In this document: in pieces, positions 1-64,000 of the stretch | Layout of the letters: the number at the start of each line of letters is the position of its first letter | Position numbering within the stretch: position 1 is the stretch's first letter | Source of the DNA: Mesostigma viride | Taxonomy: Eukaryota > Streptophyta > Mesostigmatophyceae > Mesostigmatales > Mesostigmataceae | DNA length: 64,000 nt | Assembly (NCBI GenBank): GCA_009746045.1 | Contig: RPFO01000065.1 | Location: forward strand, 9,325,128-9,389,127 | Direction of reading: 5' to 3' | Notes under the pieces: generated by a model | Seen by the model: only the letters and a program-made list of their open reading frames with translations | What the model was told of the DNA's origin: nothing | Database searches by the model: none | Translations under genes and position numbers: made by a program

Positions 1-3000
1 TAGATCAAATGCCCGTTCGAGGGACCACGGCACGTCCCAGTCGGCGTACGGCGGCGCGGGGGCCAAAAACGGCAGCCGGCACGGCCACCAGTCGCCGCCA
101 TTCCTCTCTCCACCCTCACTGGATTGTACCGGGGTTGTCACCTCGCCGGTATGACCGAGCGACATGATTTTGCAAGGCTGATGGTCAATCGGCGCAGGTC
201 GATGGTCACCAGTAGGTCGATGGTCATGGCACAGGCCATGGGCATCGGGGGCTGCGCTGATGTCAGCAGTGGTGGTGAGGGCAGCAACAGCGACATCAGC
301 GACCGCACCGCGGGTGGGGCCTGCGGGGCGATCTCCGCGATCCCAAAAACATGTGACATGGTCGCCATCCATGCCGCCATCCATGTCGCCGTCCATGCCG
401 CCAAACTTGTCCCCATGTGAATATGCGCCGGTCGTCGACATGTCGTCTCTGGCAACCTCAGGGCCAGCCTCCCGCCTAGACCGTCCCAAGGCAAGGGGAG
501 GGGATGGCGAAAACGTTGGCCCAGCCTCTGAGGGCCGCACAATCAGCACGCTCAGTTCGTAGCTCAGAATGTGCAATGCCATCGCGCCACCGCCTTTCCC
601 ACGACCGCCCGCCGCACTGCCCCCTACCAGCGTGGACCCACTCCCACCCCGCCCCCAACCCCTGCCCATGGCCCCATCCCCTCCAGCAACCCCGCCACCG
701 TCACCGCCTCGCCCCCCACGCTGCCATGGCTGCCCTTGCCCCCCCCCCCGGGAGTAGTCACGCACGAGGCTCCCCCACGCGGCCTTGCTCAGGTTATGGC
801 TGCCGGCGAGCACCCAGCAGCACCCCGGGGCTCGTCTGCGAGGTGGTAGACCGACAACCCTTTCCCCGGGGGTTGCCCCCACTGGCCCAGCACCTTCGGG
901 GCCCCGCACATCCACCCCCACTGGCCCATCACTTCCAGCATCTCGCAGGCCTACCCCACCTGGGCCATCAGCGCCACCGCCGGAACCCCCCAGACTCAAC
1001 CCCACCATAACCTTGCTGTGGCACAGCGTGTGGCATCGGGCAGGATCGGGGATGACGAGTCGATGGAGAAGCGAGCGAGGTAACCGGGGGATGTTGCGCC
1101 GGCCCAGGACCACCGAGTACGTGCCCCCTAGCCCCGGGTTGGACAGCACATCATCCTCCGTGGGCCATATGAGCTGAAGGCGGGGTCGAGCAGGCGTCAC
1201 CGTGTTGATTGCTGGCGTCGGCGCCCCCCTTAATGGTTGCGCCGGCCCCTCATGGGCTGGCCACGCCGGCTTTTCTATTGACTTTTGTGCTGGAATGCCG
1301 TTGGAATTGGTCGCTTGCGCCGGCTTCCCGATAGATACCTGTTCCGGCTTTTTGCTGAGCCCTTCCGCAGGCCTCATTCTGTCGCTGCGTGCCGCGGACT
1401 CCCCTCTTTCAGCGTTGGTAAGACTGTCACCACTAGAAGCACTGTCGCATCGTGCTGTAAATTGGACTCCGCCGCCGCCAGCAGTATTCGCACTGTGTAC
1501 CATCCACTGGCCTCTGTCAGCACCGGCCGTGCAGCACCTGGCACTCCCCACAGCGTTGTGAAGTGCAGCGGAGCTCCTGTCTCCGCCACCACCGACGCCA
1601 GCCTTATTATCACCACACGCCGTCACGGAATCGTAGAAATCGCGCAGGAACGGGCGCGTGAGCGCGCCCACGCTCGACACCTGGCAGCACACGATGTCGC
1701 TGGTCCGCGCCACGTGGCGCCGCAGCAGCGACCGCAGCCTCATGTGGCCGTACTTGTGCAGGCGCCCGTCACCATCACTGCCACCATCTATCACGCACCA
1801 GCCGCCGCTTCTGCTGCCTCGGATACTTCCACCGCCCCCGCCCCTGCCATCGCCACCGCCACCGCCACCATCACCGTCACTGCCACTGCCGCTGCCATAA
1901 AGACTGGAGCTGCCACCATCTCCACCACCGCTGCCACCATGTCGGCCGGGCACGGAGGCCACCAGGTGCACGCCAGCTGGCGCGCTCATGTCGTAGCGCG
2001 CAAACACCTCCCACCACATTTGGAACTGGCGCGCGCTGAGCTGGCGGCTTGCCACGTCACGCTCGTTACGGGGGTAATCTCCAGGGGGGTAGCCACTATG
2101 GGGGTAGCCACTACTGTGGCTGGAGTATGCACCAAGAGAAGCGCCATCATGTCCACTGCCAGCTGCCACACCCTGCCCAAAACCCGCACCAGCGCCGGGC
2201 CTTGCCCCCGCCCCTGCTCCTGCCTTACCCCCCCTCACTACTCCCAGCCCTGCCCCTGCCCCTGCCCCTGCCCCTGCCCCTGCCCCTGCCCCTGCCCCTG
2301 CCCCTGCCCCTGCCCCTGCCCCTGCCCCTGCCCCTGCCCCTGCCCCTGCCCCTGCCCCTGCCCCTGCCCCTGCCCCTGCCCCTGCCCCTGCCCCTGCCCC
2401 TGCCCCTGCCCCTGCCCCTGCCCCTGCCCCCGCCTCTACACTCACCCCTGTCTTTCTACCCACCCCCCCACCTGGCCCTACTCCTGGCCTGGCCATTTTA
2501 TCCTCCCCCACTTGACAAACCATCGGCCCCACCCCGTACCCCCCGCCATACCCCCCCTCATCCCCCGCCCCATCCCCCACGCCCACAAGCGGCACCCCAA
2601 AGCAGTGCGCCAGAAAGTCCAGCAGGTCGGCACCAAACTGCCCATCCCCACGCACGGCCTGTGCAGCTGGTTCATTGCCACGCCTTGCATCCGGCACTAA
2701 CCGGGTGCCACTGCCACTGCCCACTTTTTGGCAACAACTTGCATCCGGCACCAACGGGGTGCAAGCGCCCACTTTTTGGCAACAACTTGCATCTGGCGCT
2801 GATGGCGGGCACCCGCCCAAAGGGTTGCCGTCGCTTGCGTCTGCCAACGGCGGGAAGTCGACGGCATAAACACACTGCGAGATCCCCGTGAGGTCCCCCG
2901 GGCCCAGGTTGGCGCTACTCACCACCACCCGCAACCGGTCCTCCATCTCCAACACGAGCAGCTTGGGGTGGAACACGCCGCGGGCAACGCTACTGTTGTT

Positions 3001-6000
3001 GTTGCTGCTGCTTCTGCTGCGGCCGTCACTGTGGCATCTCCGGCCGCCAGATGCAGCGCCAGAATGAGCACCAGAATGAGCGCCAGAATGAGTGCCAGAA
3101 TGAGCGCCAGAATGAGAGCCAGCATCGGCAGCGAATTCAGTGCCGCTCTTTACCCCGAGGCCCCAGCCAGGGGCACCATTCGAGAATGCATCATCCCTCA
3201 TTCTGCCATCTTCCACTCCACCGCCATCTCTTATTACACCATTTACTTTTGACCCATCAAGCGTTCGACCAAGGAGATTCGCGCCGACGTCAGGGCCTCT
3301 AAGCCTTCCGCGGGTGCTTCCGCCCCCCGCATGTCCCTTGTCCGCATCTCCAGCACCTTGGCTGCCATCCGCATCAATGTTGTCCATAATGCTGGCGCTC
3401 CTCTTCCTCTTCCCGCCGTACGGATACCGCATCCCACGACCCTCGTGGCCGCCCTCAACATCATCATCACCGTCATCGTTACTGTGACGGTTGTAGTATC
3501 CACGGTTCTCCTCCCTCGGAAACGGTGGATGGACCAGCATCATGTTTGGGTACAGCACTGCCATCGCGTCGTCCTCGCCCCCCAGCTGCGCCCCGGGGTG
3601 CGACGCGTCCCGGTCCCACTCGTTCAGCACCGTGAGAGGCAGGTCGGGAGCAAAAATGCCCGCGAGCCAGCCAAAGTTAATCCCGTACGACGCCACCAGT
3701 GCGCGCCGCAGCCAGCAGGTTGGGCGGTCCACGGGTTTCCTCGACGGTGAGGGGACGCTTGGCCAACCCACAGGTCTTGCGGACGACAACGAGGGAGAGC
3801 CACCGGCTCCGAGGCTCACAGGTCTTGCAGACGGCGACAGTGAGGGAGGGCAACGGGGGGTTGGATTGTGAAAATGTTGTCCGCTTGCTTCAAGGCCCCC
3901 AGGTCTCCCTGATGACATTCCCTCCCTTGAGGAACAAGGAGGAGATTCCCTTGAGGAGGAGGCTTGCTCACATGGACATGCGGCCAAAGGGAGAGCTCGG
4001 ACTGGCTCCACTGGGGCGGTCAGCCAGCCGGCGGCTTTCGCGAACGAGAGTGAGGAAGGTGAGCCCCACATCGCTTCGAGGGCAGGTGGCACAAGATCGT
4101 CCCACGTCACCGTGTCCCCTTGGTAAGGACGGCAGCAGTGACCTGCTTTAGAACCCGCTCGACCATCCGGTCCAGAGTCCACTCTTAAACTGCCGATTGT
4201 GTCTGGTCCAGAACCAAAGCACGCGTGACGGGATTCAGCATCGCCGAGCGGCTTCCGCGACGACGATGGCGGCGGCGGCAGCAATGAGAAGGAGGATGAT
4301 ACTGGTGGCGGCATGGATGATGACGTCAGCGAGGTCCCCGGCGATGACATCAGCGGCGGCGTCCTTGGCGCCAGCTCGTTGAGGTACACGCGATCGCCAA
4401 CAAACCACACGCGGCGCATCGCGTCGACCCGAGCGCTCACTTCTGCCTCCCGCGCCGCCCACTCCGCCGCCATTCGCTTGCGCTCCTCTGCGGGCACCCG
4501 CCGTACACGCACCTCGCTCTCGGCGCCGGTGGCCTGGTGCAGCAGGAAGTAGCGGCCGGGGGTGGCGCGAGGGGAGATGAGGGGTGGCTGGGGGGAGGGA
4601 TGATGGGGGGAGAGCTGCAGCGGGGAGGAGAGTGGATGACGGCCAGGTTCTTGGGGGCCGGGCTGCTGGGAGGATAGCTTCAGCTGCTGGGTGAATAGAG
4701 GCAGCTGGGACAACCGATGTTGGGGTAAGGCCTGTTGGGGTAAGGCCTGTTGGGGTAAGGCCTGTTGGGGTAAGGCCTGTTGGGGTAAGGCCTGTTGGGG
4801 TAAGGCCTGTTGGGAGGAGACGAGCGTCGGCGGGGGGCGGGGGGGCGGGGGGACACCTGGCTGGGAACCATGCTGATGCAGGGCGGGTTGCGGGAGGAGG
4901 ACCGGCCGGGGGGAAGCGTGCAGCGGAGCGGACAGCTCCCGGGATCGGAATGGATGGGGTTGGCAGCGGAAGAGCAGCTGCCCCCGACCGAGGTCAACCA
5001 CCGACGTCTCTGCCTGCCCCCCCGCCGCCCCCAGGAGCCCCCAGGGGTCCAAGGGCGCCGAGGCGCGGATGCGCGCCTGCTGGCTGTTGTTGAACACGCG
5101 CCAACGCCCACGCTCGTCCCTCCATTCCCACAGCAGGGCGTCCTCATCCTCGTCCTCATCACCCTCCAGCTTGGCCCGCAATCCCTCCTCCCAATCCGCC
5201 TCCCTGCGTTGCCTCTCCGAACGCAGCACGTGGCCCTCCTCGCCCTCTTCCTCATCCTCCACATTGCCCCCCCTGCGCCGCTCCGATCGTCGCAGGACCT
5301 TGGCCCCCTCGTCCTCCTCCTTGTCATCCGTCCGTTCGCGCTTCGACCGTGCAGCAGCAGCGGCCCCCTTCTCTCCCCCCCGCCACTCTGACAGGGGGAT
5401 GATGTCCTCCTCCTCCTGCCCCTCCTCCCCCTCCCCCTCCCCCTCCTCCTCCTCCTTCCCCCCCTCCTCCTTTTCCTCCTCCTCCTTTTCCTCCTCCTCC
5501 TTTTCCTCCTCCTCCTCCTCCTCCTCCTCCTCCTCCTCCTCCTCCTCCTCCTCCTCCTCCTCCTTCTCCTCCTCCTCCTCCTCCTCCTCCTCCTCCTCCT
5601 CCTCCTCCTCCTCCTCCTCCTCCTCCTCCTCCTTCTCCTCCTCCTCCTCCTCCTTCTCCTCCTCCTCCTCCTCCTCCTCCTCCTCCTCCTCCTCCTCCTC
5701 CTCCTCCTCCTCCTCCTCCTCCTCCTCCTCCTCCTCCTCCTCCTCCTCCTCCTCCTCCTCCTCCTCCTCCTCCTCCTCCTCCTCCTCCTCCTCCTCCTCC
5801 TCCTCCTCCTCCTCCCCGCCCCGCTCCTCCTCCCTTTGCCGCGTCCACAACGGGGCAGTGCTATCCTCCTGCCCCATCCCTTGTCGCACATGCCGCATCA
5901 CGACACTGCCCTCCTCCTCCTTCCCTTGTCGCTCAAGCAGGGGGGTGGCACTGTCCTGGCCCCAATGCTCGGTCCACCGCGGAATGGGGACGCCCTGCAC

Positions 6001-6378
6001 CTCGCCGCACCGCTCCCACAGCGGATCAGCACCATCCTTGTGCTTGCCCTGATGACTCTTTTCCCCGCCGCAACTGTTCTCTCGCCCCTTGCTCTTGCCC
6101 CGATGGCCCTCAGGATGAAAGCTCGCGGCTGCGCCATGTGAGTCACCATATGGATCCGATGCAGGAAATGCGGGATTCAGTACACGTCCCGGGCCATGCG
6201 GAAACGGACGTCCTGGGGGTAGAGGCAGGCCAGGCTCACCTTTGTGGCTGGGTGAAGTTGACGGCCAGAAGACCGGGTGAAGGGGTGACGGGCGTAAGTG
6301 CGTTAACGGGAAGGGCAGGTCTTGGGCTTCCTCGTCCACTGGGCATGACTGGCCTGACTGGCCTGATTGGCTCGTCAT
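1..6378 (-). CDS. TDP1: WWE-domain TDP1-like tyrosyl-DNA phosphodiesterase, giant single-frame ORF (C-terminus off window)
   Basis: I read this frame codon by codon from ATG at 6378 (in-frame TAA just upstream at 6384-6382) to base 1 and found no stop, giving 2126 codons. TDP1 is a phospholipase-D-superfamily enzyme that hydrolyses 3'-phosphotyrosyl links left by topoisomerase I, in the nucleus. Visible in order: an N-terminal Pro/Ser/Gly-rich region; a Glu tract (about residues 187-324); a WWE-like segment starting LLWEWRDERGRW (416-427), with a probable second half YFLLHQATGAESEVRVRR near 610-627; the TDP1 N-domain, YGINFGWLAGIF, near 898; HKD1 (His1137, Lys1139, Asn1157, context VFHPKLLV..SSANL); HKD2 (His1787, Lys1789, Asn1862, context CHSKVMV..SHNLSKAAWG); and the TDP1-like terminal segment DWDVPWSLER. 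All catalytic residues are present. Typical TDP1 proteins are about 600 residues, so over two thirds of this one is insertion or extension. Some low-complexity stretches could be in-frame introns; cDNA would settle that. The identification as TDP1 is firm; the WWE call is likely. Confidence 0.88.
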   Translation of the reverse strand, partial: MTSQSGQSGQSCPVDEEAQDLPFPLTHLRPSPLHPVFWPSTSPSHKGEPGLPLPPGRPFPHGPGRVLNPAFPASDPYGDSHGAAASFHPEGHRGKSKGRENSCGGEKSHQGKHKDGADPLWERCGEVQGVPIPRWTEHWGQDSATPLLERQGKEEEGSVVMRHVRQGMGQEDSTAPLWTRQREEERGGEEEEEEEEEEEEEEEEEEEEEEEEEEEEEEEEEEEEEEEEEEEEEEEEEEEEEKEEEEEEKEEEEEEEEEEEEEEEEEEEEEEKEEEEEEEEEEEEEEEEEEEEKEEEEKEEEEKEEGGKEEEEGEGEGEEGQEEEDIIPLSEWRGGEKGAAAAARSKRERTDDKEEDEGAKVLRRSERRRGGNVEDEEEGEEGHVLRSERQRREADWEEGLRAKLEGDEDEDEDALLWEWRDERGRWRVFNNSQQARIRASAPLDPWGLLGAAGGQAETSVVDLGRGQLLFRCQPHPFRSRELSAPLHASPRPVLLPQPALHQHGSQPGVPPPPRPPPTLVSSQQALPQQALPQQALPQQALPQQALPQQALPQHRLSQLPLFTQQLKLSSQQPGPQEPGRHPLSSPLQLSPHHPSPQPPLISPRATPGRYFLLHQATGAESEVRVRRVPAEERKRMAAEWAAREAEVSARVDAMRRVWFVGDRVYLNELAPRTPPLMSSPGTSLTSSSMPPPVSSSFSLLPPPPSSSRKPLGDAESRHACFGSGPDTIGSLRVDSGPDGRAGSKAGHCCRPYQGDTVTWDDLVPPALEAMWGSPSSLSFAKAAGWLTAPVEPVRALPLAACPCEQASSSRESPPCSSREGMSSGRPGGLEASGQHFHNPTPRCPPSLSPSARPVSLGAGGSPSLSSARPVGWPSVPSPSRKPVDRPTCWLRRALVASYGINFGWLAGIFAPDLPLTVLNEWDRDASHPGAQLGGEDDAMAVLYPNMMLVHPPFPREENRGYYNRHSNDDGDDDVEGGHEGRGMRYPYGGKRKRSASIMDNIDADGSQGAGDADKGHAGGGSTRGRLRGPDVGANLLGRTLDGSKVNGVIRDGGGVEDGRMRDDAFSNGAPGWGLGVKSGTEFAADAGSHSGAHSGTHSGAHSGAHSGAASGGRRCHSDGRSRSSSNNNSSVARGVFHPKLLVLEMEDRLRVVVSSANLGPGDLTGISQCVYAVDFPPLADASDGNPLGGCPPSAPDASCCQKVGACTPLVPDASCCQKVGSGSGTRLVPDARRGNEPAAQAVRGDGQFGADLLDFLAHCFGVPLVGVGDGAGDEGGYGGGYGVGPMVCQVGEDKMARPGVGPGGGVGRKTGVSVEAGAGAGAGAGAGAGAGAGAGAGAGAGAGAGAGAGAGAGAGAGAGAGAGAGAGAGAGAGAGAGLGVVRGGKAGAGAGARPGAGAGFGQGVAAGSGHDGASLGAYSSHSSGYPHSGYPPGDYPRNERDVASRQLSARQFQMWWEVFARYDMSAPAGVHLVASVPGRHGGSGGGDGGSSSLYGSGSGSDGDGGGGGGDGRGGGGGSIRGSRSGGWCVIDGGSDGDGRLHKYGHMRLRSLLRRHVARTSDIVCCQVSSVGALTRPFLRDFYDSVTACGDNKAGVGGGGDRSSAALHNAVGSARCCTAGADRGQWMVHSANTAGGGGVQFTARCDSASSGDSLTNAERGESAARSDRMRPAEGLSKKPEQVSIGKPAQATNSNGIPAQKSIEKPAWPAHEGPAQPLRGAPTPAINTVTPARPRLQLIWPTEDDVLSNPGLGGTYSVVLGRRNIPRLPRSLLHRLVIPDPARCHTLCHSKVMVGLSLGGSGGGADGPGGVGLRDAGSDGPVGVDVRGPEGAGPVGATPGERVVGLPPRRRAPGCCWVLAGSHNLSKAAWGSLVRDYSRGGGQGQPWQRGGRGGDGGGVAGGDGAMGRGWGRGGSGSTLVGGSAAGGRGKGGGAMALHILSYELSVLIVRPSEAGPTFSPSPPLALGRSRREAGPEVARDDMSTTGAYSHGDKFGGMDGDMDGGMDGDHVTCFWDRGDRPAGPTRGAVADVAVAALTTTADISAAPDAHGLCHDHRPTGDHRPAPIDHQPCKIMSLGHTGEVTTPVQSSEGGERNGGDWWPCRLPFLAPAPPYADWDVPWSLERAFDL
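2248..2431 (-). repeat. 6-bp minisatellite encoding a Gly-Ala tract
   Basis: About thirty tandem copies of CCCTGC lie inside the TDP1 frame. Read on the minus strand in frame they give an alternating Gly-Ala run between the two HKD motifs. The unit length is a multiple of three, so copy-number change keeps the frame. Confidence 0.95.
2702..2800 (-). repeat. Duplicated coding unit (PDASCCQKVG repeats) in TDP1-like gene
   Basis: Two near-identical in-frame copies of a unit encoding PDASCCQKVG, plus a third degenerate start (PDARRG), lie just after HKD1. The shared DNA core is the run CCCACTTTTTGGCAACAACT. It is a recent coding tandem duplication. Confidence 0.85.
3055..3120 (-). repeat. 12-bp tandem repeat encoding Ala/Thr-His-Ser-Gly units
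   Basis: Five tandem 12-bp units (core CAGAATGAG) encode repeated HSG[AT] just before HKD1 in the TDP1-like protein. They are in frame and do not disrupt the catalytic motif. Confidence 0.85.
4729..4814 (-). repeat. 15-bp minisatellite encoding ALPQQ units
   Basis: Six perfect tandem copies of a 15-bp unit (TAAGGCCTGTTGGGG on the plus strand) encode ALPQQ in the TDP1-like frame. They sit between the two halves of the proposed WWE domain. Confidence 0.95.
5407..5820 (-). repeat. Trinucleotide (GAG)n tract encoding poly-Glu
   Basis: About 138 codons, almost all GAG with rare GGG, AAG and GAA, encode an acidic tract in the TDP1-like protein. The other two minus frames read as poly-Arg and poly-Gly and are artefacts. 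The frame is fixed by the unique sequence on both sides. Confidence 0.95.
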
Positions 6379-6384
6379 TGCTTA

Positions 6385-8920
6385 CGACCAGTGGCTTCTA
6401 GACTGGAGATTTGCACTCCACTCGCCCAGGAGATGGGCTGGCAAGGGGTCACTGCCACCAGCCATACTGACTATACAGATATCGAGTGTACCGACTAGTA
6501 CTTCTTTCTTCCCTCCTTGTGTTCCCTCCCATCTTTCGTCCCCCTGGTATACGTTGCTCGGGCCTTGAGGACGGGGAATGCGGTGGACAGTTACAGAGAT
6601 ACAGGAGAGAACGTTGCATCCCAGGGGGGCGCCCGCTACCCCGGTCAGCCAGGACACCTATTCCATGCCTACATCTGTGGGTACCCTATTTCTGGGCATC
6701 GAAGGGGGCCCCTATTCAATGCCTACATTCGTTGCAGTTGTATGAACGTGGACGGGGCGGTGCTGCACGAATGTGCTCTACGCACGGTGACGCCTCCAGA
6801 CTTGTTCTGCGGGCTTTTCGGCAGCGGAGGGGTGCGTGGGCCGGGCGTGGGCCGCTCGCTTGTTGGCGTTCCGTGCGTGTACAGCGCCTGCAAGCCCATG
6901 CAAGCTCATCCATTCAAGGCACGGAGCAAGGGAGGAGGGCCAGGAGAAGGGGCGAGCGCAGTAATTTAAATTAGAGGTGACTGGTGACAGGTATGCATAC
7001 CCCAAGGTGACAGGTAGCAGCATACTACCAGGAGCAAACCCAAGGAAACGGACCTCGCCAGAGGGGCGAGCCACATCCATGGCGTGTGATGGATCTGTGT
7101 TCACATATCGGATGAGTCTACATGGCGCGCATGCCAGAGGACACATGATGACGCGGGACAAATGAGATCAACACTAAGTCGATTAGGAGCAGAAAAACCC
7201 CACTGAAGTGAGTGCCCTTGGCCACCATGGCAGATTATGTGGACAGGCGATGAAATGGAAACAGTGGGAGATGCGCGGCAGGGACATAGACTATATGTAG
7301 CACTATTGTTTGGAGTAGATATGGAACTTGGAATCACTTTTACAATGTTATTAATGCTATCATAGATTATTATCCTCCGTCCACTGGGGGGCTGTGCTGC
7401 CGGTCATGCCTAGCGTCGAGATGATGTGCTCGTCAACAGCGCATTTTTCAAGAAGGGACAACTCAAGGGGGCGGGAGGGCAGCTGGGACAACCTACAGAC
7501 AGAGACTTGGACCGCAAAAACGTGTCGTACCAATTAGGACAGCGCTTTCGACCGACCGAGAGAGCGCACACTGCACCGGATATCTGGCTGAGAAAGGGGC
7601 TCACACCAGCCAACAATAAGCGATAGCGAAGTTGCTAGCAGATGCCCTAATTAATGCAATACTAGATCATAAAGCACATGCCTCCGTTGGGAGAGTCACG
7701 GGGTGCTCCCCTATGGTAGCTGTCCCTCTACTGAATTCATTACACATCCCAACAGCCACGAACCAACCATGAGCATTACTTCGTTTCCAAAACCTGCGAG
7801 GGCGATGAAAGCTACGACATGTTACAGAGAACCTGCACCTAGTTTCGGTCCCCTCGAGCAATAAAACCTTGATCAACCTGCTTCGCGTGTTCCCGACATT
7901 GAATAAAGGGTAAAAAACTGTGGAGCGCTACATGTACCCTGCGCTGACCTTGTTGTTGCACGCTGATCAAGCCGGCAAGGAAATTACATTGCATAAACGG
8001 CATGTAATCCTTTTTCGACTGCCTTGTCCACTGGCGCCTTGGCTGCCATAATTCAGACGCGCTTCAGACATGGCCGTACGTCGAGAACTCAAACGAGACA
8101 TGCGTCAGGTGAATCACAGCCGTAAGCTGTGAATCAAAGGCCCCCCGAAATAAGACAACTCGAATCGGATGTGATTTTCACGACAGGAGCCTAGCAGAAG
8201 CCGACTTGGTCTGAAGTTGCTGCACATAGCATTCGCCACGCTGCTTTTCGGTCGCAGCCCCACATCGCCCACTCGCGGGAGCTGCGGTGGCATGTGCCAA
8301 GTGGGATCCGTGATCCGTCCTACAAGAAAAAGCCTAGCTAGATATACCCTTCGCAGTTGTTGTTGTTACATGTAACATTCATTTGTTTAAGGGGAAGGCC
8401 GGAGTCGCCAAAGAAATGGGTTCCCAGTCGCCAAAGGCGAATCCCTAGTCGCCAAAGGTGAAATCGGGCAACATAAGCGGAATTTTTCACTGTTGTGTCA
8501 GCTAGAAGAATAAGCAAACCTGCTTGCAGACCGGCCAGCCTGCGTGACTGGCTTTGATCAGTCAGGAACTCAGGGTCCTTTACCTTACTGAAAGAAAAGA
8601 GAATACAGTATAAGAGAATAAGCAATAAGCAGCTGGCGAGATGGCGGCCGGTACACTTGAGTACCTCTGTATTATTTCATGAATTCATCGCGCACTCTTT
8701 AAGGCCTTTTGCCGCGTCGCTGGCTGCTGTTGTGCGAGCCTTCCTGAATACTAAGAATAGCGGATTGTGACGCCAGTGAACCGACGAAGCTCCGTAGCTT
8801 TGGCTTTTTAATGGCATTGCTATCAGTCGGGACATTTGCGGGCTAGAATAGGAAAGCCTACAGTACAAAATGCATCATTGATGTTATGAGTGGGACGAAC
8901 ACGAGCAATGGCAGCACGCA
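6385..8920. other. Intergenic region upstream of the TDP1-like gene
   Basis: No convincing coding region is seen; short ORFs here lack recognisable domains. It must contain the promoter of the minus-strand TDP1-like gene. Two details stand out: the hairpin sequence CTCCGTTGGGAG at 7683-7694, which matches the 3' stem-loop of the LINEs elsewhere in the window and suggests a tiny minus-strand LINE end, and a triplicated AGTCGCCAAAG motif at about 8402-8460. Confidence 0.5.
8402..8470. repeat. Degenerate repeat with core GTCGCCAAAG
   Basis: Three copies of AGTCGCCAAAG are spaced about 21-26 bp apart. A diverged inverted relative (TTTGGCGAC series) is found at 17213-17290, so this is a dispersed repeat family rather than a local accident. 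Confidence 0.6.
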
Positions 8921-8929
8921 GAATTTTTG

Positions 8930-9777
8930 TCTGCGCTGCCTCCATTAGTGGATTATGCAACGGCCAGGGAGCGGGCTGATGCTTATTCACGCGTGGTATC
9001 CCGCAACGGCCCTATCAACAAGAGCAACCATCAGAATTGCACACTTTGCCCGCCAGGAGGCCCTTCCCACAAGATGCGGTATGCGACGCGGACGTGCAGC
9101 TGCACCCGCTGTCTCGATGTCATCAACGAGGGCGGCCGTGAAGCCGACCTTGCTGGCGGTGACGAAATTCTCCGTGATGGCACCGACGAACAGCTGCTTG
9201 GTGGCAGCCCCGAATCCGGCGCTGAAAAGCTGCACAGCGAGAGCCAGGATCTCGGCACTGAGGACTACCAGTGCCCGTTCCTTGTCAAGTATCTTGTGTG
9301 TCATGCCACGTTGAAGACCGGGATGTACACGCTCCGCGATGCTCCACACGCATTGCCGGATGATGCCCCAGGAGGCTCAGTGCCCACTCCTCAGAAGATT
9401 GTGAAATTCACCAAAGAGCTGAAGGAGAAGCTGAAACCTTTGATGGTCGACGCAGGGCTTCAACCGAGCGCTGCTCGCAATCTATTTTGAACCCAGAATC
9501 CCGACATGCCGCTGTCTTCGCTTGGCCAGTGTCAGAATGCGAGCAGGCGGATGCGCAGGGAGGATGGCAACAACAACAACAAGCTGGATAAAATGAGCGT
9601 GTACAGTCAGGGCAAGCTATGCCGCGATGATCTGGATGATCATGCCTTTTACTTCTTCGGCGTCCCCGAGCACGAGGATGGCACGCCTAGATTAGGGCTC
9701 AGAGATGGGGTCGTGTACGGCGATGGAGACCCTGCTCGTGGCGATGACGGCGTCTTCACTCTGATGATCACCACAAA
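8930..9777 (+). pseudogene. MULE-type transposase N-terminal exon, broken by an in-frame stop
   Basis: One frame runs through a Cys/His-rich DNA-binding region: CTLC, then PSHKMRY, then CSCTRC, and later CPFLVKYLVC. This is followed by a basic helix ending LQPSAARNLF. A TGA at 9488-9490 interrupts it, and the same frame resumes with MPLSSLGQCQNASRRMRRED and a region ending FTLMITTK. That is the usual order of the WRKY/FLYWCH-like zinc finger and start of Mutator-like transposases. A good donor (AAG|GTAAAT) follows at 9777, after which no further transposase exon (DDE core, SWIM finger) is visible. The frame has no ATG at its left end, so it probably began as an internal exon. The family assignment rests on pattern only. 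Confidence 0.5.
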
Positions 9778-9859
9778 GGTAAATTGTATTGATCAGGATA
9801 ACGGCATGGGAGGGAACTTTGTACATTTCTGGCATATGCTTAGGGATGATGGCTTCTAA

Positions 9860-11160
9860 TGATTCAGCTCTTCCTCAGTTTATCACCCACCTCCACCTGC
9901 CCGCCCGCCCGCCCGCCCGCCACCGACCAACCAACCACCTGCCCACCAAACAGCCAGTTAACCGGCCAATCTATCAGCCAATAAATCAGCCAGCTATCAC
10001 GCCACTCTCTATCACCCATTGCGTCTATTCATGGCACGCTGTCGGGCACAATTTTCTTTCGTTGGCCCACTGCTGAAAAGGCAATAGTGCCATGTGTGGC
10101 CGCAGCAGTGCCATGGTCATCAGGGTAACTATGGTTGTTCTGCTACCTTAGCAGCCAAAGTGTCTCTAAAATCGACCTCTGACATGTAATATAGGACCAT
10201 GGCTATGCTAATTCTGATTTATTTTCGGATAGGAAGTTGGGTTGGTTACTTTGACTGTTATTGCTGACTGTGTTGTGCTGTTGCATTTTGTGCATTTTTT
10301 AAGCGCACATGTATGTTTAGTTATTTCTATTGAATGCAGGGAAAAGCTCCACAGTGGTATCCAAGGCTTTTCCGAAGACCATGGGCATTTTCTGTCCACT
10401 AGATAGCAAGCTTTGCACGTATTCCGAGTAGCCTTGCTTATGTGTTGCACAGGGCAGAGCTATGCTTGCACATGCGTAGTGGCAACATGTCTTGCTGTTT
10501 TCAGTTTCTGCCAAGCATAACCAGTCCCATTGTCATTGCCATATGTTACGGAGGCATCCTAGAAGTAAGATGCCCAATGGCAGACTTGGAAAACAGCCGT
10601 GTCTGTTTGCTCATACAGTGTGAGATGTCATGTTAAGTGAGACAAAGTTCTATGGGTGTGGAAAATTTTAAGTCGCCCCCCCCCCCCCCAACCCCCCCCC
10701 CCACACACCCACCCACCCACCCACCCCCCACCCCACGGTACCCTATTTGGACAAGTTTGCTTTTGGTACCAATTGATGTAATAGATAAACGATGTTATTA
10801 AGCATTTATTTTCTCAAACATGTCATAAATGACACATCGATCCAGATTTGTGGCCTGTGCTGGTTGTCTCATTGATATTAAGTGATGTTTATATAACCCT
10901 ATATGTCATAGAGCCCTCCAGATATCTGACCCGCGCCGACCAGTTTCCTCGTTGATAAATCGCCCTATCGCGGAATCTATGGCATAGGTTCCAGTTGGTA
11001 GCTAGTTCGAACCCTGATTTTTCTGGCTACCGTGAGTTCTCGCATTTTTTCGCGTACAGGCCGTTGGCAGCATTTAGTCCATTTGCTGCCTTTCTTGAGG
11101 ATAACAGTTTCTGACAACTTAATTAATTACTGATAAATAGACGTAGGCTGTGTCACATTA
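9860..11160. other. Non-coding stretch with simple repeats
   Basis: No supported gene. Contains short CCCG and CCAA runs (9899-9960), a poly-C/CACCC tract at 10671-10736 and two degenerate copies of a dispersed motif at 10843-10878 and 10918-10958. Confidence 0.5.
10671..10736. repeat. Poly-C / (CACC)n low-complexity tract
   Basis: Homopolymeric C with interspersed A, then (ACCC) units; simple sequence with no coding signal. Confidence 0.95.
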
Positions 11161-11165
11161 AAAAA

Positions 11166-11365
11166 AAATTAAATTATAACATGCCTCCGTGGGGAGATCA
11201 TGTAGCACATATTCCATGATGGATGGGGTGGAGGAAGCCGCGTAATCGAACTATCCTAACTCTAAGCTATCTAGTCTAGAAAATCCTCACTGCACTACTC
11301 ATCAAAACGCCTCCTCCGCTTGGGGGGAGGGGGCTTGCCCACAGGGTCGGGCTGCGTCACATGTA
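11166..11365 (-). mobile_element. 5'-truncated LINE, 3' end only
   Basis: On the minus strand this is a LINE 3' terminus: Gly/Pro-rich end of the coding region, a short untranslated segment with ATGTGCTACATGATCTCC, the stem-loop CTCCCCACGGAG, then an AATTT-rich tail at 11166-11180. It is about 90% alike by eye to the 3' end at 19598-19715, so both belong to one family. Confidence 0.7.
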
Positions 11366-11404
11366 TGAGCATAATAACCCGGACAGGAAAACTTTTGCAG
11401 TTGG

Positions 11405-11580
11405 ACTGTAGGTGTCAGTTGGCGATGCCTTAGGATCAGGAGACGTCCGTCCTTTAGTCAGCAAAAGTTGGTGCGAGAGGTCCCCAGTTCGATTCCGGCC
11501 TGGATTCATTTGCAGATCGCGTTTTTCGCGGACCGGCACTGAACGCAAATGGTTTTCACCTTTGCGGCGTGCCAAATCAG
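11405..11580 (+). mobile_element. Possible tRNA-derived SINE-like sequence
   Basis: Carries AGTTCGATTCC, close to the RNA polymerase III B box, about 30 bases after a weak A-box-like TTAGTCAGC, followed by a TCGCG-TTTTT-CGCG hairpin. A related arrangement (AGTTCGAACCC, then a T-run and CGCG) lies at 11005-11055. The T-arm pairing is poor, so this is not a functional tRNA. Confidence 0.3.
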
Positions 11581-11605
11581 AAATTAGAATAATCGTCAGT
11601 TATTT

Positions 11606-11643
11606 CTCCCGATTTCTGGCCTGCGCTGGTTGTCTCCTTGATA
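11606..11643 (+). repeat. Dispersed short motif (copy of GCGCTGGTTGTCTCCTTGAT family)
   Basis: One of at least six copies of a 20-38 bp motif preceded by CTCCCGATTTCTGGCCT. Other clear copies are at 13866-13904 and 17099-17138. Confidence 0.85.
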
Positions 11644-12254
11644 ATCCTCAGTCATTGATTAATAGGCACGCCAGTGCGTCACATGGGTGCCAACAAAGGA
11701 ACCTCCAACCCCCATACATTACAAGGAGGGAGCGGGCGCCCCTGACTAGCGTGCACTAGCCTAGAGCTCTCATGCTGCCATGAGTGGGCAGGCCACAGAG
11801 CGCTCTCCCCGCATTGAATTGAATTGAATTGTAACATAACTCCGTTGGGAGTATATGTAGCACATAGCCCTTGAGAGGGGGCATATGGCCTATCATACAT
11901 CCTAAGCTACTTCCTGCAAGGGTGGGGATGTAAAGGACCCTTGCTCTAGGTGCACCAAGGCACTTGCATCCCCATGATCTTCAAGCTATGCCCAGCGAAG
12001 GGGGAGCCTGTCATGGGGGGGAAGATCAGCATAGCTATACAAAAGCTAGGGCATGGCGTCTCAGCAGAGAGTTACTCCCTGCCTGGGCACAACATAACTA
12101 AATAAAGCTAGGCATCATCTGGAGTGTGGCTCATCATAGGCACACATGTACATGAGTAAATAAAGCGCATGGCTTAGCTGGGATAGTGCCTCTAGGAGGC
12201 GTACATGTACATGGCCACGGTCTATCTATGCTACACTACTACTGCTGTATTCCC

Positions 12255-13635
12255 CTAAGCTGGGGCGTCTGGAGTCGCTGGGGCCGCGGGGGTCGCCTGC
12301 CAGGGCTTGTGGCCGACGTAGATGGCCGCCCCCTTCCAGTACACCGGCTGGCCCGCCTTGGTCTGCCGGAGCTGGAGGTAGGTCGGCCATAGCTCCCGTC
12401 GCCGTTGTTGCTGCGCCAGGGTCAAGTCATCATCAAGGGTGAAGAGAGTCTTCTCGAGCCGCTTGCGGCGTCTGAGAAAAGAAATCTTGTCCGCCGGGGT
12501 CTTAAAGGTGAGAAGGAGTGGGGGCGCCCCTGCCTTGCCCCGCGCGCGGGGAAGGCGGTGGGCGACGAGGTCGATCTCACCAGTAAGGCCCATGCGATCA
12601 AGGATTTCTTTCTCAAAAGCACGCGCAAGCTTCTCGGAATTCTCACCTTCCTCCATCTTGAGGTTCTTGACAATGACGTTTAGGCTGCGCTTGGCGAGCT
12701 CGGCCTCCTCGCGGAGGTCAAGCGTCTGCCGTTGGAGCTGGGCTGCGACGGCGGAGGTGGTGGAGGTGGTGTGTTGCTTAAGCATGTCCGCCCAGGTGGT
12801 GATGGGAGGAGCATCGCCGACCAGGCCAGCCGGGGCTGGCTTGGCGGCAATGTCCTTCACCGCCTGGGCGGTGAGGCCTGCAGAACCTCGATAGCGATGG
12901 CGTTATCCTTAAGACGCTGGTCGATGTCGCGGAGCTGGGCGGTGATGGAGTCGGTGGAGGCGGAGGGGGGGGGGTGGAGGCGAGGAGGGTGGCGGTGGCG
13001 GTGGGGATGGTGGGGAGCTCAGCAGCCAGCTTGCGCACATTGACAGCAATGGGCCAAGCGTGCTGGTAGAAGGCGTCGTGGAGGTGGCGGAGGAGGGTGA
13101 ATTCGGTAACGGGGCAGGGTTGCAAAAGGTCGTCGGCCGAGCGCTTAGTGATGGTAAAGAGAGCTGCGAGCTGAAGGCGGGGGCGAGGCCAGCCGGCCAT
13201 ATTGGCCGAGGTAGGGGCGTCAGCTGGGCGGTTGGAAAACCGGCCGTCAGCTCCGTTGCGGAAAAGGTTTCTGGAATGGAACTGCTCGCACAGGGCCAGC
13301 AGTGAGGCGTGGGACCCGTAAAACACGAGCTCCAGTAACTTGGAGCATGGCATTTCGAAAAAGGCAAGCCTGTTGGTGTCGAAGGTGGCAAAAAGCCGAT
13401 CAACGTCAAAATCTCGCTCAGACCAGCCAGGTTCGTCTGAGCGACTGCGCTTGGGATCAGGCGAGGCTGAAGGCGAGGCAGGAAGCCCGGGAGGGGGCTG
13501 GGCGACTACCAGTGCGCGACTAGTGTCACTGCCGCCTGCCGGACCTGGTGGCGAAGCTGCAGCCGGAGCTGCAGACGTATTTTCAGTGCCGAGCGCAGCC
13601 GTCAGGCTGCGTTGCGTCGATGGGCGTTTGCTCAT
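12255..13635 (-). pseudogene. LINE ORF1 (RNA-binding protein), frameshifted
   Basis: The N-terminal part (from ATG 13635, start MSKRPSTQRSLTAALG) is Pro/Ser/Ala-rich, with a KRSRS basic patch and a conserved middle region. The C-terminal part (from about 12860 to TAG at 12255) has the L1-ORF1p-like RRM pattern: RSLNVIVKNL, then LDRMGL, AHRLPRARGKAG, PPLLLTFKTPADKISFLRRR and LDDDLTLAQQQRRRELW. The coiled-coil-like segment AQLRDIDQRLKDNAIAIEVL is in a third frame, so there are two frameshifts, one near the G-run at 12966-12973 and one near 12880. ORF1 proteins of this class coat the LINE RNA and act as nucleic-acid chaperones. The family match to 43871-45251 is clear. Confidence 0.8.
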
Positions 13636-13662
13636 CGTATATTGCGTAATAGCGTCGGAAAA

Positions 13663-13697
13663 TTATATCAGCATGTGCGTCTTAGAAAGACGAAGCG
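13663..13697 (-). promoter_or_regulatory. Conserved LINE 5' block: hairpin plus TGATATAATTTTC
   Basis: On the minus strand CGTCTT-TCT-AAGACG can fold into a hairpin and is followed by TGATATAATTTTCC, then the ORF1 start about 30 bases on. The same block precedes ORF1 in the copies at 43819-43861 and 61129-61168. It is a candidate internal promoter or RNA structure; function is inferred. Confidence 0.5.
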
Positions 13698-13865
13698 ATT
13701 GTGATATTCACGACTAAATTCGGTGCTCAAACGTGAAAGTTATGAGCTCCGCCGTCAGCCATGGCTACCTCGTGGCTCGTGGCTGTGTTGGGCTCCCCGC
13801 ATCATTAAGTAATTAATTGACTACTTAATATTCAGTTGGGCCCGACCCGCACGAAATACATGCGA

Positions 13866-13904
13866 TTCTCCCGATTTCTGGCATGCGCTGGTTGTCTCCT
13901 TGAC
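13866..13904 (+). repeat. Dispersed short motif copy
   Basis: Starts CTCCCGATTTCTGGCATG and continues CGCTGGTTGTCTCCTTGA. It lies just outside the 5' end of the family A LINE. A partial copy (TGGTTGTCTCCTTGATAG) follows at 14041. Confidence 0.8.
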
Positions 13905-14082
13905 ATGAAATCACGGCATACATCATATTAAGGTATTAAGCGCATGGTTGGTATTAAGTGCATGGTTGGGGCATGATGCAGACGATATTTGTAACTTTAA
14001 TTGGTGTAATTGTTTTCTAATGAGATTAGCATATAGTAGCTGGTTGTCTCCTTGATAGTAGTCCGTGGCATGCCCATGCGCA

Positions 14083-14703
14083 TAACATCCCCTTTGGTTT
14101 GCACATTAGCAATGAGGATTTGTACGCTGATTTGCCCTATGTCTCCCACATTATTAGGCACGCAGTCACGTGTCTATTAATTAATTAATTATTAGGCACA
14201 GGCGCCTGGGCCTAGCCGGGCACCGGCCTGGCCCGCACAGATCAGGTAGATACCTCAGATAGACTAGCTGGCACCAAGCCCGCCCAGCCTGGGCGATATG
14301 TCCTCACCTGACGTGCCCCAGGCTGCGCGCGGCAGGGCCGCCCCCCGTGGACTTTTCGTGATAGACTCGGCATGGACATGTGCTACACTAGACGTGACGG
14401 GCTCACACCCGGGCAGCCTCCTGGTTTGTCTGTAATATGGAGGCAGATGGTACGCAAGGATAGATGGCAAGTAGTGATGAAGGAGACCACCCCCAAGTCT
14501 GTGGGGGCTCCGCGTGTGACCGCGTATGGCGTTCATAGCGATTCGGGCCGCAGTGCTCACAACCGGACAACCCTGTAACTAGGACGTAGATAGCTAATTC
14601 CACCGGCCATCCATTCCATCCCATATGTTCCCCTCCCACTGAGGACTTATCCTCACGTGACGCAGTCACGTGTCTATTAATTAATCAATTAATTCATTAA
14701 TTA
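14083..14703 (+). mobile_element. 5'-truncated LINE (family C) with a nested 26-bp insertion
   Basis: Encodes, with breaks, the C-terminal part of a LINE RT protein (NIPFGLHISNEDLYADLPYV, later CYTRRDGLTPGQPPGLSVI and WQVVMKETTPKSVGAPRV), stop at 14576-14578, then a 3' region ending in a CACGTGA..TCACGTG stem-loop and TTAA-type tail. It matches the near-intact minus-strand copy at 61990-64000. At 14164-14189 a 26-bp piece (GCAGTCACGTGTCTATTAAT...) is inserted and flanked by the 12-bp duplication ATTATTAGGCAC. Confidence 0.85.
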
Positions 14704-16299
14704 ATGACACGCAAGTACTTACGTACTTATTAAGTGCAAGACCTTGAAGTAGACTTGTCCCACTTAATTTTGAGTGATCTTGACAACTATTACTTGATAA
14801 TGGATATTCATTAACGGCTCATGCAACGATTTTGTTAAAATAGATTCATTGTAAAGTCCATCACTATAGATACAACCAGCGGAAGAATTCGGACCATGGT
14901 AGCTCAAACCTGCCGTTATCTTGTCCACAATTCTAGAGTCGTTGAGGAATATGGAAGTGAGTGTCCACTCTATGTTGTACATACGAGCATTCAGCCCTAT
15001 TCAGGGTACATCCCAGTTGGCATCATCAAATACCATACCATGTAAACTTGTGCCCCAAAATGCAAATGACCCAAAGGTCGCTAAACAAAATTGCGGCATT
15101 TATAAACCGGAGTAGGCAGGCACGGCCTTACCATCCGGCAAGTACAGGCTCATCTCAGGATTCTTTGCACATGCCTTGCTGAAAAAAAAAAAACGGACCT
15201 GGGTTTCTTTTTGACAGCTTATCATTAATCTTTACCCAGGTACTGCAATCAATTGCAAGGTATGTGTACCCATTCTCAAGTTTCACCTGACAATGGTGAC
15301 TAGCGTTCACGCCCTTGCCGCCGCAAACCCTCTTTCTGCTGTCCATCTTCGCATTCCTCCAGCCACCCACCTGCAACAGCAAACGCAATCATGACACAAT
15401 CAAATTTAGACACTGATGTTCTTGTACACGACTGAATCCTAATTATCAAGCCCTAAGCATTTAAAGGAAATGGGAGAGGAAATAAAAGAGGGCGGCAGCT
15501 AATGCCTGCATGGCGAAATAAGGAGGGGTGGAGGAATGGCAATGCAAGTGGCATCATTGTGCACAAGCAAGGGCGCAAGTCAAGCGATGGAGAAGACGGG
15601 TGTGGGGCACGCGAGAAAGTAGCCAATTTGTCACAAAGAACAACACCATTATGAAACTAGACTGACATGTAACAAGAATGTCTCCCCATAACGAAGAGGA
15701 ATCCAATACTGGCGCTACCGACCCATGGCAGGTGTGCACACTTGCTTCCCCCTCCAAGTGACTCATCATTACCACAGTCCCATGTGACATCACAGCAATG
15801 CAAACCAAATTGCCCCACACCCAATAGACATCTCTGAGAAACTTCGCCAAGTGTCTGTAAACATGTAAACAGAACAAAAAACCCGCAAGTTTCCAACAGA
15901 TGAAGGTGGGGTGTAAACCATGGTGCGGCATGGGCACACCCACTTTGGGAAAACTCATCGACTCAGCCTTGATGCATACCTGCTCACTTTACATGCTCTC
16001 AGTGCCCCCCTACATTCATAATGCAGAGTGAAAATACCCGCGAACCATATTCCTTAGCAAGCGATGCGAGCATTATTGGTATGGTAAAATGCAAACTTGC
16101 CATCACACACAGAAAAAATGAACGATGTAGTTGAGATGGACTGTAGGTGCGAATGATGGGCAACCTATTATTGAAACAGGCAGAAGAGCAATGCCTTCAA
16201 AAAAACAAGTGATGGTCATCTCTTACAAAGGCTGGCCAATCAACCCCATGTAACATTTAGCAATGCATGTGTAAATGGCTGATGCAAAGTAAACCCAAT
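14704..16299. other. Region without a recognised gene
   Basis: No domain is recognised. A possible minus-strand exon sits at about 15368-15287, reading VGGWRNAKMDSRKRVCGG between an acceptor (TTGCAG) and a donor (CAG|GTGAAA). It could be a downstream exon of the candidate gene at 16831, but nothing confirms the link. Confidence 0.3.
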
Positions 16300-16831
16300 T
16301 GCAGAAAAGGCCTACAAAGACAAGCACAGTTAACCGCCAGTAAGTCACCACAATACCATCACAGCTGGCAGCTCGGTAGACGTCGCTCGGGACACCGGCG
16401 GACCACGCTCTTCCTTAACACACCAGTGCGATCCCTCAAAGGCCCTTCGAATTCTCCCTGAAGTACGAATGCCACGCAAAACAATGTCGTTATGTTAGAC
16501 GATGCTTTCCAAAAAATTCTACCGACATTAAGAATACAGGCGCAGACTCGCACTTGCTCGATCCGCCTGAAGAGGAGGCAGGGTCCTCACAAGCCGCGGC
16601 TTGCTCGCGGGGGAAGAGCGCTGAGGCGAGAAATCCAAGCATATCGGAGAGGCCGCCGAATTCCCCGATCCTCTTTTCTTGCTTTGTTTCTTCGGTGTGG
16701 AGGGATCTGGCAACTCCGCCGAGGCCCTCCTCCAGCGTGTTGGCGTCGACATCGTGGAGTTGAGAGGGGAATGGGAATCTGTTAGAAGACGCAGAGAGCA
16801 GCGACCAAATTAACGAAACAAGCCAGAGCAC
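16300..16831 (-). CDS. Candidate first exons of an unknown secreted or membrane protein
   Basis: ATG at 16831 opens a frame starting MLWLVSLIWSLLSASS, a plausible signal peptide, followed by an acidic and Ser-rich stretch that ends near 16535 with a possible donor (GTCG|GTAGAA). A second possible exon starts after an acceptor (CTTCAG) at about 16460 and reads GEFEGPLRDRTGVLRKSVVR. No family is recognised and exon joins are unproven. A spurious ORF cannot be excluded. Confidence 0.25.
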
Positions 16832-17098
16832 CGTTGCATTATACGTTCCGTGAAAAATGGATGCTTATGATCGCACGGTCATGATCGCACAGCAGCTGGC
16901 GTCGCCCAACGCAGGCTATAAAACCCAACGCAGGCTGTTTCCGGCCCCACCGTCTAGGTCATCTAGTCGCTCTACACGTAAGCCAGCCATAATTTCAATG
17001 CACAAGGCTACACATTTCCATCACCATTCATCTTCATCATCCTGAACGACTCGAACACGCGGACAAGATAACGGCAGGCTCGAGCTACCATGGTCCGG

Positions 17099-17138
17099 AT
17101 TCTCCCGATTTCTGGCCTGCGCTGGTTGTCTCCTTGAT
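17099..17138 (+). repeat. Dispersed short motif copy
   Basis: Copy reading TTCTCCCGATTTCTGGCCTG then CGCTGGTTGTCTCCTTGATA, almost identical to the one at 11606-11643 although the flanks differ. Confidence 0.85.
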
Positions 17139-17212
17139 AAAACTCCATCGCCAAGGTGCAGGAAACTAATGTTTTTGTGCTGTAACCCTCCGCCCAGCAC
17201 CACAAACTAACT

Positions 17213-17290
17213 TCTGGCGACCGCAATCCATCCTTTGGCGACCGCAATCTATCCTTAATTGGCGACTCGGAAACCAATTCTTTGGCGAGG
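17213..17290. repeat. TTTGGCGAC repeat, inverted relative of 8402-8470
   Basis: Four spaced copies of T-GGCGAC; the segment GGCGACTCGGAAACCAATTC resembles the reverse complement of the 8402-8470 repeat (GGCGACTGGGAACCCATTTC). Confidence 0.55.
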
Positions 17291-17403
17291 CCGCAACTTC
17301 ACTCCATTTGTTTTGGACTGCGTTACTGGGTTGGGGACAACGCCTCCACCATCCGACGGCCCCAATCCCTCGCGTCGCCTCTATGCGGTTCTTCGGATCC
17401 CAA

Positions 17404-17539
17404 ATGTGTAGTCCCTGTCACACAAAAACATAATAAAAACATAATAGAAATCGGTGGGAGAGTAATCGATCGGAGAGACGGTGCATTCTCATCGATCGAT
17501 CGATTTGTATTAACATATAGTGTGACAGGGACTCCACAT
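17404..17539. mobile_element. Small inverted-repeat element (MITE-like)
   Basis: A 20-bp terminal inverted repeat (ATGTG[T/G]AGTCCCTGTCACAC, one mismatch) bounds about 136 bp of AT-rich DNA with GATC-rich interior (CGATCGATCGAT). No clear target duplication is seen, so the superfamily is unassigned. Confidence 0.5.
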
Positions 17540-19590
17540 GAGGGATGCTATAGCAAAAACTAAAAAGCTAGCTAAAAAGTCCGGCCGGCGACCTGCCGGG
17601 ACGCAAGTTTTAGTTCAAGACAAGTTTTGCGGGCTTCGCCCGCGACATTAGAGCTTGTTCTTTTTGTGGCCCGTCCCCGGCCAGGGAGCCCCGGCTAGGG
17701 AGATGCGTGACACCACGTACCGCCGCCGAGGGCAAGGTGGCGCAGTAGCCCCCGGCCCGCCAAGGAGCGCGCGCTAGCTTTAGGGTTTCGACCACAAGAT
17801 TCATGGAGGTTGGCAAAAGTGTAAAAGAAAAAAAAAAAAACAGAAAAATGCTGAAGATAGGAAGATTCGAATCCGGGACTTCAAAGGTCCAGTAACGATG
17901 GAGAGTGCCATGGCGCCTGAAGTCTACGTAACCTGCAGCTTTTGGAGAAGTTGCACAATATGTATCTTGCTACAAAGGGACAACTTGCGCAACCGCGCAG
18001 TGGACGGAGCTCGCGAACTACAGTGTACATCTTGCGGAGTTCAACTAGCTCCAGATTGACTGCTACCCCAGGGAGCGCGATGCGCGCGGGGAGGAGTGAC
18101 CTCGCCAACCCCGCAGACAGCAGGGGAAAATCGCTTACAGGCGGTGGAGCACAGGAAAATCCACGTGTGAGCTTCCTGCGCGTTTGTAACGGGATATCGC
18201 CAACAGAAAGTTTGGTCCAACAGCCCAAAAGTTTGCGACGGTTATATCTGGAGCTCGCGAACACATGAAATCGCAGAGTTTGGCTCCTGCTGCAATCTGG
18301 GCATACGGACCTCTGCCAAATGGCTCATCTGGAAGTGTAAGGCACAAAAACCGTGATAATATGGACGCCGTGGTTTGACCTTTTCGTGATTGGTCGCAAC
18401 GAAATTTCGCGCAGCTCATTCGTCAAGCGGACTGTAAGTCGCGCCGCTGAGTGGCTGGAGCCGAAAGCCGTTCGAAAGAGTGTTAGCTAAGATTGTGCCA
18501 CGGCTGCGTTTTACAAATTTTAGTATATATGTTGACCAGTGGTTTTCGTACGTTACGCCCGACAACATCATCTACACACAATGCGGCGTGCGCCCTATTT
18601 ATTCCCGTTATCTCGTCGCCCCTCCTCCCCATCCGACGGCTCCAACCCCTCCTGGCGCGCCGCAGCAAGGTCCATGTAGCATGTGCGGTACTCCGGGCGA
18701 TTCGACAGCATCATGATGCAGCATGCAGCATGTCGGGCCACTGGACAGGGCTGTCCAGCGACTGTCCGGCGTTTTTCGGATCCATCTATGCGGTTTTCGG
18801 GACCATCTATGCGGTTTTCGGGACCATCTATGCGGTTTTTCGGATCCATCTATGCGGTTTTCGGTTCCATCTATGCGGTTTTCGGGTGTACCTGTCCGTC
18901 GGTCCGTTGGATTCACACATCTGACGGTCGTAAATCTGTGGGAGAGAAATGGGTGGGATAGATGAGCATTGTTGTTTCCCACGCCGCCCAAGGGCAGCAG
19001 AGATCTATAGTGGCCGAGGGCCGGATATATTTAGTATCGGTGGTACTATCGGGGCACTGGGACATGGACGGTAACTTACATCATCGGATACCTATGCGTG
19101 AGTTCACAACAACATGTATCCTAGCAATCGATCGCATGCCAAGTAGCCTCGATGGAGTGGCATAGATGAGAGAGCACATTACTACCGGTAGATACAGCAT
19201 GGATACTTCCCGGATGCACATCGACGTGGCCCCCGACCTCCGCCTGGCCGGGATTCAACCGCAACGCCTTGACAGTAGCTAGTCTGTTGTAACTAGTAAT
19301 CCGTTAGTACGCGACTACGCCGTTCAGTACGTTGACTGTTGTGCTATTCACATCTGTAACAGCAATTATTGACGCTATTGAACACGTCGTTTCGATTCCG
19401 CCGGCGTGGCGTGATGAATCAGGAAATCCACGGGGTCTCCTTGCCTCACTTTTCATGTGCATCACCACGAGACATAAAGTTTATTAAAATTACGTGTGCT
19501 AGCATCAAAGGTGGAACAACACTGACCGACTAAGCCGGCTTGCCCTATGGCCACCTGCCATATGATCAGTTTACGCCACACTAGTGCCGT
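17540..19590. other. Repeat-rich region without a supported gene
   Basis: Contains a tRNA-like fossil on the minus strand near 17860-17900 (ATTCGAATC preceded by a TTG anticodon-like loop), a 21-bp minisatellite at 18780-18893 and a shared motif ATCCGACGGC.CCAA near 17353 and 18630. Short ORFs have no recognisable domain. Confidence 0.4.
18780..18893. repeat. 21-bp minisatellite, five units
   Basis: Five tandem units of about 21-22 bp with core CCATCTATGCGGTTTTCGG. A single related fragment (CTCTATGCGGTTCTTCGGAT) lies at about 17379-17398. There are no unique spacers, so it is not a CRISPR-like array. Confidence 0.9.
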
Positions 19591-19597
19591 ATCAGTT

Positions 19598-20250
19598 AAA
19601 ATTAAATTAAATTATAGCATGCCTCCGTTGGGAGATCATGTAGCACATATTCCTTGATGGATGGGTGGAGTGGAAGGAGCCGCGTAATCGAACTAACCTA
19701 CCTCTAAGCTGGCTTGGGGGGAGGTGGCTTGCCCGCAGGTGCTGGCGTGTGAGCCTTCATGACAATCTTCTGCCACCGCGTCTTGTTCTGCATGGCAGTC
19801 CAAAGAAGGGAGAGAGAGTGGATGCGGTGTTCAAACTGGGCTGGGACCACTAGGTCGGCCAGCAACACCTGGATGTAGTTCGTAACATGTTTCCCTACCC
19901 TTTTGGGAATGCCCTTGGGGCCAGGCCAGGTCAGAATATGCCGCCCTGGCTGGCCAAGCCGCTGGGGGCCTGCCAGACCAAGGGCGGTGTCGACCTGGCT
20001 GGTGCGAGCAAGGTGTTCTACAAATGCTATCCTACGCTGCCTATAATCTGGTCCGAAATACGAGGCATACCCTGATACAAAGACTCTAATGACGGGCGCT
20101 TGGATAACCCTACGTTCAGGACCTGTCGGAGCATCCTGTAAACCGTGCCGTCGAGCTTAGCTGCCAGTAGCCCTAGCTTGACTTCATTGGTATAGTCACT
20201 GCCGCTATGGCAGCCATGCTTAGAATGTTTGCCTAGCTGTGCCACCATAC
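19598..20250 (-). mobile_element. 5'-truncated LINE, C-terminal RT region and 3' end
   Basis: On the minus strand the first part reads KLDGTVYRMLRQVLNVGLS and LYQGMPRISDQI, homologous in order to RLDGAVTKMLRKALNIPFG and LYADLPYVSHII of the LINE at 62091-63125. After frameshifts it continues to RWQKIVMKAHTPAPAGKPP and a stop near 19712. The 3' region has stem-loop CTCCCAACGGAG and an AATTT tail (19598-19612). It is a diverged, inactive copy. Confidence 0.75.
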
Positions 20251-20510
20251 CTAGTCACGTGCACCGCTAACGCACGGTACACAACCAGCCATAGCCATAG
20301 CTTAGTCGATCCTTGTACAGTCATGCATGCTACGTCCTGGCTTCGATCAGATTACTTGCCCACACTCCTTGTTATGTTAAAAATATAACTACTTACAGCA
20401 GAGTGAAATCACTCAAACCAAAGCAAACGCCCAGCTATAAACCTATATACAGAGCCATGTCAAAGCTCTTTACTACTATAAGACCAATGGAAACGCCTAA
20501 CGGGAGGAAC

Positions 20511-21192
20511 CTAATAGCCCTGCTGCACCGCAAAATCAGCCCGCGTACGGCGGGGCATGATGTCAGCCATGGCCCGAGTCAGCGCCACCGACAAGCGCTG
20601 ACGCCAATATGACGTCCAGGTCCGCGCCGACCATGGGGCCCGCTGGCCCTCCAGGTCCAGCCGGTCCTCCCGGAGCCGGCAACACTCCTTGAAGAAGGCG
20701 GAGGTCAGGGGCCCCATGGCCCCAAACTCCTCCAGGACAAAGGGCACCACACGATGGTGCCCGACGTCGCCGTAGGCCAGGAGCTTGGCCCGCTCCGCCC
20801 GGTCCGCCGTGTAACCTGCTGTGAGGGAGGCCCCAGCCACGTGGCTAAGAGCCAAGGGCCGCGCCACCGAAACGTCAATAAGCAGATGCCGGCCACCCCC
20901 CTCGAAGTCCAGCACCACGATGTCAGGCCGGTGGTTGCATGGGGGAATAGAAGGCAGCGCCATCCGCATCCTCGGACCGGATGTTCGCGTGGGGGAAAAC
21001 CGACCGAATCATGGCGAGCACCACCGTCAGGAGGACAGTGTGCAAATACAAATACCAATTCTGATTCTGTTGGCCCCCCATGCAGGCAAGGTAGTGAGTC
21101 CCCGTGGGATCCAGCGGCTGCCCACAGCTACCACAAGGCCGCCCGGCCGGAACAAGAGGCTGAGGGGCAAATAGCTGATGCCGGAGCGCCAC
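20511..21192 (-). pseudogene. Retroelement C-terminal nuclease-like domain (PD-(D/E)XK type), frameshifted
   Basis: Two overlapping frames join near 20950. The upstream part has a zinc-binding pattern CGSCGQPLDPTGTHYLAC; the downstream part has RPDIVVLDFEGGG then LLIDVSVARPL, followed by VPFVLEEFGAMGP and the terminal ARTWTSYWRQRLSVALTRAM. The order C..C-D-G-H-C, RPD, (L)IDVSV is typical of the restriction-like endonuclease tail found in many algal and plant retroelement proteins. The rest of the element (RT) is not seen next to it. The exact family is uncertain; host origin is unlikely. Confidence 0.5.
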
Positions 21193-21204
21193 CGAGTAGT
21201 GGCT

Positions 21205-21430
21205 GGTATGCCATGCTCACATGGGTCTTATTGCACCCACAGATTGCCGGATCGTTAGCGTGTCCGTTTAGCTAGCGCGCCCGAATGCAGCTGTCGCATG
21301 CCTTTGGCATGAAGGAGACTGGGGGTCTCTGCCTTTTCTCCTGTTGTGCACACACGGGGATTAAAAGCACTTCGGTGCTCCGTGACTCCCCAACGGGGGC
21401 ACGTGTTTAATTAATTAATTAATTAATTAA
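21205..21430 (+). mobile_element. LINE 3' tail fragment (family T)
   Basis: Shares TCTTATTGCACCCACAG, GCATGCC.(C/T)TGGCATGAAGG and GTGCTCCGTGACTCCCCAAC with the minus-strand copy at 61626-61985. It ends in stem-loop CTCCCCAACGGGGG and a TTAA-type tail. No coding capacity remains. Confidence 0.7.
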
Positions 21431-22775
21431 CCCTTAGTCCGCTGACCCATTTTTGGCACTTTCATACCCCTGAAAATGAAAAAAATCATAACTCACAGGC
21501 CACTACTCCAAATACCCCCAACCAAGATGCTAGGAGTATCTACACTTCAAGGGCTTTCAGAATATGCAATAATACCACGGGTTTATCAAAGCATTTGGAT
21601 GATAGCTCTACTCAAAGTTGGCCAAACGACGATCTTTTTTCCCAAGGAAAAGTCTACCCCCCCCTAACTTCCCAGGAAGGGTAGGGAATCTCAATACCAA
21701 CATTGGACAACTTAGTTGGATAGTCCAATGGTGGTTTCCTTGGGTCAGACCACCCGGATAACCCATTACCCCTATATAACGTGCTCATACATGTGTGTGG
21801 ATTACGCGCGTGTAAACAGCTATCTATGACATGCAACACAGTAATGCATTATAACAAGCCATCAAAGGCTGCCAAAAGTGCTGGAATACAAACACGTTGC
21901 CTACCTGCACTGACGGAGTGATAAACTCCAAAGAAATGCCATAAACTGGGCACTTCAGGGCTAATACCACTCTTTACAACAGGCATGGAAGCTTGCTGAA
22001 ATATGCATGCATAAAATCGTCATTTATAATGCATGGGATACGTATTCCGCTGCAAACAACACGCAAATACGCTGTCGTACCTGGCTCGTTCATGCCCTAC
22101 CCGGACTCCGCTGGCCGGGACCCTCATATCTCACACATACTGATGCTCTACAGGCAAAGGCCGCCATAGCCGCATACTGCATGATCCGCCATGACTACCA
22201 GGTTGATGTTCCGTGCAAAGATGGCCACTAAACTAGTCCGCATTCTCAGCAATCGCTGCAGCTGACGTCCCTTACCCAAACTGGATGCCCGGGCTGGCGC
22301 AGATTGCCCGGCAATAGGGAGAAAATCGACCTATGATAAGCTATGAATCGTCTGGAACTGACGACCAGGAAAGTTCTATTTTCCTACCTGTATTTTCCCA
22401 ACCCTATAAATCTGGCCGTGCCTGACCTACGAAAATCATGCATCGTCATTCTGAGCAACATTCTGAACCGTTTCGAGCCGCGAGACGCAAAAATTTCGTG
22501 ACAGCGGCACGTTGGCAGCCATATCTCATTACGCGCGCGCGCGCGCGAGCGAAAATTTCCCGCCAAAGTCACGTGATACATTCTCAATACACGTTGTAAT
22601 TACCAGGCTATGGCGAATATTACCCCCAAACCTATGCATCACCTTCGTCCCTAAGTGTTCCCGGACCCACCGGACAACTGTCCTCCGTCACAAGTGGCGC
22701 GGCGCTCGCGGCGCGGCGCGAAATTCGACCGTTAGTCAAACCCCCCGACAGGTCGGGGGGTTAGCGGACTAAGGG
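21431..22775. mobile_element. Non-autonomous piggyBac-like DNA transposon
   Basis: An 18-bp inverted repeat with one mismatch (CCCTTAGTCCGCT[G/A]ACCC) bounds 1345 bp. TTAA lies directly outside the left end and GTAA followed by TTAA outside the right end. TTAA target duplication and termini starting CCC are hallmarks of piggyBac. The right subterminal region holds a perfect 9-bp hairpin (CCCCCCGAC-AG-GTCGGGGGG). No transposase-sized frame is present. The insertion sits between the TTAA tail of a plus-strand LINE end and another TTAA run, so independent TTAA tracts could mimic the duplication. Confidence 0.5.
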
Positions 22776-22776
22776 G

Positions 22777-22830
22777 TAATTAATTAATTAATTAATTAAT
22801 TAATTAATTAATTAATTAATTAATTAATTA
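22777..22830. repeat. (TTAA)n tract
   Basis: Thirteen or so tandem TTAA units. It adjoins the broken 3' end of the minus-strand LINE at 22835 and the right end of the piggyBac-like element. Confidence 0.95.
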
Positions 22831-22834
22831 GGTG

Positions 22835-23790
22835 CCAGTGTGGGTGTGATTGTCCACGCCTCGGCGCCATACGTGAGCACCGTGAGGACGAGGACCTTGA
22901 AGAGCATGCGCTTGCGGTGCTCGCCCAAGCCCTTCGAGCGCCAGTAGGTGTTGAGCGAACGGAGCCTGGCCCATATGCAGGCCAGGCCGATGCGGATGTC
23001 CACATCGTCGGCGGTGTCAGGGAGCCAACTCCCCAACAGTTTGAAGCGATCGCGGAACGGGACCTCCGTCCCGTCGAGCAGGCGCGGCAGCGGCGGTGTA
23101 TACTGGAGGCCCCAATCACCATCGCCTCAGTTTTGACACTAATCTCCAACCCCACCGCCCTCGCCTCCAGGCCCAGACAGTCCAGCCAGGTCTGAATGTG
23201 CTCGGGGCGCGCGATGAGGGTGGTGTCATCCACATAAATCAGGTCGGCCAGGCGGTAGCCAGGTTTAACCCCGCCGTGCTTGCGGATGCCCAACCAAGCC
23301 TGGCTCGAACCCCTTAAGAGCAGTAAAGCGCGCACGTGCCCGGCGCATGACGTGATCCACGACAATAATGAACAGGTATGGGGACAGGACACAACCTTGC
23401 CACACCCCGTGGTGAAGGGGGAATGGTGGGGTGGTGCCTTCCGCAGTCCGCACTAAGTACTGCCTGTGAGCCCTCATGCATACAGTCGACCAATGGCAGC
23501 AATAAACGCTGGTGGCACCCGATCCAGAGCTAGGATGGCCCAAAGAGCCTCCCAGAGGACCGTGTCAAACGCCTTGATAGTCAACAAAAATGAAGACCAG
23601 CGGCAAACTGTCAGGGCAAAGGCGACGCACCTCCTCCATCAACCGGCGCGCGGCAAACACAGCCATGACAGTGTTACGACCACGACGGAAACCCATCTAA
23701 GACTCACCCAGGTGCGGGTCCAGCGCGGCGCGGAGCCTGTGCAGCATCATGCGCATGAAGACCTTCAGCGCGGCGCTCTAGATCGAGGCA
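22835..23790 (-). pseudogene. LINE reverse transcriptase remnant (YVDD)
   Basis: Three minus-strand frames cover RT motifs in order: GFRRGRNTVMAVFAARRL with an in-frame stop just before it (about 23690), GVWQGCVLSPYLF (23420), LADLIYVDDTTLIARPEH with the catalytic YVDD (23215), LDCLGLEARAVGLEIS, then GSWLPDTADDVDIRIGLA and VLTVLTYGAEAWT. The coding region then breaks off into TTAA repeats. Several frameshifts and stops make it inactive. It is clearly related to, but diverged from, the LINE at 61990-64000. Confidence 0.85.
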
Positions 23791-23799
23791 GACACCCCG

Positions 23800-25980
23800 G
23801 TGTCACGGACGCGAGCTATATGTCATCCGGGCGCCCACTATGCACAAGACCGGTGACGTGCGCAAGGAATTTGTTTTCTGCACATTTTCGACAAAGGCTA
23901 GTGACCGGGGGGGGGACACTAGCGCTTGCAGCATAGGGGCAGGGGCAGGCGCGCCGGGCCAGGCACAGTCGGGCGCGCAGCATAAGAGCGGACGAAAGTG
24001 CATGTACGTGCGCGCGCGCCGGGCCAGGCACAGCTGGGCGCGCAGCACTGACTTGAGCGGACGGCAGCACAAGTGCGCAGCGTCGAGAGGATCATATACG
24101 CGAGTTAGTGGACAGCTGGAGCTGGAGCTGAAGCTGGAGCTGGACTGCTGGACTTCAACAGCGCCGAGGCTATTGACAGGCCAGGTGTCTTTGTGGTGTA
24201 GAATAGCGGGTCAACGTTATGAGGACTGGACAGAAAATGGAAAAGGACAATTTGCGGTGCGGAGCCAGATCGCTGGAATGAATGCGAAATCGCTGGCAGC
24301 CTTAAGTGAAAGGGATTTCTTCTAGAAAGGAAAGATTAGAAGCAATGTTTGCCGGGCCACTCACGCGCAAGGTGTACATAAGCGTGCAGATTGTTTGAAG
24401 GATATTATGCTTCGACCTTGGTGGTCGTGACTCAATGCCGGACATTCCCAGGGACAGAAATGCCGGAGCCTGCAGGAGATGAGATCGGCAACAGGGTAGC
24501 AATTTAGATTTGTCGGGATGCCTTCCTGCTTTTGTTGGCATGTGTGGTAGAAAGCCAGGACGGCAACTGGAATGCGGTTTCTGTTTGCATGGTTCAGGCA
24601 GCAAGATAGTTTTGGCATTCCTGGCTGGACTGACAAGTGTGGCGTGTGTCATGCGTGTGGCATGTGACGAATGGTTTGGTTCATAGTCGAAGAGGACTCT
24701 CACGTAGCGTGTAGTCTCTTCGAGTTTCTCGTTAGTGGCCTTCGTGTTTCTCCCTTTCCTTGGGAGCAAGGATGGTAGCATGTCATGGAGCGCTGCCTAA
24801 CTGCGGGCTCGTGACTGTGAGCATGGAGTGCATCGATATTGAGACTATCAACGTGTTGTAATTGTATTAACTTTCTCAATAAATTCCGCATTTGCGGCTT
24901 CATCATCAGACGATGCAAAGTGTGTGTTGTGAAAGCATTGTTCTATAGCAGGGGAGGCAAAAGCATCATCTTGCATCATCATCATTGTCGCATGCAAATA
25001 GATTAGTTGGAGCGTCTAGCTAACGCCCCAGCAAGGATAGTCAAACGCGGCACGCGACGGTACACAAGGGGATCAATAAGGTGCATGGTCATCAGGCACG
25101 AGGGACAGTTCCTTGTCCTCGGCTGAGGGCCTCCTTTCGTTACTCGAAGAGACTAACTCCATCTGCAAAGGATAGTGATAGCAATTGAGGAAAAGTTTTC
25201 AATGCAGCAAAGAGAGACGGTGTGCAGTTTTCTGGGGAAGACTATAGCACACATAGTGGCCTGATCAACCTGTCAGAGGTGAATTTCACCCTATGTGCCC
25301 AACTGCCTGTTTACATTTGTAGTGTCTGGCCATCATGTTGTAAACGGAGGTATTAGGGTTGCGTCCCTAACAATCGCACCCGCCTGCCGTCTTTCTGGCC
25401 AATAATTAAATAGGCTTGGTAGGGCCCGCCGTGAGCTTTCCGGCACAACTTATAGCAATGAATATAGTGCAGTATAGCAAAAGTTATGTAGTGCCGAAGT
25501 TGTAATTCCGGCACAATACTTTGCGTACCTTAGGTGCCGACGGGACTATCCTCGGCCGAATATTCCGTGTTGGATATTTCGTATGACTGAATCCAGTTCT
25601 AGATGCATTGTATGCCGTGTTATAGTTGCTTGACATCTGGCGTTCTCCTAATCGTCAATTGTATAATCGACAGCTGGCAACTTGTGCAGAATATTCTAGA
25701 ACGTGCACCGCTGCCCCAATGTGCCTTGATAAGGAAGTGACACACCTACGTTGCACTTACCTTGCAGTCCAAGCCCCGTGTGGCTATGGATGCTATGCCA
25801 GTCCCCACCCGGGAACCGCACCATGGCTTTGGCGGTGAAACGGTGGCAGTCCGTAACCTAAATATGCAATGAATAAACTGTCTATCAATTGTCTCAATCA
25901 GTCTTGACGACCAAGGAATTAAATGAAAATTTCTGACACAAAGCCTTAAGTCTTTCAGATTAGACCGTTGCAACTTAATA
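23800..25980. other. Region without a recognised gene
   Basis: Holds a direct duplication of about 30 bp (CGCGCCGGGCCAGGCACAG) near 23949 and 24016, a short GAGCTG run at 24117-24145, and otherwise nothing recognised. The left part of the following retroelement, including any 5' LTR, should lie near the right end, but no repeat of the 3' flank was found. Confidence 0.4.
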
Positions 25981-25987
25981 GTAGTGG

Positions 25988-28749
25988 TTGTGGCAGTTTA
26001 TGTCATATCACACTAGGTCGGACACAGCGTTTTTGGGAAGCCACGCCGGCTGTGCCAACACGGGCGTCGACACCGACGGGCAGGAGCTCTCCAGGGTCGA
26101 TACCAACATCAACACGTCAGGAACTGACCCCACAGCATCAGGCAGCAGTGGTGGGTCAGCGCCGGCAGCTACGGGCGGTCAAGCAACTGACCCGCCCAGC
26201 GGTCTTCTCGGCACTAGTGCGGACACCGCATTGTTAGGTAATGGAGCGCCTTCCCTTTCTTCGGCAGGGGACGGTGGTGCTCTTACCCAAGTGCTGCGCC
26301 TGCTCCAAGAGCAAGCGGCAGAGTTGGCGGCACTCCGAGCTCAGCAAGCGACGCAGTTATCGCAACAGGCGACGCTTGTTGAAGAAACTGTGCGACTTGC
26401 TTTGCCAAAGCGCGGAGCGCGCGGAATCTAGTAACGGCTGAAGCGAGGCGTGCTATAGGGAGCGCGCTGAGCAACGGCGGCAGGCGGAGGCAACCACGGA
26501 AGCTGCACGCACCTGCCAAGCTGCGGCCCAACGCGACACCGAGGCCAGGCAGGCTGCCGACGAGGAGGCCGCTGCCGAGGAAGCGCGGCGACATGAGGCG
26601 CTGCGCGATCGCCAACGCGGGCACTTCGACGAAGAGCGCAGCTAGTGCATGGGACAGGTCCGGTACGCAACGTTGAACCCAGTCAGCCACGCGCCGGACC
26701 AAACGGTCAACGGCGGGGCGCGACGGGGAAATGGCGCAGGATGACAAGCTGCAGCCGAACGTCGGTCGGATAGGCACCCGGTCGACTGCCGACGCATCTT
26801 ATACGCTGGGGGGGAACCTACGGGCACCCAACCAAGGCACGTTATCGTGGCGCGGCGGGTATGGTGCGGCCCCCAGGGGGGGAGCATCAGGTGGCTTGTT
26901 TAGCACAGGTCGGCCACCCATGACGGCGGCAGCAACGCCGTTGCATGGGTGGCACCGCAGGGCAGCCCATGCAGGCTTGGCAGCACTCGGTCAGACTTCG
27001 GCTGGGGCCAAGTCGATCGGGAGCGAGCCAGCATACCATGGAGTGAGGGCGACGACGTCCAGGGACCCCACCGCATGCTGTACGGCGTGCATGGCGAATC
27101 CACTCGTGTGCCATCGCTGCCCAAGGTGGAGCTTCGCGAGAAGTTCACCTCAGCAGGCACGGGTGCGACGTTAGAGGAAGCCTATTATGAGCTCTTCCGA
27201 GCTCATTGTAACACCTATCGTTACGCCTCGGGGTATCCTCTTCGCCATGAGATGGTGATGGATTTTATTCACCTCTTTTTCCATGATCTGACCAAGAAGA
27301 AGGTCCAGGTTTTGGTCCAGCATTACCGAGCGCTCGTGGACTGGTGTCATCGCACGGACATCTGGTTTGCGCTCACGGACATGGGCACACCGGATCTCGA
27401 CTCGATCATCTTCGATGTCGACCCGGCATAGCAGCTGTGGCAGCAACTGCGGCTAAAGTACCCAGTTGAGCACGTCAAGGCCATCGCGGAATGGAATGGA
27501 GCGTTCACCGTCGCCGAGGGTGAGGATCCGGCTTTCTCCCTTGACCGGCTCCTCGCGTTTGCGGGCAAAGTGCCTGATTATACGCAGACCAAGGCTTGCC
27601 GGTTATGGCGGAGTGCAGTGCCCCTGCTGGCCATCGATCTTCCGGAGCCGCCCGGTGCGGGGAGTGGACTTTGGTGACTCTCTGTGCGGCGTATTTCAAG
27701 CGGCTGCTCAGGAAGTGTGGGAAGGCGAGAAGGGTATCTCGTCTGAGCTGGCTGAGATGCGCAAGAAGATGGCTGAGATGGAGAAGGCCATCGCGGTCAA
27801 GGGTGGCCAGCGGCTGCCTGGTGCGGGGCGCGGCGAATATGTCGGCAGTCAGGGTGGTGGCAACGCCGGTCACGGGGGCAGCGGCGGTGGCGGTCAGGGT
27901 GGCAGCGGCGGTGTCAGTCGTGGTGGCGGCGGCAGTGGGTACGGTGCATGGTCGGGGCCGCGGTGGTGGTCGAGGCGGAGGCGGTCGTCCGCCGACATCG
28001 GATCATGGATGGGACTCAGGAGCTAGGCGCAGGGCGTGCAAGGTGCGCTGGGCGCACCCACCAGTGTGCACTACAAATCGGGCTGCTTCCTGTGCGGTCA
28101 GGATGGGCACATCAAACGCGATTGTCCCAAGGCGTGTAAGAAGTCACACCCAGCAACGGTCCGAACCCATCTGGCGGGGCAGTGCCCAGCGCCGGGGGTG
28201 CACTTTGCGGACGTGGAGGACAAGAAGGTGGACACGGGGGTGGTCATCATTCAGCCGACGGGCGAGGCGGGGGGGCGTGAAAGGGAGGATGGGCCGGGAT
28301 CGCAGGTTCAATACAGGGACGAGGACTTCTGGCGGCCAGCCGACGTGATGGCGTTGGACATCCACGCAGTTGGCGCGCGAGGGAAGCAAGCACGTGCACC
28401 ACCCTCGTTTCAGGTGGGGCAGCCAAGTGAGACTGTGGGGCAGTTGCCTCAGTCCTTTCGCATGGCTCCCGCTCGGACCGGCTCCACCCTGGAACACGAC
28501 AATCCTGCTGGGGCAGAGCAGCGGCGCAGGTTGTTGCCCTTATACCCTATGCCGTCGGTCGTGGACACGCCTGCATACACTCCCCGGCAAGTGGTCGAGT
28601 GGTTCGGTCAGCGGGCCGTGGAGGTGCTCGGGTCGCACGCGTCAGAGGTACAGCTGTACAGCGGTACGCTGACAGCATGGACGCCCGTAGGTTGCACAAC
28701 GCTGAGACAGCCACATTTGTTGGGCATCGCCCTGCATCGGCTTCGGTAG
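25988..28749 (+). pseudogene. gag-like region with coiled coil, capsid-like domain and zinc knuckle
   Basis: The first part (to 26431) is Ser/Gly/Ala-rich and ends in a heptad-like stretch (LLQEQAAELAALRAQQATQL). An Arg/Glu-rich coiled coil follows at 26440-26650 in another frame. The capsid-like part at 27120-27430 reads ATLEEAYYELFRAHCNTYRY and VQHYRALVDWCHRTDIW, interrupted by TAG at 27429 and continuing in frame. After a further frameshift comes a Gly-rich stretch and the CCHC knuckle CFLCGQDGHIKRDC (28084-28125), spacing CX2CX4HX4C, diagnostic of retroelement nucleocapsid. The region binds and packages element RNA in intact relatives. Confidence 0.75.
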
Positions 28750-28913
28750 TCGTTGGTCATGTCGCTCATGGTGTCTTGGACAACGCACAGCGGGCGTGCG
28801 TAGTGCCTATAGGGCACCCACTGTCACCTCATATCCGGATGGTGAGCCAGCAATGGCGTTTCAGGCACAGGGGCACGGGGAGCCCCTGAGCAACGTGGTC
28901 TACAGTAATGACC

Positions 28914-29260
28914 ATGATCGAATTGGTCGTGAAACTGGACAGCGGGGCCCAGCCACTCGTCATCAGTGCTCGGCTGGCCCAGTTGCTCAACCTAACCATG
29001 CAGGAAGAATGGCGGGTTGCGGGACAGTCATGTGTCCGTGGCGGGCTGGCAGGGCCCTGCCGCTGAACCCTTTGCCATGACTGCGGTCCAATTCCTCAAC
29101 CCGCTCAGGCCATCCGACATGGCCTGCATCCCTGTGAATGCCCTTTTCACCGAGCAGTCATCGTATGACGTGCTGCCAGGTCGGCATGGAGGTCATGTTT
29201 CCCATGCGGCTCGAGGTACGCATGTGGGAAGGCCGCGCGGTGTACATCGTTGACAGAGAC
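28914..29260 (+). pseudogene. Retroelement aspartic protease
   Basis: The frame from 28914 reads ELVVKLDSGAQPLVISARLA, with the catalytic DSG (28938-28946) replacing the common DTG. In shifted frames further on, NALFTEQSSYDVL is followed by a Leu/Gly-rich turn matching the D-[IV]-[IL]-LG flap region of gypsy proteases. It cleaves the gag-pol precursor in intact elements. At least two frame changes break it. Confidence 0.6.
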
Positions 29261-29634
29261 GGTGACGCCATGCGCCAAGCAAGCATCCCGGTGAGCTGCT
29301 ACAGCTCGGACACTGGGGCAGTGCGTGTCTCGACGGTCAACCGGGTCGAGGCTGGGTCGCGCGACGCGGTGGTGGAGGTCCGGATGGGGGAGGTCACGGC
29401 AGCTGGGGGGGCTGTGCGTGATAAGCATCGGCCGTGCATCCCAACAGCGCTGGTGGGACGGGCCTCATTGCAGAGCACGTGGGCGGCGCGACAGCAGCCG
29501 CAAGCGCGGCAGGCCCTTTTGCGTCAGCACGTCACCAACGCGGTGCGGCAGCAACAACTTCTCATCTCCCGCGGCAATCGCAGTCACAAGTGGCTGTCGC
29601 GACAACCGAAGGTAACTTCTGTGCCGATGTTGTG

Positions 29635-30650
29635 GCAGAGTCGCGGGTCTTGTCCGAAGGGGTTGTATTGCTAGAATTGTTTGCTGGGATGGGAGGGGGG
29701 CTGGCTGGCTTTCTCGCTGCAGGCGGTACGTGCCACACGTTGATCGCCGTAGAGCCGTCTCCTACCGCTCGGGCAGTGTATAGGCATCACTGTGCCCAGC
29801 TGTCTGCCCTGTATCCATCTCAGTTTCCTCCGTCTGCGTGGACAGATCCTTTGGGGAGTGCCCTCAGGATATCCGTGCTATTGGGGAGGTTCATGTGCGA
29901 GGCCTTTTGAGGCGGCACAAGAGGATAGACCTCGTCCTCGCGGGCTGGGAATGTCAAGGGTTGAGTCAGGCCGGCGTAGGACGCGGGCTTGCGGATCCTA
30001 GGAGCGGGTTGTTTTGGGATCTGCTTCGAGTCGTTGGACTCTTGCAGCAGCTGCAGGACCAGCCACTAGCGTATCTTTTTGAGAACGTGGTGGCCGACGA
30101 CAGCCCTCACGAGGTAGTGAGGAAGGACTGGGCCCAGATCGTGGACATCTTAGGGGCACCAGTCACGTGCGACAATGCAGGATTGGGCGGGCTCACCCAC
30201 AGGTACCGCGCATTCTGGACCAACCTTGCACTCACCACCACCATCCAGGCAGTGGTAGATGCGATCACACGACAGCACGACGGCATGCCCGCGGAGGTGG
30301 CGCTGCCACCACATTTGGTCACGCAGCGGGTAGACGTCGCCGATCGGCACCCTTACGCGCCCGTCAATCACGTAGGTAAGCCTATGTGCGCTCTTCCCAC
30401 CTTGGTTAGTTACCAGGGGTCATCGGCCTACAGGGACCGGGGCAAGGGTTTGGTATGGGACACCGGTACGGGTTTGTTGGTGCAGCCGCCCGCTGAGTTT
30501 CGGAGGTGAGCATGGGGTTCCATGTGGGGGCGTCCGCCGCTGAGGGGGTTTTAGAGGCCACTAGGTGGTCTCTCGTTGGGCAAGCCATGTCAGCCTTCCA
30601 GGTTGGGTATGTTCTGCGGGCCGCAATGCAAGTGCGCCAGGGTGGGGGAG
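29635..30650 (+). pseudogene. C5-cytosine DNA methyltransferase domain inside the retroelement, frameshifted
   Basis: Motif I is VVLLELFAGMGGGLAGFL (FAGMGGG at 29680-29700), the S-adenosylmethionine site. After a frame change near 29830, motif IV is LVLAGWECQGLSQAG with the catalytic Cys at 29952-29954, then DPRSGLFWDLLRV. Motif VI is YLFENVV (30075-30095). Motif VIII is NAGLGGLTHRYRAFWTNL (about 30175-30228). After another frame change near 30505 the C-terminal motif IX-X region reads MGFHVGASAAEGVLEATRW and SLVGQAMSAFQVGYVL. The motif order is normal, not permuted. Enzymes of this family transfer methyl groups to DNA cytosine. Position between protease and RT, on the same strand, indicates it is element-borne. 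Two frameshifts inactivate this copy. Confidence 0.8.
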
Positions 30651-30979
30651 ATATCCCCACACCGCCACCGCCTGTCAGTGCCCACGCGGCTGGTGTCCGG
30701 CCAACAGCGTCCGGCGGCACTGGGTCGCCATGGAGATCGCGGCTGCTTCAACTATGGAGCGTTATCCTCATGACGTCCTTGTTGTCCAGCACGGTGTTCG
30801 CTGGAGCGCCCACCCTGCAGCAATCGGTCGGTCGCGCAGTCCGTGCCATTCAGCAGGTGAGCGTCACACCCGGTGTAGCCGCATTTTCCCTTTTCCACGA
30901 TGCCGCTGTCCGGGGGCCTTGTCTCGACAGTAGGAGTGCCGCAGTCGCAGATCCTGCTGCCTCTCACATATGGGCCATA

Positions 30980-32400
30980 GGTGAGCACCTCACCGCCGCG
31001 CAACGCAAGGCTATGGAGCACTGGTTGCATTCTGCACGCTCAGTTTTCGCTTTCAGCAGTGAAGAACTAGGGTGCTACAACGGGGGCTGCATGGGGGTCC
31101 CACTAGATACGGATCAGCCCTTATTCAGGCGGCAGCATAGGCTGAGCTTGGCTGAGCTGGAATTCGTAGATGCTAACTGTCGAGAGCTAGAGGCAGCTGG
31201 GATCATCCGCGCTTCATCCTCCAGTTATGCAGCTGCCACGGTGGTTGCACCCAAGAAGGATACCATCACAGGCGAGTGGACAGGTAGGTATGCGCATGGC
31301 CACTGACCTGCGTCAGCTGAACGCGCACACTCCTGTTGATAGGTACCCCATGCCTCGGGTCGATGATGTTTTGGATAAAATATCTCCCCAGGTCAAGTAT
31401 GTGTCGTCGCTAGATTTGCGTAGCGGCTTCCATCAGATCAAGGTCGTAGAGGCAGATCAGCGCAAGCTGGCCTTTTGGGGTGGGACCCGTCTGTACGAGT
31501 GGGTTCGCATGCCATTCGGACATCGCAACGCTAGTGCGGTGTTCCAACGTGCCATGGACCAGGTGCTGGCAGGGTTGCCATTTGCAGCCTGCTACATAGA
31601 CGATGTCATTGTCTTTAGCGAGACGTTTGACCAGCACTTAGCTCACCTCGATCAGGTTCGGATCGCCCTAGATAAGGCCAACCTGCGGCTGCACCCTGAA
31701 AAGTGCAAGTTCGCCCAACAGACCATAGGGTTTCTTGGCCATCAGATTGTACCAGGTGGCCGGACCCCTGAGGCAGCCAAAGTGGAAGCCATCAGCAACG
31801 CCGCAGTGCCCATCGACATCTCGGGGGTGCGCGCGTATCTCGGGCTAGCTGGCTATTATCGAGGATATATTCAGAATTTCAGCACCAAAGTCAAACCCCT
31901 GACTGAGTTGTTGAAGAAGGGCAATGTCTGGGCGTGGGGTCCGGCTCAGCAGCGAGCCATCGATACCATCAAACAGGAACTGACTGCCGCTCCTATCCTA
32001 CGCGCCCCCGACTATGCTCTGCCCTTCATTCTTTACACCGATTGGTCCAAGGTAGGCCTAGGGGCTGTGCTAGCACAAAAGGACGATGCGGGGCGCGAGC
32101 ATGTTATCGCGTACGCTAGTCGGAGTAACAACTCTGCCGAGAGTCGGTACTCTTCCTACGAGGGGGAAGCGTTAGCCGTTGTGTGGGCCATCAAGCACTT
32201 CAGGCCATATCTCTTTGGGCGGGTGTTCACACTTGTCACTGATCACCAGCCCTTATTGTGGTTGATGACCAGCGACAAACTCACGGGTAAGCTGGCCCGG
32301 TGGGCAATGATCATTCAGGAGTACCACCTGACAATCGTCCATCGGCCAGGTGTGGATCACTCCAACGCGGACGTCCTGTCCAGGTATGCTCTACCAACCA
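30980..32400 (+). pseudogene. Ty3/gypsy reverse transcriptase and RNase H
   Basis: The first RT segment (to about 31280) includes FRRQHRLSLAELEFV and LEAAGIIRASSSSYAAATVV. A frame change in the short sequence GGTAGGTATG (about 31281) leads into RMATDLRQLNAHTPVDRYPM, SLDLRSGFHQIKV, WVRMPFGHRNASAVFQRAMD and the catalytic ACYIDDVIVFS (31591-31620). Connection and RNase H follow: ILYTDWSKVGLGAVLAQ, YEGEALAVVWAIKHFRPYLF and FTLVTDHQPLLWL. Every catalytic Asp and Glu is present. From 31290 to 33158 one frame is open, so this is the best preserved part of the element. Confidence 0.9.
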
Positions 32401-32879
32401 CTGTTGACAACACTGGTGCGCGGGCCCTAGGGGCCGAGAGCTCGCCTGGGTCTGTGGTTTTTGTTAATGCTGCAGGCTTCGCTGACGCCGACGCCGAGGC
32501 AGACTGGCGCGCAGTCGAGTATACAGTCGCAGACTTTGCGGCAAGCTGCAATGCAGTTCACCCTTCTCCCTTCACCCCTGCCGCTGGCCTCCTCGCGTTG
32601 GAGGAAGGTAATTCTCCGTCCTTTGACATTGACAATACCTTGGCACGATACCTAGCACTCCAGGTGGTGTTGGTTGGCCATCTCACAGTGGAATGCAACA
32701 TGGGTGATGTGTGGCTCGATGGGCGTGTGTTGGAGCAGGTCCAAGGGATAGCTCTCACCCCAACCCCTGTTGATTGGTCCTCAGCCCAGCGTGACGCTGA
32801 GTTGAATAGGGTGCAACATAGGGCGGTCACCTACTCGTGGGATGCCGGGGTCCTCCACAAAATGATCGGCAAGCGCAAA

Positions 32880-33660
32880 GTGGTGGTGCCGCCGCCTCAC
32901 AAGCGGGTCGCCATCGTCCAGCAAGTCCATGAGCGGTATGGCCACCTGGGTGGTAACCGCACTTTGGCGCTAGTGCGCGCCTCTTATTGGTGGAACGGCA
33001 TGCGTGCCACAGTCGCGCAGGTCGTCGCTAGCTGCGCGCAGTGTGCCCGGGTGAAGGCCAGGTTCAATGTGGACCACGATGCGAAAGAATTGATGAGCCT
33101 ACCCAGTGATCAGAGGGCTCTTCTACCACTGGCACGTAGACCTGTGTGGGCCCTTTGATGAAAGTGCAGATGGCCACAAGTATGTCATGGTGTGTGTCAA
33201 AAGTTTTAGCAAGTGGGTTGAGCTCATCCCCATTGCTGACAAGCAGGCCGCCACAGCCGCCAAGCACTGCGCCGACATCATCGCCAGGTTTGGCGCCCCC
33301 GCGGAGGTGGTCACCGACATGCAGGGCGGGGAGTTTCGGGGGGAATTTCAGGAATTGTTGGATGCATGTCTCATTGATCACCGTCGCACTTCTCGGGAGC
33401 ATCCTCAGGCCAATGGTTTGGCTGCATGAGAGATTGGTGCAGACTGTCAAGCAGGCTTTGCGCAAGTGCATGGAGCCTGCAGTCAGCATCATTCACTATG
33501 TGGGATCGTGAACTGGCGTGGATTGCCATGGGTTACCGGATGTCACCCCGGGAGTCGCTCCCCTGTTTCTCCCCGTATTTCCTGTCAGTGTTTGGGCGCG
33601 CACCCTTGCTCCCCACGGAGGCGCAGAATGCACACCCCACCCCTATGCATGGTGTTTGAC
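32880..33660 (+). pseudogene. Retroelement integrase, frameshifted
   Basis: The HHCC zinc region reads HERYGHLGGNRTLALVRASY and SCAQCARVKA. The core follows in a new frame: YHWHVDLCGPF (first Asp) and VVTDMQGGEF (second Asp), then EHPQANGL. The expected Glu (HERLVQTVKQAL) lies in a third frame. Integrase joins the cDNA to host DNA. No chromodomain was recognised before the coding region ends near 33660. Confidence 0.85.
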
Positions 33661-34258
33661 AACGCCAGTCAGTTTCTGCTGAGGTGACCGCACGGGCGGC
33701 TACTTTCTGCAAGGTTATGCCCATCGCCATGAACAACTTGTTTCATCGCCCAGTGGGGGATTCATAAGTGTTTGCTCAATTTCATAAATTTTACTCGATT
33801 TTTCCAAATGGGATTGAATCCTTATATTTGTCAATAAAGCAGGGGTCATCCAGCCTTCAGACCATGAAATTAGACCACCCACAAAAATTGGGCTCATTCT
33901 GAGCTCAAATGGTGACATGTGACAGCATAAATATGCAGTTTTTCGTGGTTCTCTGAACATAATAGTTTCTTTATAGTGAGATGGAAGGGTAGCCGCTATA
34001 GCTAGGTTATTGGGTTCACGTGACATACCTTTTGAGGCCGGTGCGGCCCAGATCCGGATCAGTCGTGGCCAAAACTTTGGCCAGTTTTTTTTTGCCAGGT
34101 GGCAGGAGCTACGTTGAGATATAAACCTGCCACTGTCTAGGTTTCTTGGCTAATTAATGGTGTAGTTATTAACTAGATCTAGATTCCTTCTCTCACGCAA
34201 TATGTGACCTAATAGCCCCGGCAGCCTTACGTAAGCTGCCGGCAATTAGAACGCCACA
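33661..34258. other. Spacer between two retroelements
   Basis: AT-richer than its surroundings, with AATAAAGC at 33834. It may contain the 3' LTR of the preceding element, but no matching copy was found upstream. Confidence 0.4.
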
Positions 34259-34469
34259 TTGCGTCATTTGTTCAGACGCAAAATTTGCGTGGCGAAAAAA
34301 TGCCGTCCGGGCCAAGGCCGCATGACACGCAAAAAAGGACAAAAACAAACCCACCTAGCTAAGGTCGGCCTCTTTTCTTTTCACGAGGGCGGCGACAGCA
34401 AGCCAGGGGAAACGAACCTCTGGTTTGACGAACCTGTACTGTCGGAGCCATTTTTGGCCCTGAGCAGCA

Positions 34470-35350
34470 ATGCCGAAGGGGCGCAAAGCTACAGCAGGGC
34501 AGGCAGCGCGCGGGGAGGACGGGACGCCCACACCGCGGGCTGCTGCCGCCAGTCACGCGCCAGTCGCGCCAAAAAAAAGCAGCTCGCCACTCTGCTCGCC
34601 AAGTGCATCAGCCCCGCAAAGGCGGTGGGGGCAGTCGAGCAGGTCTTCGGTGCCGAGGACTGGGTGACGGACGCCAGCTCGTGGAGCTCGAGCCAGCTGA
34701 AGTCTGTCGTGCAGTTGCTGGCCGATCACGTTGATGTTGGCGACGTGTTGGACGCACGTGACCCAATCGGAACGTTGGTGGCAAAACTGCTGGCCGTGGC
34801 AGATCTCGCGGCGGACGAGGAGGAGGATCAGGCGCTGCCACCAACGACACCTGCGCAACGAAAAATGGCCAAGCCGAAAGGCGCGGCCAAGGTTTCGGCA
34901 GGTGGGGGGGCTGTCGGAAAGGAAATGAGGGCGATCGAGGTTGGCGACATTCGTTGGGGCACCTCCGGAAACCGAAAATCACGACGACGAGGAGGACGAG
35001 GAGGGGGAGGTCGCAGCCGAAAAATTCATGCAAGGTTTGAAGGCAGCGCTGGGAGGAAGGGAGGGGGCGGGAAGCCACTTCAAGGCCTCAAAAGGGGTGG
35101 CGCTGCCAATTAAACCGAGCCAAGAGCGTGAAATATCGGATTTCGGAGCGGGTGCTGCCGGGGGCCGGTGTTGGAGGACGCCAGCGACAATGGGATGGGA
35201 ATCCGGTCGTGGGTCATGACGGTCAAGCCTGGAAATTGGCGGAACATGGAGAACAGGAAAATTGTCATGAACATTGCATTGGCCATGGACACCCTTCTCA
35301 AGGAGCTGGGCTCAGCAGCCGGGGAGCTTGTGGGCATGGAGTATACCTAA
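34470..35350 (+). pseudogene. gag-like region of the second retroelement
   Basis: Lys/Ala-rich start (KKKQLATLLAKCISPAKAVG), an acidic hinge, a basic RRRGGRGGGGRSRK patch, and in a shifted frame SWVMTVKPGNWRNMENRKIV and NIALAMDTLLKELGSAAGEL. No zinc knuckle is seen. Assignment rests on position before RT. Confidence 0.4.
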
Positions 35351-35899
35351 TGAGGGTGGTGGCGGCCTTGCTGCAGGTGGAGGGGCAATTAGGAGGGGGG
35401 GGGTGGAAGGTGGCCAGCCACCTCCTGCCATTGGGGGAGGAGGCTGCACTGTCAGCCACCCCGGCTGTCAAGGCAGCTCTTCAAACTGCGATCCTCTTGG
35501 ACAAGCTCAGCAAGGCTCAACAAGTAGGGAAATAGAATCCCAGCGGGACCGCTCCCTTTTCCCGCTGCCATACCCACTTAGGCCAGCGTACACCGCGTGG
35601 GGCAGGGTGAGATCGGCACGCCGGCGACAGCGTCCCACGCGCCGCCACCGCGAGTACACTGTCACTGCAATGCAAGGTAGTGCGGCTGTGGGTGGGGGGG
35701 CAAGACCCGCCTCCTAACCCTAGAGGGGCGTGCTCTAAGGGGAGGGAGGAGGCCGGGCCTTGCAAGGGTCAAGAGGCACTGCACCTGGCACAGTCGCCGC
35801 GTAGGGGGCGTTGCGACAGGCCATGCAGGAGCAAGAAGGTGCTGATCAATGCAATATATGGGAAGCAGAATAAGTATGAACAACTGCGCGCGGACGCGG

Positions 35900-36990
35900 T
35901 GAGTTTACCAAAGGCGGAGGTGGCGGGGAAGGCACGGCTGCTCGACTACCTGTTGGCTATGCGGCCGAGCTGGCGGGAGATATCTGCCATGCAGCGAAGA
36001 GAACTGCATCAAGCCAGCGGTCGTGGCGAGCGCAAAGTATTGGAATGTGCCCAAGCCCAGCCGGGGATGCTCCATGGATGAATGGGGCAAGCTCATGAGC
36101 CGGGCAGCGGGCGTGCGGGCATATGGTGGCGTTCCGGCCGGAGAGGCGGCCCAAGTGGGTGGATGGCTGCTTTGGAGTGGCCAATTAAGGGGGTGGGTGA
36201 GCTACGGTTCATCGTCAACAGGAAGCTGGGCAACCTGCTGTGGGTGGACCCGGCCCCCAAGATCCTGCTACCCCACCTGGGCATCCTCGTGGAGGTCTAC
36301 ATCAAGGGCTGGTGCTACTGCGCCAAGAGCGACCTCGTGTCATAATACTACTCCATCGAGGTGCCCGAGTGGTGGTGGGACTACCAAGGGCTTCCTAGTG
36401 TGTGGTCGACTAGCGTAGGTCTGGCAGGGCCGAGGCGGAGGGTGTGGCCCGTGCTCAAGGTGCTGGCCATGGGACATTCCCACGCGGTGGCACTGGGGGA
36501 GGCCATCCATGAGATGGTGCTCTACATGACCGGTGCCCTGGATCCGAGGCGCCAGGTCAATTACCTCTCAAGCGCAGGTGAGCTCACCTTGGTGCGCGAC
36601 GAGTGTGGCCAGCCACTGCGCTTGGCCATCGAGTACGAGGAGCGCGCCGAGGAGCTTCAGATTGACCTGGAAAACCCCCCTGCCCCCATATGCTGTCCAT
36701 CACCATTGATGCCCTTGGTGGCCAGCAACGGGCGGACCTGCGAGGCGGTGAACCAGCTCATCACGAGCGCTACTGAGGAAGGCTACCTCCCTAACAACCT
36801 TGTGCCGTCTAAGGAGAAGACTAAGATGGCGAGCCTGGAAGGGGACGAGCTAGAAGCCCTAGGGGTGGTGCACCGACGGAACGGCGTGCTGGAACCAACG
36901 GTCAAGCAGCTCAACCTTGTGATCGCCCACACGCAGGCTATACTCACTCGAGGCCGAGCTACGGCCGAGGGCCGGGCTGGCTGCCGTCTT
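35900..36990 (+). pseudogene. Reverse transcriptase of the second retroelement
   Basis: Segments in order: GELRFIVNRKLGNLLWVDPA, YCAKSDLVS with an in-frame TAA straight after (first catalytic Asp region, about 36320-36345), YSIEVPEWWWDYQGLP, VLAMGHSHAVALGEAIHE, and a degenerate YxDD region reading LSITIDALGG in another frame near 36695. The thumb segment LGVVHRRNGVLEPTVKQLNL and LTRGRATAEGRAG follows. The sequence order is that of RTs with MGFSHAV-type motif B. It is inactive. Confidence 0.6.
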
Positions 36991-37139
36991 GGGGCGGTGG
37001 TTGTGGCCGCAGCTGCTTGTCCATTTGGCAGCAATGTTTCAAATTCATCAGCCTGCAAGGGTGGGGGCAGCGATCCTGGGTGCTGTGGGCCGGGGTGCGG
37101 GAGGAGTTAGAGTGCGCCCTGGCCTGGGCTCCTATGCTA

Positions 37140-37760
37140 AGGGTTGACCGAAGCGCACCTTTGGCACGTGAGGTGGTTGCATCTGACGCGTCCACCTACG
37201 GGCAAGGTGTCGTGTACGCAACCATGGAGCCGGGCGATGTGACGAAGCTGGTGAGGGCACGAGAGGTGCGGGGGTACCCGACTTTGCTCATACCAAGCGA
37301 GGTGGCCTACGCTGGCCCTAGGCCACTGAGCACGCGGGCGCAACAAGCAATCACTAGCCAGCAATGGGGGGTTGGGGTCCGGAGTCGTTGGCGGGATCCG
37401 GGGATGCACATCAACGAGAAGGAGGTGCGGGCTGCAGTGAAGGGCGTGGAGAGGAAAGCGCGCAGCTTGGCAAACCGAGGCAAGCGGGTGGTGAGGTTGG
37501 TGGACTCCACTGCGGCGTTGCATGGGCTGCTTGGCTAAGGGGCGGTCCTCATCCCACAAGCTCAACAAGCAGTGCCGCCGCTTGTGCGCGCTGACCCTCG
37601 CCACTGGGAGTCGTTCCCAGTGGGTGTGGACGCCGAGTGCACTTCAACCAGCCGATGGCGTTTCTCGCGGCCAATCCATGGCGACTTTCTTGGAATGCTG
37701 GGTGCGCGACCTGACCGCGGAAGGCATCCATCCTAACCCAGGCCCCCCTGCACCTGTTAG
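37140..37760 (+). pseudogene. RNase H domain followed by an NPGP (2A-like) motif
   Basis: REVVASDASTYGQGVVYA gives the first catalytic Asp, HINEKEVRAAVKGVERKA the Glu, VVRLVDSTAALHGLL the second Asp, and SALQPADGVSR the final Asp. After one frameshift near 37535 the frame continues to CWVRDLTAEGIHPNPGPPAP (37698-37757), a match to the C-terminal NPG|P core of 2A peptides, but with His in place of the conserved Glu. The frame stops at 37807. Confidence 0.65.
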
Positions 37761-37809
37761 CTACCTTCCTGTTACGTCGCGTTACAATCTGTCACAGTTA
37801 CGGACGTAA

Positions 37810-38280
37810 ATTAGGTCCTTCGCCTCAGTCGTTCCTAGGTTTACGTGTAGCTTGTACCGGTGGACACTGTTGTCCCGGTACCGTGGTGCATTGGATGCAT
37901 TTGGCGTCGCGCCGCGTACTTTAGTAGTGGTCCTTATCCTTCGGGTAGAATGTAGTGGACCAGCGTGCATCTGTGCATCTGTAGGTGAGGGCCATGTCGG
38001 CCCGAGCATGCTGGACCGTTGCATGGTGATCATGTACATAATTGTGGGTTGCACATGCACTGCTTGCAGCCAGCGCTCACCACCGTGCCACCGGGCCAGT
38101 GGTTTTGCCCAGTTTGTGTCGCTGCCCGTTTCGCAACCAGTAGCGTCACCATTTCCTTAGCTGCTGTGGTGTTGGCACGGTCGCTGGCTATGTGAGGAGC
38201 CATGAGAGCCAGCGAAGGGGGGAATCATGGGACAGGTCCTCGCCCACCCCACAGGGCATGCAGTTAAGGCAGGCATGTCA
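37810..38280. other. Spacer, no gene seen
   Basis: No recognisable domain; borders the second retroelement on the left and a minus-strand LINE fragment on the right. Confidence 0.5.
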
Positions 38281-38287
38281 GCTCAGC

Positions 38288-40090
38288 TCATTTGGGTTTT
38301 ACCAAAGCTGAGTGGCCATGCAGCCGCCATGGCGGTGCCGGAGATTGTGGCACGCAGACGCGACACCGGTAGTTACCGGGGTCAGCAGCAGAGCCCTTCT
38401 TGTACAGCATGACGCGGATGGCCGTCTGCCACTCAGCAGGCGGAGGCTCGTCAGAGAGCAGGACACGGTTGCAGAATGCCAGCAGAAGATCCCTCACCGC
38501 CGGGTCAGGGGTCTTCAGCAGCTCAGCAGAAAGGTGGTCGGCACCGACCGCCGCATCGTACCGCAGGTGAGCAAGGGCGCCGTCCAATTCCTTCAAAGTG
38601 AAGGGGTGGACGACGTCGTTGGTGGCAAGGCAGCCCTCCTGCAATGGCGGGGACTTGGTAGTCCGCGGCCGAGGAGGGGGGCGCCGGCGGCGGCGGGGGT
38701 CCGGCAGCCCCGAGGCGGGCGGCCGTCTCGGGGTGAAGCGGCGGGGGGGGGGCGCGAGCCCCACCTGTCAAGGAAACATTGTGGGCCAACCAGCGGTCAA
38801 GGCTGACCGGCGCCGTGCCGTCCCCCGTGTGCTCCACCGGGGTGCGCTGCCGCCGGCCGCCGAGCCGGTCGAGGTGGTACCACATGTCCTTGCCCTCAGT
38901 GTTTGCGAGCTTGGCAGGCCTTGGCATCTGCGATGCACTGGGCCGCCTCTGCGTCCTGAGCGTGCTCGTTACTAGCTAGGCCTCCACGAGGGCGGCCTTG
39001 AGCACCGGTTTCTGCAGCGGGTCCCGCGGTTACGCTTGAGGCGGTGCCGGGCGGCCAAGACCGCGGGGTCCTGGCGATAGATCGAGCGGGCCGGGGCGGC
39101 GGCGGGGCATGACCGGCAGGTGCCGGGCCGCCAACAACGGGGCACGGGCCGCAAAGCCCGCAAAAATGGCGGCGTTGGGAGCACCCTTGTCCAGCTCGTC
39201 GACGTCCGCCCGGGCGTCCAGGGCCGACAGGTACGCCAGTCGGCACCGGTTCCGCGCGTGCTCGGCGTCCGTCCATGCAGTCCTCAGGATCTCCCCGGAC
39301 CGGGCGTAGGGCAGACCAGTCAGGGCGGGCCACTGGGGCGCGACGCTCGGGGACGTGGAACCGGAGCCGAATGGTCGCGCGCACCAACCGGTGGTCAGAG
39401 CACACCGTGGGCGTGTCAAACACTCGGGTGTCAGGAACCGAGGTGCACCTGGGCTGCCGTACCACCACGTAGTCCAGGCAGGCCTGACGGCCGTTAGGGC
39501 CACGAAAAGTGACCAAGTCCTGTGAGGGACGTTGGAAGTGGCAGTTGACAGCAACCATCCCGCTATCCCGCAAAAAGGCAGAAAAAAGGGAAGTGTTGTC
39601 GTTAGCAGCCATGTCAGCAGGCGCAAAGCGACTGCCAGCAGTGCCCACGGGGAGCGTGGCATTGGCGTCGAGCAGCATAACCAAAACGTGGCGCGGGCCG
39701 GGGTGGCCCCCTCAAGGCTATGCAAGTCCTCGAAGAACTTCTGGCGTTCCAACTCAGGTAGACCACTATGGGGTGCGTAGCCCACCCCCACCGTGAGGTG
39801 GTGTTTAGACCGCCCCTTGACGGAGGTAAAATGTGCTACCATAAGGCGTGGGGTTAGACACTTCAGCGTGCTGAGGCTGGCAACTGCCAGCGACGAACAC
39901 AAAAGACCAACACCACCTTGGCCTGGTGTACCACTACCAGCGAAGTAAAACCGCCAGCCACCCGCGCGATCAGTGCTCACCATGCCAAGTGGCACCTTGC
40001 GGCGATGCTCTTGCACGCCTAGAATAGACACACGATGGGCTATGCAAAAGGCGACGAGCTCCTCTACCCGGTAGCTATGATCGCCATCTG
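38288..40090 (-). pseudogene. LINE ORF2 fragment: APE-type endonuclease and start of RT
   Basis: The minus strand starts with EELVAFCIAH and VSILGVQEHRRKV (catalytic Glu), then VGVGYAPHSGLPELERQKFF, MLLDANATLPVG (after a frameshift near 39690), FRGPNGRQACLDYVVVRQP and TVCSDHRLVRATIRL (the terminal SDH). The segment between endonuclease and RT follows, then LKELDGALAHLRYDAAVGAD, FCNRVLLSDEPPPAEWQTAI and VMLYKKGSAADPGNYR. The coding region breaks off before the RT catalytic motifs. Apurinic/apyrimidinic-type endonuclease nicks target DNA for target-primed reverse transcription. This copy is truncated at its 3' side and frameshifted. Confidence 0.85.
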
Positions 40091-40099
40091 CTGACTGCT

Positions 40100-41800
40100 A
40101 GCAATGTACGTGCGTTAACTCTTCAACCGTCTGGACTGGAACCACCGAAACGGACTGAGTTTGGGTATCTTTGTGCGCCTGAGAGTAACTAGCCAAATAA
40201 CATTTTCTGGCCCACCCTTGGAACCAAGCATGCTTTTATATCAAATAATGTTTGGGAAATTTGGTTGGTCACATATCTATGCCCCATGCATGCTATAAAT
40301 AGCCCCCCCCCCAGGGGGGTACGGTGCACATGGGGTTGGAGACATATATAATGCATTATAGACCATTTACACAAATCAGGTGGCCCTGGCCTTTTAAAGG
40401 CAGTTTATTAGAATCACAGGCATGCCATCAATGCATTCACAGCATGAAATGTCACAGAACTGCACATGCTAGCTAGCAAACAGCCCAAAATAGCTCAGAC
40501 CGTTATAACGGTGCAAGCTATTTTGGGACGGTTGCTAGAACTGCCGTATAGGTTTCCTATCCCAAAGTGGCACAAAACAACTAGATGGCCACAAAAGCAA
40601 TGCCAACACCATGTCCAGCATATAAGACACAAGCTCATGCTATACAATAGGTGTAAGGCTCATATCAAGGCCTAAAGCGCGCGTACAAAGGGTGGCAAGG
40701 AGCTACATCACTAACACACCCAATGAACGACAAAACACCTCTATGTTCTTGGAAACAATGAATAAAACAATAGGAATAAGTTGGTATAATGCTCCCATGC
40801 AAACAGGTTATGGGTATCTCCACGATTTTCACATGCAATGGATGCAAAACAAGAAGGTGGGCGTTGGCCAGCAAAACAAGAAGCCACGCCTAACACTGGT
40901 CAGAAAAGAACTTGTCTCGGGGTGCTTGACCAAGGAAAAGCATTGGGTAATCAACGTTACCATATTAGTGACCGATAACAATCGTTACCTCGCTATTTCC
41001 GTTGCTGCATCAGCTAACGGTGACCAAACATGGTCCAAAATCTGCTTGACCTGATGGTATTCCCCAACCATGACAAGCCGATGCGTAGAGGCAGCAAAAC
41101 AACAAAAAGACAATCACAACCCCTCGGTAATAACTCTGATATTAGCTTTAAACGATAATACAACTATATACGGCTAATAGAGCACGCTTGGAGGCTAGAA
41201 CGTACCAGGTCGGTACAGCAGATTACCTTTCTTGCGCGAGCCAGCACGCCAGAGTAATGGACGTAGCCTCGAGCCTTTACTGGCTGCCAATGCTAATAAA
41301 TCTTGTTGGGAACAACGTACTAAATTGATCGATGCGCAGATGTCTGGGAAAATTCGGCCTAGCAACATGCAGCACTCGCACCATCACTGCCTGGCCGCTA
41401 ACGTCATTTGCTGCGCCGACCAGCACCCCGAGACCCATCTACGTATCTCCGAACCTTCCATGGCTAGGGATATTCAATTTTTAGGATCTAAGAATCATGC
41501 CTACAAAATTTGAGTCCAATACGTCAAGCCATTCTCTCGTACCAGTCAGTTCTTTGCACCGCCATAGCCGTGCGCGTCAATATTTTTCCTGCACGTCGGT
41601 CCCGTTGGACCATGGTACCCCCCTAACTTTGCTCAAGCATATCTCCCTGGCCAGGTGTCCAAAGTACGGTCTGAAGTGCTCTACGGAAAGCTGACGTCTA
41701 GATCTTTCGATCCCCCCAGGTTTGACCGTTAAATTATTATTGGCGCGGCGCCTGGTAGGCGCACAAACTCAGTCCGTTAGAGTGGTAGGACTTCAACTGG
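40100..41800. other. Region without a recognised gene
   Basis: AT-rich left part with a 12-bp inverted repeat at 40483-40528. The 41230-41700 part has short open frames in different phases but no domain I can name; it could be decayed transposon sequence. Confidence 0.35.
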
Positions 41801-42299
41801 TACCACGAAAACGGCGCGAGAACGGTTTAAGAGTTAAAAGTCGCGAGGGCCAAGGATGCCTGTTGGCCCAACAGGGGAGAACGGCGATGGGGGGTGGGGA
41901 TGGATGCAGCGGGAGATGGGGGTGGGGATGGAACGGAGGGGAGGGAAGCGGGGGAAATAGTGCTTTTCATCGCATTGATTTTGTCCTGCAAGCGTAGGAT
42001 GCGAGCCTGCCGCTTGCTCGGGGTATTCGGGGGTGATTGCACAACGCCGAGGCGTAGGTAATCTAGCACTCGTTGGGTTTTACGAATCTGACAGTTGACA
42101 GATGAAGTTGTAGCCCGAAATACCAGCATCACCATGTCTATCACCCGACTGCTAGGTCGAGGCATGGGAGTGGAACAGGCGACTGTTTAGGGGCCGCTGT
42201 CCCCGAAGCCTGTTAGCCGCGAGCCGACGAGTAGGGTTGTCTACTTACTGGAACCACCAGGGGCAGCACGCTTCGCACCACGAGACTCACCACGAGACT

Positions 42300-42993
42300 C
42301 TGCACCCGTGGTGTTAATCTCAATTAACACCGTCAAAGAAGGCAGCAAAGCGACCATCCGACTTCAGACGCATCTGCACACGCTTCCCCCCCAGTACGTC
42401 AGTACCCCTGCCTTTTCTCCACGACCTTCTCGTGATTCCAAAGCTTGCTCCTCGCCGCCAGCTGTGCAGGGGTGTAGTCCTCGTCCATGCTGATGTCGTC
42501 GCCCTTGAGCGGGCGACGGGCGTCCATGACCCGTTTCTGGTCGTTCACGGTGGCCATGATGGTGACCAAAACCAGGCCAGCTGGGCCTGGCAGGCAAATG
42601 GCCCTGTCAATGGTCACGTGATGCATGGCGCAGCTGCAGCACCCCCAAGAACGCGGGGCCCCGCAAGGCCTCGGTAAGTGCGTGTGCGGTGTCATGCTTG
42701 CCCTTCTCAAAATTCTTGAGAATGATATTGCGTTGGCGGAGCTGAGCCACATTCTGTGACGCGACTGCGGTAGCAGCTGTCTTAGCCGCCTGGGCGACTA
42801 TGGCATCCAGGTTCTTCCCCGCCGCGTCCGCGAACGTGACCCGCTTGGGGGGGGAGGTGGCCATGGCCGCCTTTAATTCCAGCAATGTGGCTTGGGTGGC
42901 AGCAGAGTTAGCAGCCATAGACTTGAGCGCACCGTGCAAAGACTTGAGCTCAGAGTGCCGTATGATAACAGGGAAGCGGCACGTCGGTTGCAT
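42300..42993 (-). pseudogene. LINE ORF1 remnant (RRM-like)
   Basis: Frames on the minus strand give MAANSAATQATLLELKAAMA (coiled-coil-like), RQRNIILKNFEKGKHDTAHA and, after a frameshift near 42640, a segment ending KRVMDARRPLKGDDISMDED and YTPAQLAARSKLWNHEKVVE. The order matches the C-terminal RRM and following basic domain of the other ORF1 copies (LDDDLTLAQQQRRRELW), but the sequence is diverged, so this is a separate LINE family. A Pro-rich frame at 42165-41827 may be related. Confidence 0.6.
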
Positions 42994-43377
42994 CGTGCAT
43001 GATCATGAAGGCGGCTAGTGGCCCACATCAGCAATGCCCCTGCCGTACGCCCGCCCACCAAGAGAAAAGCATGTGCCAGGATGGGTGGGAGGCCAAAAGA
43101 ACAACATGCTTCCCACGTTGGGGAAGCCCACAATTAATTCCACAAGGAATGGTGTGACGGCGCGCGGGTCGCCGTCGACTCACACTAGTACGGCGCGGCA
43201 TAACCGGCACTCACCGTAGGGAACAGTCCGTGTCACTGCCAGTTAATTAATCATTTTACACGTCACTGCTGCAGCATACACAACGTTATACTTCACTCAT
43301 GCAGTACGGCTTCTATGCCGTATAGGCCTATATCTATGTCCACCGATCGATCAATATGAACAATAGTGATGGTACCT

Positions 43378-43397
43378 GCGCTGGTTGTCTCATGTAT
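43378..43397 (+). repeat. Dispersed short motif, partial copy
   Basis: CTGCGCTGGTTGTCTCATGT, a shortened copy of the motif found at 11606, 13866 and 17099. It lies about 350 bp upstream of the family A LINE copy. Confidence 0.6.
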
Positions 43398-43730
43398 TTT
43401 CAAGAGCAGGGCCCTCTGGCCGGTCGTGCGCTCAGTGGCAGCCGGTCATACCGCATAGCTTGGGCCGGGGGCATGGCCTACGTTAGCTTCGAATTGCTAG
43501 TCTGGCCCAACGACCCGGGGACGTGCATGCTCACTCTTCTTATTCAAAGACAATCAGTGCTTCGATGCGGCCCATGCTTATTCCCATGAAAGCCCTTATT
43601 GTTAGTGGAAAAGCCCTTCAAAACTGGGCCTTTTACACTAGTAGTACAGCTGCTACCCGTACTAGTACAGCAGCTAGTAGGGCACTTAGCTCGCACCAAC
43701 CAGGTAGACGGGAGTAGATGGGTCTTATCG

Positions 43731-45255
43731 ACGGGCCACGAGCCACGAGGTAGCCATGGCTGACGGCGGAGCTCATAACTTTCACGTTTGAGCACCGAAT
43801 TTAGCCGTGAATATCACTATCGCTTTGTCTTTCTAAGACGCACATGCTGATATAATTTTCCGAATCTATTATGCAATATATGACGAGAAAACGCCCCCTG
43901 CCGCAACGCAGTTTGGCGGATGCGCTGAGCGGATGTGCCGAGTCGGCCGTGAAAATCCTTCTGCAGCTCAGGCTGCAGCTTCGCCCTCAGGTCCGGCAGG
44001 CAGCGGTGACACTAGTCGTGCACTGGTGGTCGCCCAGCAACCTCCCGGGCTCAATGCCTCGCCATCGGCATCGCCTGACCCTAAACGCAGCCGCTCAGCC
44101 GACAAAACACGAGGGTCTTCACACCCCACAGAACCGCGCTTTCGGCCCCAACCTTTCAAGGTCGACGATCACAACTGGACCAACATGTCCCCGGCAACTG
44201 CCCTGCACTGCCTCTTCTACGGGGACTACGCCTCGCTTTACGACCTGTGCCTCCATCTCCACGACATCAACGTACCGCCTCATCACCTCGAACGGCGACT
44301 ACTGGCACAACATCAGTAATCTGTTCGGGTGCACCCGCCCCCAGCTTCAGCACATGATCCTCAACTCCCTTCTCATATGCGCTCTGACGGCGAGATCTGG
44401 GCTCCATCCATCTCCGCCCCCAGACTTCGTTCCATCCTTACGGAAGCCTTTCAGCAGCATGTGACCCCCCTTGCCGCCGATGTGGCAGCAATGAACGGCA
44501 CGCTGGCTACTGAACTTCCTCACCTTTCCACCACCGCCGCCTCCACCTCCACTGCCATTTCCGCCTCCACTGCCGACATCAAAGCCCAGCTCCTCGACCT
44601 CGACCAGCGCCTTCAAGCCACCGCCACCGCCCTTGAGTGCTTGCATGACACCGCTTGCCTCACCGCCCAGGCGGTGAAGGACATCGCCGCCCAGCCGGCA
44701 CCTGCTGGCCCGGCCCGCGGCGATGCTCCCTCCACCTGGGCGGACTTGCTTAAGCATCACACCACCTCCACCACCTCCACCATCGCGGCACAACTCAAGC
44801 AACAAGCCCTCGACCTTCGCGAGGAGGCCGACATCACCAAGCGCAGCCACAATGTCATTGTCAAGCACTTCGACCAGCCGGCAGGCCGAGACCTCCACGA
44901 GCCTTCTCGAGGCATTTAAGCATGCCATTTTTGCCCCCATGCAACTCACTGGTGAGCTGCGGATGTCGGCTGTCCGCCTCCCCCGCGCGCGGCGGAAGGC
45001 TGGCCCGGCACCCGTGCTCCTCACACATGGCGGACAAGCTGGCGTTCCTTAAATGCCGCAAGAAGCTCTCGGAGACTCGCTTCACGCTGGACGACGACTT
45101 GACCCTGGCCCAGCAACAGCGGCGACGCGAGCTATGGCCGACCTACCTTCAGCTCCGGCAGAGCGCCAGGGGGAAGCCGGTATACTGGAGGGGGGCGGTC
45201 ATCCACGTTGACCACAAGCCCTGGCAGCCCCCTCCTGCCACCTCACACTAGGGAA
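43731..45255 (+). mobile_element. LINE family A copy: 5' block and ORF1
   Basis: The 5' block (43731-43870) is the reverse complement of 13640-13790. ORF1 spans 43871-45251 with at least four frame changes: SAAQAAASPSGPAGSGDTSR, then NLFGCTRPQLQHMILNSLL in another frame, then AQLLDLDQRLQATATALECL, STWADLLKHHTTSTTSTIAA, THGG region and KKLSETRFTLDDDLTLAQQQ up to TAG at 45251. The 20 bases after the stop still match copy 11814-13790; beyond that the sequence diverges and no RT is present. Confidence 0.8.
43819..43861 (+). promoter_or_regulatory. Conserved LINE 5' block, second copy
   Basis: TCGCTTTGTCTTTCTAAGAC then GCACATGCTGATATAATTTTC; same hairpin and TATA-like run as at 13663-13697. Confidence 0.5.
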
Positions 45256-45259
45256 TATA

Positions 45260-47258
45260 TACCAGTAGTGTAGATTAGTCAGGCTTAGCCTAGCATGTGG
45301 CCCACGCGCATGTGCGCCCATAATGGCCCCCATGGATGTTGCCTTCAGAATTTAGCCAAGCCATGCCTATAATGGGACCCCCATGGATGTTGCAGTAAGG
45401 GGACGTGGCGCGCCGAATATTTTCCGCGCGAAAAAATTCGCGGCACCGGCCGTACCGTGAAAAGTGGGTGCTCCGTGCGCGCACCACTTGTGGAAGTGGC
45501 CATGGCGACTGCGTTTAGGCGAAACTAGCAATGTAGGGCTAGAGAAATGCAAAAAGAATGCTTGGATGTTGAAGACGATGATTTAATGATGTTGGGTTGC
45601 GGCGGCAAGTGGCTGGTTTACAATATCGCTGCTTTCTTTTACTGCCATCGGCATGGGGGGGAATCTGCATTTTTTTGCCGCGCGGAATAGAATAGAATTC
45701 GTGATTGCGGCAGTAAATTCTCAGTTTTGGGGGTCTTTTTGACCGTGAAGGATGCATTCTTATCGGTAGCATCGAATTCTAAACCGAACGGGTGCTTTTT
45801 GCTACATTTTCGGCCATTCTCGGTAAGTATTTCTTCAGGCCTGCGCAGTGCATGTCGGAACCTTCCATGGAAGAACGGCCGTTGTTGCGCGCCTGGCTGG
45901 GCGAGGGATCTACGAGGGCAAGGTATAGATTTGTGGCGACTGCTATCTATTATCAGTTCTTTCTTCGAAGAGCTCATCGTTCGAAGTTTTTTGCGTTCGT
46001 TTTGGTCAGTTTCCGCCAGTTAACTCTCCGTTGCTCGCCGTCGTGTTGACGAATACCTGGCAGCTTTAGCTTGTTTTCGTTGATGTCTTGATCAAATCCG
46101 CTTCAGTCTCAGCCGATGGATCCTAGGGAAGGCGTAAGGGATTTCATAGCACGTGTTCTGGCAAGGATGTTGTGCGTATGGACGCTTCTTGTTGTGTGAT
46201 AGTGACGCACCCTTTCCTCGCAGCGGCATCACAGCGGTCAGAAGCTGAACGGCCGCCACTGGCTTCTTTGCATTTTATCGTGCAGGGAAGGAATTTTTTT
46301 TTATCGACGATCATGTTGGAGATATTGCATTTGTTTGACTGCATGTAGATAGCTGCCATCATTGGTTTATTTGAGCTTTGATTGTTATGATGATGTGACA
46401 AGACAGCAATGTGCTGAGCCAACCATGGTTGACATGGTTGACTGCATGCAAGCTTTGTATGCCATGATCTCCTTGGTTCCTTGCCCTCCATAGTTCCAGT
46501 TTGTTGCCCATGTCGGGTAGGGCAGTTAAGGAGTTGTTGCTGTGCTGGTAAGCTTGGTTGGCATAACCCTTACATTCTAACCTGGGAGAAACATAGAAAA
46601 TGCTGGTAATGCATGTGAGTGCCATCATCATTATTGCTATTCACGTACTTATAAGTCTGGCCATGCTCGAGGGACAGTCAGTGAAGGAGTATGAGGTGCG
46701 TGGCCACCCCTTTGTACTTCATAACATATTCAGCATGGATTTGATCCATGTTGATGGCATGTAAAGTGTGATTGTGTTTACTTGCTTTCTGAGTGGTCCT
46801 TAGCGCCTCGTCAGGTGGTGAGTGGTCGTCTAGGAAACCCATCAGTGCGTGCCACAGTGACCCCCAACCTTGAGCATGTGTCGTCATCAGTGTGCTAGAG
46901 TTAACTATATGTGCTTTTGATCATAGATTTGCTGAGTGCTTGGCATGACGTTTACAAGGTAACCTTGGGTAGAGTATACTGTAGTGGATGGTCTCTTGGC
47001 ATGTATGCCTAGCAATCGTGTTGCTATGCTTGCGCTGGCAAGGTTGGCCATGCCGAGGGCAGGTGAGGGCAGATGTGGTGCCTAGCCGTTTGCTTATGTT
47101 TTGTGATCGAGTGGGGCATGCTTTCTGGATTTTTGGATGGAAAACAGCATGCCTAAGTGGCCATATACATTAAAAATATAATTACTTACCTAAGTGGCCA
47201 TATACAAAGAAACCCCCCCTTAAGCTTATGTTCAGGTTTGAGCACGCATAACCTTATT
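45260..47258. other. Region with a possible host first exon
   Basis: At 45852 an ATG opens MSEPSMEERPLLRAWLGEGS, ending in a good donor (GGCAAG|GTATAG at about 45923) within a GC-richer patch. It may be the first exon of the gene containing the PHD exon at 47295, but no intervening exon is recognised. Confidence 0.25.
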
Positions 47259-47287
47259 ACTTGAGCTAGACTTGTCGGAATGACCTG
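47259..47287 (+). repeat. 29-bp direct repeat, left copy
   Basis: Begins ACTTGAGCTAGACTTGTCGG and ends AATGACCTG; identical to 47622-47650. Confidence 0.95.
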
Positions 47288-47294
47288 TTTTAAG

Positions 47295-47537
47295 GGTGGC
47301 TGCCACGACGTGATGCAAAGGGAGGGGCAGGGGGACGATGGGGAAGGTAGTAGTGATGATGAGAATGATGTTGATGATATTCCTTGCCTTGCATGTGCGT
47401 CCCCGGATCGATGAAATTGACGGTGTCCCTTTCCTGCTGTGCAGCACATTCGGGTGCAAGGGAGGATTGCATGGGTGCTGCGCTGACCCCCCGTTGACTA
47501 AGGAGCCCAAGGGGGATTGGTTTTGCCCTGCCTGCAG
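47295..47537 (+). pseudogene. PHD-finger exon with a one-base frameshift
   Basis: Between an acceptor (TTTTAAG) and a donor (TGCAG|GTTGGG) lies an acidic lead (GDDGEGSSDDENDVDD) and a PHD zinc finger: IPCLACASPD, then after a +1 shift near 47410 DEIDGVPFLLCSTFGCKGG, LHGCCADPPLTKEPKGDWFC and PAC. The Cys4-His-Cys3 spacing fits a PHD finger, a reader of histone tails. The extra base could be a mutation or a sequence error. PHD fingers also occur in some transposons, so a host gene is not assured. Confidence 0.55.
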
Positions 47538-47621
47538 GTTGGGCAGGATGCTTACAAGGGCTGAAATAGTGACAATTTCTGGTTTAGCGGGCATTTTTGT
47601 TCTAATGCGCCAAACGCAATA

Positions 47622-47650
47622 ACTTGAGCTAGACTTGTCGGAATGACCTG
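47622..47650 (+). repeat. 29-bp direct repeat, right copy
   Basis: Second perfect copy of the repeat at 47259-47287. Together they bracket the PHD exon. Confidence 0.95.
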
Positions 47651-48094
47651 GGACTTGGACCACTGCTGTCCCCCTGATAGCCGGATTTTCGCTACATTTT
47701 GTTGCCTAATCTGAAGTGTTTATGACATGTTTATTCCCAATGTCCGGTAAAAAAAGGGTACTTTTGCGGGGAAATAATAACTGTTCAAGGTTTTGTCATT
47801 TTCATTATGTAAATAGCTCAGCAAGCTACAAACTCAGGGAACTATAGACGCTACATTTATTTTTTCCAACAAATGAGTGCATGGGCTGGGGCATACATAG
47901 CCCTAATTAGCGTCTTTTTCTATTTATAGCGCAATATTGGCGTATATGTGGGGGTAGTACCCCCAACAAGTGCATGGACAACTCACTAGAGATGTTATTT
48001 AGTGCCCCCAATCATAATTTAGCATGGTGCAACTGAAATTGAAGTGATATTAGCATGGGTAAAGTTTTAAGGTTTTTGGGGTGCCACCTCCAAA
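47651..48094. other. AT-rich spacer, nothing recognised
   Basis: No open frame or repeat of note. Confidence 0.5.
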
Positions 48095-48388
48095 GGTTTA
48101 GCCATGCTATGCCTACGCAGAGAGATGCTCTCTGTCGAGAAGCCATGCCCTAGCTCTTGTATAGCGGCGGTGCTGATCGTCCCCATCTATGACGGGCTCC
48201 CCTTAGCTGGGAGTTGCCCGAGACTCTGGGTGGTGCAGGTGCCCTAGTGCACCTAGAGCAAGTGTTGTTTACATTCCCACCCTTGCAGGAAGTAGCCTAG
48301 AATGTATTATAGGCCATCTGCCCCTTCTCAAGCGCTATGTGCTACAGATACTCCCAACGGAGTTATGTTCCTAATTAACTAATTAACC
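48095..48388 (+). mobile_element. LINE family A 3' tail, 5'-truncated
   Basis: Shares AAGCCATGCCCTAGCT.TTG, CTAGTGCACCTAGAGCAAG and CCCACCCTTGCAGGAAGTAG with the minus-strand tail at 11830-12110, then the stem-loop CTCCCAACGGAG and an AT-rich tail (CCTAATTAACTAATTAAC). Confidence 0.75.
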
Positions 48389-48830
48389 AGGTAGACACCT
48401 CACGTGGCCCCCCCGCGGGACTGTGCCCAGCTCAGCCTAGCCGGCACCTCCTTACGTGGGCCGGGCCCCGTGATGCTAGACGCCGCAAGGCCCGCACCTT
48501 CAAAGAACAGCTAGTAGATCGAGGACCTGGGGGGCCTAGGCCTCTCCGTGATTTGAAAAAAGATTATGGACAAGGCCAAGTGGGCCCAGGTCATAGAGGA
48601 CAACGAGCCCCCTCCCGTGGGGAAGCGCCCGCGTGTACAAACCTACGGGAAGCACGCCAGGCAGGTCCCCTAGGGTAGAGTTGCTGTTGCTAGATTTTGT
48701 AGACAGATGTTGTAGATAGCTGTTGTCGATAGATTAGACCGGTAGGACTGTTTGCACCCATCCATCCATCGAGGTTAATGCTCCGTGACTCCCTAACGGG
48801 AGCACGAGTCTAATTAATTAATTAATTAGT
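48389..48830 (+). mobile_element. 5'-truncated LINE C-terminal fragment
   Basis: Decayed frame with QVDTS-like start, LTWAGPR and RTFKEQLVDRG, corresponding to QVDTSDRLAG, LTWRAPGR and WTFRDRLG of the LINE at 62091-63125. The 3' end has the stem-loop ACTCCCTAACGGGAG and a TTAA-type tail at 48811-48828. It is inserted directly behind the family A tail. Confidence 0.65.
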
Positions 48831-49428
48831 TATACTAGTACAATAAAAAGCCTTATAACAATTCTACTTGCTTGACTCTTCAGACATGGAATTGCTCCCA
48901 CGGCCCACTGTTCTCTCAACGCAGCAAGCGGCGCAGGCCTGAAATTGCCACATATTTCCAAACCACCTGCATGGAAACTTGGCCGGTGCCCTGTGACCAG
49001 GCCATGGATCAGGCTCTCCCATCTGTGTGATGGCACTGCAGGTATGCAGGTCAGGACATACCGTCTCCAACCAGGCTCTCCACCAGTCTTTACACACACC
49101 GTTGTCTCACTGAACACAAACGTGTATGTTTAGACTAGCCAACGGCCATGGATGTAGCTCAGAGCTATAGGAAGAAGAAAGTGAAGGCAACTGCCAACCA
49201 GTCAATGGCAAGTATTGAGCAACAGCTGCCATGCATGCGACAAGCCACAGGTTTGGCCCGTGCAAACCTCAGGTTGGCCTCATAATAGGAACCCTGTTGG
49301 TCTTCCCTAATCCTCTTTCTTGTCCGATAACCCTCTTCTCCTTGAATCTTTTCCTTCCTCCCGTAATCCCGTAATCCCATTCTCCTCCTCTAACCGCCTT
49401 CTTCCTCCCCAAATCGTCTTCTTCCCCC
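48831..49428. other. 3' flank of the DPY-30/GAF gene
   Basis: Probably contains the 3' untranslated region. TGTAA, the usual chlorophyte polyadenylation signal, occurs on the minus strand at about 49089-49093, roughly 340 bases after the stop. Nothing else recognised. Confidence 0.35.
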
Positions 49429-52400
49429 CTAATCCTCTTCTTCCTCCTCCTCCTCCTCGCCCTCGGCATTCTCCTCCGCCTCCCTGGCAGCCGCCTCCGC
49501 CTCTGCCCTCGCCTCCGCCTCCGCCGCCGCCGCGGCCTCTGCGGCCTCGATCCGAGCACGCTCGGCTGCCTCGGCCACCTCCCTGGCGATCTGCTCCATC
49601 TCCAGTTTCTGCGCGCCGTCACAAAGGGGAACATGGCAGACAGTAAGAGAGGGGTGCGACAAAGGCAGGTCAGCGCGCAGGGGATGCCCCCAACAGGCCG
49701 CCACGTAGACCATGCCGCACACAAGCATCAGGGTAAGCGTTTATGATCGTAAACAAAAAAAAATGTTATCCAAGCCAAGCCATTGGAAGCAAACATTTTT
49801 GCGGTGCCTATATCAATCCATAATGTTCTTTACCAAGGAAAAAGTCATCCGATCCAACGCAACCAAAGCATACCTTTGCGATGGCGCCAAGAGCAAACCA
49901 GAATGATGACTGCTTTCAAGATGAACAAGCTTTCCAGGAAGAAATGCTATCCAGTCCGATCTTGACGAATAAAAGTACAGGAAGGCATACCTTTGCCTTG
50001 GCGGAAAACCGGAGCAAACCTGTTTCTATGAAGAAATGTATCATAAGACAATGGAGGCCCACCTTTGCAGTGGCGGCGTAACCTAGAGCGACCCAGAGCA
50101 AACCTAATCAACAAAGAAACGTGGTTTTATAAAACCCAACGGAGGCCCACCTTTGCGTTGGCGGCGTCGACAGCGGCCTTGTGCTTGCGGTTGGCATCGG
50201 ACGTCTCCTTTGCGATGGCCAGCCACTGGTTGAGCAGGTGGCCCACCATCGTCTCTGACTCAAGCACCTTCTTGTCAATCTTCTGCTCGCAACCGAAGCA
50301 GCAGTCGCGTCCAAAGGGGGGGTGGGGGGGGCACCAGGGGGAGAGGGGTGGGTTGGTTGAGAGGTAAGAAAGCGGAAAGAGAGAGCGGAAAGAGAGGTAA
50401 AAAAGCGGAAGTTTGGATAACCAGCAGTTCACAACTTGTCATGGAGCGGGGGGCAGGGAGGGGGGAAAAGAGGGTATTGATAAGCAAAACCCTAAGCGCA
50501 GGCTTGGATTGCGGGGGTCTGGACTGTACATCGTTGGGTAAACCGGGCCGTTGCTCTGGCTTCATAACCCAGTGTAAAATCTTTAAGTTACAGTATAATT
50601 GTTCACTAACACAGCCATGGATCATCCCCACTACCGCGAGTGACACAAATGAGAGGGGGGTGGAGGTACGTGGCAACATGCGTGCATGGGCAGGCAGTGG
50701 CAGGCAGTGTGCATGGGCAGGCAGTGGGCAGGGGATGCGAGTGTCAACCTTAGGTATCTAGCGTAGCATGCATGGGCAGTGGGGGGACGAGTAACATGTC
50801 TCTATTGGAGAACACCTGGCTGAGAAGGCATTAAAATCATGGTTTTGTTGACAGCTGCCATACTAGTTTCATGATGCGACGATGAGGGGGTGGGCATATA
50901 CTAGTACCCGTCACATTAGTTAACATCCATGAAAGTGAGGATTCCATGGAAGGGGTTACATGAAAAAGGGCCTTACATGAATTATTTGAGACTTGCATGA
51001 AAATGGGAACTAGTACGTAAACAGGAATAAGTAGAACATGCACTCGATGAGGGGGGTTCAGCGTGATCGGAAATCCACCCCTTTCATTGATTGGAAGTCG
51101 AGGGTTTGAGGTGGCGTGGTGCACGTACTGCAGTGTAGTGCTTCACATCCGCCCACTTGTCGTCGCCCAGCATCGTCTCTGGGTCCCAGGAGGTCAGGCG
51201 CTGCGCAAAAAAGCAGGCATGGGCAGGGTGCAGATCACAGTTGTAAATATTGCCACCAATCTGAGCCCGCTTCTGGGACAGCGGCAGTACCTTTGGGCAC
51301 CAAAACAGACGGTCTTCAACTCAATGCCGTCGCAGGATGCACACCTGTGAGTGCCTCCATGGATCAGTGACATGGGGTCGAAGATTTTTGCCGGATGAGA
51401 CGCATGGACACATCAAGCAACGCGTCTGGCAGTGCCAGGAGGTTATGGATGAACATTTGATATTGGTGCCACGAGGTTCTTGATGAATTTTGAAAATAGT
51501 GGAATGAGGTTCTGGATGAATGTGTATTATTGGTGCCAGGAGGCTCTGGATGAACATTTGATATCTGATAAACACCTAGAGATAAGTCTGCACACATGCG
51601 CTTCCAAGAGTCTGCTTTGTGGACATCCAGCAGGCGAAGGCAGGCAAGGGTATACCTACTAATATAAGTAGAATACAAGAAGATAAATTTCCTAGTCCCA
51701 GTACGTGAAGTAACTATCATAGCGCTATACTTTAGGGGTTACTAGCACCGCACAGAAAGTATTGCCGACCTATTTCTACAGACCAGTATACTACTATATA
51801 CCGGATGTAATGGAGTCGCATCGAGCGCCCACCTGGAAGAAGGACTCATCAAGCAGCCGGCGCGCGAGCTTCCATGTGCTGTATTTGGCATACTCCACGT
51901 CTGCCAGCAGGAACACCGCCTGGTGGCCAAGGCGCAGGAAAGGAGCAGGCGCGAGGGAAGGAATGAGACAAGAACACGATCCAACGTTAAAAAGTAACCT
52001 ATGGGAACCCAGCTACTTGAGGAGGGCACTTGCTACTAGGCTACTTGAGGAGGGCACTTGCTACTTGGCTATGGAACGCAGGACCACTGGCGGAACTGAA
52101 GAGGGCACTTACTACTAGGCCACAGAATGCATACCACTGGCAGAACTACACCACTACAGGGGAATACGGAGCGCAGGAGTGGTGGGCAGCCAAGCAATAC
52201 CGGCCCACTGGTGGCATTGGACTTGCATTCATCTTGTCACTGCCATTGCACATTGCCAGAGAGATGGAAAGTAAACTGGTTGTACACCGTGACTTGACGG
52301 ACAGAGGCACGGCAACAAACGCATGAATAGTTGAATTGATTCCGGATGCGGAATGGGCCCGTGGTTTGGCCTTGGTGACAGCCAAGCTGTTTGGGCAAAC

Positions 52401-55400
52401 AATCAACTCACCTTATTTAAGTGTGGATGGCATCTAAGAAGAAATTTTGATCCAGAAAGGAATGGCACCGAAATGGCCCCATGGCACTACCTTTATGACA
52501 GCGAAGGTGTTCTTTGGCGACCGCGTGAGCTGCTTCAGGTTGTTGATGGCGTTGGCCTGCAAGATGGTGGCGGTTGCCATTGGTGGGTGGTGGGTGGCGG
52601 CCACGGGTGGTGGGTGGAGTTGGGTGACGAGTGGAGGTGGTGGGTGGCGATGGGTGGCAGCAAGAGAAGTAGTTTTTGGTGTACACGAGTAAGCTCAGTT
52701 GAGGGTGCGGATCATGTGTACGTATGGGCCAGAAGCGGTCGGCCCAGGGAGGTTTGTTTACAAACACATAGCAGTTGATAGTCACTGTCATCAAGCAACG
52801 ATTGCCCAGCGTATCAATGGGCTTTTCATACTAGCAAAAGAGCGGATTCCCCACGAAGTGGACGCATATTCACACCTCTGTGGAAACAATCTGCATATAC
52901 GCCGCAGTTCCCATACCCTGACCAGATACATCGTGTCTGGAACTGCAAGTGGTGCTGCAAGCCATTCCATGCGCCAAGTGTAAATTAATGTGCTTGTTAC
53001 ATTGAATGGTTGGGAGCAGAGGGGAGTGCTTGTTAAACTTGGTGGAAGTCCGTGCAATGTCTTCCACAAAACTAATCATGAAAGAATATACTAACGCAAA
53101 CACACAATCCTTCCACCTCCCGCCGTGTGCACCTCCTCAACCCTCCACCTCTTCCCTCCTATAGCCTCGGTACGAAAACTTATCATATCATCGGCACAGA
53201 AATCCCGCTACACGACACGCTCGTCGCGTTAGAAAGCATACGTCTGCAAATCCATCCCAGGCTAGGAAGCATTTTGCAGGGCCCTGTCGCCGGGGAAAAA
53301 GGGAAAAAGAAAGCCTGAAGCCAGAAGAAAGAAAGGAAACACTCCCCTGAAACACTGCTCCCCTCGTGCAGAAATTTAAAGAGTACCCCACCTTTATGCT
53401 GTACAGCCCCTTGGCGACCGCGGCTAGCCGCTTGGCGTGCACGTCCAGGATGGCCTTCCACTTGTCACGCGCCGCCTCCAGCTTCTTCAGCTTCTTCTCG
53501 TTCGCTTTGAGCTGTGCCTTGACGCCATCTGGGTCCGCGTCCTCCCCTTCCTCATCTTCCTCCTTCTCCTCCTCCTTCTCCTCCTCCTCCTCCTCCTCCT
53601 CTTCCTCCTTCTCCTCCTCCTCAGGCTGCTCTTCATCCTCCTCCTCTTCCTCCTCCTCCTCGCCCTCCTCGCCCTCCTCCTTGGGCTTCTTGACCTTCTC
53701 CTCCTTGACCTTGACACCGAGCGCCTTGAGCTCTGGGTTAAACGCCACCACCTCCGCCTTCACGTCCACCAGAAGCTTCTGGAAGGACTCAGACTTGATC
53801 AGCGCCTCAGCCTCGGCGGCGGTGCGAGCTAGGTAGGTGGATATGATGCCCGCGACCTCCTGGATGAACTCGCGGTCCTCAGCTGTGAAGGGCCGCCCGG
53901 AGCCACCCTGGGAGGTCTTCAGGGTGTCGGCGCAGAGAAAGCCGACGTACTGGGGATGCCGGTAGGGGATGCCACCGGGCGTCAGGTGCGCGAGACAGGG
54001 GAGAGCCATGAATAGAGACATGAGAGCCATGCCACGATGGTGGGCGAGTGCATACCTATGAAGCGCTGTACCTGCTCTGTATGCGCATTGGGGCATCTGG
54101 GTATTCATGTAGAGCATACAGCGGGTGTAGAGATAAACACGGGACATAGCTGGATTTTCGCCACTGGACGTGAAAATACAGCATAAATCGTTGCGATGCA
54201 TTCTATGACATGCAAATACTTGTTGTGCATGTCGAGAAAGGCATCTCTAGTTTTTTGCAGCCTGTGCAAATCATTTAGCACCTTCAACCACATGATCAAC
54301 TTCAATTCCCCTCTTGAATACGAAGTATACAAAATATTAAGTCTGATATATAAAGAATCATAGCATCTTGAGCATCAAGTACATAACACATATACGTATG
54401 TCTCAATAACAGGGAAACCTCCCCACCCCCTCACCTGCTTGGGTGCCAGGCTGATGGCGGCCGCCAGGTAGCCACCGAGCCGCGGCACTCCCTTGAAGAA
54501 GTGCATGCCCTCCCGGTAGAGAGCGTTGGGCACCTCCACCAGCGGTATGGCACGGTCCACCAGCTCCATGGTGACACCCTGGACAGGGGGGGCACAATAA
54601 TAGTGTTGAAAAAAAGCGGCATGCAAGCATATATACCTTAGCCATTAGATACTGTTTATGGTAACGGTAATGGTCAAATACTAGTCACCATGAATGAGGC
54701 GGGGGCGTGTAGGGGGAGGAAAGAACAGGTCCAGGTTTGCAAGTAAAGGGATGGTGGATGGCACGAATGGCGAGGGGACCCGACATGAGGTATTAATGAG
54801 GGATAGTGGGTTGTGTGGTAGCCGATGGGACAGATGTCAGAATTACTACACTGCAACTGCCATGGGAGGTGCAGACATGTTGAGGAGGGGCGAGTGGGTC
54901 TCTGTGTGTGTGTGTGTTGCGGTGACGGCGATGGCCAAGTTATTGGCTATCTGCAGCGCACATGCCGTGTATCGGCTGATAGCACATGCAAACAGTGTGA
55001 ATAGATGGACATATATTTATATTAGGTAGATAAACCCAGATCCTTAGGCTTGGGCCTTCACTTCGTTGTTTCCATTCTTTTGAATGGCTTCAAATGTTGT
55101 CCTGAATTGCTCCATTCCTCCTTGATTGAGGGGGAGCCTACAAGGCCAGCACAAAGAGGCAAGGGTTGCGTGCAATTCCCCCGTTATCTATCCTGTTCAA
55201 TACCCTGTGCATTCCCTTCAGTATCTAGGCTATAACATATACTCTAGTACTACTATGTAGCCAGAAGTTCATAATTCTACTCACCGTCCCCCTCCGCAGC
55301 TCCTTGCCCACCATCCAGCTGTTGCCCTCCGTCGCCGCCTCATAATCCAGGTGCATCTTCTCAAACCCCTTGCGTGGCCGCACTTTCTTCTTCGCCCCCT

Positions 55401-57312
55401 CCTCATCATCCCCTTCCTCCTCCTCCTCCTCCTCCTCCGGTTCTGGCTCTGCTTCCTCCTCGGCCTCCTCCTCCTCTTCCTCCTCGCCCTCGTCGCCCTC
55501 GCGCCGCACCTTGCGCGGCTTGGGCGGCTTGGGCTCGTCTTCGGCCAGGTTGGCCACGTACACGTTGGCAGCGCCTGTCACGCACACGCGGCCAGGATGC
55601 CAAATGTGAGGACAATAATAGTAAGAAAAGTAAGGGTATAGAAGCAAAGAGAATAGGATTAATCCTGACAAGAACATAACCATATGAATAAAATTTATGA
55701 AGAAACAACAAGAAAAAAAACGACGCAAGAATCCAAGTTTACCGATACATGGATAGTGAAGGGATTGACGAGACGGCGAGGCATGAAACCACTTCCACAT
55801 CGTGGTCAGTGTTGACAAGCTGTTGATAGCTTGTCTCCATGACCTCCCAAAGAAGGTGCGTGCGTAGGTTGCTGATGGAAGGGTAAGCTACCCAAAGGCA
55901 GGCTGGCCCATAAGGGTATGTGAGCCATGTGGGTTATACTGGGGATGGATACGCGCTACTAAGGCGATGTCATCCGCCTCACAGCGGTCGCGGCCACCAT
56001 GCAGAACTGCCAAAATGCAGAAAGGTGGGGCGGGCATTCAAGTGCACACACTGCGCAATGCCTATCAGTACTATGGTACCCGTGCTACGCCAGTGTGCGT
56101 ATGTGCATATGATAAAATCAAAGTGATTGTGTGCTCTTTGGTCGCAGATGGGAGATTCGAGGCTAGAGAAAGAAACTAAAGCCAGCGACGGCCAAGCACA
56201 GAGTCCTGCACCCTCTTTACATGTACCATTTACTTCACCTCCTTACTCTGGGTTTTACAGGGCAACAGCACATCGTCGTCAGAAAGCAACAAACGTGAAA
56301 ACGCTAGCTGCCCAAATCTGAGATTCCAGATAGCACATGCCTTGACAAGGCATGTCTGGGACAAGTGCCCCCCAGTAGTTCTCTCGATCTGTTCAACCGT
56401 GGCTACTGCCGGCTACTGAGGGGGTGTTAATGGATACCTCTATGCTTCATGGACATCAAACCCAATTATATATTTCCATCTGCCATGACAGAGAGAATGC
56501 TTGCATGATGCCGCTATGCATGCTGACAGCCAGAGTTACGAACTGGTGACACCATCATGCCACAGAATGAGGAAACTATATCAGACTTCGATCCGAAATT
56601 AGGTTCTAAGGAGAACGTGGACAGAAATAGACTTGGGGATAGCAGATTTACTGCGACTCTTGGCCATCGATCCAAGTCCTGGCAGGCGTGAACGACCTAG
56701 GTAACTGTATTCGAGGGAATTCTCGGCAAATTAAGATCAATTTCTCCGCAGCCTTCCAAAAGAGGCACGTGACTCATTCAGCAACGGCAAGAATAATAGC
56801 TGGGTTAGCCCGACCAGCCGTTCAGCCAGGTACATCGTATAAGTCTCTGATTTGCACAAGATTTCCATTCCGAAATAGCCTACACCCGTAAAACCAAATT
56901 TTCCCCTATTATAGAAACTTGCTTTTACCGTATCTATAGCAAGTGTTTCTGCAAACGTACCTGTGTTCTTTAGGCAGGCTGTGACGGCAGCATTCCACAA
57001 ATCCCAGGGTTCCGTGTTGATCGCCCGCAAAGCCTGCAATGCCTCCTTTCGTTTAGCTAGTTCCTTAGCAACTTCCTGGCTGGCCGCAAGCTCTGCCGCC
57101 TCCGCCGTTTTTTCCCCAGCCAATCTCTCTGCCTTTTCGACAGCTACGTCTTTTTCAATCTGTGCATTTTCTACATATTTCTTCAACCAATGGCCGAGGT
57201 ACTCGACAGGATCTAAGGGTTGGGCAACCACCACCGCCGCACATCCCTTTGCCACCGCTTCCCCCACTGTCTCATGAAGATATTTTGCGTCCATGGAAGT
57301 CATTCCGGCCAT
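49429..57312 (-). CDS. DPY-30/GAF protein with dynein-stalk-like region, candidate radial spoke protein 2 homologue (9 exons)
   Basis: Exons on the minus strand: 57312-56961, 55574-55285, 54578-54435, 53949-53392, 52556-52491, 51919-51833, 51200-51129, 50282-50151, 49608-49429 (TAG). All joins are GT..AG and keep one frame, 626 residues; an in-frame TAG at 57321-57319 fixes the start. Residues 11-46 are a DPY-30 motif (YLHETVGEAV..QPLDPVEYLGHWLKKY). A GAF domain follows (FLKN-like start, VPNALYREGMHFFKGVPRLG, VGFLCADTL, FTAEDREFIQEVAGI), split by a Glu-rich insert in exon 2. Exon 4 adds a second Glu/Lys tract. Exons 5-7 encode INNLKQLTRSPKNTFAVIK, YSTWKLARRLLDESFF and RLTSWDPETMLGDDKW, resembling dynein stalk or related axonemal segments. 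The end is an Ala/Glu coiled coil. DPY-30 plus GAF is the known make-up of Chlamydomonas RSP2, so a flagellar role is likely. The acceptor of exon 4 is the least certain join. Confidence 0.8.
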
Positions 57313-57321
57313 GGCTGCCTA

Positions 57322-58150
57322 TTTCGCAGAAACCTCCTGGCCTTGCCGAAAATTATCCTGGTTAAGTATCTTGCAAATTGCGTTTATTTTTAGGAGCGAT
57401 ACGATCGATTCTTGTTTCCTGCGGCAAAAATATGGCTCGTCATAGAACAGCTCTTACATCATGCAAGCGAAATTACTACGTTTTACTTCTTCAGTTCCGG
57501 CTTATTGCACTAGCTCCATAGCTGTTGCCTTGGCTGTTGCTGCAATATTCGTCCCCTGCCTGGTTTGTTCAAGCTGATGGCCAACGCCCGAAATCTAATA
57601 ATACCTGCAGCGCTGGGTGGTCACGGAAGCGGGGCCCGCTGCACGCGGCGCGGTGAACGGGGCGACGGGCACGGTCGCATTCCTTCTCCGTGGCGAATGA
57701 CAGAATCAATGCTTGCCTACACTGATTGCTTTGCTTTGACAGGCTACGGTACGCGCTTTTTGTCCACGTGTCGCCGGGGTTGGGGTGAGTTTTTCAGTCT
57801 GCACGTGGTCTGCAGGATGACAGCTTGTGGAATGTTGAGACGTGTTGCATGCAATAATTAATGCAACCCTTATTGCATCACGTTGCCGGCAAACAGCCGC
57901 GCGCGGGATAACGGTATCAGTGGCTGTCGATATCAACTGGTTCAGTTGGTCATGTCAAGTCCTCCAGAGCGGCGTCAGATTTCTCAAGCAACTGCAGTGT
58001 GCGCAAATCAGGTGGTGCCACGAGCTTACGAAAGGGCCGGGCGAGGGGAATCGCAGGCGGGTGCGGGCGGTGACGATGCGATGATCGGAGCGCACCAGGG
58101 GGATCACGTGCGAGCGAGCAGCTAGTACTGATCCTTGATGACGCTTGCGC
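57322..58150. other. Upstream region of the DPY-30/GAF gene
   Basis: Should contain the promoter of the minus-strand gene. No coding region is recognised; the right part (from about 57960) may be decayed LINE sequence. Confidence 0.4.
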
Positions 58151-58166
58151 ATTACAACATATTAGT

Positions 58167-58830
58167 CTATATGCTGCATTCAGTGCCAGTTGGCGAGGTG
58201 TGTGTGACCAAAGCATCTGGACTATGTGGAAAGCGGGTGTTGGCAGTTACCAAATCGCATGTCGTAAGCAAATCAGCAAAAAGTTCAGTGTTGGCATTGG
58301 AGACCGTACCGTTGGGGGCGTGCTGACATCTACCAGTACCCGGTGGTAGCCTGGCGTTGGCGTCCGGTAGCAGAGCGAGGTAGTTGCGACCAGGGGTGCC
58401 GTTTGCCAGGTTCTCGAGCGCAGCAAAGAAGTCCTTGCGATCTTGTTCAGGGTGGCCGGAGTGGGGTGCGTAACCGACGCCCACCGTCAGGGCGTAGGTC
58501 GAGTAGCCCTCCACCGAATGAAAAGTGGCCACGAGGAGGCGAGCGTTGACCAGGCAGGGTTCGCCCATGTGTCGTACGGCGAGCGCCGGGGAGCAGAGGA
58601 AACCGACGCCCCCGTTCCCGGTGCCGTCGCCGCCTCCGTAATAAAACCGCCAGCCGTCGATGTCGTCAGCAGCAAGGGCAGTCGGTCCGCGGGCCGATGC
58701 AATGCGCCTGTGTTCTTGGATTCCCAGGATGGCGACGTTATTGTCGATGCAGAAACCAATAAGACTGGAGACTCGATGGCATTGACAGTCGTCGCTGCGC
58801 AGGCATTGACAGCGGTCAGCGTCGGGCTGG
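58167..58830 (-). pseudogene. LINE ORF2 start: APE-type endonuclease, N-terminal half
   Basis: A single minus-strand frame reads SSLIGFCIDNNVAILGIQEH (catalytic Glu), DGWRFYYGGGDGTGNGGVGF, VGVGYAPHSGHPEQDRKDFF and YLALLPDANARLPPG. It stops at 58167 before the SDH motif, so it is 3'-truncated. It is homologous to the copy at 38288-40090. Together with the ORF1 upstream (59500-61053) it forms one LINE interrupted by the 255-bp element at 58908-59162. Confidence 0.8.
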
Positions 58831-58907
58831 AGCGTGCGGGGGTAGCTTGAAGGTGGCGATGACCAATGGCGCGCGTTGACAGAAAAGCGGGGTGCAGGCG
58901 GGGGCGG

Positions 58908-59162
58908 GAGTTGTAAAGAATTACAAATGATGCTCGGCAGGGCTCGGAAAAATATTGTCGGAACGACACATTTTGGCCAGCGACATGAGTCACGCCGGAT
59001 TCAATGTCCGCATCCAGGTAATCAATTACCATCACGTGCGGCAAACTGATATATTGCATAACAGAAAACCGGGATTGAATAATGCATACATTTATTTCAA
59101 TGTGTCGTTCCGACAGTATTTTTCCGAGCCCTGCCCAACATCATTTGTAATTCTTTACAACT
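58908..59162. mobile_element. MITE with 63-bp inverted termini and 10-bp target duplication
   Basis: Left terminus 58909-58971 begins AGTTGTAAAGAATTACAAAT; right terminus 59100-59162 is its reverse complement with about three mismatches. The 10-bp GCGGGGGCGG occurs at 58898-58907 and 59163-59172. Long inverted termini and a 9-10 bp duplication point to a Mutator-like (MULE) non-autonomous element. It is inserted in a LINE. Confidence 0.8.
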
Positions 59163-59499
59163 GCGGGGGCGGTCCGAGGTGGAGCAGGGTGGTGATGGGG
59201 CCGGTGGGGGTGGAGGTGGTGGGGTAGGGGGGGCGGGTTGAGGACTTGCGCTAATTTCAATCACCGTTTCGATTCTTCCTGCCAACAGCGTCGAGGCGAT
59301 GCCGACGGTTGGCTCGGGTGGCCAGGTAGAATGAGTCTGCGGCTGTACGCATAAGAAATGCGTGCAGTCTGAGGAGGTTTCAGAGGCGGCCGCGCGAGGC
59401 GGGGCGAACCTGGCTCTTTGACAGCCCGAGGGCTGCGAAGGCAAAGGGGCGGGAAGGGAGTCAGGCAGATCCCACTGCTAGAGCCGCGGAGCCGCGGGG

Positions 59500-61053
59500 C
59501 CGCGAGCGTCGTCATTGATAGGTGATAAGGGCTCGCAGCGCGGGCTCCGGCTCGGGTGCAAAGCGAACGAATTTATTAGGGGGACGGCCAAGCCGGGCAG
59601 CCATACCTGAGCCGAAGTTGCCCCGGCGGATCCCCACACGTGCTGGGGAGCAGGTGACCGTCGATGCCGGTGGCGATGGCGGTGACGGCGGGGGCCGAGC
59701 AGGGGGCTGGGGCGCTGGCACGGCGGTATCCATGGGGGTCGCCGTCATTGGAGGAAGGTCCTGGCCGTTAATTAATGCGGACGATGAAGACGCCATTAAA
59801 GAGGCGGGCATAGATAGATGCTGCACCGTTGTTGCGGGTTGGCCTGCTTGGTGGTTGCGGGTTGGCGTGCCTGGTGGACCTCCGGCTGGTTCAGGGCGGC
59901 AGCCCGGGCCTCAAGCTGCTCCAGGGTATAGTAATCGTCCATGCTCTGTTGGGTATTGTGTAGGTTCCGGCGGGCCTTCTGCACCTGCAGTTTGTCCTCC
60001 TTGCGGTGGAGTTCCACCAAGACGGGGGCGGTGGGGCCGCCGAGCCGGCGACCCCGGCGTGCCGTTTTAATGACGACGCTTTGGGCCACGCCGAGCTTCC
60101 CCAGGAAGGGGTCGCCCCGGAGGTAGGTGCCCAGGCATGCATCGTTGACGTTCGAGGGGACGCCACGTACCACAATACTGCATGAGCTAATGGGTTCGTG
60201 CATAGCATCCCGTGTGCTGGCCTTGATGGCTGTTTTGATTTCGTTTATGAGCTCCGTAGGGTTCTGAAGCGTGGCGGCATACTGTAGGTGGTCGATCTTG
60301 CCGCAGGGGTTATGGAGGCGGCAAGTTGTTGCTGGAGCTGGTGGAGGAGCTGCTGCTGCTGCTGCAGTCCTGCTGCAAGGTGGGTGATGGCGGAGTGGAT
60401 GGAGGTGTCGGCGTGGGTGGAATGGGCGTGGTGGGTGGCGAGGTGGTCGTGGACAGGGTTGAGGGCAGCGTTGAGGAGGCGGAGGGGAGGTGATCGAGGC
60501 AGGTATCGGCGACTTGCCTGGCGGTGATGTCGATGGCGGCAGCAACAGTGGGGTCGGCTCCCTGGTCCAGATCGAGAGGCCACGACAAAGCGCTCAAGGG
60601 CGCTGTCGGAATTAAAGACGGGAGCACATCCACCAGACTGCGAGGCAGAGGTCGGTGTCGTCGGGGTTGTCGTGTCCAGAGAAAGTCCGACAGGTGGTGG
60701 GTACATAACCTGTTGGTTGCAGTCCCGGATCTTGCACTTTTTCTCGGCAGCCAGTTGCAGGATCATTGGTGAGGGCGGCAGCTCGGGACAGGCGCATGAT
60801 GGCGTTAAGGCCTGGCCGTTTGCCAGGTAAAAACTCGGCAGCTTCCTCGGCAGAAAAGGCCTCGATCCTCGCGGGTATCCATGGCAGGGTCGCTGTTCGG
60901 CGGAGCGGTGGAGTGGAGCGGCTGGATGCTGACAGTGGCGTCCGGCATAGCGTGCAAGGGGGGTTCCAATGACGCCATGGCTTCATCAGCGAGTTGTTGC
61001 AGGGCCGCGGACGCTTGTGATTGTTGGGATGAGTCGTAGTCGTATTCCGCCAT
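59500..61053 (-). pseudogene. LINE ORF1 with RRM-like domain, frameshifted
   Basis: ATG at 61053 starts MAEYDYDSSQQSQASAALQQ. After frame changes a Pro-rich region (60545-60310) leads into CSIVVRGVPSNVNDACLGTY, FLGKLGVAQSVVIKTARRGR and APVLVELHRKEDKLQVQKAR, then MDDYYTLEQLEARAAALNQP. The layout (low-complexity N-part, RRM, basic C-part) matches ORF1p of L1-like elements. A later Pro-rich frame (59826-59512) with LGRPPNKFVRFAPEPEP may be its C-terminus. Confidence 0.65.
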
Positions 61054-61128
61054 ATCGAGCTGAAAAACAGCGATATTTGCTGGGCAGGGCGGTGCCGGTA
61101 TCTTCGGAAATATTGGGCGATAGCTGCA

Positions 61129-61168
61129 GAAAATTATATCAGCGTGTTTGTCTTCAAAAGACGAGTCT
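61129..61168 (-). promoter_or_regulatory. Conserved LINE 5' block, third copy
   Basis: On the minus strand CGTCTTTTGAAGAC then AAACACGCTGATATAATTTTC, about 75 bases before the ORF1 ATG. Same arrangement as the two family A copies although the ORF1 proteins are diverged. Confidence 0.5.
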
Positions 61169-61199
61169 AATGCAACCAACCCGATGAAATTTCATGGCC

Positions 61200-61625
61200 G
61201 GAGTCAAAAGTTATAAGCATTCTCGTATATTGCATTCCGTCACCGCATTTTCACGTCCACTGCTACGTGCTCCTCCTGCTCGAAAGGTGGTGCCGACATG
61301 GCACCGACCTTCGAGAAGCTACGAAAAGACATATACAAGATTCTGTATGACTAAATGGACCGACCCGGCCCTTAGTAGAAGACCTTGTACCGTAACGAAT
61401 GACAAGAAGAGAAAGTAAAGCAAAAAATAAAAAGAAAACGAGGCGGGGGGTGGAAACCCCTTGCAACAAAGAGAAAAAACTAGTGTGTGAAGTGTGAGTG
61501 TGTAACGCATATCCCTGAGTTCTAAGGAGCGCATATGGTTTTTAATACATTCTGAGCTACAACCTGCCGGGTGGGGCAATGTAAACTGCGACCTACGTCC
61601 TCTACTAGCGCCGTGTATGGCTCAG
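61200..61625. other. Spacer, nothing recognised
   Basis: AT-rich, no domain-bearing frame. Confidence 0.5.
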
Positions 61626-61985
61626 AATTAATTAATTGTAAATGAAACACGTGCTCCCATTGGGGAGTCACAGAGCACCAAAGTGCTTTAAATCCCTATT
61701 ATTATGTGTGTGCACAACGGGGAGGGCAGGGCCCTTCTTCCTTCATGCCAGTGGCATGCCACAGGGTGCACAATCGGACCCGCGAAACGGTCCGGCATGC
61801 CCTGTGGGTGCAATAAGACCCGTGTGAGCATTGCATGGCTGTGCACGCATGGTGGCGTGCATGAGCGAACGTGCGGTGCAAGGCGGGGCATAGCTATATG
61901 CTGGCAGTGGGGCAACTATAGATCAATCGGCTATGTACAGTGGACTGTAGAGCAACTACTGAGGCTAGGCCGTCTACCGTGCATT
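61626..61985 (-). mobile_element. LINE 3' tail fragment (family T)
   Basis: Minus-strand counterpart of 21205-21430, somewhat longer at its 5' side. Ends in GACTCCCCAATGGGAGCACG stem-loop and an AATTAATTAATT tail at 61626-61637. Confidence 0.7.
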
Positions 61986-61989
61986 ATGG

Positions 61990-64000
61990 CTTAGCATTAA
62001 TTAATTAATTAATAGACACGTGATTGCGTCACGTGAGCATAAGTCCTCAGTGGGAGGGGAACATGGGATGGAATGGATGGTATAAGCTATCTAGGTCCTA
62101 GTTACAGGGGTGTGGGCACCGCGGCCCGAATCGCTATGAATGCCATACTTGGTCACACGCGGAGCCCCCACAGGCTTGGGGGTGGTCTCCTTCATCACTA
62201 CTTGCCATCTATCCTTGCGCACCATCTGCCTCCATATTACAGACAAACCAGGAGGCTGCCCGGGGGTGAGCCCGTCACGTCTAGTGTAGCACATGTCCAT
62301 GCCGAGTCTATCACGAAAAGTCCACGGGTGGCGGCCCTGCCGCGCGCGGCCGGGGGCACGCCAGGTGAGGACATATCGCCCAGGCTGGGCGGGCTTGGTG
62401 CCAGCTAGTCTATCTGATGTATCTACCTGATCTGTGCGGGCCAGGTGCCCGGCTAGGCCCAGGCGCCTGTGCCTAATAATGTGGGAAACATAGGGCAAAT
62501 CAGCGTACAAATCCTCATTACTAATGTGCAAACCAAAGGGGATGTTAAGGGCCTTGCGCAGCATCTTGGTGACGGCGCCGTCGAGTCGTTGCTCCAGCTC
62601 CTGCATCAGTGTCCACGTCTCGGCGCCGTAGGTCAGGATCGTCAGAATGACGACCTTGAAGAGGTCACGCTTGACGATCCGGGGTAGGGCGGGGTTGCTC
62701 CACCAGCGGCGGTGGTCATGGAGGTGCGCCCACGCCATGCCGATCCGTGTCGTCATGTCGTCCTCGCAGTCAGGAAGCCAACTGCCGAGCAGCTTGAAGC
62801 GGCCTGAAGTAGGGTAGTTGACCTCGGCATCGTCTAAGAGGCGGAGTGTGGGTGGGGGCCCTGCCATGCCGAGGGCCAGGGCCTCCGTTTTGGGGCTGAT
62901 TTCTAGACCAACCGCCCGAGCCTCGAGCGCCAGGCAGTCCAGCCAAAGTTGGGCAGACTCCGGCTTCTCGATGAGCGTGATGTCGTCGGCATAAATGAGG
63001 TCAGCTAGTAAATTCTGCTTGTTAGTCGGCCCCCCTTCCCCAAGCTCGTTCGTGATCGCTAGGCCAGGGGCACGGCCTGCAATGCTAGCAAAGCGAGCAC
63101 GTGCCTGGCGCATAACATAATCCACTACAATAATAAACAGGTACGGCGACAGGACGCAACCCTGCCAGACGCCGGTCTGCAGTGGGCAGGGCGGGGTATG
63201 CCGTGCTGAGTGCGCACCGAAGTGGTGGACCCCTCATACAGCGTGCGGATGACGGTAATCAGGGGAGTGGGGACGCGAGCGCGAGCAAGTACAGCCCATA
63301 GAGCGTCCCAGAGGACAGAATCAAAAGCCTTGATGAAGTCGACGAAGATCAGGATGGCGGGAAACTCACCAGGTTGCAGGAGAGCGATTTCCTCGAAGAG
63401 GCGACGCGCGACGAAGATGGCCATGACGGTGTTGCGCCCAGGACGGAAGCCCATTTGACTTTCCCCAAGGTGACAGTCGAGAGCAGAACGAAGGCGGTTG
63501 AGGATCATGCGCATGAACAACTTAAGTGCGGCGCTCTGGATGCAGACTCCTCTGTAGTTGGCGGGGTCGTCAGGGGAACCTTTGTTTTTGTACAGCATAA
63601 TACGGTAGCTGTGCTGCCACTCAGGAATCGGCGGCGCGTCGGCAAGCAGGATCCGGTTGCAGACGTCAAGCAGGAACCCCGTGAGCGCCGTCAGCTTAAT
63701 CACCGGGGCTGGGAGCTGGTCAGGTCCAACGGCAGCATAGAAGCGGAGTTGCTTGGCGGCGGTGCTCAGCTCGAGCTCGGTGAACGGCGGGAGCTCGTTG
63801 GGGTGGGCCAGGGGTTCCGTCAGGGCTGGGTACGTGTAGTCCTGCTCAGCGGCGGGCGGCGTGGGCGGCGCAGGGACGTCCGCCGGTGCTACTGCCAGGC
63901 GTGCGGCCGCCAGAGGGCCAAGCGGCGGAGGCGGCGGGGGGGCGCCGAGCAGCCGGGACTGGGAGGAATACCACTGGTTGAGCTGCTGCTGCGGTGAGCC
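61990..64000 (-). mobile_element. Near-intact LINE (family C), RT and 3' end, continues off window
   Basis: The RT frame runs from the right edge to about 63190: FCNRIL-like DVCNRILLADAPPIPEWQHS, SAALKLFMRMILNRLRSALD, ESQMGFRPGRNTVMAIF and FVDFIKAFDSVLWDALW. One frameshift near 63190 separates it from a 344-codon frame with catalytic LIYADDITLIE (62978-63010), LDCLALEARAVGLEIS, GSWLPDCEDDMTTRIGMAW, TILTYGAETWTL, YVLTWRAPGRARQGRHPW and the stop at 62091. The 3' end has a TCACGTGA-CGCAA-TCACGTG stem-loop and a TTAA-type tail (61992-62010). Upstream of RT a Pro-rich linker is visible to 64000; endonuclease and ORF1 would lie outside. Only one disruption is seen, so this copy is young. Confidence 0.88.

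Follow-up and report, generated by a model that had tools for sequence, protein, structure and literature searches.

Retrotransposons that carry a DNA methyltransferase (MT) include KnitGypsy-Dnmt3 of Klebsormidium nitens, reported by de Mendoza et al. 2018 (PMC5890265). According to the sections of that paper dealing with MT activity, the Klebsormidium gypsy enzyme had no detectable activity in yeast, a result called inconclusive by its authors, and two SymbioDIRS MTs methylate CG in the same host (PMC5890265). For Mesostigma viride, the relevant part of a published bisulfite study gives CG as the main site of 5-methylcytosine (PMC6947507). Such elements raise the question of why a parasite carries the enzyme that hosts use to silence it. 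M. viride is a single-celled, early-branching green alga, and the question becomes testable there because bisulfite data have been published, copies with full-length frames are nearly identical and the MT falls into three subfamilies. The window considered here is a stretch of 64,000 nucleotides of M. viride (contig RPFO01000065.1), and it contains a decayed copy of a high-copy Ty3/gypsy-type element with a DNMT3-type MT between protease and reverse transcriptase.

A decayed methyltransferase-bearing gypsy element in the window

The element spans positions 23801–38365 and is bounded on both sides by a CCGG duplication (Table 1). When the flanks are joined across CCGG, they align through the joint to a LINE copy at 63270–63663 (70.8% over 400 columns), which places the element inside a LINE. 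All five MT motifs named in the sequence-only reading are present on the plus strand and in order, and the position claimed there, between the protease and the reverse transcriptase of one element, is confirmed by DSGAQ from 28938 and YIDD at 31593. The motifs, however, are distributed over three reading frames (1, 3 and 2), which implies at least two frame breaks within the MT; the sequence-only reading does not mention these breaks.

Pfam DNA_methylase matches the unaltered middle ORF at 29784–30509 (E 2.8e-8, 34 bits vs a cut-off of 22), and the piece with motif I alone gives a weak match (E 0.095). Searches against the PDB returned DNMT3 chains (best E 1.6e-5), and a Mesostigma gene model is 66% identical over 76% of the query. 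Taken together, these matches show that the domain is more than a chance resemblance. Since the pieces of the MT fall into three frames and pol changes frame many times, the window copy is a pseudogene and cannot act.

Table 1. Features of the window element (nucleotide positions) and of the pol frame of full-length copy L036 (residues)
Feature	Position	Strand	Remarks
Target site duplication CCGG, left copy	23797..23800	.	identical to 38366-38369
Terminal repeat A1 (start TGTCACGG)	23801..25145	+	89-91% identical to A repeats of L036, L025; right end approximate; ~24961-25066 without match to other copies
gag-like coding, second gag type	27027..27653	+	40% protein identity to L036 gag, E 1.6e-43
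CCHC zinc knuckle	28081..28131	+	PF00098 E 5e-6, ORF 28027-28749
Aspartic protease active-site motif DSGAQPLVIS	28938..29006	+	motif and alignment to L036 pol
Cytosine-5 MT domain, DNMT3-type by sequence	29650..30645	+	between protease and reverse transcriptase; broken over three frames; bounds approximate, right end estimated from frame
MT motif I, FAGMGGG	29680-29700	+	
MT motif IV, WECQG	29946-29960	+	
MT motif VI, FENVV	30078-30092	+	
MT motif VIII, THRYRAFW	30195-30218	+	
MT motif X-like, SLVGQAM	30569-30589	+	
Reverse transcriptase	31290..31748	+	PF00078 E 2.2e-27
RNase H	32010..32324	+	PF17917 E 1e-38
Integrase H2C2 zinc-binding domain	32889..33062	+	PF17921 E 1.6e-17
Integrase catalytic core (rve)	33124..33405	+	PF00665 E 4e-10; frame differs from reverse transcriptase
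Foreign sequence, piece of another retroelement inside pol	33780..38039	+	gap in pol similarity
pol tail, end of PHD-finger region	38040..38189	+	60% identical to pol residues 2024-2073
Purine tract before repeat B	38214..38222	+	same place in L036
Terminal repeat B (end GACGCGACA)	38223..38365	+	92% identical to B1 stretch of L036
Target site duplication CCGG, right copy	38366..38369	.	
L036 pol CCHC	residues 32-48		match just below cut-off
L036 pol protease	residue 312		motif
L036 pol MT	residues 544-874		
L036 pol reverse transcriptase	residues 1079-1243		
L036 pol RNase H	residues 1306-1435		
L036 pol H2C2	residues 1625-1681		
L036 pol rve	residues 1702-1794		
L036 pol PHD	residues 2005-2049		

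Pfam protease models gave no match at the protease of the window, which was identified from its motif and from an alignment with the L036 pol. Similarity to pol ends at 33779 (pol residue 1914) and restarts at 38040 (residue 2024). By eye, the ORFs in the foreign sequence between these points resemble the end of a Symbiodinium DIRS Pol (GRSSS..LN..CRRL, PSALQPADGVSRG) and stop close to an EGIHPNPGPP motif of 2A-like character; Pfam gave no match on the two longest of them. The window copy lacks the A2–B2 end. Plain LTRs were not found within the window, and the repeats were recognised only from other copies. The observed/expected CpG ratio is 0.83 in the element and 0.80 in its surroundings, without clear contrast.

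Elsewhere in the window, LINE pieces lie on the minus strand at 38896–40097, 58167–59000 and 62091–64000, with a reverse transcriptase match at 62091–63233 and, by eye only, an endonuclease-like character in the first two. A 2,127-residue frame on the minus strand (1–6381), open at the window edge, holds very long low-complexity runs and a tyrosyl-DNA phosphodiesterase match (E 6e-20). A weak match (33%) to the PHD region of the subfamily B pol is found on the plus strand at 47404–47610, outside the element. A dinoflagellate spliced-leader string had no match in the window, which speaks only weakly against a dinoflagellate source, 0.39 matches being expected by chance.

Copies, subfamilies and repeats in the Mesostigma genome

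The genome of M. viride (439.9 Mb, 2,243 contigs) was searched for other copies of the MT, as the sequence-only reading had suggested, and a high-copy family emerged. Of 518 candidates 150 were scored, and every one of these matches the window MT; the counts are lower bounds, and the scoring favours good copies. Subfamily A comprises 27 of these places (92–100% identity to the window MT) and subfamily B the other 123 (77%). A stop inside the match occurs in 3 of the 150, and 39 lie in a frame of exactly 2,074 residues. In addition, protein P0001, labelled Mesvir1 (presumably for Mesostigma viride), was matched in the genome over 278 of 278 residues at 100% identity, and a third subfamily, C, occupies at least 35 places at 96% identity or more to P0001 (139 of 496 candidates scored).

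Ten A loci, each taken from the scored matches of the window MT, were fetched at 10 kb; the MT reads unbroken in seven (L025–L031) and is broken in three (L032–L034). Five places (L018–L022; L021 and L034 are one and the same) have a frame break at MT residue 59/60 in common, and apart from it their MT is 100% identical to that of L026; copies with a broken MT have therefore multiplied, perhaps in trans. A break common to these copies and the window copy was considered and rejected, since that of the window lies at residue ~68. A search for copies of the element without the MT, the outcome that was to count against the sequence-only reading, found none: all six reverse transcriptase places that were fetched (L056, L057, L061–L064; picked from 68 scored matches among 4,486 candidates), which had given no MT match before, do carry the MT, most of them in broken frames. 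In five of nine comparisons, subfamily B copies are separated by only 0–3 transitions in 9.1–9.4 kb, which indicates that the element moved recently.

In L036, a subfamily B copy, a 615-residue gag frame overlaps the 2,074-residue pol frame, in which the order is PR-MT-RT-RH-IN-PHD (protease, MT, reverse transcriptase, RNase H, integrase, PHD finger). Pfam recovered the MT, reverse transcriptase, RNase H, H2C2-rve integrase and PHD finger in this one open frame. The PR-RT-RH-IN order with an rve integrase is that of Ty3/gypsy elements, the protease being recognised by motif only. Tyrosine recombinase was sought in the pol and gag of L036, and no phage-integrase match was obtained at E 0.01. 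Intact frames with the domain order of the window, which the sequence-only reading had proposed to look for, were thus recovered. Their repeats are not of the plain LTR-internal-LTR kind; they are split in the arrangement A-coding-B-A-B, as in DIRS elements.

The repeat series reads A1 (~1,140 bp), purine tract, B1 (143 bp), GC, A2, B2. A1 and A2 are 99.4–99.6% identical in four B copies (L036–L039) and 99.5% in L025, and over 143 bases B1 of L036 matches the B2 repeats of L036, L037, L038 and L039 without a difference. The element ends in TGT..ACA, the TG..CA ends and short duplications being those of an rve integrase; 4-bp target duplications were found in three of the four B copies examined (L036, L037, L039) and in the window copy, whereas the flanks of L038, which lies beside an N gap, did not match in this way. 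The start of A1 was not found in the five A copies examined for ends and target duplication. In L042 the B end is seen, with no A2 match within 3 kb after it, and in L035 the 3' A repeat continues into the start of a second tandem copy. The B1-GC-A2 joint reads ACAGCTGT; this sequence, together with the purine tract preceding B1, suggests that the reverse-transcribed unit is B-A, and integration would then start from a circle or tandem cut at the joint. L036 and L025 share 95.7% identity in the 5' repeat and gag region and 72% in pol, and the second gag type precedes an A pol in the window and, by eye, a B pol in L057; modules have therefore been exchanged. The sequence-only reading had proposed another retrotransposon with a captured DNA methyltransferase, and the copies, the DIRS-like split repeats, the target duplication, the empty site and the constant presence of the MT bear this out.

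Affinity of the methyltransferase and its relatives

In profile and sequence searches, DNMT3A/B/C ranked at the top, followed by DRM and bacterial enzymes. Against the PDB, profile A3 matched DNMT3A (E 4.9e-23), 4onj (7.4e-12), HhaI (4e-10) and DRM2 (3.2e-9); 4onj, named only "DNA methyltransferase", is presumably a DRM. The predicted fold of the database relative P0007 lies nearest to DNMT3A/B/C entries in all 50 matches listed (best E 4.6e-15, TM by target 0.77); the model was built from 18 sequences with a mean pLDDT of 73 and is poor at residues 272–294 and in the C-terminal tail. Motifs I, IV, VI, VIII and X are unpermuted, and the C-terminal end aligns with the motif X region of DNMT3. 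The permuted order of DRM enzymes is absent, motif I being N-terminal and motif X C-terminal. By sequence, motif order and the predicted fold of a relative, the MT of the Mesostigma element is assigned to the DNMT3 type. Subfamilies A, B and C all retain the motif IV Cys and ENV. Judged from coding-sequence divergence, the MT of the Mesostigma family is under purifying selection: dN is 0.20–0.32 between A, B and C, whose dS is 2.9 in one pair and saturated in the other two. Between A and B, the RT-RNase H stretch is more conserved (dN 0.09), and the MT-RT linker less so (0.32).

A profile search returned 48 proteins, of which the top 25 (E 8.2e-13 or lower) make up a single family that consists of two gene models of Mesostigma, P0003, one protein of Closterium sp. 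NIES-54 and 21 from presumed metagenomes. A search with the MT stretch of the subfamily B pol gave six long proteins, namely P0049, P0050, P0051 of Chlamydomonas and three Symbiodinium-type elements, the latter at E >1. The domain order of P0049 is RH-MT-IN-PHD, and in P0050 the MT precedes another type of reverse transcriptase. The Mesostigma pol shares a PHD finger with P0049 and P0051. The MT lies behind RNase H in P0049, P0051 and P0021, and behind the protease in Mesostigma, P0005, P0024 and, to judge by its similarity to P0024, P0011. When P0049 was searched against the Mesostigma genome (28 of 5,326 candidates scored), frames of the MT family came out best, at 39–41% identity over the reverse transcriptase or IN-PHD. 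P0003, filed under the dinoflagellate Prorocentrum lima, ends in 141 residues that recur unchanged in the subfamily B pol; it likely represents contamination of that data set, or alternatively a transfer.

A tree of 38 rows groups the 28 retroelement-family rows, all found with the sequence of the window as seed, in a single clade (100/98); the other ten rows are human DNMT3A, three of Symbiodinium type and six bacterial ones, algal host DNMT3s being absent. Within this clade, seven rows including P0049, P0051 and P0021 form a subclade (100/99). The retroelement rows, human DNMT3A and the three Symbiodinium-type rows are split from the six bacterial rows (100/99), these being the sole references. 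The best tree joins the retroelement rows to the Symbiodinium rows with weak support (64/28), and a single clade of retroelement rows and human DNMT3A was not rejected by the AU test (p 0.44). P0001, P0003, P0005, P0025 and 17 of the 23 weaker matches of the profile search were left out. The host row L059 stood in a quick tree and was dropped from the careful one; L060 gave no match to the family profile. In a viral collection, 16 loci match over short stretches and were taken for virus methylases; none of the four stretches examined codes for a relative.

These gypsy elements may belong to one old, PHD-bearing family of the green lineage, which would have taken up a DNMT3-type MT before the streptophyte/chlorophyte split or would itself have passed between the two groups; the MT would then have moved inside Pol (PR-MT-RT, RH-MT-IN) and outlived its catalytic residues in Chlamydomonas. 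This joint reading is possible but decidedly uncertain, and it is rather doubtful than probable. If true, the MT would have some function in retrotransposition beyond methylation, and the K. nitens element would represent one branch of the family rather than an independent capture.

A separate group of C5 methyltransferase ORFs, bacterial in type and unrelated to the element MT, was also observed in the genome, with 364 aa in 10 places and 313 aa in 17 (for example L065, G000:C1579:8866600-8871600, and L066, G000:C47:643000-647500). These ORFs adjoin related unnamed ORFs with DDLPEY near the start and are perhaps part of another mobile, possibly virus-like element.

Role of the methyltransferase and comparison with known elements

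The sequence-only reading had put forward mimicry of host silencing marks or self-targeted CG methylation as possible functions; the window copy, with MT and pol broken, could not perform either. In full-length copies, the shared frame suggests that the MT would be synthesised within Pol and co-packaged with the reverse transcriptase, RNase H and integrase. It could then methylate the element's own cDNA at CG sites, either ahead of integration or during it, and new copies would arrive with a CG mark that host maintenance enzymes may subsequently copy. Self-methylation of cDNA was put forward in the discussion of retroelement MTs by de Mendoza et al. (PMC5890265) and is adopted here as the most likely role, tentatively and at somewhat less than an even chance. 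In A copies, transitions occur at 0.0115 per CpG site vs 0.0038 elsewhere (~3-fold; 107 of 210 transitions), and in B copies at 0.0026 vs 0.0013 (~2-fold; 29 of 72), the comparisons within each set sharing one reference copy and not being independent. The sole control, a small set of six older repeat pairs in the window, gave 0.127 vs 0.092 (ratio ~1.4). This excess is what CG methylation of the copies would produce, but it does not single out the enzyme responsible. The multiplication of copies with a broken MT, the lack of detectable activity of the Klebsormidium enzyme in yeast and the retention in a Chlamydomonas relative of an MT without catalytic Cys and ENV all count against self-methylation.

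The last observation also underlies the main rival, in which the MT is a nucleic-acid-binding or structural part of Pol, acting in binding of cDNA or target DNA or in particle assembly, with methylation secondary. P0051 aligns along nearly the whole MT domain (134 bits with the family profile) despite the loss of the motif IV Cys and ENV, its reverse transcriptase and IN-PHD still resemble those of the Mesostigma pol, and the MT occupies two places in Pol among related gypsy elements. Yet all 18 database proteins in alignment A4 have this Cys and the Glu of ENV, which all three Mesostigma subfamilies also retain, and a purely structural role would not need these residues; a non-catalytic role is on balance unlikely. 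The Chlamydomonas relative with its dead enzyme offers a natural control for whether catalysis is the point at all.

The PHD finger shared by the Mesostigma pol, P0049 and P0051 could instead guide the MT in trans to host chromatin, where it would silence defences or mark insertion sites; animal DNMT3s also pair a PHD-like reader with an MT. However, the finger lies at the far end of a presumably cut polyprotein, is equally present beside the dead Chlamydomonas MT and has no known target, which leaves this idea with a slim chance. Methylation of RNA (genomic RNA or primer tRNA) rather than DNA is slimmer still. DNMT2 enzymes act on tRNA, but the sequence and predicted fold here are of DNMT3 type, and a tRNA methyltransferase chain is the weakest of 54 PDB matches of the MT profile. 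An RNA substrate was suggested for the SymbioLINE MT in the passage of PMC5890265 on that element. The brokenness of the window copy, taken alone, could point to a host methyltransferase gene that landed by chance in one gypsy copy, or to an assembly artefact. This explanation is already refuted by the counts (150 scored A and B places and a third subfamily); insertion of a host gene is ruled out by the copy number, the constant position beside flanking pol in the fetched copies and the single intronless frame of MT and reverse transcriptase, and the probability left to it is negligible. Methylation of the element's own cDNA at CG by a Pol-linked MT stays the preferred role.

Among known enzymes, animal DNMT3A/B share with the Mesostigma MT the motif order, the C-terminal motif X region and the fold predicted for P0007. 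They differ in that identity in the structural alignment is only ~20%, and the element MT has no PWWP or ADD and sits in a retroelement polyprotein. SymbioDIRS-Dnmt3 of Symbiodinium likewise has a Dnmt3-like MT fused to a retroelement Pol, as far as described in PMC5890265, but belongs to a DIRS element with a tyrosine recombinase. Three Symbiodinium-type proteins taken to be of this kind (P0052–P0054) score 48–55 bits with the family profile, compared with 81.5 for human DNMT3A and 42–60 for bacterial enzymes, and fall outside the 28-row clade. Chlamydomonas reinhardtii CHLRE_09g398141v5 (P0051) is a gypsy element with a PHD finger and a homologous MT-like domain, 43% identical to the L036 pol in reverse transcriptase and 42% in IN-PHD; unlike in Mesostigma, its MT lies between RNase H and integrase, and its catalytic residues are lost. 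Searches of titles and abstracts, with most subscription papers outside their reach, found no description of MT-bearing elements in Mesostigma or of a dead MT in a Chlamydomonas gypsy element.

The likeness to KnitGypsy-Dnmt3 is the closest in kind, the comparison being with its published description only, as neither the profile search nor the search with the subfamily B MT stretch gave a match named K. nitens. As portrayed in the sections on that element, both have the gypsy domain set, a Dnmt3-type unpermuted MT inside Pol and DIRS-like repeats, and both are intronless and multicopy, with purifying selection on the MT and a streptophyte alga as host (PMC5890265). The present element differs in its host, Mesostigma, and in its PHD finger, which the KnitGypsy passages of that paper do not mention (PMC5890265). 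The kind of element is thus already known from a related alga; new are its large numbers, its full-length copies and its apparent relatives elsewhere.
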